DNA of 64,000 nt from assembly GCF_035083965.1 (NCBI RefSeq), contig NC_089735.1, positions 14,444,501 to 14,508,500 on the forward strand, given 5' to 3'. The DNA is from Branchiostoma lanceolatum (lineage: Eukaryota > Chordata > Leptocardii > Amphioxiformes > Branchiostomatidae). Both the position numbers and the translations under genes were made by a program. Under the pieces are notes generated by a model that had not been told where the DNA came from, ran no database searches, and saw nothing but the letters and a program-made list of their open reading frames with translations. Below, piece by piece: positions 1 to 64,000 of this stretch. The first letter of the stretch is position 1, and each line of letters begins with the position of its first letter.

Positions 1-251
1 AAAAAACAACAAAGAAAGTGAATTTTGACGTAATAAAAGTCTGCACACGTTCTTATTCCACCAAACAAAGCTGACGCAACAAGAAGCTTGCGTCCCTTGC
101 CTTCTGGAACAACTGTCGTCTGTGACGTTCCTTAGAACATGTACAACAATGAATTGGCCGTCCATCGGCGTTCCCTTTTCCAGTCCAAACGCCCTAAACA
201 TACTAGTGAGCAATGTCTCACAAGCGTAGCCAAACTTCTGGACGACAACGG

Positions 252-322
<71 letters not shown>

Positions 323-500
323 TGCGTGCTTTGATATCATTACCACTAGCTGACTGTGTTTCGGGCAAATTCATCCGTTTTCTTCGCCTTATTTTATTTT
401 ATTTTGTTCTGCTTTCGTGTTTTCCCGACAAGATGTTTGCCTAGCTTGTCGGTGTCAAATCCTCCGCGCATCATTGTCTTGCTTGGCTAGCGGCTTGCTT
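1..500. other. H2B-H4 spacer with long GT microsatellite (unit 1)
   Basis: No gene is seen. About 65 bp of uninterrupted GT dinucleotide lies at 254-319. The same tract occurs in the same place in units 2 and 3 with different length and interruptions. Apparent open frames here are only dinucleotide translation (His-Thr or Cys-Val runs). Confidence 0.9.
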
Positions 501-935
<435 letters not shown>

Positions 936-974
936 AGGATCTGACTCTCCTCATCGAAACTGCAAGCAAACCCC

Positions 975-1015
975 GGCCCTTTTCAGGGCCACCCAAATCT
1001 GCCCAAAAGAGCTGT
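975..1015 (+). terminator. Histone 3' stem-loop and downstream element (H4, unit 1)
   Basis: GGCCCTTTTCAGGGCC at 975-990 forms the 6-bp stem and 4-nt loop bound by SLBP. AAAAGAGCTGT at 1005-1015 is a histone downstream element, and it is exactly complementary to the 5' end of vertebrate-type U7 snRNA. Together these direct cleavage without polyadenylation. Confidence 0.95.
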
Positions 1016-1633
1016 ATCTTCTCACAACACATGTACACACCTGACTCGAACAACGAGCATAATACAAAAGTCAAAGCCAAGCCGGTCATGCAAACACACA
1101 ACAATGAACTGTTATGGTCCCGTTTTCTTTGTAGTGATAGTCTTGTTGATTTCTGTAAAGATGCGTGCACGGTTGGATACTAAGACATGCGTGTGAAGCG
1201 TCGTTTATACGTTTTATTTTCTTGGTATACTTTGTGTATGTGTGTGTGTGAAGAATATAATTGGCGTGTGGAGAGATCTTGGTGCAATTGGGAGTGTGTG
1301 TTGCTTATGATCTATATCTTGTCGATATCTACTCGTTCACGCGTAGTGAAGTTGCTTGGCTCAAATATGATGCATCTGCGTCAACTGAAAGCCTTGGTGT
1401 TCATCAATTCATATGCGGTCACTCGTTTCTCTGCGTGCAAACTCGATCAGCCGTCGGCGTGGAGTCCAGGGCGTGCTTACTGAAAAGTATGGCAAATATC
1501 TCAATATCTGAGGGCTAGTGACCAGCCGCTTCCATCAAATTAGTGAGGTGGACAGGTCCTCTTGTAAGGAAACCGAGTCAGTATCATTTTTGATACCCGG
1601 GAATGGAGAAATTCAACCGTAAAGTTAGAAAAG
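1016..1633. other. H4-H1 spacer (unit 1)
   Basis: No gene, RNA or strong repeat is visible in this 618-bp spacer. It is repeated with small substitutions and indels at 6,375-6,992 in unit 2, and its first part reappears after the transposon in unit 3. Confidence 0.8.
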
Positions 1634-1640
1634 AAACACA
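1634..1640 (+). promoter_or_regulatory. H1 box (AAACACA), unit 1
   Basis: AAACACA is the conserved AC box of vertebrate and sea urchin H1 promoters. It lies 93 bp before the first H1 ATG. I see no clear TATA box between it and the gene. It is conserved in unit 2 at 6,993-6,999. Confidence 0.65.
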
Positions 1641-1732
1641 AATTTCGCCGCGACGGACAGTAAGACGCAGACACGCTACGACGTTTCCGACCACGTCCGC
1701 ACCGTCGCTACTCTTCACGCCAGCTTGACAAG

Positions 1733-2338
1733 ATGTCGGGTTCATTTCCATCGCAGACAAAGCAAGCAATCATGTCCGCTCCAGCATCGTCCCCCAAGAA
1801 GGCCAAGAAGCCCAGGGCGCCCAAGGCCCCTGCGGCTCACCCGCCCACCACCGCCATGATTACGGCGGCCCTGGAAGCGCTCAAGGATCGTAAAGGTTCT
1901 TCCCTGTTGGCCATCAAGAAGTACATCGCCGGCAACTACAAGTTCGACGTAGAGAAGCAGGGACACTTCATCAAGCGCGCCCTGAAAGCATTGGTGGCCA
2001 AGGGCACCCTCATTCAGGTGAAAGGCACGGGGGCGTCGGGATCCTTCAAAATCAACGTGGCAGCCAAGAAGGCCGCCGAGAAGAAGCCGGTCAAGAAAGT
2101 CGTCAAGAAGCCGGTCAAGAAACCCGCGGCCAAGAAGACCACCAAGCCGAAAAAGCCCGCGGCCAAGAAGGCTGCCACCCCCAAGAAGGCGGCAAAGAAG
2201 CCGGCCGCCAAGAAGGTCAAGAAATCTCCGGCCAAGAAACCAGCTGCCAAGAAACCGGCCAAAAAGACGCCGAAAAAGAAGCCGGCCGCAAAGAAGGCAG
2301 CGCCTGCCAAGAAGGCGACCAAGCCCAAGAAGAAGTGA
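1733..2338 (+). CDS. H1: Linker histone H1 (unit 1)
   Basis: Linker histone that binds DNA entering and leaving the nucleosome. The globular winged-helix domain runs roughly from [15 protein letters not shown] to GASGSFKI (residues 36-108). The C-terminal tail of about 90 residues is made of Lys/Ala/Pro repeats such as KKPAAKK, with an SPAKK-type kinase motif. There is no intron, and a histone stem-loop follows. The start is ambiguous: the first ATG (1,733) gives 201 residues with an unusual Ser/Phe/Gln N-terminus, while a second ATG at 1,772 gives 188 residues beginning [10 protein letters not shown], more typical of H1. Both have A at -3. It differs from the unit 2 copy at two tail residues (K to T and V to A). 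Confidence 0.96.
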
Positions 2339-2369
2339 AGATCCGACCGTCCAAGTTTCTGAAAACCCC

Positions 2370-2385
2370 GGCCCTTTTCAGGGCC
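2370..2385 (+). terminator. Histone 3' stem-loop (H1, unit 1)
   Basis: Canonical GGCCCTTTTCAGGGCC, 31 bp after the H1 stop. It is followed by ACAAAAGAACT, a weaker match to the U7-complementary element than the one behind H4. Confidence 0.93.
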
Positions 2386-2457
2386 ACCCACATCTTAACA
2401 AAAGAACTATGTCAATCACATCAAAGTTATCACTTTTCCACACGCCATATGCTCTCC

Positions 2458-2522
2458 AAAAAAAAAAAAAAGAATGAATGAATGTAATAAGATAGAAACA
2501 TATCTATCACCCCCCCCCCCCA

Positions 2523-2572
<50 letters not shown>
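2458..2572. repeat. Homopolymer and CA microsatellite in H1-H3 spacer
   Basis: An A run, a run of about 11 C and a (CA)n tract of about 48 bp lie together. The unit 2 counterpart (7,817-7,893) has a longer C run but only about 14 bp of CA, so the tract varies in length between otherwise near-identical units. Confidence 0.9.
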
Positions 2573-2875
2573 CAGACTATCAAAAGAATGGGTGGATGGA
2601 CGCACAGGTAGACTGAATTTCGCCGAATATAAAGACGACGGAAGACGTCTAATGGCATGACGATTTTGTGTGTGTGTTGCGAGTCCACAACTTTATTGAG
2701 CAATGAAATTGACGAAAGCCTGGTTGCTACTGTATGTCTAGGCACGAGCGTTTGCCCGAGTGTATGTGTAGCCCATTGACATTCTATACCGCATGCATCT
2801 TTAATTCATGCGCTACCCTACCCCCAAAAGTGCCGAGCTTGCTGCAAAAGTCGGATTCTGGAGACACAAAAACTG

Positions 2876-2972
2876 ACCAATCGCAAGCTCGGATTTCAGC
2901 CAGGGAACCAATCAGACGGCAGGGCGCCCGCCAATTGTAATCTGCGGGCATATGATTAGCGGGTGTTATAAA
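2876..2972 (+). promoter_or_regulatory. H3 promoter, unit 1
   Basis: Two CCAAT boxes (2,877-2,881 and 2,908-2,912) and a perfect TATAAA (2,967-2,972) precede the H3 ATG by 170 to 77 bp. Unit 2 has the same layout, with TATAAA at 8,290-8,295. No other feature is seen between 2,573 and this promoter. Confidence 0.85.
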
Positions 2973-3024
2973 TTCACTCTCCACCGCTCGCCGACCACTT
3001 TTATTGACTTGCACTTGAGCGTAG

Positions 3025-3459
<435 letters not shown>

Positions 3460-3490
3460 GGAGGATCGCAACAAGATCAACGACAACCCC

Positions 3491-3506
3491 GGCCCTTTTC
3501 AGGGCC
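3491..3506 (+). terminator. Histone 3' stem-loop (H3, unit 1)
   Basis: GGCCCTTTTCAGGGCC followed by a purine-rich CAGAAAGATCT stretch as the likely downstream element. Confidence 0.93.
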
Positions 3507-4049
3507 ACCCACATATCCCAGAAAGATCTATATCGTTCACCTTTCTTTAAACAGACGTACGTTCTTTCGTCTGACATACAATTACACGCGACTCGCACAT
3601 CACCCCCCCCCTAATACCTGTAAACGCATATCAATTCAGCCGACAGTGTGATGACTTTATTAATGTAATGTTTTTTCGTTGTTGAGCCTGAATTACACAC
3701 AACTCGCACCCCCCCCCCCTTTACTACATGTACACGAAAATCGATTCAGTCGACTTTATTGACATTAAAGAGTGTTACAACGTGCACACACATATAACAT
3801 ACATATATGTCAGCTAGCATTAAACGACACACTTGTAAGACGCGGGCCATCTGAGAATACCATATTGTGGCCATGACGTTGATTGTCTATCAGCTATCTT
3901 GGACGGGCTATGCCATATGTAAGGTTACTTTTACTACTAAATTGTCTTAGTCTCATACTGTGTGTGTGTGTGGGGGGGGGGGGTATCCACTCGTGTATCT
4001 GCATTGATTCAGTGTGAAGAGAATACAGTTCTTTCGTGAGGATGTGGGT
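3507..4049. other. H3-H2A convergent spacer (unit 1)
   Basis: No gene is visible. It contains several C and G homopolymer runs (around 3,603, 3,710 and 3,970) and two local near-repeats of a segment ending in GACTTTATT. This is the spacer that carries a 298-bp insertion in unit 2. Confidence 0.8.
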
Positions 4050-4065
4050 GGCCCTGAAAAGGGCC
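4050..4065 (-). terminator. Histone 3' stem-loop (H2A, unit 1)
   Basis: Reverse complement of the canonical GGCCCTTTTCAGGGCC, 23 bp beyond the H2A stop on the minus strand. A GAAAGAACTGTATT stretch further on is the likely U7-pairing element. Confidence 0.93.
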
Positions 4066-4088
4066 GGGGTTTCGGTTTCGTCTTGAAA

Positions 4089-4737
<649 letters not shown>

Positions 4738-5100
4738 ATGCCGCCAAGTGGAAAAGCCGCCAAGATAGCTGGCAAGGCCAGGCCCGCGGGAGACAAGAAG
4801 CGTGGAAGGAGGAGAAAGAGAAGGGAGACCTTCGGCGTCTACATCTACAAGGTGCTAAAGCAGGTGCACCCCGACACCGGCGTCTCCAGCAAGGCCATGG
4901 GCATCATGAACTCCTTCGTCAACGACATCTTCGAGAGAATCGCTGCCGAAGCTTCTCGACTGGCTCACTACAACAAGCGCTCTACCATCAGCAGCCGCGA
5001 GATCCAAACCGCCGTGCGACTCCTTCTGCCAGGCGAGTTGGCCAAGCACGCCGTCAGCGAGGGCACCAAGGCCGTCACCAAGTACACCAGCTCCAAGTAA
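4738..5100 (+). CDS. H2B: Histone H2B (unit 1)
   Basis: Core histone dimerising with H2A. The 120-residue product has a basic N-tail ([12 protein letters not shown]) followed by the fold beginning [20 protein letters not shown] and the invariant end AVTKYTSSK with the ubiquitin-acceptor lysine. No intron; stem-loop downstream. Residue 10 is Ile where unit 2 has Lys (KAAKIAG versus KAAKKAG), probably neutral in the tail. Confidence 0.99.
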
Positions 5101-5131
5101 ATCCAAGTCCGCCTCCGCTCAACGTAACCCC

Positions 5132-5147
5132 GGCCTTTTTCAAGGCC
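5132..5147 (+). terminator. Histone 3' stem-loop (H2B, unit 1), variant stem
   Basis: GGCCTTTTTCAAGGCC: the stem keeps six pairs by a compensated change (C-G to T-A at the fifth pair) relative to the other four genes. The same variant occurs in unit 2. ACAAAAGAGCTAT downstream matches the U7 pairing element. Confidence 0.93.
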
Positions 5148-6295
<1,148 letters not shown>

Positions 6296-6332
6296 AGGAT
6301 CTGACTCTCCTCATCGAAAGCAAGCAAACCCC

Positions 6333-6348
6333 GGCCCTTTTCAGGGCC
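6333..6348 (+). terminator. Histone 3' stem-loop (H4, unit 2)
   Basis: Canonical 16-nt stem-loop, followed by AAAAAAGAGCTGT complementary to U7 snRNA. Confidence 0.93.
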
Positions 6349-7089
6349 ACCCAAATCTCCAAAAAAGAGCTGTATCTTCTCACACCACATGTACACACCT
6401 GACTCGAACAACGAGCATAAATTATACAAAAGTCTAAGCCAAGCCGGTCATGCAAACACACAACAATGAACTATGATGGTCCCATTTTCTTTGTAAATTG
6501 TAGTGATAGTCTTGTTGATTTCTGTAAAGATGTGTGCACGGTTGGATACTAAGAAATGCGTGTGAAGCGTCGTTTATATGTTTTATCTTCTTGGTACACT
6601 TTGTGTGTGTGAAGAATATAATTAGCGTGTGGAGAGATCTTGGTGCAATTTGGAGTGTGTGTTGCTTATGATCTATATCTTGTCGATCTCTGCTCGTTCA
6701 CGCGTAGTGAAGTTGCTTGGCTCAAATATGATATAGCTGCGTCAACTAAAAGCCTTGGTGTTCATCAAGTCAAATACGGTCACTCGTTTCTGCGTGCAAA
6801 CTCGATCAGCCGTCGGCGTGGAGTCCAGGGCGTTCTTACTGAAAAGTATGGCAAATATCTCAATATCTGATGGCTAGTGACCAGCCCCTTTCATCAAATT
6901 AGTGAGGTGGACATGTCCTCTTGTACGGAAACCGAGCCAGTATCGTTTTTGGTACCCAGGAATTGAGAAATTCAACCGTAAAGTTAGAAAAGAAACACAA
7001 ATTTCGCCGCGACGGACAATAAGACGCAGACACGCTACGGCGTTTCCGACCACGTCCGCACCGTCGCTACTTCACGCCAGCTTGACAAG
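6349..7089. other. H4-H1 spacer (unit 2)
   Basis: Homologous to 991-1,732. No gene. It contains the H1 box AAACACA at 6,993-6,999 upstream of H1. Confidence 0.8.
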
Positions 7090-7695
7090 ATGTCGGGTTC
7101 ATTTCCATCGCAGACAAAGCAAGCAATCATGTCCGCTCCAGCATCGTCCCCCAAGAAGGCCAAGAAGCCCAGGGCGCCCAAGGCCCCTGCGGCTCACCCG
7201 CCCACCACCGCCATGATTACGGCGGCCCTGGAAGCGCTCAAGGATCGTAAAGGTTCTTCCCTGTTGGCCATCAAGAAGTACATCGCCGGCAACTACAAGT
7301 TCGACGTAGAGAAGCAGGGACACTTCATCAAGCGCGCCCTGAAAGCATTGGTGGCCAAGGGCACCCTCATTCAGGTGAAAGGCACGGGGGCGTCGGGATC
7401 CTTCAAAATCAACGTGGCAGCCAAGAAGGCCGCCGAGAAGAAGCCGGTCAAGAAAGTCGTCAAGAAGCCGGTCAAGAAACCCGCGGCCAAGACGACCACC
7501 AAGCCGAAAAAGCCCGCGGCCAAGAAGGCTGCCACCCCCAAGAAGGCGGCAAAGAAGCCGGCCGCCAAGAAGGCCAAGAAATCTCCGGCCAAGAAACCAG
7601 CTGCCAAGAAACCGGCCAAAAAGACGCCGAAAAAGAAGCCGGCCGCAAAGAAGGCAGCGCCTGCCAAGAAGGCGACCAAGCCCAAGAAGAAGTGA
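7090..7695 (+). CDS. H1: Linker histone H1 (unit 2)
   Basis: 201 residues from the first ATG (188 from the second at 7,129). Same globular domain and Lys/Ala/Pro tail as unit 1, with two tail differences (PAAKTTTKP here, and [10 protein letters not shown] in place of [10 protein letters not shown]). Intronless and followed by a canonical stem-loop. Confidence 0.96.
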
Positions 7696-7726
7696 AGATC
7701 CGACCGTCCAAGTTTCTGAAAACCCC

Positions 7727-7742
7727 GGCCCTTTTCAGGGCC
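7727..7742 (+). terminator. Histone 3' stem-loop (H1, unit 2)
   Basis: Canonical GGCCCTTTTCAGGGCC, 31 bp after the stop. Confidence 0.93.
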
Positions 7743-8782
<1,040 letters not shown>

Positions 8783-8813
8783 GGAGAATCGCAACAAGAT
8801 CAACGACAACCCC

Positions 8814-8829
8814 GGCCCTTTTCAGGGCC
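8814..8829 (+). terminator. Histone 3' stem-loop (H3, unit 2)
   Basis: Canonical GGCCCTTTTCAGGGCC, 31 bp after the stop. Confidence 0.93.
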
Positions 8830-9272
8830 ACCCACATATCCCAGAAAGATCTATATCGTTCACCTTTCTTTAAACAGACGTACGTTCTTTCGTCTGACAT
8901 ACAATTACACGCGACTCGCACATCACCCCCCCCCCCAAAAAATACCTGTAAACGCATATCAATTCAGCCGACAGTGTGATGACTTTATTAATTTAACGTT
9001 CTTTCGTTGTTGAGCCTAAATTAAACACAACTCGCACCCCCCCCCCCTTTACTACATGTACACGCAAATCGATTCAGCCGACATTGTACTGACTTTATTG
9101 ACATTAAAGAGTGTTACAACGTGCACACACATATAAAATACACATATGTCAGCTAGCACTAAACGACACACTTGTAAGATGCAGGCCATCTGAGAATACC
9201 ATATTGCGTTGATTGTCTGTCATATATCTTGGTATGTCATATGTTAAGTTACTTTTGCTACTAAATTGTCTT
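8830..9272. other. H3-H2A spacer, left part (unit 2)
   Basis: Homologous to the unit 1 spacer, with C homopolymers near 8,926 and 9,038. No gene is visible. Confidence 0.8.
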
Positions 9273-9570
9273 TACCCTGGGAGTCCAGGCACCGTAATCG
9301 GATCCCCGCACGCGCGCCCAAGCTTTCACGGCCCACCCTCCCGCTGCCCCCCGAAGACTGACCCCGCCCCACTCTCCGCTCAGACCCAAACTCCGCTATC
9401 CGATTACTCCGCTATCCGATTACCGTAATCGGATAGCGGAGCTTGGGTTTGCAGCGGAGAGTGGGGCGGGGTCGGTCTTCGGGGGGCAGCGGGAGGGTGG
9501 GCCGTAAAAGCTTGGGCGCGCGTGCGGTGCTCCGTGGCCCGCCGATTACGGTGCCTGGACTCCCAGGGTA
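9273..9570. mobile_element. 298-bp foldback MITE inserted in unit 2 only
   Basis: The ends are perfect inverted repeats (TACCCTGGGAGTCCAGG inward from both sides), and nearly the whole element is an imperfect palindrome of two arms of about 148 bp meeting near 9,421. It is flanked by a 9-bp target duplication AATTGTCTT (9,264-9,272 and 9,571-9,579); unit 1 has one copy of this sequence at the empty site. No transposase is encoded. The 9-bp duplication and full-length arms would suit a Mutator-like or related non-autonomous element, but the superfamily is not certain because the boundary can slide by one base. Confidence 0.9.
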
Positions 9571-9690
9571 AATTGTCTTAGTCTCCACATATACTCTGTA
9601 TGTGTAGGGGGGGGGGGGGTGGTATATCCATTCGTGTATCTGCATTCATTCAGCGTGAAGAGAATACAGTTCTTTCGTGAGGATGTGGGT

Positions 9691-9706
9691 GGCCCTGAAA
9701 AGGGCC
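9691..9706 (-). terminator. Histone 3' stem-loop (H2A, unit 2)
   Basis: Canonical stem-loop on the minus strand downstream of H2A. Confidence 0.93.
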
Positions 9707-9729
9707 GGGGTTTCGGTTTCGTCTTGAAA

Positions 9730-10379
<650 letters not shown>

Positions 10380-10742
10380 ATGCCGCCAAGTGGAAAAGCC
10401 GCCAAGAAAGCTGGCAAGGCCAGGCCCGCAGGAGACAAGAAGCGTGGAAGGAGGAGAAAGAGAAGGGAGACCTTCGGCGTCTACATCTACAAGGTGCTCA
10501 AGCAGGTGCACCCCGACACCGGCGTCTCCAGCAAGGCCATGGGCATCATGAACTCCTTCGTCAACGACATCTTCGAGAGAATCGCTGCCGAAGCTTCTCG
10601 ACTGGCTCACTACAACAAGCGCTCCACCATCAGCAGCCGCGAGATCCAGACCGCCGTGCGACTCCTGCTGCCAGGCGAGCTAGCCAAACACGCCGTCAGC
10701 GAGGGCACCAAGGCCGTCACCAAGTACACCAGCTCCAAGTAA
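10380..10742 (+). CDS. H2B: Histone H2B (unit 2)
   Basis: 120 residues, differing from unit 1 only at residue 10 (Lys here). Intronless; variant stem-loop GGCCTTTTTCAAGGCC follows. Confidence 0.99.
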
Positions 10743-10770
10743 ATCGTCCGCCTCCGCTCAACGTAACCCC

Positions 10771-10786
10771 GGCCTTTTTCAAGGCC
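10771..10786 (+). terminator. Histone 3' stem-loop (H2B, unit 2)
   Basis: GGCCTTTTTCAAGGCC, the same compensated variant as unit 1 H2B. Confidence 0.93.
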
Positions 10787-13600
<2,814 letters not shown>

Positions 13601-13892
13601 CTTTTCAGGGCCACCCAAATCTCCCCAAAAGAGCTGTATCTTCTCACACCACATGTACACACCTGACTCGAACAACGAGCATAATACAAAAGTCTAAGCC
13701 AAGCCGGTCATGCAAACATACAACAATGAACTGTTATGGTCCCGTTTTCTTTGTAGTGATAGTCTTGTTGATTTCTGTAAAGATGCGTGCACGGTTGGAT
13801 ACTAAGACATGCGTGCGAAGCGTCGTTTATACGTTTTATTTTCTTGGTTACTATACTTTGTGTATGTGTGTGTGTGTGTGAAGAATATAATT
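13601..13892. other. Remnant H4-H1 spacer and end of the histone array
   Basis: Resumes exactly where the element interrupted the stem-loop and follows the unit 1/2 spacer, including the U7-type AAAAGAGCTGT, up to AAGAATATAATT. It then diverges completely. No H1 follows. Confidence 0.9.
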
Positions 13893-15590
13893 TAAATGCT
13901 AAAAAAACCCGGCCACTACTACCCCCCCACCAAATACCTCTGCTTGGAGAATATGGGTGGGCTAGAGGGAAGGCAACAGCTGATCATATGGCAGGTGTGT
14001 GTGTGGGGGGGGGGGGGTAGCAATGAAGTCCACCAAGACTGGTAGAAAAGCCATTTATCATAAACAAACTACTCAGTATGCAATAGGATGTAAGGGAAGA
14101 GGTACAAGGGGAAATGAACTGGAAGTTGGACAGGGCAGCTAGGGAATGAGAGAGCCTTTGTTTGACAAAATTCAAAACATATGTCTCACATTTAGACTAG
14201 AATGTACCTGAATGCATGTGCTTGTATACAAATGTAAAATGTATATGTGGTTATGTGTGTCAGTACATGAGCGTGGGGTGGAATGTTGTAAGTGTGTGTT
14301 TGTACAATGTATAGTGTTGCTTTTTTGTTGCTCATTTCTTTCGTGTAGCCACAATGTCACTGTCCTGTTGGCTTGACTGAGCAGTAAAGGATCAGGGAAC
14401 ATGTTCATCCATGTTTAAAAGTCTAAAACTGGGGATAACAAACTCCTGCACGATGTAAATGTATGCTCATTGCCCACCTCCACCCCCCCTCCCCCACTGT
14501 AGCATCCCCAAAGCAATATGATCAGTTGCATTCCTTCCGGCCCACCCACAGAGTGACACATCTTTTCCTCAAGGAAATTCCATTCGATGCTAAGCCCCCA
14601 TGAATAGCCTTGAGGCCCAGAAAGGGTAGAATGCTGAGTAGCCCACCCCACTAGCCCACCCCACTAGCCCACCCCATCGAATCCGCAAACCCTCTGAAAT
14701 TAGGCTCTCTTAGGGGTTGCAATTTCTACCTGAAATCATATAACATTTTCACATTTAGATATATTCCTGAACGTTTTCTCTGATTTCTCACTAGATGTCA
14801 TACATTTCAAATGTGGTATTAGACTGTGTAGCTAGAAATCTCGCACGTTCCATTTTAATTTCTATTTTTTGGGCGAGCACATGGTCTCGCCATTTGCATT
14901 TCTTGACATTTATCGGATACGCTGTAGGAAATCAGCCGTAACCGGATGCAGATATTCTGACACTTTAAGAGTCGGCTTGCTGATTTGAATTATCATGGAC
15001 ACTTTGCATTCTCTATGGAGTTATACATATATGCACAGAGTCTATTTCAAAGGAATGTAATGTATGTTTTCATTTCAAAGAAAAAACGATCAGAGATCAA
15101 GAAAAGTATACATATCTGTTATCAAACTTTCACTTATGAATATATGATAATAAATGTGTAATGTGAACTTGTGTGTATATTCATTTCAAGTATCATATGT
15201 TAAGGAGGCTCAAAAATAATATCTCAGTTTGCCAGAGAAAATTACACATTCAGTCTTAATCATAATCCCATGTGTATATCAACATAATTTACCCATTTGT
15301 TCTTTTTGGTCTCTAGACCACAAGTGAAAGAGACAGATAGAAATAAAAGTAGTGCAGAAATTTGCAGCGGTGTAAATTGTACCCTGGCACCAACATTAGT
15401 CTAGCTTTGTTGCTTCTCTGCCAGAAAGTCTTCGTAACGATTAGGAGACTGAACAATAAGTAGGACAGGATGGATTCCAGGCTAGTGATCATGAATGCTC
15501 ATAAGAGTCAAATGTAGATTAATGTCAAATACTACGCGAGACAAAGGTTATGAATTTCATTCCTGTCTATTTTCTATTCTTGCCTTCATA
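13893..15590. other. Intergenic, nothing recognised
   Basis: AT-rich sequence with a G-run near 14,007 and a short tandem of CCACCCCACTAG near 14,640-14,675. No coding, RNA or transposon signature that I can support. Confidence 0.6.
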
Positions 15591-16560
15591 GGTTTAAAAT
15601 ACATCTCCAATAGAGAACAAGAGTTCCACGACCTCATATCTCCATGAACAATTCTATTCATGCAAATGACTTACACATTTGCATGATATATGCTTGGTCA
15701 TAAACACCTTTAGCTAACTTACACATGTTGCAATATTATAATTTTCCAATTAGATTAATTATGGTGTTTTTGCATTAATTATGCAAATTAGGAATTCATT
15801 TGTATAATTGGTATCTGTTGATGCTCCACTTTCCATAAACTACATGTTACATGTATTTGAGTCTGATAATGAAAAACACTGCAAATATAGAAAGAGATTT
15901 TAAATTAAGTCACAATTAGCATAATTTGCACTACATTATGTACTAGTATATGTCTGTCCAAGCTACCTGCATACTAAGTATCATATTGACAGTCCTATAA
16001 TTTTCCAATTTAATAGATGATATATGGTGTTTTGCAGTAATTATGGAAAACACTGCAAATATAGTTTTTTCTCATTAGCTATGCAAATTAAGTCACAATT
16101 AGCATAATTTGCACTTCAATGTGTATATCTCTATCTAAGCTACCTGCATACTAAATATCATGGAAATCCGTTGTTCCTTTGTTCAGTTATTCTCCTTAGA
16201 ACATTTTCACAAAAGTGCCCCTGCAGTTCCAGAGGAAGCTGCTAGGGAGCCCAAACCTACACCACTTCTTTATTACATCACAAGGTATCTGCCACCCAAA
16301 AAGCAAGACCACAGCACGTCCAGGTCAAAAGATACAAAAATTGAAGTTCTGCTGCAGTACCAAGGTCACATACCAGGGGGGCCAAAATCGACCTTGAACT
16401 TCGGCTTCACAACACCTGCCCACATACCAAATATCATTGTTATCCATCAAGAGGTTCTTGAGTTATACTGACTACAGTAGTGCGGAAACACAAACAGACA
16501 GACAGACAGACAAACACACACACAGACACACCCAAAACTTTATCTCCATTTTTCATGGAG
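15590..16560. repeat. Dispersed repeat with ATGCAAAT motifs and GACAGACA/CACA tail
   Basis: The left part shares GAACAAGAGTTC, CCTCATA and AATTATGCAAAT motifs with 44,560-44,780 and with the 127-bp array at 49.7-50.9 kb. The right part (16,440-16,560), with AAGAGGTTCTTGAGTTAT, a GACA/CACA tract and ATCTCCA...TGGAGAT, is found inverted at 62,478-62,620. It is a dispersed amphioxus-type repeat, not a gene. Confidence 0.7.
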
Positions 16561-17289
16561 ATAAATATAGCACTTAGTTGGCCACGCTGCTTCCTTAATC
16601 ACAACACCGATCTTTAACTCAGGCTCATACACGTTTTTAACTCTCGGTATCCATAATGTATCCATATAATCATCATTTCCATCATCTATCATGCTTGAAG
16701 TCCGGATTAGATCTCTGTAAGCCCCATGTAAGTTTCGTTTGTGGTCTGATATGATATCTTCTTTATTAGATAAAGCAAATACTAGTGTGCAACATCAGCA
16801 TTTCAGCGCTGAACTTGATTTTGATAAACTATTTCTGGCACCAGTACACCATAAAAGAACAACGCATAACGTATGAAATGTATTTTCCCGATCAAACAAT
16901 ACCATACATTAGCTAACTAACCATATCTAGATGAATACATTATGCTAATAACTACCATAGCATTCACCGTACGTTGCACCGTTAAGATAAGTAATTCACA
17001 CACCTTACGGTATACAATTGGATATATTCCTTGACAATCCGATAGAAACACTGTTTTATTTGTTCAACGTGTTATCGTTATACTAAATGCGACTGAAATT
17101 ATGATGTATAGCCCCTCGGAAAGTGGCAGTATGAGGAAATGTATCACCATAAATCACCATGTATCTGGTAAAACACAAAGAAAACATCATTATAACCCAA
17201 CATCTCATTGCTTTATTGGCAAAATATCTTAAATATTGTAATTCTTGCTTTTACATGGTCACAGTTTCAAGTTCAACGTCAAGTAAGCC
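16561..17289. other. Intergenic, one possible duplicated segment
   Basis: No gene. The segment around 17,050-17,110 (TTTGTTCAACG ... ATAGCCC) resembles 19,010-19,100 in direct orientation. Confidence 0.5.
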
Positions 17290-18456
17290 TTACAACTTTT
17301 ATCCCTTCGCGAGCCTTCCGCAATCTCACCATTCCCGAAATTTGGCAATTTGACGGTTTTCTAGATACGGCCGGGAGCGGTACTGCAGATTAGGCTCAAA
17401 TAGGGTATATACTCCCATCATATAAAATGTGAAGATATTCAAGGCATTAGACTTAAAGCCGGTGAGCACTCTACCAACAGGTCTGGAAGACGTCATGTGC
17501 ACCAAGAATGAATTCTAAGACTTTCTAAACCATGCATTGGCATAGAAAGAATCAATTTTAAAGTCCGGGGGTGGAGCTTATGTCACTCCCGTCGAAGCGC
17601 CACCAACATTCATGTACACATGAAGTCTTGTCCGTAATTAGTAATTTAAGCATTATGTGGTCTTCATTCACTTTCTTTTGAAGACTTAAACCTTTTACTG
17701 AACTTTTCGCGTACATGTATGTTAAAGATCTCGACACCAGACAATGAAATGAATAACAAGGACTTACATGCGAACTAATGTTACATGAACTGGTTTACTG
17801 AATGCACTGCACTGTATGCCTTACAACATTATGTTGCCTGAAATCACCTCTTTATAACAGAGGAAAGGACGTAGATCCTTCAAAGTAAGTTTAATCTACG
17901 ATTCCAGACTGCTACAAATTTGTACAGCCTCAATTTTTTCAGTGAACCTGTCTATGCAGCAAAACGGTTATTTTATAGGTATGCCCTTGTTATATCGTTT
18001 TGTGATCTAGTGTCCAGAAATTGATGAAGTTGAGTATCGAAAAGGCCAATGTCCTCAAGGGAAAGCAAATGATGCCCGTAGATATTCTAGAATTACTAAT
18101 TGCGGACAAGACTTGATGTATACATTTGGCGGCGCTTCGACGGATGTGACATGAGCAACAACCCTGCACCTCAAAATCGATCATTTCCATGGGAACGCGT
18201 GTTTTGAAAAGTCTTACAGGTCATCTCTAATGTCTGTGAAGACTTCAAGACCTGTTTGTCAGAGTGCAAACTGGATTTCAGCCTACTCTTTTGCAATTTG
18301 CAAGATAGGAGTGTATACCCTATTGGAGCCTAACCTTCAGTACCGTTTCCGGCCGTATCGGGAAAAGCGACAGAGGAGACCGCCAAATTGCCAAATTTCG
18401 CTGTTTTCTGGAATGGCGAAATTGAGAAAGACTCCTAAAGGGATTTGAAATATTAT
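17290..18456. repeat. Diverged large inverted repeat
   Basis: A left arm of about 450 bp (17,290-17,745) pairs with the reverse complement of 18,010-18,456. Shared blocks include AAATTTGGCAATTTG, ATACGGCCGG, AAGTCTTGTCCG, TTAGTAATT and GTCGAAGCGCC, in the same order. Similarity is only moderate, so this is an old foldback element. No open frame of note. Confidence 0.75.
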
Positions 18457-19204
18457 GGCTTAATTGAACTTGGTTTTGAAAATACGACCATTTAAACCAA
18501 GAACTGCGATATCTAAGCTATAAGTAAGACATTTCGCAAAATATACAAAGGGGCTAATATTATGTCATAATTGATGTTTTCTTCGCAACTTATCAACGGA
18601 AGCGGTCAAGCGTTCAATGCAGTAGATTGCCACTTTCTGAAGGGCTCAAAATCCAAAGTTGAAGAATATTTTGTGAAACAAGAGGACGTTGAACAAATGC
18701 AAAGATTTATGTTTGAATAAATCCAATTTTTCTTTCAGAAATGCTGTAAGGTGTGTGGATCACCTGCCGGTGCAATATAACTTTGGGCGCCTGGGGGAGC
18801 CACTTAATGGGCTGAGTTTTTCTTACACAGTCTTCTTGAACAAGACAACTTACCTCCTGCTGAAAGAACATAATTAGGCAATTTTCATTCGATCATATGT
18901 ATGACATCCGCACATTGTTCGGTATATCATACTGTGTTTAGTCATTTGTTCAACTTTCCTGACCACGTATATTTCATAATGAAGGCAAAATCATACAAAA
19001 ACACTTGTATTTGTTCAACGTATTATTCATTTATTGTTACACTAGTTAAGATGATTTATCATTATGATGAAATATGATGAATAGCCCTTTATAAAATGAC
19101 AATTTCACCTTTAGAATCCGTCAGTCAAAAAGGTTAACATTATTTGGCGAAGATATGGGGTCGTGGAACTCATTTATCTATTGGTTCAGCATGTACATGC
19201 CAGG
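18457..19204. other. Intergenic, nothing recognised
   Basis: AT-rich; no coding or RNA signature. Contains the direct match to 17,050-17,110 noted above. Confidence 0.5.
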
Positions 19205-19545
19205 GTTTCCCAACTAGCTATAGCCGGAGGCTATTACTAAGGGTGCGGTCATTGGATTGTAGGTTTTGAACCAGTCACACCGGGAAGGACCTCTACTCTT
19301 TTCTATAAGACAGTGTAGTGGGTTCTTTAACGTGCTCAAGGTGTGGCTCTCCTCCATCAGACGTCCTATCCGAGGGACGTCCCTAACCGAAGCTAGGTAT
19401 TCATTTACACCTAACTGAAGTGAGGAAAGTCGTGTAAAGTGCCTTTCCCAATGGCACAACATCAGGGCATATCGGTGGTTTTGAACCCGGGACCTCTCGG
19501 TTGTGGGTGAAACACCCGATTGTGCCACACGACGCCACATCTCAC
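19205..19545 (-). mobile_element. tRNA-derived SINE (minus strand)
   Basis: On the minus strand a tRNA-like head has an A box (TGGCACAATCGG, 19,516-19,527) and a perfect B box (GGTTCAAAACC, 19,477-19,487). A conserved body follows with GGGAAAGGCACTTTACACG. The same head and body occur on the plus strand at 32,193-32,470. The central body resembles Deu-type SINE cores, but that assignment is from memory. Confidence 0.8.
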
Positions 19546-20150
19546 ATATCCCTTGACCTCTTAGCTACTGTACAAGAACGACCACTGATGACAAAAACAA
19601 AGTACAATTCCTGGGTGGGAGACCCAGATTTATTCTCTATTGAGTTATATATATAAAATGCAAATCCCAATAGCAGGTAGGATTCCACACGTTATAGCTT
19701 TTCAAGCTACTATGCATATATTACCACAGCTCTAGCTGTAAACAGTCCAATATGGTTTGGTTACAAAATTATTATGCAGATGTCAAAACTACATTAAGTA
19801 CCTCCATTTCTTTACGTATGCAATTTTGCATAGCCCCTCTTAGCATAATGTAAATTGATAATCATGATTTCTATAAAAGCACTTCATAATTTCACTATGT
19901 TGCAACATAACGTTATATTCTATCAAACTTATAATTTTCACACACTTGGTGGGTATAAGATAAATTTCGCACTATTTGCTACTGGTGATCTGCATGCAAG
20001 TACATATACAAGGGTGGTCGGTGGGTAACACCCCACACTAGGGAAGCGATAAAACTAGTTCTCTCTCCTCTGGCCTTCCTTTACTTTAGCACCATCTCTC
20101 AGTCTGATCAACACAACACAACACACACGTGAAAGGCTACACCCTGCAGT
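19546..20150. other. Intergenic, nothing recognised
   Basis: AT-rich sequence without coding or RNA signature. Confidence 0.5.
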
Positions 20151-20560
20151 TCTCCATCTGTGCACTTCTCTAGAACACACGACCGACGTACGCACTCCGC
20201 GGCTCGAGGCGCCGCACGCCTACCTACCTACCCCGGGCTGGTGACGCGACCCGTCCAACTCGCAGACTGGTTGATTCCAGTGAGTTACGAGGCTCCGAGA
20301 GGACAGACGGCTGTGTGACGAGTTGCGGGAAGTAGTTTTGCAGAGTGCTGCGAGTTGGGAGGGTCTCCGACGACAGCTGACAGCGACTGGTACTGATCAT
20401 CAGGGGAGGACCCGAGGGTGTCGGCCGCCATAGGTGATTTCGGCCCTTTTACCCTCGGCACACGAGAATGACAGGAGGTGTGCACTTCCGATCACCTACG
20501 GCGGCCACGCCTCGGGCAGGGCCAACCCACGGCACGTGTATCCGTGAGCACAGTATCCAA
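20151..20560 (-). other. GC-rich patch with a possible first coding exon
   Basis: Markedly GC- and CpG-rich compared with its surroundings. On the minus strand an ATG at 20,431 opens a 48-codon frame starting MAADTLGSSPDDQYQSLS and stopping at 20,285. A possible 5' splice site (TC|GTAACT) lies just before the stop. I recognise no domain and see no follow-on exon to the left, so it could be an unrelated first exon, a promoter island, or chance. Confidence 0.25.
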
Positions 20561-21026
20561 TCGCTGCCCTAGTCTCGGGGTAGGTGGGCCTTGTCTCTTC
20601 ACTTCTCTTCAGTTAAGTATCAGTTACCTAAGTACTAAGACAGCCAAGTCTACAGAAAGTGATAAAACGTCAAAACCTTACACTGGCCTTTCCTTCATTG
20701 CTTACTTACAGTCTTCTTGCATCAAAATAAAACAATCCCGGCCTGAGCCATAAAATCTCTTCGCATGACTTATCACTGAAGTCTTCTCTCCTCATGCAAG
20801 TCATATATCATGTAACTTTACGTTGTTTCATGCAGACATGATCATTTGGCTCTTTTCCTCAAATTGTCCTTGCACCTGACTCTGCTAGATTTGTGAAATC
20901 ATGCCATTTCTTAATATCATATCTCTAAAGAAACTTTGCTATTTTACGGTGGTTTCCATTAGAGCTGCGACACAAAATGTTGTCTATTGTTGTTGCTATG
21001 ACAACAGTTGCCATGGAGACAGAGTC
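20561..21026. other. Region downstream of the PDZ-LIM gene
   Basis: Should include the 3' UTR of the distal terminal exon. I see no AATAAA on the minus strand here, so the transcript end cannot be placed. Confidence 0.4.
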
Positions 21027-21113
21027 TCAAGCAGCCTGCTTGGCATGAATTTTGCAATATGGTTTCTTCCCCTTGGCATAGAATGCAGCTCCTTCCAACT
21101 CCACTTGGCAAAC
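21027..21113 (-). CDS. PDZ-LIM gene: distal alternative last exon (end of LIM3, canonical)
   Basis: Acceptor TTCCCAG|GTT; phase 0. It encodes 28 residues (VCQVELEGAAFYAKGKKPYC, then KIHAKQAA) and a TGA. It completes the second zinc finger of LIM3 with the family-typical C-x2-H (CKIH). It is a tandem duplicate of the exon at 21,713-21,805: the two share VCQ-ELEG--FYAKGKKPYCK and differ at the tail. Confidence 0.88.
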   Translation of the reverse strand, partial: VCQVELEGAAFYAKGKKPYCKIHAKQAA

Positions 21114-21712
21114 CTGGGAAGAAAATAAAAAGGTCAGCAAGAGAAACTGTAAAAAAAGGACCACTTGATAGACAGCAGTTAGTAAATTAAGTGAGAAAAA
21201 GACACAACAAGGGAAGCAGAAAGAGACGATGGCCAGGAACCTAAACTATGTGCTATCGTTAGCTGACAGACATGCACAGATGTACATTGAAGTACTAATG
21301 GTGCAAACAAATTTTTCATCCCCAAAGATTCCATTGGCAAATTTTGACATGATTTTCTTCAGTATAAAGGCTGTTTCAATCAGTCCAATGTCAAACTTGT
21401 CTGGGTGCTTGGCCATGCCCCCTAGCAGGCGTTAAAGGAAATGCAGGAAATGTTGACATTTAACAGAATTCCCACCAGATATTACATTGCGTTTTTTCCG
21501 TGCTTTCTTGTATTCAAAATCAGGAGGGTAGAAAACATAACGCTACATGTATGCCTTCCCCTCCAATTCACTGGAGAAGTTACAAGTTCTCAGATTGACC
21601 AATAAATTTAATCGTTTTGTTTCCAACCATGCTAGAGAAATTTCAGTACTACTGGTGGGCACTCTGAAATGAAATGTTTCTTGCGTACAGTGGTAGGCTG
21701 CCGCCCGGGCAT

Positions 21713-21805
21713 TTAGATGGCCTTCCTTTTGCAGGCAGGCTTCTTGCAGTAAGGCTTCTTGCCCTTAGCGTAGAAGGGTTGGCCTTCCAACTCAGCTTGG
21801 CAGAC
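21713..21805 (-). CDS. PDZ-LIM gene: proximal alternative last exon (end of LIM3, altered ligand)
   Basis: Acceptor GTCTAG|GTC; phase 0. It encodes 30 residues (VCQAELEGQPFYAKGKKPYC, then KKPACKRKAI) and a TAA. The last zinc ligand is unusual: after the invariant Cys comes K-K-P-A-C, so the C-x2-[C/H/D] spacing is replaced by C-x4-C. The tail is basic and has no counterpart in the distal exon. It is the first last-exon met by the transcript, so use of the distal exon requires skipping this one or its poly(A) site. Confidence 0.88.
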   Translation of the reverse strand, partial: VCQAELEGQPFYAKGKKPYCKKPACKRKAI

Positions 21806-22521
21806 CTAGACACGCACAGATGGACGAATGGATGGAGAACAGACGGAGCAGGACAGCGAAGCATAGGGAGGTTGAGAGAGACGGAAAAATACACTTTTTA
21901 ATACATAAAACATTAACGTTAGCAGCAGTAGGTTCTCTGTTACCTGAACAATCAGCCCTGACCATGTGTCAGTCAATATAACCCTAACAAATCTCTCTCT
22001 CTCTCTATCCATTTTAACGTCTTTTATTCCCCATCATATGATGTAAATAAAACACTGCCTTTAAAGTTTGTTGAATATTCCTCGCAGTGTACACAAATCA
22101 GGGCTAACTGTCAAGTTCCGAGTCACCAGTGTTAGTACAAGAGAAGAGTATTACGTGAACTGATCACTGCAACAAATGAACGTCTATAAAATGTACAGCC
22201 AAAGTTGCAAACTCACAAGACACAAGCAATATACAGAAATAAAATCCTGAAATACAACAACAGATTTTATTGCAGAACAGAAGAGATGGCCTCCAATGTG
22301 AAAATCCATTCTTAATGACATACCAGTACCTGTATCGTATCACAGGCTCCTTTTACTTCTACTTGGGAAAAGATATAAAAGGTTTGAAAATCAGTTTTTA
22401 ATCAAACAGTCAACAGTTAACATGCTGTAGTGTCAAGACAATTTATTTTTTCAAGAAGGAAGCAAGGAACAGCACACTTGAATGTCAAGAAAGTTGTTGT
22501 TTGTTCTTGTTGACTGTTGTT

Positions 22522-22550
22522 TTGTTTGTTTGTTTGTTTGTTTGTTTGAA
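22522..22550. repeat. TTTG tetranucleotide repeat next to a 5' splice site
   Basis: About seven TTTG units on the plus strand. On the gene strand they begin about 9 nt into the intron after exon 22,559-22,674. Confidence 0.9.
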
Positions 22551-22558
22551 ATACTTAC

Positions 22559-22674
22559 AGCACAGCAGAAGCACTCCGTATGCCAGGCGACGTTCAGGGC
22601 CTCTAGCCAGCGATCGCCAGGCTCGATGGGGAAGTCACACGCGGTACACTTGGTAGACATGGTCTTTGCAAAGC
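22559..22674 (-). CDS. PDZ-LIM gene: LIM2/LIM3 boundary exon
   Basis: Acceptor CTTAG|GC, donor GCT|GTAAGT; phase 1 in, 0 out. It encodes the end of LIM2 and the first zinc finger of LIM3: FAKTMSTKCTACDFPI, then EPGDRWLEALNVAWHTECFC. The ligands C-x2-C and H-x2-C are intact. GDRWLEAL is very close to the vertebrate Enigma LIM3 GDRFLEAL. The overlapping HTEC/FCC/AVC series completes with the Cys in either last exon. Confidence 0.93.
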
Positions 22675-22943
22675 CTAAGTAGACGGATCCAAAATATCGA
22701 TGTCAATAATTATGTATACCGATTACTGTGTACCCTCATAGACACTTAAATATGAAATGTTTTGACTGAATTCTGTTACTAAAAACATGTTATTCCTCCC
22801 ACAAAGATCAAGATTTACATGTAACACTGGAAAAAGATGAAAACATTGTGTGGTCATTGGTGTTCTCAGAGGATGTCATCCATATAATCAAATCAACATG
22901 GCCTTAGGCAGGCATTCCTAGTCCAGAAGCAGGGCCCTATACT

Positions 22944-23391
22944 TAGTGATGCGTACATAAACCCCGGACCTGATCCGGACTGGACCTGACGTTTAGGTTC
23001 AAGTCCAAAAAAACCTAAACGTCTGGAAAGAAGTCTGGACTTGAAACAAAAAATCTCTCGCTTATGTATAGTTATACTCCCTTTTTGTCTTAAGCCATCA
23101 TAAATCTTCCTTTGATTGTGAAATTTGCAATGAAAAAAAATGAAAATATAGCTGTTTTTGTGTTTTATAACTGAACTTTTGTGTTTTAATACTAATGACT
23201 GTATATAATTTCGCATACATAGTTTTCAAATTGCATGTTAGATATATGCCAATTTTTGAAACAGGAAAAAAATATTTTAGCACACATATGCCATGGCTTC
23301 AGGTCCGGAGTTATAAGTCCGGACCTGAACCTAAACCCCTGGATCTGAATCCGGACCTGAACCTGAACACGGATTTAGGTACACACCACTA
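22944..23391. mobile_element. 448-bp hAT-like MITE abutting a 5' splice site
   Basis: Ends are inverted repeats (TAGTGATGCGTAC at left; TAGTGGTGTGTAC as reverse complement of the right end). The 8-bp target duplication CCTATACT (22,936-22,943 and 23,392-23,399) is perfect. The interior has inverted GGTCCGGA/TCCGGACC and AGGTTC/GAACCT motifs shared with the element at 28,483-28,896. No coding capacity. Confidence 0.85.
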
Positions 23392-23402
23392 CCTATACTC
23401 AC

Positions 23403-23523
23403 AGATATCACAGATCTGTGCTCCCTCCCACAGATGGTAGCCATTGGGGTCCAGTTGGCAGTTACACTTGGCGCACAGGAAGCAGGTCTTACAGAACTGC
23501 ATGTCATTCGCAATGATGGATTC
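23403..23523 (-). CDS. PDZ-LIM gene: LIM2 core exon
   Basis: Acceptor CCAATAG|GAA, donor ATCT|GTGAGT; phase 0 in, 1 out. 40 full codons starting ESIIANDMQFCKTCFLCAKC. The usual His of the LIM2 first finger is replaced by Cys (FCKTC), still a possible zinc ligand. The second finger ends C-x2-C (CDIC, finished in the next exon). The donor survives with a MITE only 11 nt inside the intron. Confidence 0.92.
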
Positions 23524-26262
23524 CTATTGGACGGGAAAGGAGAGGGTAAGCCAATCACAGACGTTGTTGTCTACAACAGAAGGCCTAATAAGGGCATAAA
23601 TAATACCTTCCTCCCCCTACATGTATGTGTACATTTTGACAGAGAGATATAGAGTACCATATTGGTTGAAGTATATCTTATAGTATAGATAGTATAGAAT
23701 CTGATATGGTATGTATGTATATGAGGTATCACGGTACCAAAAACAATGTAACCTGAAGCCTTATTAGCCTCATAGAGGTTTTTCTGTAGACAACGATTCT
23801 ACCCAAACTGGAAAATCTATAAAAGTTCCATCTTCAAATGGGGGCAAAAATTTCCACATCTTTTCTTCACCAGATTCTGTACTACATTTCAAAAGCTTCA
23901 AAAAGTCCCTCATAGAATTTTTCTGTAGACGACGATTCTACCCAAATTGGAAAATCTTCACAAGCTCCATCTTGAAATGGGGGCAAAAATTTCCACATTT
24001 TTTTCTTCACAAGATTTTGTATTACATTTCAAAAGCTTCAAAAAGTCCCTCATAGAGGTTTTTCAGAAGACAACGATTCTACCCAAATTGGAAAAAAAAT
24101 ACTATTAAGCTCGCTCCTGAAGCTTCGCCAAAATCTTAACACGTTCCATCATCAAACGGGGGCAAAAATTTCCACATCTTTTCTTCACAAGATTTTGTAC
24201 TACATTTCAAAAGCTTCAAAAGATTGTGAAGAAGTACTCTTGCCCCCCTGAAAGGAGAAATCTGTCAATAAATAAATAACAAAGATTACCATTTATCATA
24301 ACCCATCAAATTACTCAAGTTTCAACATTTCTTAACAATGGATTAAACATGCTGTTAAAATTCTAATCTATGACATGCAGGGTGACTGTTTCTATAGAAT
24401 CATGCAGATTGGAAGCAGTACTACTATGCGTGCATGCAGGCAACTCACAGACTGTACTGTAACGTGCACGTTGCTACCATGGAGCTTTCGGGATGTCTGT
24501 GGATGAAAGCAATGGTGTCATCATGTACACAACATTACGCATGCCAATGGAGTGGGTGCAAAACAAATAAATAAATAAAAACAAACAAAAATCTGTTTTA
24601 GGCACAGCAAGCAATTGTAATTCTTAATCTGTTGATGCATACTATCCTCATCATACCATCACACACACACATTATGTATGATATATCTAAGGCACAACAA
24701 GTACATGTATATGCAAAGTCTGACACACCAAATACACCCTGATAGAATAAAACAGTTAAAGATAGATTCACACTAAGACCACTGCATACTTGTACCATGT
24801 ATTTACTTAAAGGCAACCAAAGCAATATTAGGGCCCAAAAAATCATAATGTAAATAAAAAATTGTGAAATCTTCATGGTAGTGACATTTACTAACACTAC
24901 TTAGCACATTTGCATAATAACTTCATACTTTGAGCAATTCAAAACCGTGCAAAAACATGCCGTACGATGATCCCCTTAGTTTGCGGGCCTACAAAAACCC
25001 CGGCAGAGATTTTCAGTGAGTTCTCATATCACAACGATGTCGCTTTTTTTGCATCATGGACGTTGTATACATTGTGATAGTGTTGTTTGAACTAATCATG
25101 ACTGTATAGAAATGACTAAATAAATTGACTTTCAAAATATGATTTTTTTGCCCTAATATTGCTTGAGTTTCCTTCAATAAGCACAACAAGCAACCATATT
25201 ATGGTAGTGCAATATCTGACACACCAAATACACCAAGTGAGAGATGACAGAACAACATCCGCACAACATACACAAAACATGTAACTTATACGAATTCATA
25301 CACCAACATTTAAACAGACACATTCAAGCGCATCAAGCCTATACTCTGAAATTCACATCTGCAACAGCACAGAGCACAACATGGCCTGAATTCCGGCTGT
25401 ATCAGCTTTAAGCAGGTATCTCACTGAAGCTGCGGCACGTTGGCAACCTCGCTGCGGCCGAGCAATTTTCGCTCAACAAATTTCATTGATAAAAAACAAA
25501 TCTTCTACGCTTTGTGTGTTTTGTTGTCTTTTTAGTCGGTCTTGTACGTTTTGCATGATATTCCCATTATAAGGTGTAATGTCAAGGGTAACACAAATCC
25601 AATTTAGGATGCAAACGTGCAGCTGTCTAGTGAGATACCCGCTTTAGCTGCTCCAAAACTTATCCAAGCTGCCAGTTGGAGAACAGCTAGAGCTATACAG
25701 CTACGGTCGGATTTCAGGTCACCACACCATGCATCGAGATCATTTTCACCAACTACGCAGCAAATAGCACAATTATAGGTTATGTCACACACATTCCGAT
25801 GCTCTAGCTGTGATTGGCTACGCATGGTTTTGCACAAAAACTCAATATCAATATCAGGTTTGGAAACGAAACGATAACTCTAGCAGTTGTCTCTCCATGA
25901 TGCCTATCATCACGATCAAGGAAACAATAAGCAATGTTAGTTCCAACACAAGCACCTGGCAGGTATTGTTGAACAAATCATACATTCCAGGGATTATGTT
26001 TCCTTAAAAAACCGAACTTATCCTCATTTAGTATATGCTGAATATATACATAAAGCTCTCAGAATGTGAACACAACTATTTTTTATTACAAAACTTCATC
26101 TCTCCAAATTCAGCAGATAGGTACTTGCTAAATCAGTCATCAATTTTATGTCATGAAGCAATCCCATTTTCGGGACGGACAGGGTGACATTTTTTCCCGC
26201 TCCGACAACTGAAGCAAATTTCCGTTCTGGGACGGAGGGACGGGTCCTGGAGACAACTCTGC
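23524..26262. other. Intron with tandem and dispersed repeats
   Basis: Contains a tandem of a 140-bp unit (23,768-24,235, about 3.4 copies; each begins CCTCATAGA). Further on are a MITE copy with AACCAAAGCAATATTAGGG ends (about 24,806-25,180) and a 233-bp MITE (25,411-25,643). A partial copy of the CAGGGCTGTCTCC family lies near 26,170-26,262. No exon recognised. Confidence 0.75.
25411..25643. mobile_element. 233-bp MITE with TTA target duplication
   Basis: The inverted ends AGCAGGTATCTCACT and AGCGGGTATCTCACT are flanked by TTA on both sides (25,408-25,410 and 25,644-25,646). A 3-bp TWA duplication suits PIF/Harbinger. Related copies lie at about 38,598-38,815 and 44,950-45,170. Confidence 0.7.
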
Positions 26263-26269
26263 ACGGGAC

Positions 26270-27138
26270 ACATATAACCCCACCCACGGGACACATATAA
26301 CCCCATCCACTGGACACATATAACCCCACCCATTGGACACATATAACCCCACCCACTGGACACATATAACCCCACCCACTGGACACATATAACCCCACCC
26401 ATTGGACACATATAACCCCACCCATTGGACACATATAACCCCACCCATTGGACACATATAACCCCACCCATTGGACACATATAACCCCACCCATTGGACA
26501 CATATAACCCCACCCATTGGACACATATAACCCCACCCATTGGACACATATAACCCCACCCATTGGACACATATAACCCCACCCATTGGACACATATAAC
26601 CCCACCCATTGGACACATATAACCCCACCCATTGGACACATATAACCCCACCCATTGGACACATATAACCCCACCCATTGGACACATATAACCCCACCCA
26701 TTGGACACATATAACCCCACCCATAGGACACATATAACCCCACCCATTGGACACATATAACCCCACCCATTGGACACATATAACCCCACCCATTGGACAC
26801 ATATAACCCCACCCATTGGACACATATAACCCCACCCATTGGACACATATAACCCCACCCATTGGACACATATAACCCCACCCATTGGACACATATAACC
26901 CCACCCATTGGACACATATAACCCCACCCATTGGACACATATAACCCCACCCAAGGGACACATATAACCCCACCCATTGGACACATATAACCCCACCCAA
27001 GGGACACATATAACCCCACCCATTGGACACATATAACCCCACCCAAGGGACACATATAACCCCACCCATTGGACACATATAACCCCACCCAAGGGACACA
27101 TATAACCCCACCCATTGGACACATATAACCCCACCCAC
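26270..27138. repeat. 23-bp minisatellite, about 38 copies, starting at the splice donor
   Basis: A 23-bp unit containing ACATATAACCCCACCC is repeated about 38 times with few substitutions (variants at one or two positions near CATTGG, CACTGG, CAAGG and CACGGG). It ends exactly at the 5' splice site of exon 27,139-27,319: on the gene strand the intron starts GTGGGTGGGGTTATATG, which is itself a repeat unit. All three minus frames are open for over 1 kb because the unit has no stop in any phase. Confidence 0.97.
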
Positions 27139-27319
27139 CTCACAAATGGGCTCGCCACATTTGCCACACAGAGGGGCGAAGAACTCCTTGTAGTGCGTGG
27201 AACAGTACAGCTCGTTTTCCTCCTCCACAAACCCCCTGTCGATCAGGTTGCAGTTACAGTGGAAGCACACGAACTGATCCGGCTGCCAGCATCGGCCCAT
27301 GGCAACCACAAACGGACCC
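27139..27319 (-). CDS. PDZ-LIM gene: Enigma-type LIM1 exon
   Basis: Acceptor TTCACCAG|GGG, donor GAG|GTGGGT; phase 2 in, 0 out. It encodes GPFVVAMGRCWQPDQFVCFH, then CNCNLIDRGFVEEENELYC and YKEFFAPLCGKCGEPICE. The GPF-VAMGR-W and GFVEE--ELYC blocks are characteristic of Enigma/ZASP LIM1. The His ligand of the first finger is Gln here (CWQPDQ), whereas vertebrate proteins have WHPEE; zinc binding by that finger is doubtful. The exon also starts LIM2 (CGKC). It can follow the exon at 27,976-28,164 or, in phase, the exon at 32,499-32,631. Confidence 0.94.
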
Positions 27320-27975
27320 CTGGTGAACAATATGGCAAGGTTATTTACAAAAAGGGCTTAGACACCAAAATACAAAATTTTCTGATTATATCCAATAATT
27401 ATAGTATCATTCAATGAACATTGACTTTTGCACCAAATATACAATGTACACCATTCTGACTTATAGAATATCGAATCTCACAAGTTATACTTCTAGTTCT
27501 TTCTTCCTGCCGCGAAAGTCAGAGCATGCCCCCGGAACACCCCCCTCCCCCACATTGGTTGCACCCTGCTGCTAATTCTATAGGGATGTGCATCAATTTA
27601 CCGTTAAACTTTGTCCATCCTCCTCAATTTACTGTTAAATGTTGCCGACCCTGCTGAATTTAGCATCAACCGTTGCCAGGTACCCCCATGCAGATCTTCT
27701 TTTCAGACATACTGTACTGTTTTTTCCAGTGTCCGGACTGGACAGGCTTTTCCACCTACCCGATTATGTACTGTTTGCTTCTCAAGAGAACAATTTTTGC
27801 AAGTCGCTGTTCCAGGTTCAAATAAAACCCAGTCACCATAATTTTTGTATCTTATGAATACTTCACGTCTTTTACTTCATACTTGCCATTGAATTGACAA
27901 TCAGACATCCCACAAATAACACCTAAATGTATATGAAGTGTCCCACTGTGACTTTTATGTAAGGTATATTTTCAC
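27320..27975. other. Intron, nothing recognised
   Basis: No exon or clear repeat is visible in this 656-bp intron. Confidence 0.6.
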
Positions 27976-28164
27976 CTGATGATCTGCTTGGTCTTCTCGC
28001 AGATCGGAGTCCTAGATCCCGCGACTCCCATCTTGGCGTAGACGATAGGCTTGGCCTTGCGGTCCTGGCGATCCCGGACGACTCGTCTCCTCTGTTCGAC
28101 GGAACGTCCCGGGCCGCCACCGCCGCCGCTGGGAGCCACGGTAGTCGTTGGGGCGCTCGGCGCT
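27976..28164 (-). CDS. PDZ-LIM gene: linker plus start of Enigma LIM1
   Basis: Acceptor ATTAAAG|AGC, donor ATCATCAG|GTGAAA; phase 2 in, 2 out, 63 codons. A Ser/Pro/Thr/Gly stretch (APSAPTTVAPSGGGGGPG) leads to a basic segment (VEQRRRVVRDRQDRKAKPI). It ends GSRTPICEKTKQII, the first strand of LIM1. The second zinc ligand of LIM1 is Thr instead of Cys (CEKT; vertebrate homologues have C-x2-C here). Phase allows it to be joined directly to a ZM exon, which would exclude the ALP exons. Confidence 0.88.
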
Positions 28165-29691
28165 CTTTAATAAGAAAGAAGATTGTGTGTGCGTGTTAGG
28201 ATGTGATTGGCAGCTCATCACCAAGGGTGAAGATAACTGTTGAGTTGTGTATTAATATTACATATTCTGACTTATAATGTAACCAGTACAATTTGGTGCC
28301 ACTTACAATGTAAACAAGACACAATTTCTTTGAAAACTACAAATGTGAGATCAGTAGAGTCCTATTTCCTAATAAAAATGATTGGTGTTAGGGTAAGTTT
28401 GTATGGATAGAATCAAATAGTATATACATCAAAATCTGACCCCCCTGTCCTACATGTACATGTATGTCCCAATGGTTCTAACTAGGGGTGGATACCGGTT
28501 CGCTGGACCTGATTCGGACCTTTATAACATCCAAGAACCGAGCCCAAAAAACCTGAAAGACAAAAACCTGAGTAAAAAAAAAACTGAACAAAGTTCAAAT
28601 ATGTTTTTCTATTTTGTTTGATAAGACATGTTTTGAGTCTCCCCTGACAAAAAAGGCATTTAAAATAAGTGCAACATTCAAATATCAAACACTGGTTTAT
28701 CTTGAAAGTCTTCTGACCAAGAAATTTTATCTAGTCGTGTGTGTCAGTATCAATTCTCTATGCTAAATATTGGTCTAATAAAACAAAACATCAACTGGAC
28801 AGGATCAGGTCCAGGTTCAGGTCCGGACCTGAACCTAAATCTCTGGACCTAAACTTGGACTTGGACCTTATCAAGCTGAACCGGTATCCACCCCGAGTTC
28901 TAACTCATAGGTGCACAATTGTGAAGAAAGCAAGATGGGAGTCTACAAAGGTAGTTTGGTGGGTGTAAATAAATACATGTGTAGTGAGGATAGGATATGT
29001 AACATTTTTATTGATTCAAAAGAAGAAGCTTCCAAAATATCTAGCCAAAGAAAGAGAGGACAGACTCAATTACTAATAAGTATTTTCCTAAAATCTTCAA
29101 AAACATGTAAAGAAAAGATCTACATTTACTATCTTGTAGCTTCTTAAAGTTTATCATCTTCAGTAAACTCTTCATAATGAATGATCTCCTTATCCTTACA
29201 TCACTATTAAAACAACGTTTTTTATAGCTATATATAGATGCATTTAATATAAAAAATACAATGGGTACAAATGTATTGTGCACAGTATGCTATGATAAAC
29301 AAATATATAGTTTGCAATGTCATCATTACTTATTACATTTTTTGATAAGGAAATATATATCTACGAACAAGAAAACAAAAGAATTAAAAACCTCTAAGAC
29401 TTAAATTCAATCCATCACTTTAAACCCTGGCAAAATTTATCGAATGCTCGTTATCAAGCGTCATTTGCACGAGTATAACAACGACAATACTGTTAACATT
29501 CCTTCAACTGTTCTCTCAATATAAGTCCTATAACAACTGATTTCAAGCACAAAAGCTAAGGCAAAAGAAAGAGCATTACAGGTGTTTTCTAACTGTACAA
29601 GAACAGTGAAAGAGCTTGAAACGAGGAAAACTTGTAACAAAAGCTGATACGACAGTCGAATGCAGTTTGTAGACAGAGAGGGCACATAGGG
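28165..29691. other. Intron / ALP 3' UTR region
   Basis: Holds the MITE at 28,483-28,896. The AT-rich part 28,900-29,691 probably includes the 3' UTR of the ALP-type terminal exon. No other exon seen. Confidence 0.6.
28483..28896. mobile_element. 414-bp hAT-like MITE
   Basis: Inverted ends TAGGGGTGGATACCGGTT and TCGGGGTGGATACCGGTT, with 8-bp duplication GTTCTAAC (28,475-28,482 and 28,897-28,904). The interior carries TGGACCTGA and GGTCCGGACC motifs shared with the element at 22,944-23,391. Confidence 0.88.
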
Positions 29692-29917
29692 CTACTTTAT
29701 GTAGTAGTACCCAGTTTTTGCTCCAGGTTTTTGTCCTGGGTCCATGACGATCACGTCGTAACCAGGCGGCGGCTTGGCCCTGGCGATGGCATCCTTCTCG
29801 CAGTAGTAGTTTCCCTCCATCAAGATGTAGGTGGAATTTCTCAGGTTGGTGCCGCACTCCGCACAGTTGAAGCAGGAGGCGTGGAACAGCTTGTCTTTGA
29901 CCTTCAACATGGGCCCC
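29692..29917 (-). CDS. PDZ-LIM gene: ALP-type terminal exon (single LIM, own stop)
   Basis: Acceptor TCCACCAG|GGG; phase 2 in; TAG at 29,692-29,694. Joined to the exon at 32,499-32,631 it completes one LIM domain with all ligands: CQGC from the previous exon, then HASCFNCAEC and CEKD here. The tail KPPPGYDVIVMDPGQ matches the ALP (PDLIM1-4) C-terminus, which follows its only LIM with a P-P-E-G-Y-[DE]-V-V motif. The final GAKTGYYYIK extends beyond vertebrate ALP ends. Confidence 0.94.
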
Positions 29918-29987
29918 CTGGTGGAAAAAGACAATACTGCAGGTCAGGATCTGAACTGTCTTTTATCTGTACAAAACTTAAGTACAG

Positions 29988-30180
29988 CATGGTCAAACCT
30001 GCGAAAGACGACCACTCAGGGAATCAATAAAATCTGGTCTATGTGGACAGGTGGTCACTATAGACAGGATTCTTAATGCTTGTGTCAATGGGAAAGTAAT
30101 CGAAGGGACCACCAAAAAGTGGTCACATAGGCCATGCGGCCCTTATGTAGAGGTGGTCACTCGTACAGGTTTGAGTGTAC
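29988..30180. repeat. Small MITE-like repeat in intron
   Basis: TCAAACCTG and CAGGTTTGA ends with GACCACT/GGTGGTCACT inner repeats, about 190 bp. Intronic. Confidence 0.5.
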
Positions 30181-31848
30181 ATACTGTATTACAATAACCT
30201 ATGTATGTATACTGTAATAAGATTTTCTTGTTCTTGTGCCAGATTTTAAAAGTACAATGTCAATGCAACATGCATAGCCTATATTTTTTTCTTAGCAGGC
30301 CAATCCATAGAAGAATGTTGTGTAATGCTTGTCATGTTATTCTTCACACTGAAGCCAACAAGTATACCTTAACCATGTTACAACTTCCTAACTGTTTCCC
30401 CAGTACAGCTCGAAATCTCCACCTACCCGAGGTATAGAAAGGTTAAAGTAGGGCCAACAACCCTACCTTGAAAAAAAAAAATACATTTACAGAAGAACCA
30501 ATGATAAAGTAAGTACAGGTTGTAATCACAGCAAGCCCACTCACCAAGAAAAATGATGAACAGAAAAAAAGGTAGAGTTTAAATGCTACAGTCACAATTG
30601 TAAAAGGGGCCCTGTTGGGTAATTAATGTCTTTTTTTCACTTTCGGGAGTGACTCTTACGTGGCACAATGTGACACCCTGTGGTAACCGGGCTATTTATG
30701 AGCACGGCCGGGCCCCGGTGATACTTTTAACTCGCACTTAAAATCAACTCAGGACACATAGATGCCATAAGCATATCGTGAAAACACAGAGAGGTACTTC
30801 CGTATCCGGCAGTCAACCACGACAAATTTGTGGCTTCAGAGCCCGGCCATGGCTACACCCCCTACGGGCAACAGTGCAAATGTGACCGTAGCATTAGAAG
30901 ATGAATAGAAGAGGGGTGTGGTGGTTCTTACCTGTAGGTGCAGCACTGGTCAGCTGGGAAGAAAAAATGTGGAGACAGCCGGAAACAGAGAAAATCAGGA
31001 GACAGGCGGTTCGTGGCATTGAGAGAAGAGTGGCTTCAAAATGAATGTAGATGCTATGCATTGTTCAACCTAGTACTTGAAAATGTGTGTCCGAACAAAA
31101 TGACAGATTAGAAAAGGAATACTACACAATGAATATGTTAATGGTTGAAAAAGATGACAGGGGCATCAAAGGGTACAGGTCATATTGTGGTACAAGTGGC
31201 TTTTTTCATGATAATTAAGATAATGAGTGTCCTCCCTCTTTGAAGGTCATAGGTCTTTTGTTTAAAATTCTTGGATTTACTGTCAGTAGGCATTTACTGT
31301 TGTCCACATTGGCATTTATGGGTTGAGACAGCAAATATTTACTGTTAACAGCAACCATTTACTGATCATTTATTGTTTCTTCCCTCAGGCTGGCTCAATT
31401 ACTGATCTTTTACTGATAACTTACTGGGAATTTGCATTAAGTGTGAATAATTAGTAAATGTACGACAATAAATCTTTTACTGTGTAGTAGATGACTGACC
31501 AGTAAATTTCCAGTACTGATGATTCGCCAAGGGAATACAGGAGAAACATGTTGTAAATGTGACCTCAGAGTCTGTGCTTTTTAATTTTTTTTTAATTTTC
31601 ACATTTCAAGCCTCTTCATCCACTTATCTATCACTGTAGGTGTCAGCAACTGTGGTATAGATGAGGCTGACATTTGTGATGCAATATCATGTAAAAATTA
31701 TACAACTGTAACTTTTCATGCCTGTGACGTGCCAATTGATATTATTAAACAATAGGCATTCATGCAACGTCATGATAGAAGTAAACAAATCTAAAAGACA
31801 CTAAAAAAGTGAATAGAGGTTGTGATAAATAAATGACACAGATAAACA

Positions 31849-31897
<49 letters not shown>

Positions 31898-32192
31898 ATG
31901 ATTCAGACTGCTCATCCTCTCAATATGCAACTCAGGTAGACAATCCTTCCGAAAAATATCCTTGGGGAAGGTATGACGTCGTGGAGCTCTAGCTTCTAAA
32001 TATTGTTATCTACAGACTTTTAAAGGATATGATCGTGTTACGTCTAAGTGTTTATCACAGTCTTTTATGATAATAATGATGTTGTGCTTCATTCTAGAAC
32101 GGATTTTGAGAATTGTTATGAATCCTCAATTCAGCCAATGGGCTGCGAGTGATTTACATATTTGATAAACCATTCATCATCATCATCATAAG

Positions 32193-32470
32193 ACATCATT
32201 GGTGGGGTCGTATGGCGTAACGGCAGGGTTTTTGGCCCAGAACCCAGCGGTCCTAGGTTCAAAACCCCTGACGCCATCAATGTTGTGTCCATGGGAAAGG
32301 CACTTTACGCGACTATCCTCACCCCTTCCTTTGGCTCTTGTCGTCTCGGGAGACGGTAGACAGCTTCGGTCGGTGTTAAAACGGGTATATTATGTGTGGG
32401 TCACGACACCAGCAATAGCTGCCTGTGTTCCACATGTATTGCACCGTTGCAATTCTAATAAAATTAAAAA
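32193..32470 (+). mobile_element. tRNA-derived SINE with target duplication
   Basis: A box TGGCGTAACGG (32,213-32,223), B box GGTTCAAAACC (32,256-32,266), body with GGGAAAGGCACTTTACGCG, and an A-rich AATAAAATTAAAAA tail. The 8-bp target duplication ATCATAAG is at 32,185-32,192 and 32,471-32,478. Same family as 19,205-19,545. It lies 20 nt inside the intron after exon 32,499-32,631. Confidence 0.88.
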
Positions 32471-32498
32471 ATCATAAGGCCCGGAGGCGTGGACTTAC

Positions 32499-32631
32499 GA
32501 GATGTCGCCGTCGCAGCCCTGGCAGGTCGGCACGTTGACGGCCTTCTCCATCTCCTTGGCGGTGACGGCCTGGAGCTCGCGGGGGCCGGCGCGTTCCTTT
32601 TGGGACAGCGCAGCCTGAGCCTCCGCCAAGT
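32499..32631 (-). CDS. PDZ-LIM gene: linker plus first LIM ligands (ALP route)
   Basis: Acceptor CCATCAG|ACT, donor ATCTC|GTAAGT; phase 1 in, 2 out. It encodes LAEAQAALSQKERAGPRELQ, AVTAKEMEKAV and NVPTCQGCDGDI. CQGC is the first zinc pair of the LIM completed by exon 29,692-29,917. Phase also allows joining to 27,139-27,319, which would replace the defective CEKT of the Enigma route by an intact C-x2-C. Confidence 0.92.
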
Positions 32632-34498
32632 CTGATGGGAAACAGATCAACAAGTCATCAGCAACACACCACGGCGGGCGTAGAATGTAGGTAGAGTTAC
32701 ATGGACCAAATTATATGAACTCACCACATGTGAAGGACAGGTGTACATTGTGTAGGTTAGAATTTGCTGGAAACAAACACAAAAAAGAAGAACATGACAT
32801 GAAATACAGAAGGAAGTAAATGGAGCTGTGGAATAGACAGTGTACTACGGTGAATCTTTAAGGATTAAACACCATGGCAGGTCAGTGGTGGATTGGGGAG
32901 GGAAGCTCTCTGTAATCTTTTGGAAGGGTTAAACTTGAACCAGGAAAATAATGAAAATTTTGTCAAAACAATGACAGTGGACTTAAAAGTATAACCTGAA
33001 AAGGAGATGAAAAGAATGGAAATGAAGAGATGACAGACTTTATTAAGTACCCTGTAACAGTTATAATGGAATTGTGTGGAAAAAAATCTTTAACAGAAAG
33101 AAGTGAAATGATTAACAAAATATGGACGTGGACACAAATAGGAGACTGAAGAAAACAAAACAAACATGATAAATTCCTCAATAATATGAGGGTAAAGTGA
33201 ATCAGGGAAGAAGAAGTATCATGTCATTCCTTGAGATGCTAAAAACAGTACAGATATGCAACCTTTTTTTATTTCGAAATCTACTTACTTAATAGATATT
33301 TAGATGCCAAAAAGATTGAATTATACAAACTTAACAAGTATGTTCATGTACATATCAATGCCATGCAGCAGTATGACAGACACTGAGTACTACATGGCCC
33401 CACATGCTGGCCCTGGTATAAGATATGAAGCCATAACATTAGATGTAGTGCTGCCCTGAAAAGTAGACTAGAATCTAGAAAGACCTATAATAATACATTG
33501 TGACAAAAAAGTGATGTACGTGTAGGTTATTCAGTGTGGTAAGCAGCATTCACTTTGTATAGATACTGAGTGAAAACTTGCCGTACATGTATTATTGTAT
33601 GTCATAATATGTAAGATGTGGTGACCATAAGTTAGTGTTGAAAAGCATATGGTCTGTCAGTAGGATGCTATTTTTCTATTTCAATATATATATATCTAAG
33701 GCCATTTTTTTTGTTGCTTCTCGGAATTGCCTCTCCTGTTTTTCCCATTAAAAGAAATTGGGTCACTATTCCAATTCACCATTCATTTACTATTTGTTCT
33801 GTTGTAAAACTCAAAAGCCACCAAAATAGATTATAAAAGCTTGCACATACCTAAAAAGTGTGGTCACATTTTACCATATTAAGTTATAATTTTTCATTTA
33901 TTAAAACTATTTCTCAATATCAATCCATACATTACATAGCAAAAGGTAATTTTGTTACTAAAATTATAGTACTAGATCAAAGAAAGGGGTTCATTGCATT
34001 AAAATGAGCCATACAAAGTTGAAACTTGAATAATCCTCTTATTCTTTATGCTATGTAAACCCTTATCTTCACCCCAGACTATTTGCCAAAAAATTTTTTT
34101 TTCACCGTCGCTCCAATTTTTTTCTGCAAAAATCTGAGAATCAACAAATAAAATTGGCGTGGCCTAAAGTATACATATACCGGCAAATGTTGGTCGTTAG
34201 ATTACTCTTTTGAGAACAGTAACCAGACTACAGTATGAAAGACAATCTTCTATAATTGTAACCTTAAATCTACAAGAAAGAGCAGTTCTCCCAAACACCA
34301 TTGAAACTCACAGATATCTCCCTTAACTTCCCATACTATAACTACACTCTACTACTAAAAGTGAAAAGATGAGAAGAATGGTTGTTAGTATGACACCAGT
34401 GGAGCAAATAGATGTGACCATCGGCCCTGCACCTACAAAAGTGACCAGCAGTGATAAGAAGTGAGAGGTGAGTTAACGTTTCTACGGGAATGGAGTAC
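32632..34498. other. Intron, nothing recognised
   Basis: AT-rich; no exon or clear repeat identified. Confidence 0.6.
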
Positions 34499-34612
34499 CA
34501 AGACGATCCATCTGTCTGGACGCCACCGCCTCCTGTTCGACCGCTTCCTGGTACCGCAGACGCTCGAGTTCCTCGCGCTCACGTTCGCGTTCCGCCTCCT
34601 GTTCATCGATCT
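34499..34612 (-). CDS. PDZ-LIM gene: charged coiled-coil cassette exon
   Basis: Acceptor GTTACAG|AGA, donor CTTG|GTACTC; phase 1 in and out, 114 nt, so it can be skipped without changing frame. It encodes a highly charged stretch IDEQEAERERERELER-type helix (EAERERERE, ELERLRYQEAVEQEAVASRQ, MDRL) likely to form a coiled coil. The donor is weaker than others in the gene. Confidence 0.8.
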
Positions 34613-34650
34613 CTGTAACAACATGGCGGCACGGCAAGGTCACCTACAAG

Positions 34651-34872
34651 CAGGGCTGTCTCCGGCTTTAAATCTGTTACCGTTCCACTCTGTTTGGGAA
34701 CACACGCTAATTTTCATTATCAAATCTGTCATGTTATGCTTACAAAAATACATTTTGATCAATTTAATGACAAGAAGTTCATATTTGTTGGACAGACTGT
34801 TGGAAGTTTTGACCATCCAAACAAGCAATTTTCTGTCCTGGGACGGAGGGATGGGTCCTGGAGACAGCCCTG
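34651..34872. mobile_element. 222-bp hAT-like MITE
   Basis: Inverted ends CAGGGCTGTCTCC; imperfect 8-bp duplication CCTACAAG / CCGACAAG (34,643-34,650 and 34,873-34,880). It lies about 38 bp upstream of the acceptor of exon 34,499-34,612. A remnant of the family lies at 26,170-26,262. Confidence 0.8.
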
Positions 34873-34880
34873 CCGACAAG

Positions 34881-35744
34881 GTCACCTACCCTGAAGGGGT
34901 ACGTACCGGAATTTTACCTCGCAAGTGTTAAGAAAGACCCTCGTGTTTCACATAAACTGAATAAAACTCTGAGATGTACTGTCTTAAATGCTCAAAAAAT
35001 TGTGTTGGGTCAGTTTGAATGTTGTTGTGAACCTATATTTGGTTACCTTTTACAACTGCAGAGGGCTTCAGACATTATATATATCTGACACTGCACTTAC
35101 ATGATTTTCGTACATCTTAAAGTCATGGTTGGACTTTACTAAGTCATCACAGGTAGACAAGGGAGTTCAGTTACAGTCAGGCCAAATCAATATTGACCTG
35201 GGTTCTAAGAATGCCTGAGAGTTGCAGACTGGTAAGATGTTCTCATTCAAAGGTCAGCTTTTGCCTGTCACTTTAATCTTGACAATAAAACTGCCATCAA
35301 TAGACATCGCTTGATTGTATTGTTTGATTGATACAATTAATCAAATGGTTTATTGATATAAAATAATGCACAGAAGGCTGAATTGTGCCTCGTTGTACAT
35401 GTAGTTTTGCACTTGGTCTACGAGACATCACAGCATTATTTACATCTAAAAGTACTTGAAATAGTGTAAAAAGGGGTTTCACACAAGTGCAGATATCAAG
35501 CCTGCATGATTTCCATATTGATACTTTTTGGTTTAGGTAAAGTTTGCGTGGAAGATGTTTTTCACTTTGACCCATCGTTGTGCAGCCTAGTTATCGAACA
35601 AAAAACTACCAGTACTTCTTCGGCCGCAAACTTTACCTAAGACAAACAAATGTCAATACAGAACTCCTACGGACTTGAGCACTAAGATAATTAGCTTAGA
35701 ACTTAGTTAATTAGTTATTTAATGAGTTAGCTTAGGATCCCTAC
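34881..35744. other. Intron, nothing recognised
   Basis: No exon or strong repeat found. Confidence 0.6.
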
Positions 35745-35929
35745 CGGCTTCATCCTCTGCAGTCATCATCTGCAGCAGACGGAAGGACCTGGACTGGGCG
35801 TGGGAGGCGCCGGGCTTGGTGGGCGGCTCGGGCGGGGGCGCCACACGGGGCTGCATGCGGGCTTTCCTCGCAGACTCCTCCTGGATCATCTGGTACACGG
35901 CGGATGACGTGTCGATCGTGCCCGGCTTG
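35745..35929 (-). CDS. PDZ-LIM gene: ALP-like middle-region exon
   Basis: Acceptor CACAG|CAAG, donor GCCG|GTAGGG; phase 2 in, 1 out. It encodes KPGTIDTSSAVYQMIQEESA, RKARMQPRVAPPPEPPTKPG and SRSFRLLQMMTAEDEA. The S-AVYQMI and SRSFR-LQ blocks match the conserved segment between PDZ/ZM and LIM in ALP proteins (S-VYKMLQE and Q-SFR-LQ). An upstream acceptor at 36,017-36,018 would extend the exon by 87 nt in frame. Confidence 0.92.
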
Positions 35930-36150
35930 CTGTGTGGGTTAAGGAGATGGCGACACAAAAGTCCGGTAAATTTCAAAAGTGCATCATCTGATGAGTCCTC
36001 CGTACCCGGCTTGCCGCTAGGAAGGAGACGACGAAACAAATATCCAATAACAATGAAAACGTCTTAAAACGATTTTTCTTTCAGAAACTTTACAATGACA
36101 AAAAGTATCTGTCTGGATTTAGGAGATGACGACACAAAGTTCCAGTAAAA
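35930..36150 (-). repeat. Tandem partial duplication of the exon start and its acceptor
   Basis: The exon start KPGT and its upstream intron are repeated: a copy reading GKPGTEDSSDD begins after CTTCCTAG at 36,016, and the intron part occurs a third time at 36,118-36,150. Using the upstream acceptor gives an 87-nt (29-codon) in-frame N-terminal extension of this exon. Confidence 0.75.
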
Positions 36151-38013
36151 AGGCAAATTAAGTGTCTTCATCCAATTCCATGCTTTAAATTTACTTAAAG
36201 ATATCTAAAAGAAAACTTGCCTTTTAAGCTTATTGGTTCAAGCTACCCTCGTATCAAAATTTAACATCGTTTGGTTTCATAAATAAACAAAGGTATGGTA
36301 CTCTCTTAAGAAGTCGCAGAGGAAACAAAAAACCTCAGAGAAAAAAGAACATTTCCCTCTAACACTTAAGTAGAGGGAAATATAATCACAGCATGCTGTA
36401 GCAATGAATACACCGATTTCTTAATCATAAAAACATATTTGTTACTGTATATTGTGCTAGAATTACTGTAAAAAGCCTCAACATATTAAGAAATACACAC
36501 AGCACACTCTCTTGAAAAAAAAAAGCATTAAGTACATCATACTTTAGATAACAAATAAATTCTAGATATACGCTCACCTAATCCAAGCACTGCCTTTTAG
36601 CTCAGTGATTCTGCACTTTATTGTATGATACACATTAATGTAAAACAATAGCCTAAGGGACAGCACGCACAAACTAACAAAAAAAGGAGTTACAACAGTT
36701 ACTGTAGCGCCACTTTGGACCTGCTACCAGAAAAAAAGGAAGTATAGTCACCTAGCAGGCTGATCTGCAGGTCTATGGTAACAGCAGCATGGAAGGAAAG
36801 CATTGTGATGAAGAGCATGTAGAACAGAATACTAGTAACTGTCACAGAAAGAATAGGCTTGCCCCTGAGGCATCGCCAAAAACTTGAACAATGCTTTTTA
36901 GTCTTTCAGTGGCAGAATAGTATTCAAAGCATGTTAACAGTTCATGGCAGTAGCAGAAAGTGATAGCATTTTAAGACTACCAAGCGACCATTCAACATCT
37001 CTGCTTAGACATACATGTAGGTTATTTTCTAAACTGACCGACTGACTTACATCTGGGACATGCAAGCAAGGGTGTTACATTTGTGATAAAGGCAAGCCTA
37101 AGATAATAAAGCTTGAGGAGCAATTGTGGACATGCAATGTTGTTGTCTTTACCTCTGTAACGACTGAAGTTTTACATACATGTAAACTAATGCAAGGTTA
37201 ATAGAGTAATATGTATTACATTTAGTATTTTCATGCGTGATACTCTTTGAAATACAATGTGAATGAAGATGCAACACCAAACATGAACACTACAGTTACT
37301 GTAACAGAAAACAATTAGAACATTGTAGCACTTGGAAAACTATTTCTTTCACATCTTTAGTTTAGTTTTTTTTTCAACAGTTTATGTCATGCTGTTACAT
37401 GGCAAACATTAGAGCATAGTATGAAGGAAAATATTTCTTAAATTTTATTACTTTACACTTGAGTTATATTACAGTCATTTTATATTTCCTTGTGTAAATA
37501 TAGATGCCATTAATGGGGATAAAAGGCAACCAACCAAGGCAGTTATATAACCTAACTGAACTAACAAAGCTTTTCACTACACTGTAATTAACTGTATACA
37601 CACACAAGGGGTAGCGGTCAAGCACTAAACGATCATGGAATTCTCCACGGTTGGAGCAAGGCAGTGAATGAACAACTATGCACAACATCAGCTTGTGAAT
37701 GGAGACACTTGTGAATGGATTGGGTGCAAACCATGCAGAGGATCTGGTCTGACATCAGTTCTTTCAATCCAAGCCATGCGAGTGACCGACAGTCTGCCGA
37801 GGGGGGTATGGTGTTGGTGGGGGGTGGTAGCGTTTCTCCAACCTGTGGTCACATGACTCAGACCAGCCAATGGTGGCTGTTAGTTCAGCTGGAAGCGCGA
37901 GTTCCACAAACACACACATTGAGAACTCCCGACATGCTGGATTAGCGACCACGGTGCCGACAGTCCGACGATGCCCGTTCACAGAGATTGTTTGTCCGCT
38001 GCATGCGGCTTAC
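36151..38013. other. Intron, nothing recognised
   Basis: AT-rich to about 37,600, then a moderately GC-rich stretch to the next exon. No exon with homology is visible. Confidence 0.55.
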
Positions 38014-38223
38014 CGCTGTGGCGCGGTCACCTCGGGCTTGCCTCCGACTAATCCCGCTAGCTGTCCCTCCAAGGTGTCCTGGACGGCGCCCGCGGAGTAC
38101 ATGCCCAGGGGCGTGTCGTACTGCGCGTGCACAATCTTCCTGCCGCCGGCCTCGATTTCGATGGGCGCGGCGGGCTTGCCCAGGCCAGCCTCGCCGGCAC
38201 GCTTAATGGCACCTACATCCACA
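38014..38223 (-). CDS. PDZ-LIM gene: second ZASP-like (ZM) motif exon
   Basis: Acceptor CACTTCAG|TGT, donor CAGCG|GTAAGC; phase 2 in and out, 210 nt. It encodes VDVGAIKRAGEAGLGKPAAP, IEIEAGGRKIVHAQYDTPLG and MYSAGAVQDTLEGQLAGLV. The core VHAQYDTPLGMYS...DTL is the ZM motif (vertebrate V-[NH]-x-Q-[YF]-N-[TS]-P-x-x-[LM]-Y-S), which helps bind alpha-actinin. A phase-2/2 cassette that can be included or skipped. Confidence 0.94.
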
Positions 38224-40772
38224 CTGAAGTGCACAATATCAGATAAACACACAGAACAACAGAAAGATTCATATTCCTTATCATAAACAACACAGCCCAA
38301 CATTACATCTACACTGGATTCAGTCTACATAAACACTGGCCTCTGAAGATTTGGAGAGACAACTAAGATTTGGAGAGACAACTAAGATTTGGAGAGACAA
38401 CTAGGGATTTGTTAACACAATTTGAAATATAAGGCTTTATCAAATTTTCTTAATTCCTGGTGTTGCTCCATATCTACAGGACCTGAGTGTCAAGTTATAC
38501 ATTGTGTAGCATCAGCCTTAAGCACTGGCATTATATATATTACATGTATATGAACAGCATTTGACATTATCAAAATAAGATGTTGACAACTTGAAACGGG
38601 TATCTCACTGAAGCCGCGACACCTTGACGACCTTGCTACGATTTGACAAAGCGAACTTCATTGATAAAAAACAAATTTTGTGTGTTTTGTTGTCATTTTA
38701 GTCATACTTGTACATTTTGCATGATATTCCCATTATATTCGGGTAACATCGTACTAACGCGAATCCAATTTAGGATACAGCAAGTCCACCAACGTGCCGC
38801 AGTTCAGTGACATACCAGTCCTGCTTTACATACATGTATCAAGGACAAAAATCTACACATAAATGAAAAAAAAAGAGTAATTGCAACGGAGAGTAGCAGG
38901 CAATTAGAATGAAGTAGAGTGGAAGCATAGTCACCTAGGACCACCTGCAGCAGGATAGCTGGTGCAAAAGTATGGAAAGGAACATAAGGCATGAATGGAT
39001 GAAGTCAAGCAGAGCGCAAGCACTGCCCAGGAGATATATGGTATGGTATGGTATATACAGCTATTGGTTATACATAATTTTGTGGAGCTTTACATTATAT
39101 GATGTACCTCGTTTTTACACTTTCTTTGGCAAATATCACGTCAATCAGCATTTTCAGACAAACAAAATTTCTAAATGAAAACCTGTACACACTGTTTGGC
39201 AAATATCACATCAATCAGCATTTTCAGACAAACAAAATTTCTAAATGAAAACCTGTACACACTGTTTGGCAAATATCACATCAATCAGCATTTTCAGACA
39301 AACAAAATTTCTAAATGAAAACCTGTACACACTGTTTGGCAAATATCACATCAATCAGCATTTTCAGACAAACAAAATTTCTAAATGAAAACCTGTACAC
39401 ACTGTTTGGCAAATATCACATCAATCAGCATTTTCAGACAAACAAAATTTCTAAATGAAAACCTGTACACACTGTTTGGCAAATATCACATCAATCAGCA
39501 TTTACAGACAAACAAAATTCCTCAATTGAATAAAAAAAAGTTTGATTTTCGACTTGTACGTGTCTCTTTCCTTAAGGATTCAAACTGCTCTTTTACCATC
39601 ATGCTATATTCCAAAGTTTCTGGTGCGAATTCGTAAAGAGCTAAGGGAGGCACTCATTTGAAATTGTAATTGATAAAGGTTACCAGATAGGGTCGAGGTA
39701 ACAATATACCTTTTGCTGAATGATCGTACATGTGTATGATACAACGAACGTATGGCAACTTGAACAACATTTCTGGAAACTACTAAGTCTACTGTACAAA
39801 TTGAAAGACTACATATATAGTACAGTATGAAACTATACGAGTCTTTGGGTCACAACACGAGTGGACAGACAAGACAGATAAAAAGGGTGATAAAAAGTAT
39901 AGGCTGTATAAAAAGGCTTTTAAGCAATAAAAAAAGCTATGATTAAGAAAAGCTGAAGCAAGCTGGTACCCATCAAGCAGCTGGGAAGCGGGTTCAGGCT
40001 CACTGGAAAAGCAGCGGGTGGAAAAAGGGAAAACATCGGAGAGACAGGGAAGGTAGAAAAGGTAGAGATATAGCAGATAGCAAAGGATTCAGCCACTTAG
40101 GTTGTTATTATAGCAGCTGCCTTAGCGCTTCAGTTTGCAAGCAACCTTATTTTATAGAACAAGTTACACAAAACAAAGGGTACATTTTGAATACATGTAC
40201 AAAAATGTATCAATAATTATATTTACAATTGCACAGTCCTAAAATTATCATTAATGAGAGCAACTCTATTTCAGAAGCTGTCAGTAGGAATAAGACATTC
40301 CTTTAGCCCTGTGTGTTTTGTTAATCAAAATATGTTTCTGATAATAATTACCATCCTTTTTACATTGATAAACCATTCATGTCAACATGTATACAGATAT
40401 CTCTAGCTGTAAGCTTAGAAAACAGAGTTGCCCTAATTACCAAAACCACAACGATATTCAACATCATATTGAGATGAACAATTACTTAATAACTTGTACC
40501 ATACTTGCTTGTACCTTCAACACATGCTGATAGATACATGAAACTTTACATTATTGTAGATCTGTTCCCTTTTCATACAGGATTCAAAATAGGCTAGCAA
40601 GACAGCAATTTTAAAGTCCCCACATTTGTAGCTGACATACAGCATCTTAGTAAATTACTATGTCTTGAAGTTCGTTCTTGCTGCCTTTCCCTTATGTCCT
40701 TTTCAAAACAGACATTTACTTCATGCCAGGTGCAGGCATCTCTCATGCCACGTTAAGGGAGAATGGTTGTAC
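38224..40772. other. Intron with MITE copy and 70-bp minisatellite
   Basis: A MITE copy lies at about 38,598-38,815 (GGGTATCTCACTG end). A 70-bp tandem is at 39,120-39,520. No exon recognised. Confidence 0.7.
39120..39520. repeat. 70-bp minisatellite, about 5.7 copies
   Basis: TTTGGCAAATATCAC recurs at exact 70-bp intervals (39,195, 39,265, 39,335, 39,405, 39,475) with almost no substitutions between inner copies; the outer copies are slightly diverged. Confidence 0.95.
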
Positions 40773-40900
40773 CTGGGCACTGCAACAGTAGGTACAGGTG
40801 CAGCTGCAGGGTGAGGGGCAGGTGCTGGAGCTGGAGCAGGTGCAGGAGCCGGAGCAAGCACTGAAGCTGCTCCAGGTGCAGGACCTCCTCCAGGTGCGCT
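40773..40900 (-). CDS. PDZ-LIM gene: Ala/Pro-rich alternative exon
   Basis: Acceptor GAGAACAG|AGC, donor CCCAG|GTACAA; phase 0 in, 2 out. It encodes SAPGGGPAPGAASVLAPAPA, then further PA repeats and PHPAAAPVPTVAVP. It has the same entry and exit phases as the large ZM exon at 42,122-42,786, so it may be an alternative to it, leading into the second ZM exon. No domain; low-complexity linker. Confidence 0.75.
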
Positions 40901-42121
40901 CTGTTCTCGGGAGTAACAACCAGGTGTGAAACTAATGTTGGGAGTTACCATACTCTCCCTGTCTCCTGTGGGGAGGGGGGCAGTCTGCATACCTTATACA
41001 ACCTGTCTCCTTCATACGCAGATTTTTTTTGGGAAGGAAACAATCTTTTCAGGTTTCTTTGCTTTACCCTCCTGGCTTGTTGCTGCAAAGTTTGTCTTGG
41101 TGCTTTCTGCAGTGCGAAAGGAAGTACAGCAACCTGCAGTTTTTTTCCAGTATCCAACGTTAACGTTGACAAGTACATGTACCTGACTGGGGTACTGTTC
41201 ATGGGTTATGTAATAATGGACATATGATGGCAACTTTTAAACCTAAAGTGATGAAAGGAAATTATGAATCAAGATCCCACATATTAGTTTTACTGATATG
41301 ACTGTACTGTAAACAAATTTTTCAGGTATTTGACCATTCTGTTTAAAAGATTGTCCTGAAGAGCCTTTAGTAGCTACTGAAATGTATCCCAGTCAAAAGC
41401 TTGATGAAGGAACTCGCTGCTTTATACAGAAACATGTGGGCTGGGCATAGTGGTGTATGGTAGTACTCAGTCATGTAATCCATGTTCTTGGCTTGATCTC
41501 CAGGGCATCAATGCCATTTGTGGCCAGCAACTGCTCTAGATCTGAAGGATGTACCGGGTATATTTAGAAAAGGGGTTGGAGTGTCCAGAAAAGGGAAGGG
41601 TCCGCTGTGTCCTCTTGGAGCTGCCGCTTTGGGATTGGAGCAGAATCAATCAATGGTCTCATCTCCATTTACAGCTCCTTGTGATATGAAGGACTCGACT
41701 GGTCACCCGATGGACGTCCTCCGAGTGCTTTTCATTGCATTTGTCCTCCATAAGAGAGTCAGGACGGTACCAAAAACTGTTTCACGAGACAGGCTGGCTG
41801 GCGAGTTCTAATGGGCCATGTGCTTTTCCGTCACAGTAGTTGGCCTGACCCTATTGGGTTGATGAGCGCGATCGTCTTCCAAAGTTTAGTGACATCCTGA
41901 TTATCATAGAGTTGTAGAATGAAGGTGTGTTTGCTGAATGCTGCTATTATTTGATTGCAAGCTTCATCTTTCAAAATGGCGCTAGTTCTTGTACCTCTAT
42001 TATTCTACCAGTAGACAGAATATATTTGGTACCATAACAACTTACCTGATGAAGTTTACCTGTTCAAAGTGGCACAAAATGTACCTTCAAGTAGTGCTCA
42101 AGCCTTCATTTTCTCACTAAC
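40901..42121. other. Intron, nothing recognised
   Basis: A 97-codon plus-strand open frame (41,518-41,811) has no recognisable domain and is likely chance or an old repeat. Confidence 0.5.
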
Positions 42122-42786
42122 CTGTTTTGTGCTTCCTGTAGAAGCTGTTGACCTTTCAGAGTCTCTGAGACGTTTTCCACGGCGTACATGTTGATGGGGG
42201 TGTTGTACTGGCTGTGGACCATCCCGGGACTGGTGGGCGACCGGGGAGCGCCCACGGAAGGCGGCTGACCCGTGGCGGAGAGCGACGACAGCCGCGTGGG
42301 AGCCATCGGGGAGATTCGCGTGACGGGGGAAGAGACTGAGGAGACTTTTAAGTGCGACGGTCCAGTCTGTACGGACGTTCCAGACTGTACGGGGCTTATA
42401 CGTGTCGGGGAGAATGGCTGCCCTGCCCTTAGCGGGGGTGACGGAACACTCGGTGCCTGGACTGGTGGGGGTTTGTAGACTGTCGGACGTTGGAGGCGTA
42501 AAGGCGGGGCCTGCGTAGGAGCACTTGCCTGCTGAACAGGGGCAAAAGCACTGTTGTCCCCGCTGCCAATGCTACTGACTCCATTGGCGGAACCAGTAGG
42601 GACAGGGGCAACACTACTTGCACCACCCCCCGGGATGAATGGCTTTGGGGTGGAGTTGTACAGCTTATTGACGGAGCTGGTGGCTAAGGTAGGGGTGGGG
42701 TTATAAAGCCCATTGGTGGGGGTGGGGTTATATAATCCAGCGCTAGGGGTGGTATCGCTGGCAGGCACACTGGCTGGCTGGAACCT
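42122..42786 (-). CDS. PDZ-LIM gene: large Ser/Pro-rich exon with first ZM motif
   Basis: Acceptor TTTTACAG|AGG, donor AACAG|GTTAGT; phase 0 in, 2 out, 665 nt. It starts with a Pro/Thr/Asn repeat (GLYNPTPTNGLYNPTPT), continues as a long Ser/Pro/Val linker, and ends with GMVHSQYNTPINMYAVENVS ETLKGQQLLQEAQ. VHSQYNTPINMY is a ZM motif. LDB3/ZASP of vertebrates also has two alternative exons, each with a ZM motif. Confidence 0.94.
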
Positions 42787-44789
42787 CTGTAAAACATGCG
42801 TCAGTGGAACATGCTCAGTTCATGCTGCAGTTCAGGCAACTATCACTAGGGTGACAATTCTCACATGCAAGATGTGAACAAGCTGACTAAACTCAGAGCT
42901 ACTCATTGTGTGAATAGGATGACTGATACTGTGATAGCTTATCCAATGTTTACAAATACAAGCAAAATTAAGCTACTTCAACAAGCAAAGATACATAGAA
43001 CTCATTCATACAATGTAAATGCTGTAAAAGTAGTGTCATATTTAAGTGCAAACATTTACATGACACATCAATATATCAGGTGAATTTGTGTTTGTGACTG
43101 TTAAAGTGACTGTCAAAACTAACCGTCCTGTCATTATAAGTTTGTAAGGAACAAAGTAGTGCTAAGTGAAAGGCAAGTGTCATGCAGGAAATATACATGC
43201 AACACTGGTAGAGAAAAATGTACCAGGAGAATGAAAGTATTCAAGACAGTTTTTAGGAAAGTAGATACGAGTACAGTAGAGAATGTGAGGAGTGGATTAT
43301 GTATGGAGACAATGATTTGATATGACGGTAGTTTGTGCCCAAGAAAATATAAAATTCCAAAACTCACTGTCATCATCTTTGAGAAGTGTCTGACGTATTC
43401 TTTTTAGATCTATTTTTTTACATCTTAAAAAGAAAGCAACCATTGTGTAAACTTAGTCTATTAGTTTCGTCAAAACAATTAGATTTATACTTTTTTTGTT
43501 GAGATTTTCCGCATGGTTCTGTCATGTTACTAGTAGCACCTCCCATTTCTTCACTGCAAATTTTGCAGCTGTTGTTGGCAGTTTTGACGTGCCTTGCTTG
43601 AAGATTGAGACACCAGCCATTGTTCCTCTGCTATTGCTAGAGGAGGCAGCTTGAAAAATTGTGTCTCCAAGTCCAAGGTTTGTAAGACAGCAGGACAGAC
43701 CAGGCTTGAGCAGGAGAGTAAAGCAAAGAGTATACTGTAACCGTAAAGAAGTAACCCTCCGGTGGGACAAGGGTTAAGGTAGGCAGACTGCTGAGACTGA
43801 GAACCCACAGTACAGGGAAAGGGAGGTCAGCAAAGAGTTAACAGGTAGTTATAAACATAGCACAAATAGTCAAGTTATCATACTGCATGAAAAGTTAAAT
43901 ATCATCTATTATCAAGATTTGTCAGTGACAGTGTAGACTACAGTAGAGACAAAGTAGTATGAAGTAAGAGTATAAATGGTTAACAATACCAGGTACTAAT
44001 ATTCAACTATTTGAGAACAGCATAGTCAACAGCTAAAATATGTATCATTGCACTGTTTATAACTATATATAATATAAGTGATTAACATTTTTTGGACATG
44101 TACATATGATGGTGATGAAACAACAAGAAACATACCAAAGTTCATGAAATGATTTTAAAATTGGTATATCTAGATAGATTGTACCATAACAGATATACAT
44201 CACTTTGCTATTCAAGTTTGTAAGAATTATATTAAATTTCTCTTATCTCTGACCAAACTCAAACCAGCTTTCAAGGAAAGGCATCTAGTCATTCTAGTGC
44301 CAATGTTGGAAAGGAATTTTGCCATATATAGTCATGACATTGTAAGATAGGTTACCAACAACAAGATCAGTCACTCTTTTGGAAGCTGTTAAAGTAACAT
44401 CCTGTGTTCTTTGTCCTTGAGAATTCCCGAAAACAAGTTTGGAATTGTCTTGTTTGAGCTACGCATGTGGGACACAAGTTTCTTGCTGTTATCAGTAGTA
44501 AGATTTAAGAGGGGTTGCTAGCCCTTCTAGCAAATTGGCCAAATGTGTTTTTGAATTCCCAAAAATGGAACAAGAGTTCAGAGACCTCATACCTCCCTGA
44601 AATATTTAGAGCTTAAAAAAACTTATTCAAATGTCTTCCAAATTTACATAATCCATGCATGGTGATGTTCATATTAGACTAACCTACACATGTCACAAGT
44701 ATGAAATTCCAATCATTTACCACTTAGGAATCATGGGATTTTTGCATCAATTATGCAAATGAGGATCTAATTAGTATCATGACACTTAC
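42787..44789. other. Intron with a dispersed ATGCAAAT repeat
   Basis: The repeat (44,550-44,780: GAACAAGAGTTC, CCTCATACCTCC, AATTATGCAAATGAGG) runs up to about 10 nt from the 5' splice site of exon 44,790-44,865. No exon otherwise recognised; a minus-strand open frame near 43.5-43.8 kb has no known domain. Confidence 0.6.
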
Positions 44790-44865
44790 CGCTGGCTGGG
44801 CTTGTATTGTGGGTGCTGAAGGTCCAGCTGGGGTCGCTGGCATTGGTCTTATCCGGCCATCCCCT
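44790..44865 (-). CDS. PDZ-LIM gene: linker exon after PDZ
   Basis: Acceptor GTTTTCAG|AGG, donor CAGCG|GTAAGT; phase 2 in, 0 out. It encodes GDGRIRPMPATPAGPSAPTI and QAQPA. The short Pro-rich stretch directly after PDZ matches the vertebrate ZASP layout (PDZ, then a KRPIP-like segment). No domain. Confidence 0.85.
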
Positions 44866-47800
44866 CTGAAAACACACAAATGGTACAGTCCATTTCAAAA
44901 GTCAGCATACACATGTGGGCAGAGCAAGGTAGATTTAGGGGTTTCTCCTAAAGCAGGTACCATTGGCAACCTCGAGCTCACTGCGACCGAGCAATTTGAT
45001 AGAGCGCTCAACAAATTTCATCAATAAAAACAAGTCTTTTTATTCTTCGTTAAGTGTTTTGTTGTCTTTTCAGTCATAGGTGTACATTTGGCATGATAAT
45101 CCCAAATTACAAGTCAAGGGTAACACAAATCTAACCTAGTGCCCCAATCCAGTGAGATACCCGCTTTTCTCCTAACATCCTGCCAGTAGCATCAAGGTAT
45201 GTACAACACACACGACAGTGTGGATTCCGTTCCAGGTCAAAAAAGAAGCTGACAAAAGTCATGGCATGCAGCTGCCAGCCATCTTTAACCCATTGTTTGT
45301 TGACTCAACACCTGTCTGGACTCTGCCACTTGTACCCCCAGTGATTTCAGGGGACAAGGTATACATGATATTTTCCAGACATCAAACTGGAGAGAAAATG
45401 TCACCAATGAATTTGTAGTTAACTTTGGAACAGTTTTCGCTTAATTTCCTGACACTATGTTAGTATGTAGCACAAATGCACAATGCATAAGTTCACAAAT
45501 GAAAAATTTGTCAGTATACATGCAAATTAAGACTGTTTAAAATCTAGTCTTGTCAAGTCTTGCCATCCAATTGCAAGGTATATAGGTGATATTTTCCAGA
45601 CATTAAACAGGAGAGAAAATTTCGTCAATGAAATTCAAGTAAATTTGGAACTGTTTTCAGTTAATTTCCAGAGCCAAAATGCCAAATTAACTATTGCATG
45701 CGTTCACAAAACTAGTCAGTATAGACTGTTCAAAACCTAGTGCTAGTATATAAGAGTTACTATTTAAGTGTTACAAATACACGCTTTAAAACATTTCAAG
45801 TCTTATTATCCCAGTATGCACCCAGAAACCCAACCTTCAAAGGGATTACATCTGTTTACTATATTCTTCTATCATCGAATCATACTCTTATCATCACCAT
45901 TATTAGCAGACTTATCAAATGTTTATGATTGTTGAGATAACTCTGTCTCCACCATCCCTTCTAAGCTACATAAATCTAACATGGTTCAATTGGAGAACTA
46001 GCCCTCAACAGTTACAAATACTTTCCACATCACAACCTTTGTACAGTGACGTTTATCTAACTGACATTTCTTCAAACGGGCCAGTACAATGATAATCTTC
46101 TCTTTGATATTGTAATCAAATTAAGAACATAAACATGTTAAAGCAGATATAATTTCAGAAAGGAAAATTTACACACACAGATAGATTCTATAACTGAAAA
46201 TCATTCATCTTTCTATATTGTACTTAACCTTCTCCCTGCTGCCTAATCCTGTAACCAATAAAGAATTGGGTGCCAAACGGCTACTTCATGTGTGCTTATG
46301 GCTGTGAAATAACATATTTTCCCACTACCCAGGTAAGTTCAAAACACCAGGAATTTTGATGAATGAATATTTCATTCAGGTGACAAACAACAGTGGAATG
46401 TGGTAGTTCCTGAGAGCTTGTGTGCTGCAGCTATTGAACCATGGTTCCAAAACCCTTGGAAGTTGGATTAGGCCTAGGAAAATTAATCTTGTGTTATAGA
46501 CTACAGTCATGAAAAAACATTAGAGTTAGTAGGTAAATTTTCTTCTTTTTGATTTAGATTTCGGCCAAACTGGATCAGGAATTAGAATTTTCAACATACA
46601 TTTATTGAACTACAAGTATATTAATCAACTGAACAAAAAAGTACAATATTTTCTATATATATTCTTACATCAACTCTTCAAAGTCTTGAAGCTAATAAAA
46701 TTAAGTCTGTAAAAAAATTTGCCAAACTGCATGGAATTGTGTTTTAATTTCATTACTTAGATGTCGAATTGAAAATTCTACAATATCATATCAATAGCGG
46801 TCAACCGAAAAGAAGGCTAGGGTGGTCGGCTTTTGCTATGGAAGGGTAACAGGAAACGGAACTTTTTTTTTTCTTAGGCCTAAGACGTCAGCAAGCACGT
46901 CACCACGGACACCACAAACAGACAGACCAGCAGCCTTGCAGCAGGACTTCCCCCATGACATCAGCAACTAGGTCCATTCCAAACCAAATATGGGCATTGC
47001 AGTCTGGCAAAGCCTGGTCCTCAACCCCAGGAATGTGCCTTGCCAGGTCATGTTTGTCTCATACCTCCATTTTCTGCACAGTAAAAATACACAGGTTGTA
47101 ACAATACGTTTACCAGACTGGAACTTGAAAGTACGGTAAGTACTAACAAAGAAAATTTACTGCTTATCCAAACATATACTTAACATAACTTGTTTGTATT
47201 AGCAATATAAATCAAGCTTCAATATTGCAAGTAAAGGGAGGACTTTTTTTATAACGCTAATATCATGCGGGCTTTTAAAATTGCATGTACAAGTAGCATT
47301 TGACATTACAAAAGCACAGCTTCAAATATGAAGCTAGATCCTAGAAAACTTTAGATACAAATTTTTACAAAGTGCTAGAAACAAACAAGACATAATTGAT
47401 ATGTGGTGGACAACATTCAAAGTAATTTTTCAACAGATTTTTGTGACTGTCTAGATTTCTTAAGGAATGTTCTTGTGTGACCTTAATGTTATCATTATCA
47501 TCACGCTACCCAAACAATTTGACCTTTTAAGTCCTTAATTTTGCAATGGAGAACCCCAAGACCTATTTTAGAAAGTCTGGTCCCTTGACAATCCTCAATA
47601 TAGTAGTACTAGTAGATGTACAAGTTGCCTCAAGTAACCCACAGTATCAGATCTTCTATATACAGCAAAAATGGATGTAATTTATCATCAAGGATTGTGT
47701 GGGGGTGGACGTTTAAGTAAATATGGAGTTCAACTTGCTTTTATAGATAGAAGAGGTGGGGCTGGTAACGTGAGATTTCCCTAGTCAGCAGGCTATGTTT

Positions 47801-47944
47801 GGACGGTGCTATTTCTGGAGGTCAAATGTGAAGGGGACCGAGTTTGCTTCCAAGGTTGCCCTACCCTACACATGCGCTAGGTTTGGACTTAAGCGGCTTT
47901 TGAAACTGGTCACTTTACATCCGAAAATAATTTTATCAGGTTGG

Positions 47945-48205
47945 TAGAACATAGAATATTTGGAGTTTCTTTTAACACAACTTTTGCAAGCTTTTGCTGT
48001 TTGCTTTTCGCTTTTGCTGTTTACTTTTCGCTTTCGATGTTTGGGATTGCGTTTTCGCTGCAAGAGCGCCTACATATCGGATACTTATAGCGGCGAGAAG
48101 CAGTACTCCAGTCAGAAGCCCTGAAGAAGGTGTCTGATAGACACCGAAACGTCAGCAGGTGAGATTCCTGGTTGCGTTAAAAGAAACTCCAAATATCCTG
48201 GTAAT
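47945..48205. repeat. Foldback repeat with hammerhead-like core
   Basis: Inverted ends (AATATTTGGAGTTTCTTTTA at 47,957 and its near complement at about 48,178-48,200). Near the right end are CTGAAGA (48,121-48,127), a perfect 7-bp stem GGTGTCT/AGACACC with a 3-nt loop (48,129-48,145), then GAAAC and GTC (48,146-48,153). Confidence 0.6.
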
Positions 48206-49689
48206 TTTGCATTTTCCAAAGAGAACATATTTTTGGAAAATCAGATTAATTTCATGGTAAAATACCTCAATGACTATAACTGCATCTGTAAAATTCTATG
48301 TATTTCAGTCATAAACGTCTGAATGTGCTTTGTAAAAATTTGTATTGAATTTTGTCTAAAGTTAAGTTCCCAGGGCTAACCCTTTGTAATAGCCTTCGGC
48401 TAGTTGGGTAGCCCTGACTGTACTTTTTTCTACAGCCAAATAGATAAATCAAGTCTGAATTGTTCCATGTAATTGACAGAAATGTAAATGACCGAAATAA
48501 AATATGTCAGTAAATATAGGGAAGTATGATCTTTCTACTGCCCTGTGAAACTCAACTGTATATCTAACTTTAAGTTGAAAGAAAAGGTTTAACTAAAAAT
48601 AGATTATACAAATTCCCACATTTTCATAGTAAACAGACTGTTTTTTCAGCTGTTCTACAATCAACCAGCAACAGTTCAGATAAAGGGCAACCAAAGCAAG
48701 ATAGGCACAAGTGAGATTTTGATAGATAAGCATTTTTTAACACAGCACAATTAATTTTTTTAAGGTATTTGGCATACCGCACAGTTCTAAGTGGTGTCTT
48801 TTAGTCATGGTCAATTACGTTTGTGGCCTCAAATAACTGACTAGCCATCTAACTTAGACATCTACAGTGTATACAACTTCTTGGAAGACCTTTTGCATCC
48901 AAATTGAAGCATTTTACGGGTCATTGAATAAGTCATTTCACAGTCTGTGATTCTCTCAGAACTACTTTCAGGACTAGAAGGCCTCACAGGTGTAATTGTC
49001 ATAATGATGTAATTTACACAGCACAATAGAAGTGTCATGCAGCACTAGATAAAAATCTCTGATATTTTAAACATACCTATGATGGGAGTGCCTGTATGTG
49101 AAGTGTTGGCAACTATAGATCTGTATCTTTTCAGTAATTATATCTGACCTAACGACTTAGACTGCACTGTATCACGCAAGTGTCAAGATGGCAACTGGGG
49201 TTACTAGGGGTCATGGACGATCATTATGGCATGTGTCCTAAAATGAGTTCCAAACTTTTGCTACATCAGTACATGAGGATAGATTTCTATGCTTCTCTGC
49301 ACTGTATCACACAAGTGTCAAGATTAGTCAAGATGGCAGCTTAGGTTACTGGGGGTCATGGACTATCAAAAGTATCATCATGGCATGTGTCCTAAAATGA
49401 GTTCCAAAGTTTTACAGCATCAGTATACATGAGGACAAATTTCAGCTTGAGTTGCAAAAACAGCACTATCTTTAAGGGATTTAATATGATTTATGCCGAC
49501 AGCAGAATCTCTCACATTCTATGTACACGTAGTTACACCTCTGGTATGGCCAAAAGACATGTATAACATATAATTATCAAGTTCCTCAATAATGACTTAA
49601 GTACAAGGGTATCATATTCTATTCTACTAAAATCTCACTAAACTTGAATGGCAACATTTTCGGGAAAATGCAGGATATTCCCCTCCCAT

Positions 49690-50890
49690 TACCTACACCT
49701 CAAATATGACGTCCTTAGCATCGGCTGTAAGGGTATTATGAAGTTTCTGCATAAATTATGCAAAGGAGGTCGGCATTAGCATAATTTATATACAGGTGTG
49801 TTCACCTCTCCTAAATCTGAAATATGACAATCGTAGCTTTACGGTGAGGGATATGCATAAATTATGCAAACGAGGCCCTCATTAGCATAATTTAGGGCCA
49901 GGTTTTATGACCCTCCCTAATGGTACCAACATCTCAAATATGACATCCGTAGCTTTCACGGTAAGGGAAATACAAGTTTATGACTAAATTATGCAAATGA
50001 GGTCCACATTAGCATAATTTATGGCCAGGTGTATTTGCCTTTCCTAAAGGTACTTACAACTCAAATATGACATCCATAGCTTTTACGGTAAGGAAAATTC
50101 AAGTTCATGCATAAATTATGCAAATGAGGTCCTCATTAGCATATTTTATGGCCAGGTTTCTTGGCCTTTCCTAATGGTACCTATATCTCAGATATGACAT
50201 CCGTAGCTTTTACGGTAAGGAAAATACAAGTTTATGCATTAATTATGCAAATGAGATCCACATTAGCATAATTTATGGCCAGGTGTGTTCACCTTTCCTA
50301 AAGGTACCTACATCTCAAATATGACATCTGCAGCTTTTACGGTAAGGGAAATACAAGTTTATGCATAAATTATGCAAATTAGGTCCTTATTAGCATAATT
50401 TATGTCCAGGTGCATTCACCTTTCCTAATGGTACCTACATCTTAAAGATGACATCCGCAGCTTTTACGGTAAGAGAAATACAAGTTTTTCCATAAATTAT
50501 GCAAATGAGGTCCTCATTAGCATAATTCATGGCCAGGTGTGTTCACCTTTCCTGAAGGTACCTACATGTCAAATATGACATCTGCAGCTTTTACGGTAAG
50601 GGAAATACACGTTTCTGCATAAATTATGCAAATGAGCATAATTTATATATATATTTTGAAATACACGTTTCTGCATAAATTATGCAAATTAGCATAATTT
50701 ATGTCCAGGTGCATTCACCTTTCGTAAAGATACCTACATGTCAAAGATGACATCTGCAGCTTTTACGGTAAGGGAAATACAAGTTTATGCATAGATTATG
50801 CAAATAAGGTACTCATTAGCATAATTTATTGTCAGGTGTAATCACCTTTCCTATAGGTACCTACATCTCAAATATAACATCTGTACATTG
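49690..50890. repeat. 127-bp minisatellite with octamer motif, about 9 copies
   Basis: AATTATGC recurs at 49,860, 49,987, 50,114, 50,241, 50,368, 50,495 and 50,622, exactly 127 bp apart, with shorter steps at the edges (106, 56 and 116 bp). Each unit has ATAAATTATGC and its inverse GCATAATTTAT flanking ATGCAAAT/ATTAG, plus GTACCTACATCTCAAATATG and TTTTACGGTAAGG. Confidence 0.95.
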
Positions 50891-50959
50891 TAACATAAGG
50901 TACAACTTTCTGCAATACCATTAGTAGAGCTACCACCGCACATCTACTTGGTTTTTGGC

Positions 50960-51025
50960 AGAAGAAGAAGAAGAAGAAGAAGAAGAAGAAGAAGAAGAAG
51001 AAGAAGAAGAAGAAAGAAGAAGAAC
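50960..51025. repeat. GAA triplet repeat
   Basis: About 20 AAG/GAA units on the plus strand in the same intron; on the gene strand it is TTC. The Phe and Ser runs read from it are not protein. Confidence 0.95.
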
Positions 51026-52137
51026 AGGCAAGCAAAAACAATATATCCCCCTTCCCACTGGAAGGGGAATATAACAATTCAAGTATGTCACTGTCCTTTC
51101 ATGAAGTATACTTACAGCACAGGGTAGAACACCCACCCCCTTTCTCTTCTGATATCATACAGTAGTTTTATTGATAACACATGGTACTTTGTTAGTTTCT
51201 TATGACATTATCACATAGACCAAACAACTCTACCTTTCCCCTCTCTTAACCTTTAAACTTTTCAGACATACAATCAATATTTGTTTAACTACTAGGTTAA
51301 AGTGTTTTCTGATCTTACATTGTTGTTTTATCCTGGAATCTCTGTTTCTAGTTACCTTTCTTTATGTAGAAATATTAACATTTTCTCACAAAGGTTAATG
51401 TGATTTTATGCTAATACGATCCCATGGGGGAACGTTGCATATTCATAAAGGCACCTGGACAAGGTCTAAATGATTGTTATGATATTTCTTTGTCCTACTG
51501 GACAAAAATGTCTACACACAACTAGATGGCTGTGATCAATCATGCAGCAAATATCTCAAACTAAAAAGCTGCTAGTCTAGACTTTAATATTCGTCATACC
51601 AACGTGCCCTTAGGTCATGTGATTGAAGTTGGATTTGGTTCCCTTTGTAGTTGAAAGAGGAGGCCAAAACATGTCTGATACCTTAAGTCTGGTGAAACAT
51701 GACCAAACCAGTCAAGGGTCCAACCAGCATAGCAAACAGAGGAGAGGGCTTGTTTTTTGACCCGTTTGATACATGCACACTACTGGTAAACCAAAATAGG
51801 TATGTTTTCTGTTATGGATACCTCAGTTATATACAAAACCTAGTTCATTGCAACCTGCCTTCTTTACAATTAGGTCAGATATTCTCCTGGGCTATGTCTG
51901 TATACTAGACAGGATCCTGATTCCAAACAAATCTTATCAAAAATTTAATAGGAACACATATCATATGTCCCACCCTGGTCTGTCCTGAACACAATAGTCA
52001 AGAAAGGATACCACCATCTTGTATTATCTGGCATGGTATATATACAAGATTTAGGCTGACCAGTGTTAAGTGTAATTATTTCTTTTAATTGTATAACCCA
52101 CTTTCACTCAAAAGCATACATTTTCATTTTGTGAAAG

Positions 52138-52237
52138 GTGCCAACGAGTGGTAATCAGGGTGGAACATCCAAATGGAAATCTCCTCTTAGCGGTGTCCCG
52201 CAAGGGCCTGTACTTGGGCCCATCCTCTACATAAAAA
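52138..52237 (+). mobile_element. LINE reverse transcriptase fragment
   Basis: The plus strand reads, in one frame, SGVPQGPVLGPILY, the RT motif that precedes the catalytic YADD in CR1/Jockey-type LINEs, with upstream RVVI and SKWKSPL-like residues partly conserved. It is broken on both sides and only about 100 bp. It ends 25 nt from the 5' splice site of exon 52,263-52,414. Confidence 0.8.
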
Positions 52238-52262
52238 GCATACGTATGGAATGAACATTTAC

Positions 52263-52414
52263 CTGACAAGAGTGAGCTCTAGTTGTCCATCATTTGTCTT
52301 GATTATGTTCTGTGCCTCGATATGTGTCAGTGTTTCCGCTGCACGCTGGCCGATCCTCAGTACGACATCTCCAGGCGCGATGTTGGCCATGGAAGCCCGA
52401 CCCCCAGGAGTTAC
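52263..52414 (-). CDS. PDZ-LIM gene: exon 2, second part of PDZ domain
   Basis: Acceptor GTCCACAG|GTA, donor GTCAG|GTAAAT; phase 0 in, 2 out. It encodes VTPGGRASMANIAPGDVVLR, IGQRAAETLTHIEAQNIIKT and NDGQLELTLV. G-D-V-V--I and TH-EAQN-IK are diagnostic of ALP/Enigma PDZ domains. Domain length (about 84 residues with exon 1) is normal. Confidence 0.97.
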
Positions 52415-55400
52415 CTGTGGACAAAAAACTTCATTGTGAATTACTGGACACACTTCTTACCTTTGCCAAGAAGGTTATGTTTTATCTGTCTGTCTGTGTG
52501 TGAATGCGATAACTCTAGAATGTCTTGGTCGATTGTATTGTTATTTTGTATGTGGATCGGTCTTGATGAGACCTTAGTAAACAATAACTAGATCTGGGGC
52601 CCCTTAGCGGCTTGTTATGGTACTGCAGCAGAATGTCCGGTTTTGATATCTGGTGTTCTGGACATGCTATGGTCATAATTTTTCATGCTGTGGTGAGGGG
52701 ACAAAATAAATACACTTAAGGCATGACATAGGGTTACGCAAACAGTGTAAAGTCAAAAATATCACAAAGTAATTTTCCAAACAGTAGGCATAAGGTGTAT
52801 TTCACCACAACATCTCTTGGATTGAGTCCATATGGAAATGACACTTTGAAAAGGTATTCTACAGACCTTGCATTCCTTGTGGAAACTTTCAAGTTATTTT
52901 TTCATGGTCAATGACGTCAAATATCAGCCACAACCAAGGACAATCTAAATATTCTACTACTTGGTTCAACTGTTCAACACAAAAGAATATTGCCACAAAT
53001 TCTCGGACAAAGACATAACATGGATGCTTAGCAGCTTGCGAACAGAAACAAGTGATTAGCCAACATCATCAACCAAGGGCTATGGAGGGCAAATCACAGT
53101 GTATTATGTTTCTCCAGTGTGTTTATACAGTCTAGCAGTAAATGGCTCCAGTACTTGTGGTATTTGTAGAAGGACCTTGGCACTGGGAGGGGCTGGATAT
53201 ACATATAGCTTGTGTTGCATGCAGTATACTTGTTCTTCTAATAATACTTATGCTTGGTTTCCGGTTCCAAGATATTGCAGACAGGGCACACATGTGATCA
53301 TTTACTTTGGACTGGCAAGGGAATTCGAATGCTGCTGCAATTTGTGTCTCCTGGTCACCAGATTTGGCACACATTTCAAAGGATTAACAGATATTTAGTC
53401 GTTAAACATTGGCAGTCATGAAGATTAATCCGAAAATGAATGCTGCCATTTTGCCAAGATTCAGTTGTGTCTAGGGACTGATTTCAGCACTGGTTACAAA
53501 CACACACACTTGTTGTATTTTACATTATCTGTACTGTATGCAAACAGTACTAGTCAGCCTTGACTACAATGCAGAAGAATTGATATGTTTAATGGATTTC
53601 AAAGTAAACTATGAATTCTTTCAAAATGGCACCACACCCCTAAAGAATGTATTACATAATTCATAAAGGATGCTCCTTTCAAGACTCAAACAGTCAAAAC
53701 CACTAACTCGACCACTCGCAAATCACATAATTTGCCAATTTGATATCATTAGAATTTAGAGTACAATGGAATAGATGCTATACCAGTGACGTAAATATTT
53801 GCAAGGCTCACAATGTCAAATTTCAATACTAGTATTGTAAACGTGTATTTTCTTCATTATGGAAATCTTTTTTCACATTTCATAGTACACATCAGTTTGA
53901 TTTTACTCTTGCTTTTTTCCTGAACTACAGAATAAACTTTCTTTACAATTTCTTTCAACATGACACCATCTTCCATATTTCATTGATATATTTCACCATC
54001 ACTCTCTGACTCACCAAAATCCAATTTTGACAATCCTAAAAGAATCTAAGTTTAACCATATATTTTCTACCCTTTAATCTGCAATTAAATCCTTCTGAAG
54101 TGCCTATTTTGGGCATCCATGTAGCTGACATGCACCCTTCAATTTCCAACAATGGCATATCCTGATCATACCTTTATGCAGCTGCCAATCATAGTGATTG
54201 ACAGTTGAAAACTACAATCTTGGTCAACCTGATTAAAGCCCATCTCTGTGAATTATCTCTCAAGCTAGTTTAAAGTTGTCTACACCGTGCAGTTATTTTC
54301 ACACTCCCGTCCAGGGGAGCATCGAGTAGGAACTGACCCTAGAGGAATGTCTGGGCAATTCCAAACATTTACTTTAACCCCTCAGCAACACACTGTGGAC
54401 AAGGTTTTTGACACTCCAGTTTGTCTAGCTGTAAAAAACACACTGATACTTCCTGAATCCAGCTAAAATCTACAGGAATTGGGCAAATTAGTGCTTGGTT
54501 GCTGATGAACTAATCTGAGTCGGTTATGACCATATAAGATCGGGTCATGGATAACTTGTAAGCTGATACGTGGTTCTATTCCTGTGAAAAGCTTTCGCCC
54601 TCCCCACCCGTAATGCACACTCATTTATTTATGGCAGCGTTAAAACGGGTGATTAGGTTTCCTACTTTATGGCCCTTAAGAACCCGCAAGGAAAGCAAAT
54701 GCGCTACTATCTTACGGCAAATCCCTCTAATTAAAACCATAATTAATTCGTTTGTAATCAATGGGCTAGCCTGTAAGGGAAGCCTAGCCAAGCGGAACCA
54801 ATCGTAATACAAACTTCACACAATAGAAGTGTTTGTGCAACATGGCCCAGCCGTGTTATTGTGTGTCATCGTTTTGAAAACAGGGCGGGGAGTTGGGGCA
54901 ACCGTTCGCGATGATCTCATCCTTGCAAAAAATCCAGTTCCTCTCAAGTGTTTGCAGACCCTTTCAATACAAACTGAAAGTAAAAGGCTTGCGTGACAGC
55001 TTGGTAAGTGGAAAACTAGCCGAGCCACTTTTGTGCTCTACTTCTGTCAAAAGATGACGGCATGAAATTATAGGCCATGGGCGTCGTCTGCTCGGGGGTG
55101 GGAGGGGGGTCCTGTACAGTTAGCTCGCGTATGTACACTAGCTCACTACAGTTCACAGCTCTAAAACTACAGTAAGACGGCTTGACAGTGGAGTGTCATG
55201 AATGTCTGGAAAGTTCTCTGACTCGCTGAGGTGGGGAGGGGAGCAGGCAGGGTGCAGGAATGTTCTGGCTCGGTTGTGCGCGGACACCCAGCACAGCGGT
55301 CCGCCTATTTTGGGCTGCGGAAGATAGGTATGTCCGGAACGCACCACTGGGACAAAAATGAGACCAGGTCAGATTCATACGAAAATCTGACGCTCAAACG

Positions 55401-55555
55401 ACAGGCTAGGGTACAGAATTATACTTCAGCCTCTCCTATAAGTATAAATGATGTCCTTCCATAGGCTGTCAGCTAGAAGAAATACAGGGATAACTTATCA
55501 TAACAGTCCGCTAAAGTCCGGGGAAAGTTGGCAGATTTTGGCGAGAAGTTCTTAC
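52415..55555. other. First intron, nothing recognised
   Basis: About 3.1 kb without exon or strong repeat; several short ATG-led frames lack homology. Confidence 0.6.
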
Positions 55556-55660
55556 CCTGGAGATGGACAGCGGCGAGGAGAAATCCTTCCCGCCCGAGAG
55601 ACGGAAGCCCCAGGGCGCGGGTCCCGGTAGAGTGACCTGGTATTGCTGCCCGGACGCCAT
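55556..55660 (-). CDS. PDZ-LIM gene: exon 1, start codon and first part of PDZ
   Basis: ATG at 55,660-55,658; donor AGG|GTAAGA; 35 codons, phase 0. [20 protein letters not shown] then [21 protein letters not shown] is the family carboxylate-binding loop and GGKDF-x-PL-ISR is near-invariant in PDLIM/ZASP proteins. The start is set by the family, whose members all begin only a few residues before the first PDZ strand. The sequence upstream on the gene strand is moderately GC-rich and may hold the 5' UTR. Confidence 0.96.
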
Positions 55661-56880
55661 GCTGTAGTAACGTCCTGTGTCCAACAGTGGCCGGAGAAAC
55701 TTATCTTTCCGTCCGAAGGACGGCGATGTTTGTGAGGGACTTCCTGGCTTTTGCACACGGTACGCTATCCGGCCGAGGATTTTTGCACACGGCACCATCA
55801 GATAGCAGTACAGTCCAAAAAAGGGGGATGTTGTTATAAACTCGTATCTAAATACCAAAACAACAACAACAAGAGGAAAACTATAATAACATCAATACTT
55901 ACTTAAAGGTATGTTTCTTTATATCTATAGATAGTATGTGAACTTTTTTGCAATGTGATTAGTTTCTGAAAAAAAGATATTCAAGCAGGTCACCCAATTA
56001 TGGTAGTTACTTTGGTACGAACCCGCCCCCGTATTGCATGCAGCTCAAACAGGATTTGTGCCAGACAGAGGTTCAAATTGGATAATTGAGCTTACTCACG
56101 GCAAACAGTCAACCAAGGATGTACTTGTACGATTCAATGACGTATATGTTTGCTTGTGTACGTGAACCTTTCTCTGCGTTGATAACGGAGGACGGAGGAA
56201 CAAAGTCACTAGCTTTTCGCCATCACAAACACGGGTCCAAAGAGACCAACATTCTACATCGGGGCAGAAAGTCTTGCTATCAAACCAATGCATTTTAAAA
56301 GTTGTCTATTATAGTATTAAACTGTTTTGGTTTTGGTCGTAAACGAAGATCTTGAAAATAATCAAAAGAAACTAAACCAATGCTGCCTTGTTGTACATGT
56401 ATTGGATTGCAGTCAGACTTGTACTGCTTTCCCCATGGGCCCACCTTAGCCTCCACCAGGCCCCGCGGATCGCTGGGAAAATAGTAGAAATTAGCCAAAT
56501 AGAGTGATGTTGTACTTTGTATGAAGGGAGTCGGCTACGCAGATAGGGTCCAATGTAGTCCAATGTGCAATCCTGACTGCGCCTGCGAATGAAACCCTCC
56601 TTGGCCAAACTCCCCTGGCAAATATTTTCCCTATAGCCGGTGCGGTTAGTCTGGTAGAGACTAGGCCCACCTCGACATGCCGGTATCGGGGCCAAGTGTT
56701 CCAAAATTACATATATATAAAGAAAAGAAATTTCCGATATATAAGGATGGTTTAACGCACTTATATATGTTCAGCTTTACACACATATATACAAGGGAGG
56801 ACACACACACATATATGTTTAGGTTTACTCACACGTATATACAAGGGAGGACACACACACATACGTTCAGCTTTACTTAC
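55661..56880. other. Upstream region of the PDZ-LIM gene
   Basis: No gene seen. Near 56,760-56,880 a segment with ACAAGGGAGGACACACACA is repeated about twice before a CA microsatellite (56,880-56,932). Confidence 0.55.
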
Positions 56881-56885
56881 ACACG

Positions 56886-56917
<32 letters not shown>

Positions 56918-56932
56918 CACACACACACACAC
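56880..56932. repeat. CA microsatellite
   Basis: (CA)n with two CGCA interruptions at the boundary of the repeat-rich region. Confidence 0.9.
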
Positions 56933-56934
56933 AT

Positions 56935-58496
56935 TATTGATACATGGTAACAAGCGCACATGTACACTTAGGTTAGGTATGTCATATGTAGATTAATCTC
57001 TTAGAAGTATTACGATTATAAGCTATGGACTTCATTTTCAAAGGTAGACAGCTCTTAGGCTCGAAAAGAATTGTGTGGGTTTTGACCCCCAATTTTGCTC
57101 CAGAATTTGAAGGAGAGTAACTAAAGAATGATTTGATGAATCGTCATAACTTTCGGTAGCTTATAAGATGACTGACACATATAGATGTGAAATATGCAAA
57201 TCATGTTATAATATGCATCAATACTGAGTTTATGTTTCGATTCTGCTACGTTCATGGAACAGTTGACGTTACAACATGCAACAAATGAAGCCGAAAGAGA
57301 AACATTAATTTGAAATAACAGCTCTTCATAACAATTGAAGAAATCTATACTATGATACTACTACTGTGGTAAATGACGTGATTTTCACACTTGCAACATT
57401 GTAAAATGAAGTAAGGTAAGATATCAGCAACAATACATCTAGGCCCATTTTGAATGATTAAAAGGAAAATGCTACAATTGCTCTTTTATGCTAAAACCTT
57501 TCTCGCCAAGATAAGATAGGTCTAAATTAGCAACGTAATAGATTTTTATCTTAAAGTTCACAGTAACAATGCGCCCTTGTGAAGCGACTTTTTCTATATC
57601 CCTGCAGACGCCGTTAGATTGTTGTAAGGAAAAATGAAAGTAACATTGCTCTCTTATACATGCAACTTTCTTTCCTTATCTGTCTGCATTTAACGTAATC
57701 ACGGCAGTTTCTACTGCGCGAACGTGTCACATATATGTGTGCTGAACAGATATGCATGTTTTTCACAGCTCACATATATGCGCCATGTGATGCTCGCATA
57801 ACGTATAACGTGCTAGAAAACACAGATATATGTGACGATCGCATCACATATTTCTGTCTCTTGCAGCACAGATATATGTGATGATCGTTTGATATATTTG
57901 TTTTGAACGTTCAAATATATGTGATGCGATCGTCACATATATCTGTTACAAAACACAGATATATCTGTTCAACAAAACACAGATATATATTAAACGATCG
58001 TCACATATATCTGTGTTGCATATCTGTGTTGCAAAGTGACGCTCGAATCGAATACATGTGTGTCTTGGATTATAGTTATATGTGTTAATTCACAGATCAC
58101 ATAACATATAGATTGTCAATGATTTTTCGCCGACACACAGACGGCTTTTGTGGAGGAAACTTATAGAACAGCACTTGAATCTGGAAAGAAAGTACCCGCT
58201 GTGGAACTTAGCTGTAAAGGTCAAGAAGAGTTTTTTTTTATTAGTGGCTGGAATATTATATCTATATATGTGATGCGAGCGTCGCATTTATCTGCGCGTC
58301 GCATTTATCTGCGCATCAAAACACAGATATATATGTGATTCGAGCGTCACATATATCTGTGTTACAAAAGACAGATATATCTGTTCCACAAAACACAGAT
58401 ATATATTAAACGATCGTCACATATATCTGTGTTGCAAGACACAGATATGTATGATGCTATCGTCACATATATCTGTGTTTTCTAGCACAGATATAT
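56935..58496. repeat. Left arm of a large foldback element with palindromic ATATATCTGTG repeats
   Basis: The outer part (56,935-57,720) is found inverted at 60,199-60,783 (partly) and at 63,590-64,000. The inner part (57,720-58,496) is a series of short palindromes built from CACATATATCTGTG and its inverse, often around GATCG (e.g. GTGATGCGATCGTCACATAT). No coding. Confidence 0.88.
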
Positions 58497-59391
58497 CAAG
58501 TCAAGTCAAGTCAAGTAAAGGTTTATTGCACAACAATTGTAACAGGTACAGTGTACAGCAAAACACTACTCGCTACTCATATCAAACTAGAACAAACTAC
58601 CGGAAGGTTCTAGGCTACACAATGTTGTCAATGGTAGCTAATATAAACCGGAGGTACAATAGGTTAATAATGTTTGTTTTCCTTGTTTTCCGCTTTTCCT
58701 TTGATATTTGATGACAGAATAATTAATATGATTATTATTTTGTATTATTTTGATCTATTTCTTTATGAATTGTAAATGGTAATTTGATAATGTATAGTGT
58801 TATCACACTTATTATATAGTGTAATCTTACTCATTATGTTTACAATTCAATTTATTTTGTAGTTTCTCTTCTTTTCCATTTGTTTCATAAGGATTTATGG
58901 TACAATTTCAATTTGTTCTTTCGTTAATTTTGCTTAGTTTTGATTATGTATAATTTTGTAAAAATTCCCATTGTCTAGTTTATTTAGGGGAGGGCCATGA
59001 AAAACCACATAGGCTTCTGCCCCCCCCCCCCCTGCATGCCTTCTTTTGCCCTGTTAATCTTTCTATAATTGTACATATATGCGAATAAACAATAATGTCG
59101 TCAATCGTAGATAATATCAGCAGGAGGTACGAAATGATATATAATATCAACAGGAGGTACAATAGAGAGTCGTATAAGTCAATTATACAATTATATGATG
59201 AGGAATTGAATGTACGTCTTACACAATTAAGTAGCTATTTCACGGATACGTTTTTGAATAGATGTATAGATATATTGGCCTAGATATACAGATATTGTGT
59301 CGGGACATGACATAAGTACACGAAACGTCTCTATTTTTGATTGAGGTAATGTTACATTTGTTTTACACATAATTGTCTGGATTATAGGCAA

Positions 59392-59755
59392 CCAAAGCAA
59401 TATTAGGGTCAAAAAAATTGAAATAAAAAAGGAATGCTGAAATCTTTATGGTAGTGACATTTACTAACAAGGTTTAGCACATTTGCGTAATAACTTCACA
59501 CTTTGAGCATTTTAGAACCGTGCATAAACAAGCCATACAATGATCCTCTTACTTTTCGCGTGCCTACAAAAACTCCCCGTGACGATTTACAGTGAGTTCT
59601 CACATCACACCAACGTCATATTTTTGTATCATGGATGCCGCTATACATTGTGATAGTGTTGTTTGAACTAATCATGTATAGAAATGAGTAAATAAATTGA
59701 CTTTCAAAATCCAATTTACGGGCCCTAATATTGCTTTGGTTTCCTTTAACTTAAC
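59392..59755. mobile_element. MITE nested in the LINE
   Basis: Ends AACCAAAGCAATATTAGGG and CCCTAATATTGCTTTGG. A second copy of the whole element is at about 24,806-25,180 in the PDZ-LIM gene. Confidence 0.8.
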
Positions 59756-60132
59756 ATCTTCCATCATTATATGTTGGACATTCCGTCAAGAAGTGATATT
59801 CATCTTCGACGTTTTCTTTACATGTAGGACAAAGTCTCTGACTGTCTGGGACATTTTGTGTCTACCTTTTTCAATTTCAAGACAGTGTGCTCAAATACGG
59901 AGTTTTGTTGGGCTATGAAGGATTGGTTTTGGACTGACGGGAGGTATTTCTCCATCTGAAAGTCTGTTTTTATTTTAGAGTATGTTTCAAGTTTCTTAAA
60001 GCTTTTTATTGTTTGCCGCCAGCTTGACAGAAACTCGCCTTTATAAGGCGCTCCATGCCTCCGAAATGTTTGACATCGACGGTAGGGTTCAGCCCAATGT
60101 TTTAGAATCCATGCCTGTAGAGTTTATCACGT

Positions 60133-60849
60133 ATATGAACAACCCAGTCTTGTCCTTGTCTAACGGCTTCGTCATACGCCTTTTTAACAATTCTGTCGCA
60201 GAAAGGTTTTAGCATAAAAGAGCAATTGTAGCATTTTCCTTTTAATCGTTCAAAATGGGCCTTGATTTATTGTTGCTGATATCTTACCTTACTTCATTTT
60301 TCAATGCTTCAAGTGTAAAAATCACGTCATTTACCACAGTAGTAGTATCATAGTATAGATGTCTTCAATTGTTATGCAGAACTGTTATTTCAAATTAATG
60401 TTTCTCTTTCGGCTTCTTTTGTTGCATGTTGTAACGTCCACTGTTCCATGAACGTAGCAGAATCGTAACATTAACTCAGTATTGATGCACAAGGACATGA
60501 TTTGCATATTTTACATCTATATGTGTCAGTCATCTTATTAGCTATATATGGAAAGTCATGACGATTCATCAAATCATTCTTGAGTTACTCTCCTTCAAGT
60601 TCTGGAGCAAAATTGTGGGTCAAAAACCCATACACTTCTTTTCGAGCCTAAGAGCTGTCTACCTTTGAAAATGATGACCATAGCTTACAATCGTAATACT
60701 TCTAAGAGATTAATCTACACATGACATACCTAACCTAAGTGTACATGTGCACATGTTACCATGAATCAATAATGTGTGAGCTCATATGAACAACCCAGTC
60801 TTGTCCTTGTATAACGGCTTCGTAATACGCCTTTTTAACAATTCTGTCG
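60133..60849. mobile_element. 585-bp foldback fragment in LINE flanked by 66-bp direct repeats
   Basis: 60,133-60,198 and 60,784-60,849 are the same 66-bp LINE sequence with two mismatches. Between them lies an inverted copy of 56,935-57,500. The LINE coding sequence runs up to one copy and continues from the other. Confidence 0.85.
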
Positions 60850-62477
60850 TCGGGCATGCTGTTTAATCTTATCCAGCATTTGAGCATTTGAGACTGAATA
60901 TCTATGTATGATGGATATATATATATATATACTCAATTTGCCTCTCACAGCATTGTTTACAGAACTTGGCTGGGGACGCGAAGCAGTATCTTACAGAAAT
61001 TTAGGATACCATATTCTAGGTCGGAACTGATCTCGTACGAAATTGAAGGTTGGACCACTGTTATGTATTGCATTGCTAAATCACTATATCGATATATTTT
61101 ATCTAGCTTGTCGTTGTATTTACTAAGTCGGAGAAGAACAGGTCGAGTAGATAATGGGTCGGATTTTTTCCCCACACGGGCTGCCTTACTAATATCCACA
61201 TCTGATCCTAATATCGGAGATATCAAGTCAGACACAGATTTTCATTTGGATGTTCAGTTACTCCATGTAGTATGAGGTCTCGTGACTGAACATTTGTTCC
61301 CAGTATTTCACTACAATATAGCAGGATTGGTTTAATTAGGCTATCAAATAGATCAAGGGCCAGAGGTATGGATGGGTTATGATTAGACATGAGGATGGAC
61401 TTAAGTTTAAAAGAAGCCCGGAGGGCTTTTATTCTGAGTTGTTTTGTTGCTCGATGAAAAGAACCAGAGGGTGTTATATCTAGCCCTAAGTATGTATAGA
61501 AGTTGGTTATGTTCAAAGTTTGGCCCTGTGATTGAAAATTGTGTTTTGGGCTATTGCATGTTCGCGCGTTTTTAGAAAAGATCATGACTTTAGTTTTATC
61601 TCTATTGATTGAAAGCTTCCACTTATCCATTCTTTTGATACACTCTATTAGCCCCTGTTCTGGTCTTGAAAGTAGAACAAGATCGTCTGCCCAGAGAAGG
61701 CTATTTATCGGAATATCTCCAAGCATGACAGGGTCGCATAATGGTGATGAAAACTCTGATGGGAGGTCATTTACAAATAGGTTGAGTAGAATAGGACTTA
61801 TCGTACACCCTTGCCGCACGCCGCAAGTTGACTGAAAGTAGTTTGAAAGACCGTTAGGTATTTTGACACATCATTCTACATTTGAGTACATGGATTGTAT
61901 GATTCGGAAGAAATTTCCACCTATTTCTGATGATAACAGCTTGTTGTATAAACCATTCTCCAAACGGGATGAAATGCTTTTTTAAGTTAAAATCGACAAA
62001 GCATGCGTATAACTTCCTACGAGATTCAGACAGTTGTTTTTATCGACAATAGTTTTCATCACAAAGATATTATCACAGACAAGAATGTTTTGATTCCACT
62101 GATTGGGAAAGTTACTGGATTGGAGGACGAAATTCAATAGTTTTTTAAAATGGTAGGACGCGTCTGTTATCACATTTTAGAATTTCGTTTATAATAGAAT
62201 CTGTGCCAGAAGCCTTGCTGCCTTTTAAATACCTAGTCCAGCCATGATTTCCTCCTCTAAAATGTCAAAATCTAGCGGATTTTCAGTTTTACATTCAATG
62301 ATTTTGATGATATTTTCTGTGTATTCCTTGTTTTCTTTATCAAGTATGGTGTTGTGATTTAGCGGTTGAAGAAGGTCTGGTCTCTCTTGATCAATATGTT
62401 GGTGGAATTCTGTATCTGATTGATTACTTTCAACGGGGTCGTTCAGATTTTCGAAGTGAGTTCCACTTTTCAGGACT

Positions 62478-62620
62478 TATGTTATTATTATCTCCATGAA
62501 AAAAGGAGATATAGTTTTGGGTGTGTCTGTCTGTGTGTATGTGTGTGTGTGTGTGTGTGTGTGTTTCCGCACTAGTGTAGTCAGCATAACTCAAGAACCT
62601 CTTGTTTGTATCTTGATTAT
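62478..62620. repeat. Dispersed repeat nested in the LINE
   Basis: Inverted copy of 16,450-16,560: ATCTCCATG...GGAGAT, GTGTGTCTGTCTGTGTG tract, TTTCCGCACTAG and ACTCAAGAACCTCTTG. It splits the LINE between DNQ- and SPEKWNS-encoding parts. Confidence 0.8.
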
Positions 62621-62835
62621 CGCTGTCTTCCTGCCTCTGTCTTTTCATCTCTCTCCAGATTTTTTGTGGGTCTGTTTTACTAAGTTTGTAAAAGTTATTC
62701 CCCTGTCTTTCTTTAAAGAGCTTTCTTTCTGTTTTGATGTTTTTCTTAAATTTTAAGGTTGCTGAAATATGCATGGCATATATTTAGTTTCCATGGGAAT
62801 GTCGAGAATTCAGAAGCCAGATGATTGCGTACTGC

Positions 62836-64000
62836 GCATATGTCTGCGCATCAAAACAGATATATTTGTGATTCGTGCGTCCCTATATCTGTGTTACAAA
62901 ACACAGATATATCTGTTCCACAAAACACTAATATATATATATCAAGCGATCGTCACATATATCTATGCTACAAAACACAGATATATAGAAGAACTTTATT
63001 GCACGACAATTGTACATGGTACAAAGTATGGCAAGAATCCGTAAACATAATGCGAAAGCAGTCGTTTACTAATAGATATTTACCTATTTTCGCATTGTGG
63101 GGATTGTTGCATTCAAATATGTACTCAAAACGGTAAGTAGCATCTAGCCTCTTAAAACTTGTACTTGTTTCGAGAAATGTGAATAACTTATCACGTAAAT
63201 ATATATATAAATGTGATGCGATCGTCACATATACATGTAACTGTGTTGCAAGACACAGATATATATGTCACAAAACACATATATATCAAACGATCATTAC
63301 ATATATCTGTGTTGTAAGACTCAGATATATGTGATACGATATATAGTCACATATATCTGTGTTTTCTAGCACAGATATATCTGTGTCATGTAGCACAGAT
63401 ATATGCGACGTTTGCATCACAAATATCTGTACTCTAAAGCACAGATATATACGTTATGCGAGCATCATATATATCTGTGCTACACAGCGCATATATGTAA
63501 GCTGTGAAAAACATGCATATCTGTTCTCCACAGCACATATATCTGTGCCACACAGCGCATATACGTGAGCTGTGAAAAACATGCATATATGTTCTCCAGA
63601 GCACATACATATGTAATACGTTCGTGCAGTAGAAACTGCCGTGATTTATTAGATATAACGTTAAATTCAGACAGATAAAGAAAGAAAGTTGCATGTATTA
63701 GAGAGCAATGTTACTTTCATTTGTGCGGTGAAAGTCGCCAGTACATATCAATATTTTTTCCTTACAACAATTTAATGGCGTCCGCAGGGATATAGGAAAA
63801 GTCGCTTCACAAGAGTGCATTGTTACTGTGAACTTTAAGATAAAAAGCCATTACATTGCTAAGTTAGAATGATCTTATCTTGGCGAGAAAGGTTTTAGCA
63901 TAAAAGGGCAATTGTAGCATTTTCCTTTTAATCGTTCAAAATGGGCCTTGATGTATTAATATTGTTGCTGATATCTAACCTTACTTCATTATTCAATGCT
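62836..64000. repeat. Right arm of the large foldback element, continuing past the window
   Basis: Inverse of the left arm: ATATATCTGTG palindromes at 62,836-63,600, then 63,590-64,000 matches the reverse complement of about 57,420-57,720. A second, 5'-truncated LINE tail (about 62,985-63,200, starting CTTTATTGCACGACAATTG) is inserted in the palindromic part. Confidence 0.85.

Follow-up and report, generated by a model that had tools for sequence, protein, structure and literature searches.

What does a 23-bp minisatellite that begins exactly at a splice donor mean for the gene that carries it, and how might it have come to lie there? The array in question occurs in a 64,000-nucleotide stretch of the Branchiostoma lanceolatum genome (contig NC_089735.1, positions 14,444,501 to 14,508,500; hereafter the window, to whose first base all positions refer). 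In our assessment it is probably a nearly neutral, tolerated splice-junction minisatellite of the amphioxus type, which perhaps began with a 23-bp duplication, was homogenised and is spliced out from its first unit. Minisatellites at splice junctions are a kind already published, and the array looks ordinary, probably a tolerated expansion.

Sequence comparisons point to a gene of the ALP/Enigma family of muscle proteins (Zasp/PDLIM-type, with a PDZ-ZM-LIM architecture) as the host. A tblastn search with pieces of human LDB3 and PDLIM3 located a split PDZ domain (55642-55553 and 52417-52268) together with LIM pieces on the minus strand, and Pfam matched PDZ, LIM and, in a pair of exons (42106-42819, 38013-38324), DUF4749, all in one gene on one strand. 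DUF4749 is taken here to be the ZM region. Joining the half-LIM, LIM2, LIM3, LIM4 and last exons gave a protein with three LIM matches (Pfam, E 1.6e-30). When PDB sequences were searched with LIM2 alone and with LIM2-LIM4 (the latter query carrying one extra R after the half-LIM exon), paxillin was the best match and PDLIM5 the second; the ALP/Enigma name therefore depends on the PDZ-ZM-LIM architecture and on the human sequences. Single ALP/Enigma genes encoding one PDZ and four LIM domains occur in arthropods and a nematode, and a ZASP homolog is reported in amphioxus (PMC1781342, excerpt). The gene looks to be of a type not found in vertebrates, which would fit a cephalochordate host.

An initial annotation had placed the 5' splice site of a LIM-gene exon at the start of the array, and this assignment is upheld by the gene model, in which the flanking exons splice in frame and yield the three LIM matches. 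The donor, GAG/GTGGGT on the minus strand (slash, exon-intron boundary), lies at 27139/27138, and the exon that it ends terminates ...CCC ATT TGT GAG. The LIM2-LIM3 junction is in phase 0 (E/E), and the spacing of the zinc ligands across it is, by eye, that of LDB3, which supports the use of GAG/GTGGGT as donor. The half-LIM exon is in phase with the LIM2 exon and also with a LIM1 exon (29917-29692, minus strand; ALP-type, with its own stop), and alternative splicing may allow the one gene to make products of both the ALP and the Enigma type. AATAAA at 29012 and ATTAAA at 29248, which follow the LIM1 stop, lend weak support to an ALP-type end. Two similar tandem last exons (21805-21713 and 21113-21027, minus strand), each with its own stop, encode two alternative endings for the last LIM domain. 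The exon for the first half of that domain has its donor at 22558, and about 10 nt beyond it a TTTG x 7 microsatellite (22521-22548) begins. The features of the array and its surroundings are collected in the table.

Table. Features of the array and of the host gene around it (window coordinates).
Feature	Position	Strand	Remarks
Half-LIM exon (CQGCDGDIS)	32499..32631	minus	in phase with the LIM1 exon and with the LIM2 exon
LIM2 (Enigma-type) exon	27139..27319	minus	ends GAG/GTGGGT, phase 0
Host intron, LIM2 to LIM3	23524..27138	minus	3,615 bp, phase 0; acceptor CCAATAG/GAATCC; array forms its first 24%
Array of 23-bp units, head to tail	26265..27138	minus	n=38 in donor phase; all intronic; consensus ATGGGTGGGGTTATATGTGTCCA
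Unit 1	27116..27138	minus	contains the 5' splice site GTGGGT; sole G at position 1 among units 1-33
Units 2-9	26932..27115	minus	paired into four 46-bp dimers whose seams alternate; higher-order repeat adjoining the donor (unit comparison)
Distal units 34-38	26265..26379	minus	GT start in four (34, 35, 37, 38) (unit comparison)
GTG at the far edge	26262..26264	minus	period continues 3 bases beyond unit 38 (periodicity); may have served as a microhomology arm when the unit was first duplicated
LIM3 exon	23403..23523	minus	downstream partner of the donor (translation and splice joining)
Exon for first half of last LIM domain	22559..22674	minus	gene model

TRF delimits the array at 26266-27137, with a period of 23, 37.9 copies and 97% matches, and the first unit after the exon, read on the minus strand, is GTGGGTGGGGTTATATGTGTCCA. 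Units of about 10-100 bp in tandem make a minisatellite in the generic sense, and 23 bp x 38 is one. The tract had been described as a 23-bp minisatellite starting at the splice donor, with about 38 copies following the donor unit. Its nature and its start are as described, but the far end lies at 26265 (26262 by periodicity) and not at 26270, and the total of 38 includes the donor unit, leaving 37 that follow. On the far side the 23-base period extends to 26262; on the exon side its limit is 27137, and each of positions 27138-27141 disagrees with its counterpart one period away.

The units are close to uniform, and where they differ the differences are ordered. Twenty-four of the 38 are identical, and the 17 differences from the consensus over all units comprise nine at position 1, seven at position 23 and one at position 5, so that the unit seams hold 16 of the 17. 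G at position 1 is confined to units 1, 34, 35, 37 and 38, while units 2-33 have A or T instead (0/32 with G). Exactly two units, 34 and 35, contain CCAGTGGGTGGGG; the corresponding letters are CCAGTGGATGGGG in unit 37 and CCCGTGGGTGGGG in unit 38. Across the donor-proximal dimers the seam dinucleotide switches AA/CT. The homogenised core (24/38 identical) and the four 46-bp dimers show that turnover involved several units at a time. This order also bears on the idea that assembly has falsified the copy number or produced part of the array. Near-perfect repeats are, as a matter of general knowledge, easily mis-assembled, and the exact copy number of 38, taken from one assembled sequence, is uncertain; but the variants are ordered, the dimers lying next to the donor and the GT units at the distal end, which opposes simple computational duplication, and we regard an assembly error as very improbable. 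An exact search with the 20-base core of the unit gave no match in viral contigs, none of three repeat sequences of the window was found as text in the papers searched, and the locus is not named in the titles or abstract starts of the literature matches listed.

The distribution of variants suggests how such an array could have arisen. A 23-bp stretch beginning at the donor would have been duplicated, perhaps by way of a pair of GTG triplets, of which one belongs to the donor and the other lay 23 bp further into the intron (now 26264-26262); a microhomology of 3 bases has, by arithmetic, a chance expectation of 1 in 64. Slippage or unequal exchange may then have enlarged the array to 38 units, and turnover would have spread units starting with AT or TT through its middle. 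Unit 1 may have kept its GT through selection by splicing, or as an edge unit escaping homogenisation. GT opens unit 1 as well as four of the last five units, which suggests that it is the older state, and the distal GT units favour edge escape, at least as part of the answer. All extra copies are intronic, and splicing from the first, best-scoring donor would remove the whole array and leave the protein unchanged, which is why we think the array is tolerated. While the array, its position, the unit variants and the gene model are shown by the sequence, we infer the duplication route, the reason for the GT of unit 1 and the lack of an effect on splicing. Of the last 12 exon bases five match unit 1, which is not clearly above chance, and an exon contribution to the unit was set aside, although the exon may have had a share in the first duplication. 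Selection against decoy donors was considered as the cause of the internal loss of GT; this candidate is weakened by the better-scoring TGG/GTGGGG, which persists in 37 of the 38 units.

Amphioxus offers a close precedent in the "mirages", tandem duplications at splice junctions in globin, Adh3, troponin C and PGBD5 genes (PMC3087553, PMC3902484, excerpts), of which PGBD5 was added and troponin C cited as a case in the second of these papers (PMC3902484, excerpt). Their units measure 10-72 bp in Adh3, 150-160 bp in the globins (BflGb6, BflGb9) and 60 and 108 bp in PGBD5, and regular splicing is said to stay intact (PMC3087553, PMC3902484, excerpts). The globin mirage is homogenised inside with its edge units excluded, and germline and somatic instability are reported for Adh3 (PMC3087553, excerpt, the latter through that paper). 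Like the mirages, the array lies at an exon-intron boundary, starting at intron +1, and some of its repeats carry splice signals: a GT start in 5/38, unit 1 included, and TGG/GTGGGG in 37/38. Unlike them, it adjoins the donor with exon sequence not detectably copied, and it consists of 38 nearly identical units, 33 of which have no GT at the start. Given the position of a mirage but no exon-spanning unit, we withhold strict membership and regard the array, judging by its sequence, as mirage-like.

To gauge how unusual the placement is, we compared 34 TRF spans (most overlapping ones joined manually; simple repeats of two to four nucleotides excluded) with 14 inferred junctions, those of the ZM exons excluded. 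The smallest distance from an array edge to a junction is 2 nt, and a distance of 2 nt or less arose in 7.2% of 20,000 uniform placements. The position of the array on its own is therefore just mildly unusual, and the amphioxus precedent, in our judgement, carries more weight as support than the placement statistic. Two further arrays in the gene span, 70 bp x 5.7 at 39125-39526 (98% matches) and 127 bp x 6.2 at 49852-50636, adjoin no identified exon.

Donors were scored with a human frequency matrix, and all scores given here are on that scale. The real donor GAG/GTGGGT scores 4.92 and is clearly the best of its surroundings. The donors of the repeats all fall short of it by some 4 bits or more; TGG/GTGGGG (0.86, in 37/38 units) comes closest, followed by CCA/GTGGGT (0.22, two units), CCC/GTGGGT (-1.37, one unit) and CCA/GTGGAT (-3.37, one unit). 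Some copies had been thought to resemble extra donors; CCAGTGGGTGGGG does occur in two units, but the resemblance is limited, CCA/GTGGGT reaching 0.22 against 4.92 for the real donor. The gene's four other inferred donors (the half-LIM donor left out) score 0.95, 1.83, 4.71 and 5.16, and in the remaining intron 12 of 198 GT sites score 0.8 or higher. Since two inferred donors score 0.95 and 1.83, a repeat donor at 0.86 would be usable in principle.

The repeats might accordingly provide decoy donors or, if the intron were retained, extend a truncated LIM protein by a tail of repeats. Over 873 bases none of the three frames contains a stop; in the LIM register the frame runs for 330 residues until a stop, and a retained intron would bring the product, from the first codon of the upstream half-LIM exon onward, to 434 residues. 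The array had been proposed to be open in all three frames and to continue the protein for more than 300 residues upon retention, and as open frames both statements are accurate. The three frames are open together because the unit is stop-free and its length is not a multiple of 3, each copy shifting the frame, and they count as one fact, not three. Stop-free tandems were formed by 30.5% of 20,000 random 23-mers of the window and by 12.2% of 20,000 shuffles of the array unit, so an open frame is expected in about 12-30% of comparable units; the opposite strand of the array is not stop-free. The 330-residue tail had no Pfam match at E 0.01, and its translation would come at the cost of LIM3 and LIM4. 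A precedent for the use of repeat donors is at hand in a human interferon-induced transcript, in which, going by the title of Turri 1995, a minisatellite reportedly provides multiple splice donors. The array shares with that minisatellite donor-like units in a transcribed repeat, but differs in that its repeat donors score weakly where the human repeats act as several donors. Mirage repeats with splice signals could likewise serve as cryptic sites (PMC3087553, excerpt). With TGG/GTGGGG close to two inferred real donors on one side and the 4-bit gap to the real donor on the other, we consider decoy splicing or retention a slim prospect, and splicing from unit 1 the preferred reading.

The array could also act on splicing through its G-runs. 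Each copy was said to carry GGG runs on the RNA, and counting bears this out, with 75 GGG+ runs in the array directly 3' of the donor. If bound by hnRNP F/H-type proteins, they would form an intronic splicing enhancer that aids definition of the LIM2 donor in a manner dependent on copy number. In human INS intron 1, which has G-runs and a proposed quadruplex, depletion of hnRNP F/H leads to more intron retention and overexpression to the opposite (PMC4081105, excerpt). The array resembles this intron in having intronic G-runs, but 15 bases separate the G-run pairs of a unit, unlike the human case, and the array has no canonical quadruplex pattern; the minisatellite upstream of human INS is an element separate from the G-rich intron 1. 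By the human matrix the LIM2 donor, at 4.92 beside 0.95, 1.83, 4.71 and 5.16 elsewhere in the gene, is not weak. The identity of the units, moreover, would fit recent turnover better than long conservation. A working enhancer is thus unlikely, though less so than decoy splicing or an assembly error, and tolerance of the array remains the reading that we propose from the sequence.

The potential of the array to form G-quadruplexes, likewise put forward at the outset, depends on the loop length allowed. The RNA contains no four G3+ runs with loops of 1-7: the pattern G3+N1-7 gave no match in the array, and neither did G2+N1-7 or a pattern that allows loops of as many as 12 bases. Once the limit is raised to 15, 18 non-overlapping patterns appear, so that the proposal stands for long-loop patterns and not for canonical sites. 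G4Hunter over the array has a mean of 0.97 and reaches 1.2 in 11% of 25-nt windows. A special RNA structure of the array was set aside, since the 281-nt fold of its proximal end (z = -1.62) was equalled or bettered by 16 of 200 shuffles.

One candidate pairing partner lies elsewhere in the gene: 14 nt of the unit are reverse-complementary to the proline-rich exon (GLYNPTPT repeats) at 42720-42733, and 13 nt at 42693-42705. When the window, with the array removed, was shuffled 200 times by dinucleotides, three shuffles gave complementarity of 14 nt or longer on either strand, and we treat the match as weak because it was one look among several. It would enter into the least probable of the readings considered, to which we give hardly any credence, in which the array is a length-tunable isoform switch: the half-LIM exon would join either LIM1, with its own stop and of ALP type, or LIM2, and the G-runs that follow the LIM2 donor would set the Enigma-type output, perhaps also by pairing with the proline-rich exon, which lies 15 kb upstream.

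As a tolerated minisatellite, the array would add a further clean case of such a repeat beside a splice donor, and one whose history can be read, GT having been lost in the middle and kept at both edges. If alleles vary in length, they would provide a natural test of whether G-run arrays alter splicing or are merely tolerated, and of how donor arrays begin.

Elsewhere in the window, Rfam detected nine histone 3' stem-loops (2365-10811) and nothing beyond them, and ARAGORN found no tRNA. The stem-loops fall into two similar blocks about 5.3-5.6 kb apart and mark a putative histone gene cluster. At 61223-61870, on the minus strand, a 215-aa open frame resembles, by eye, a piece of a non-LTR reverse transcriptase.
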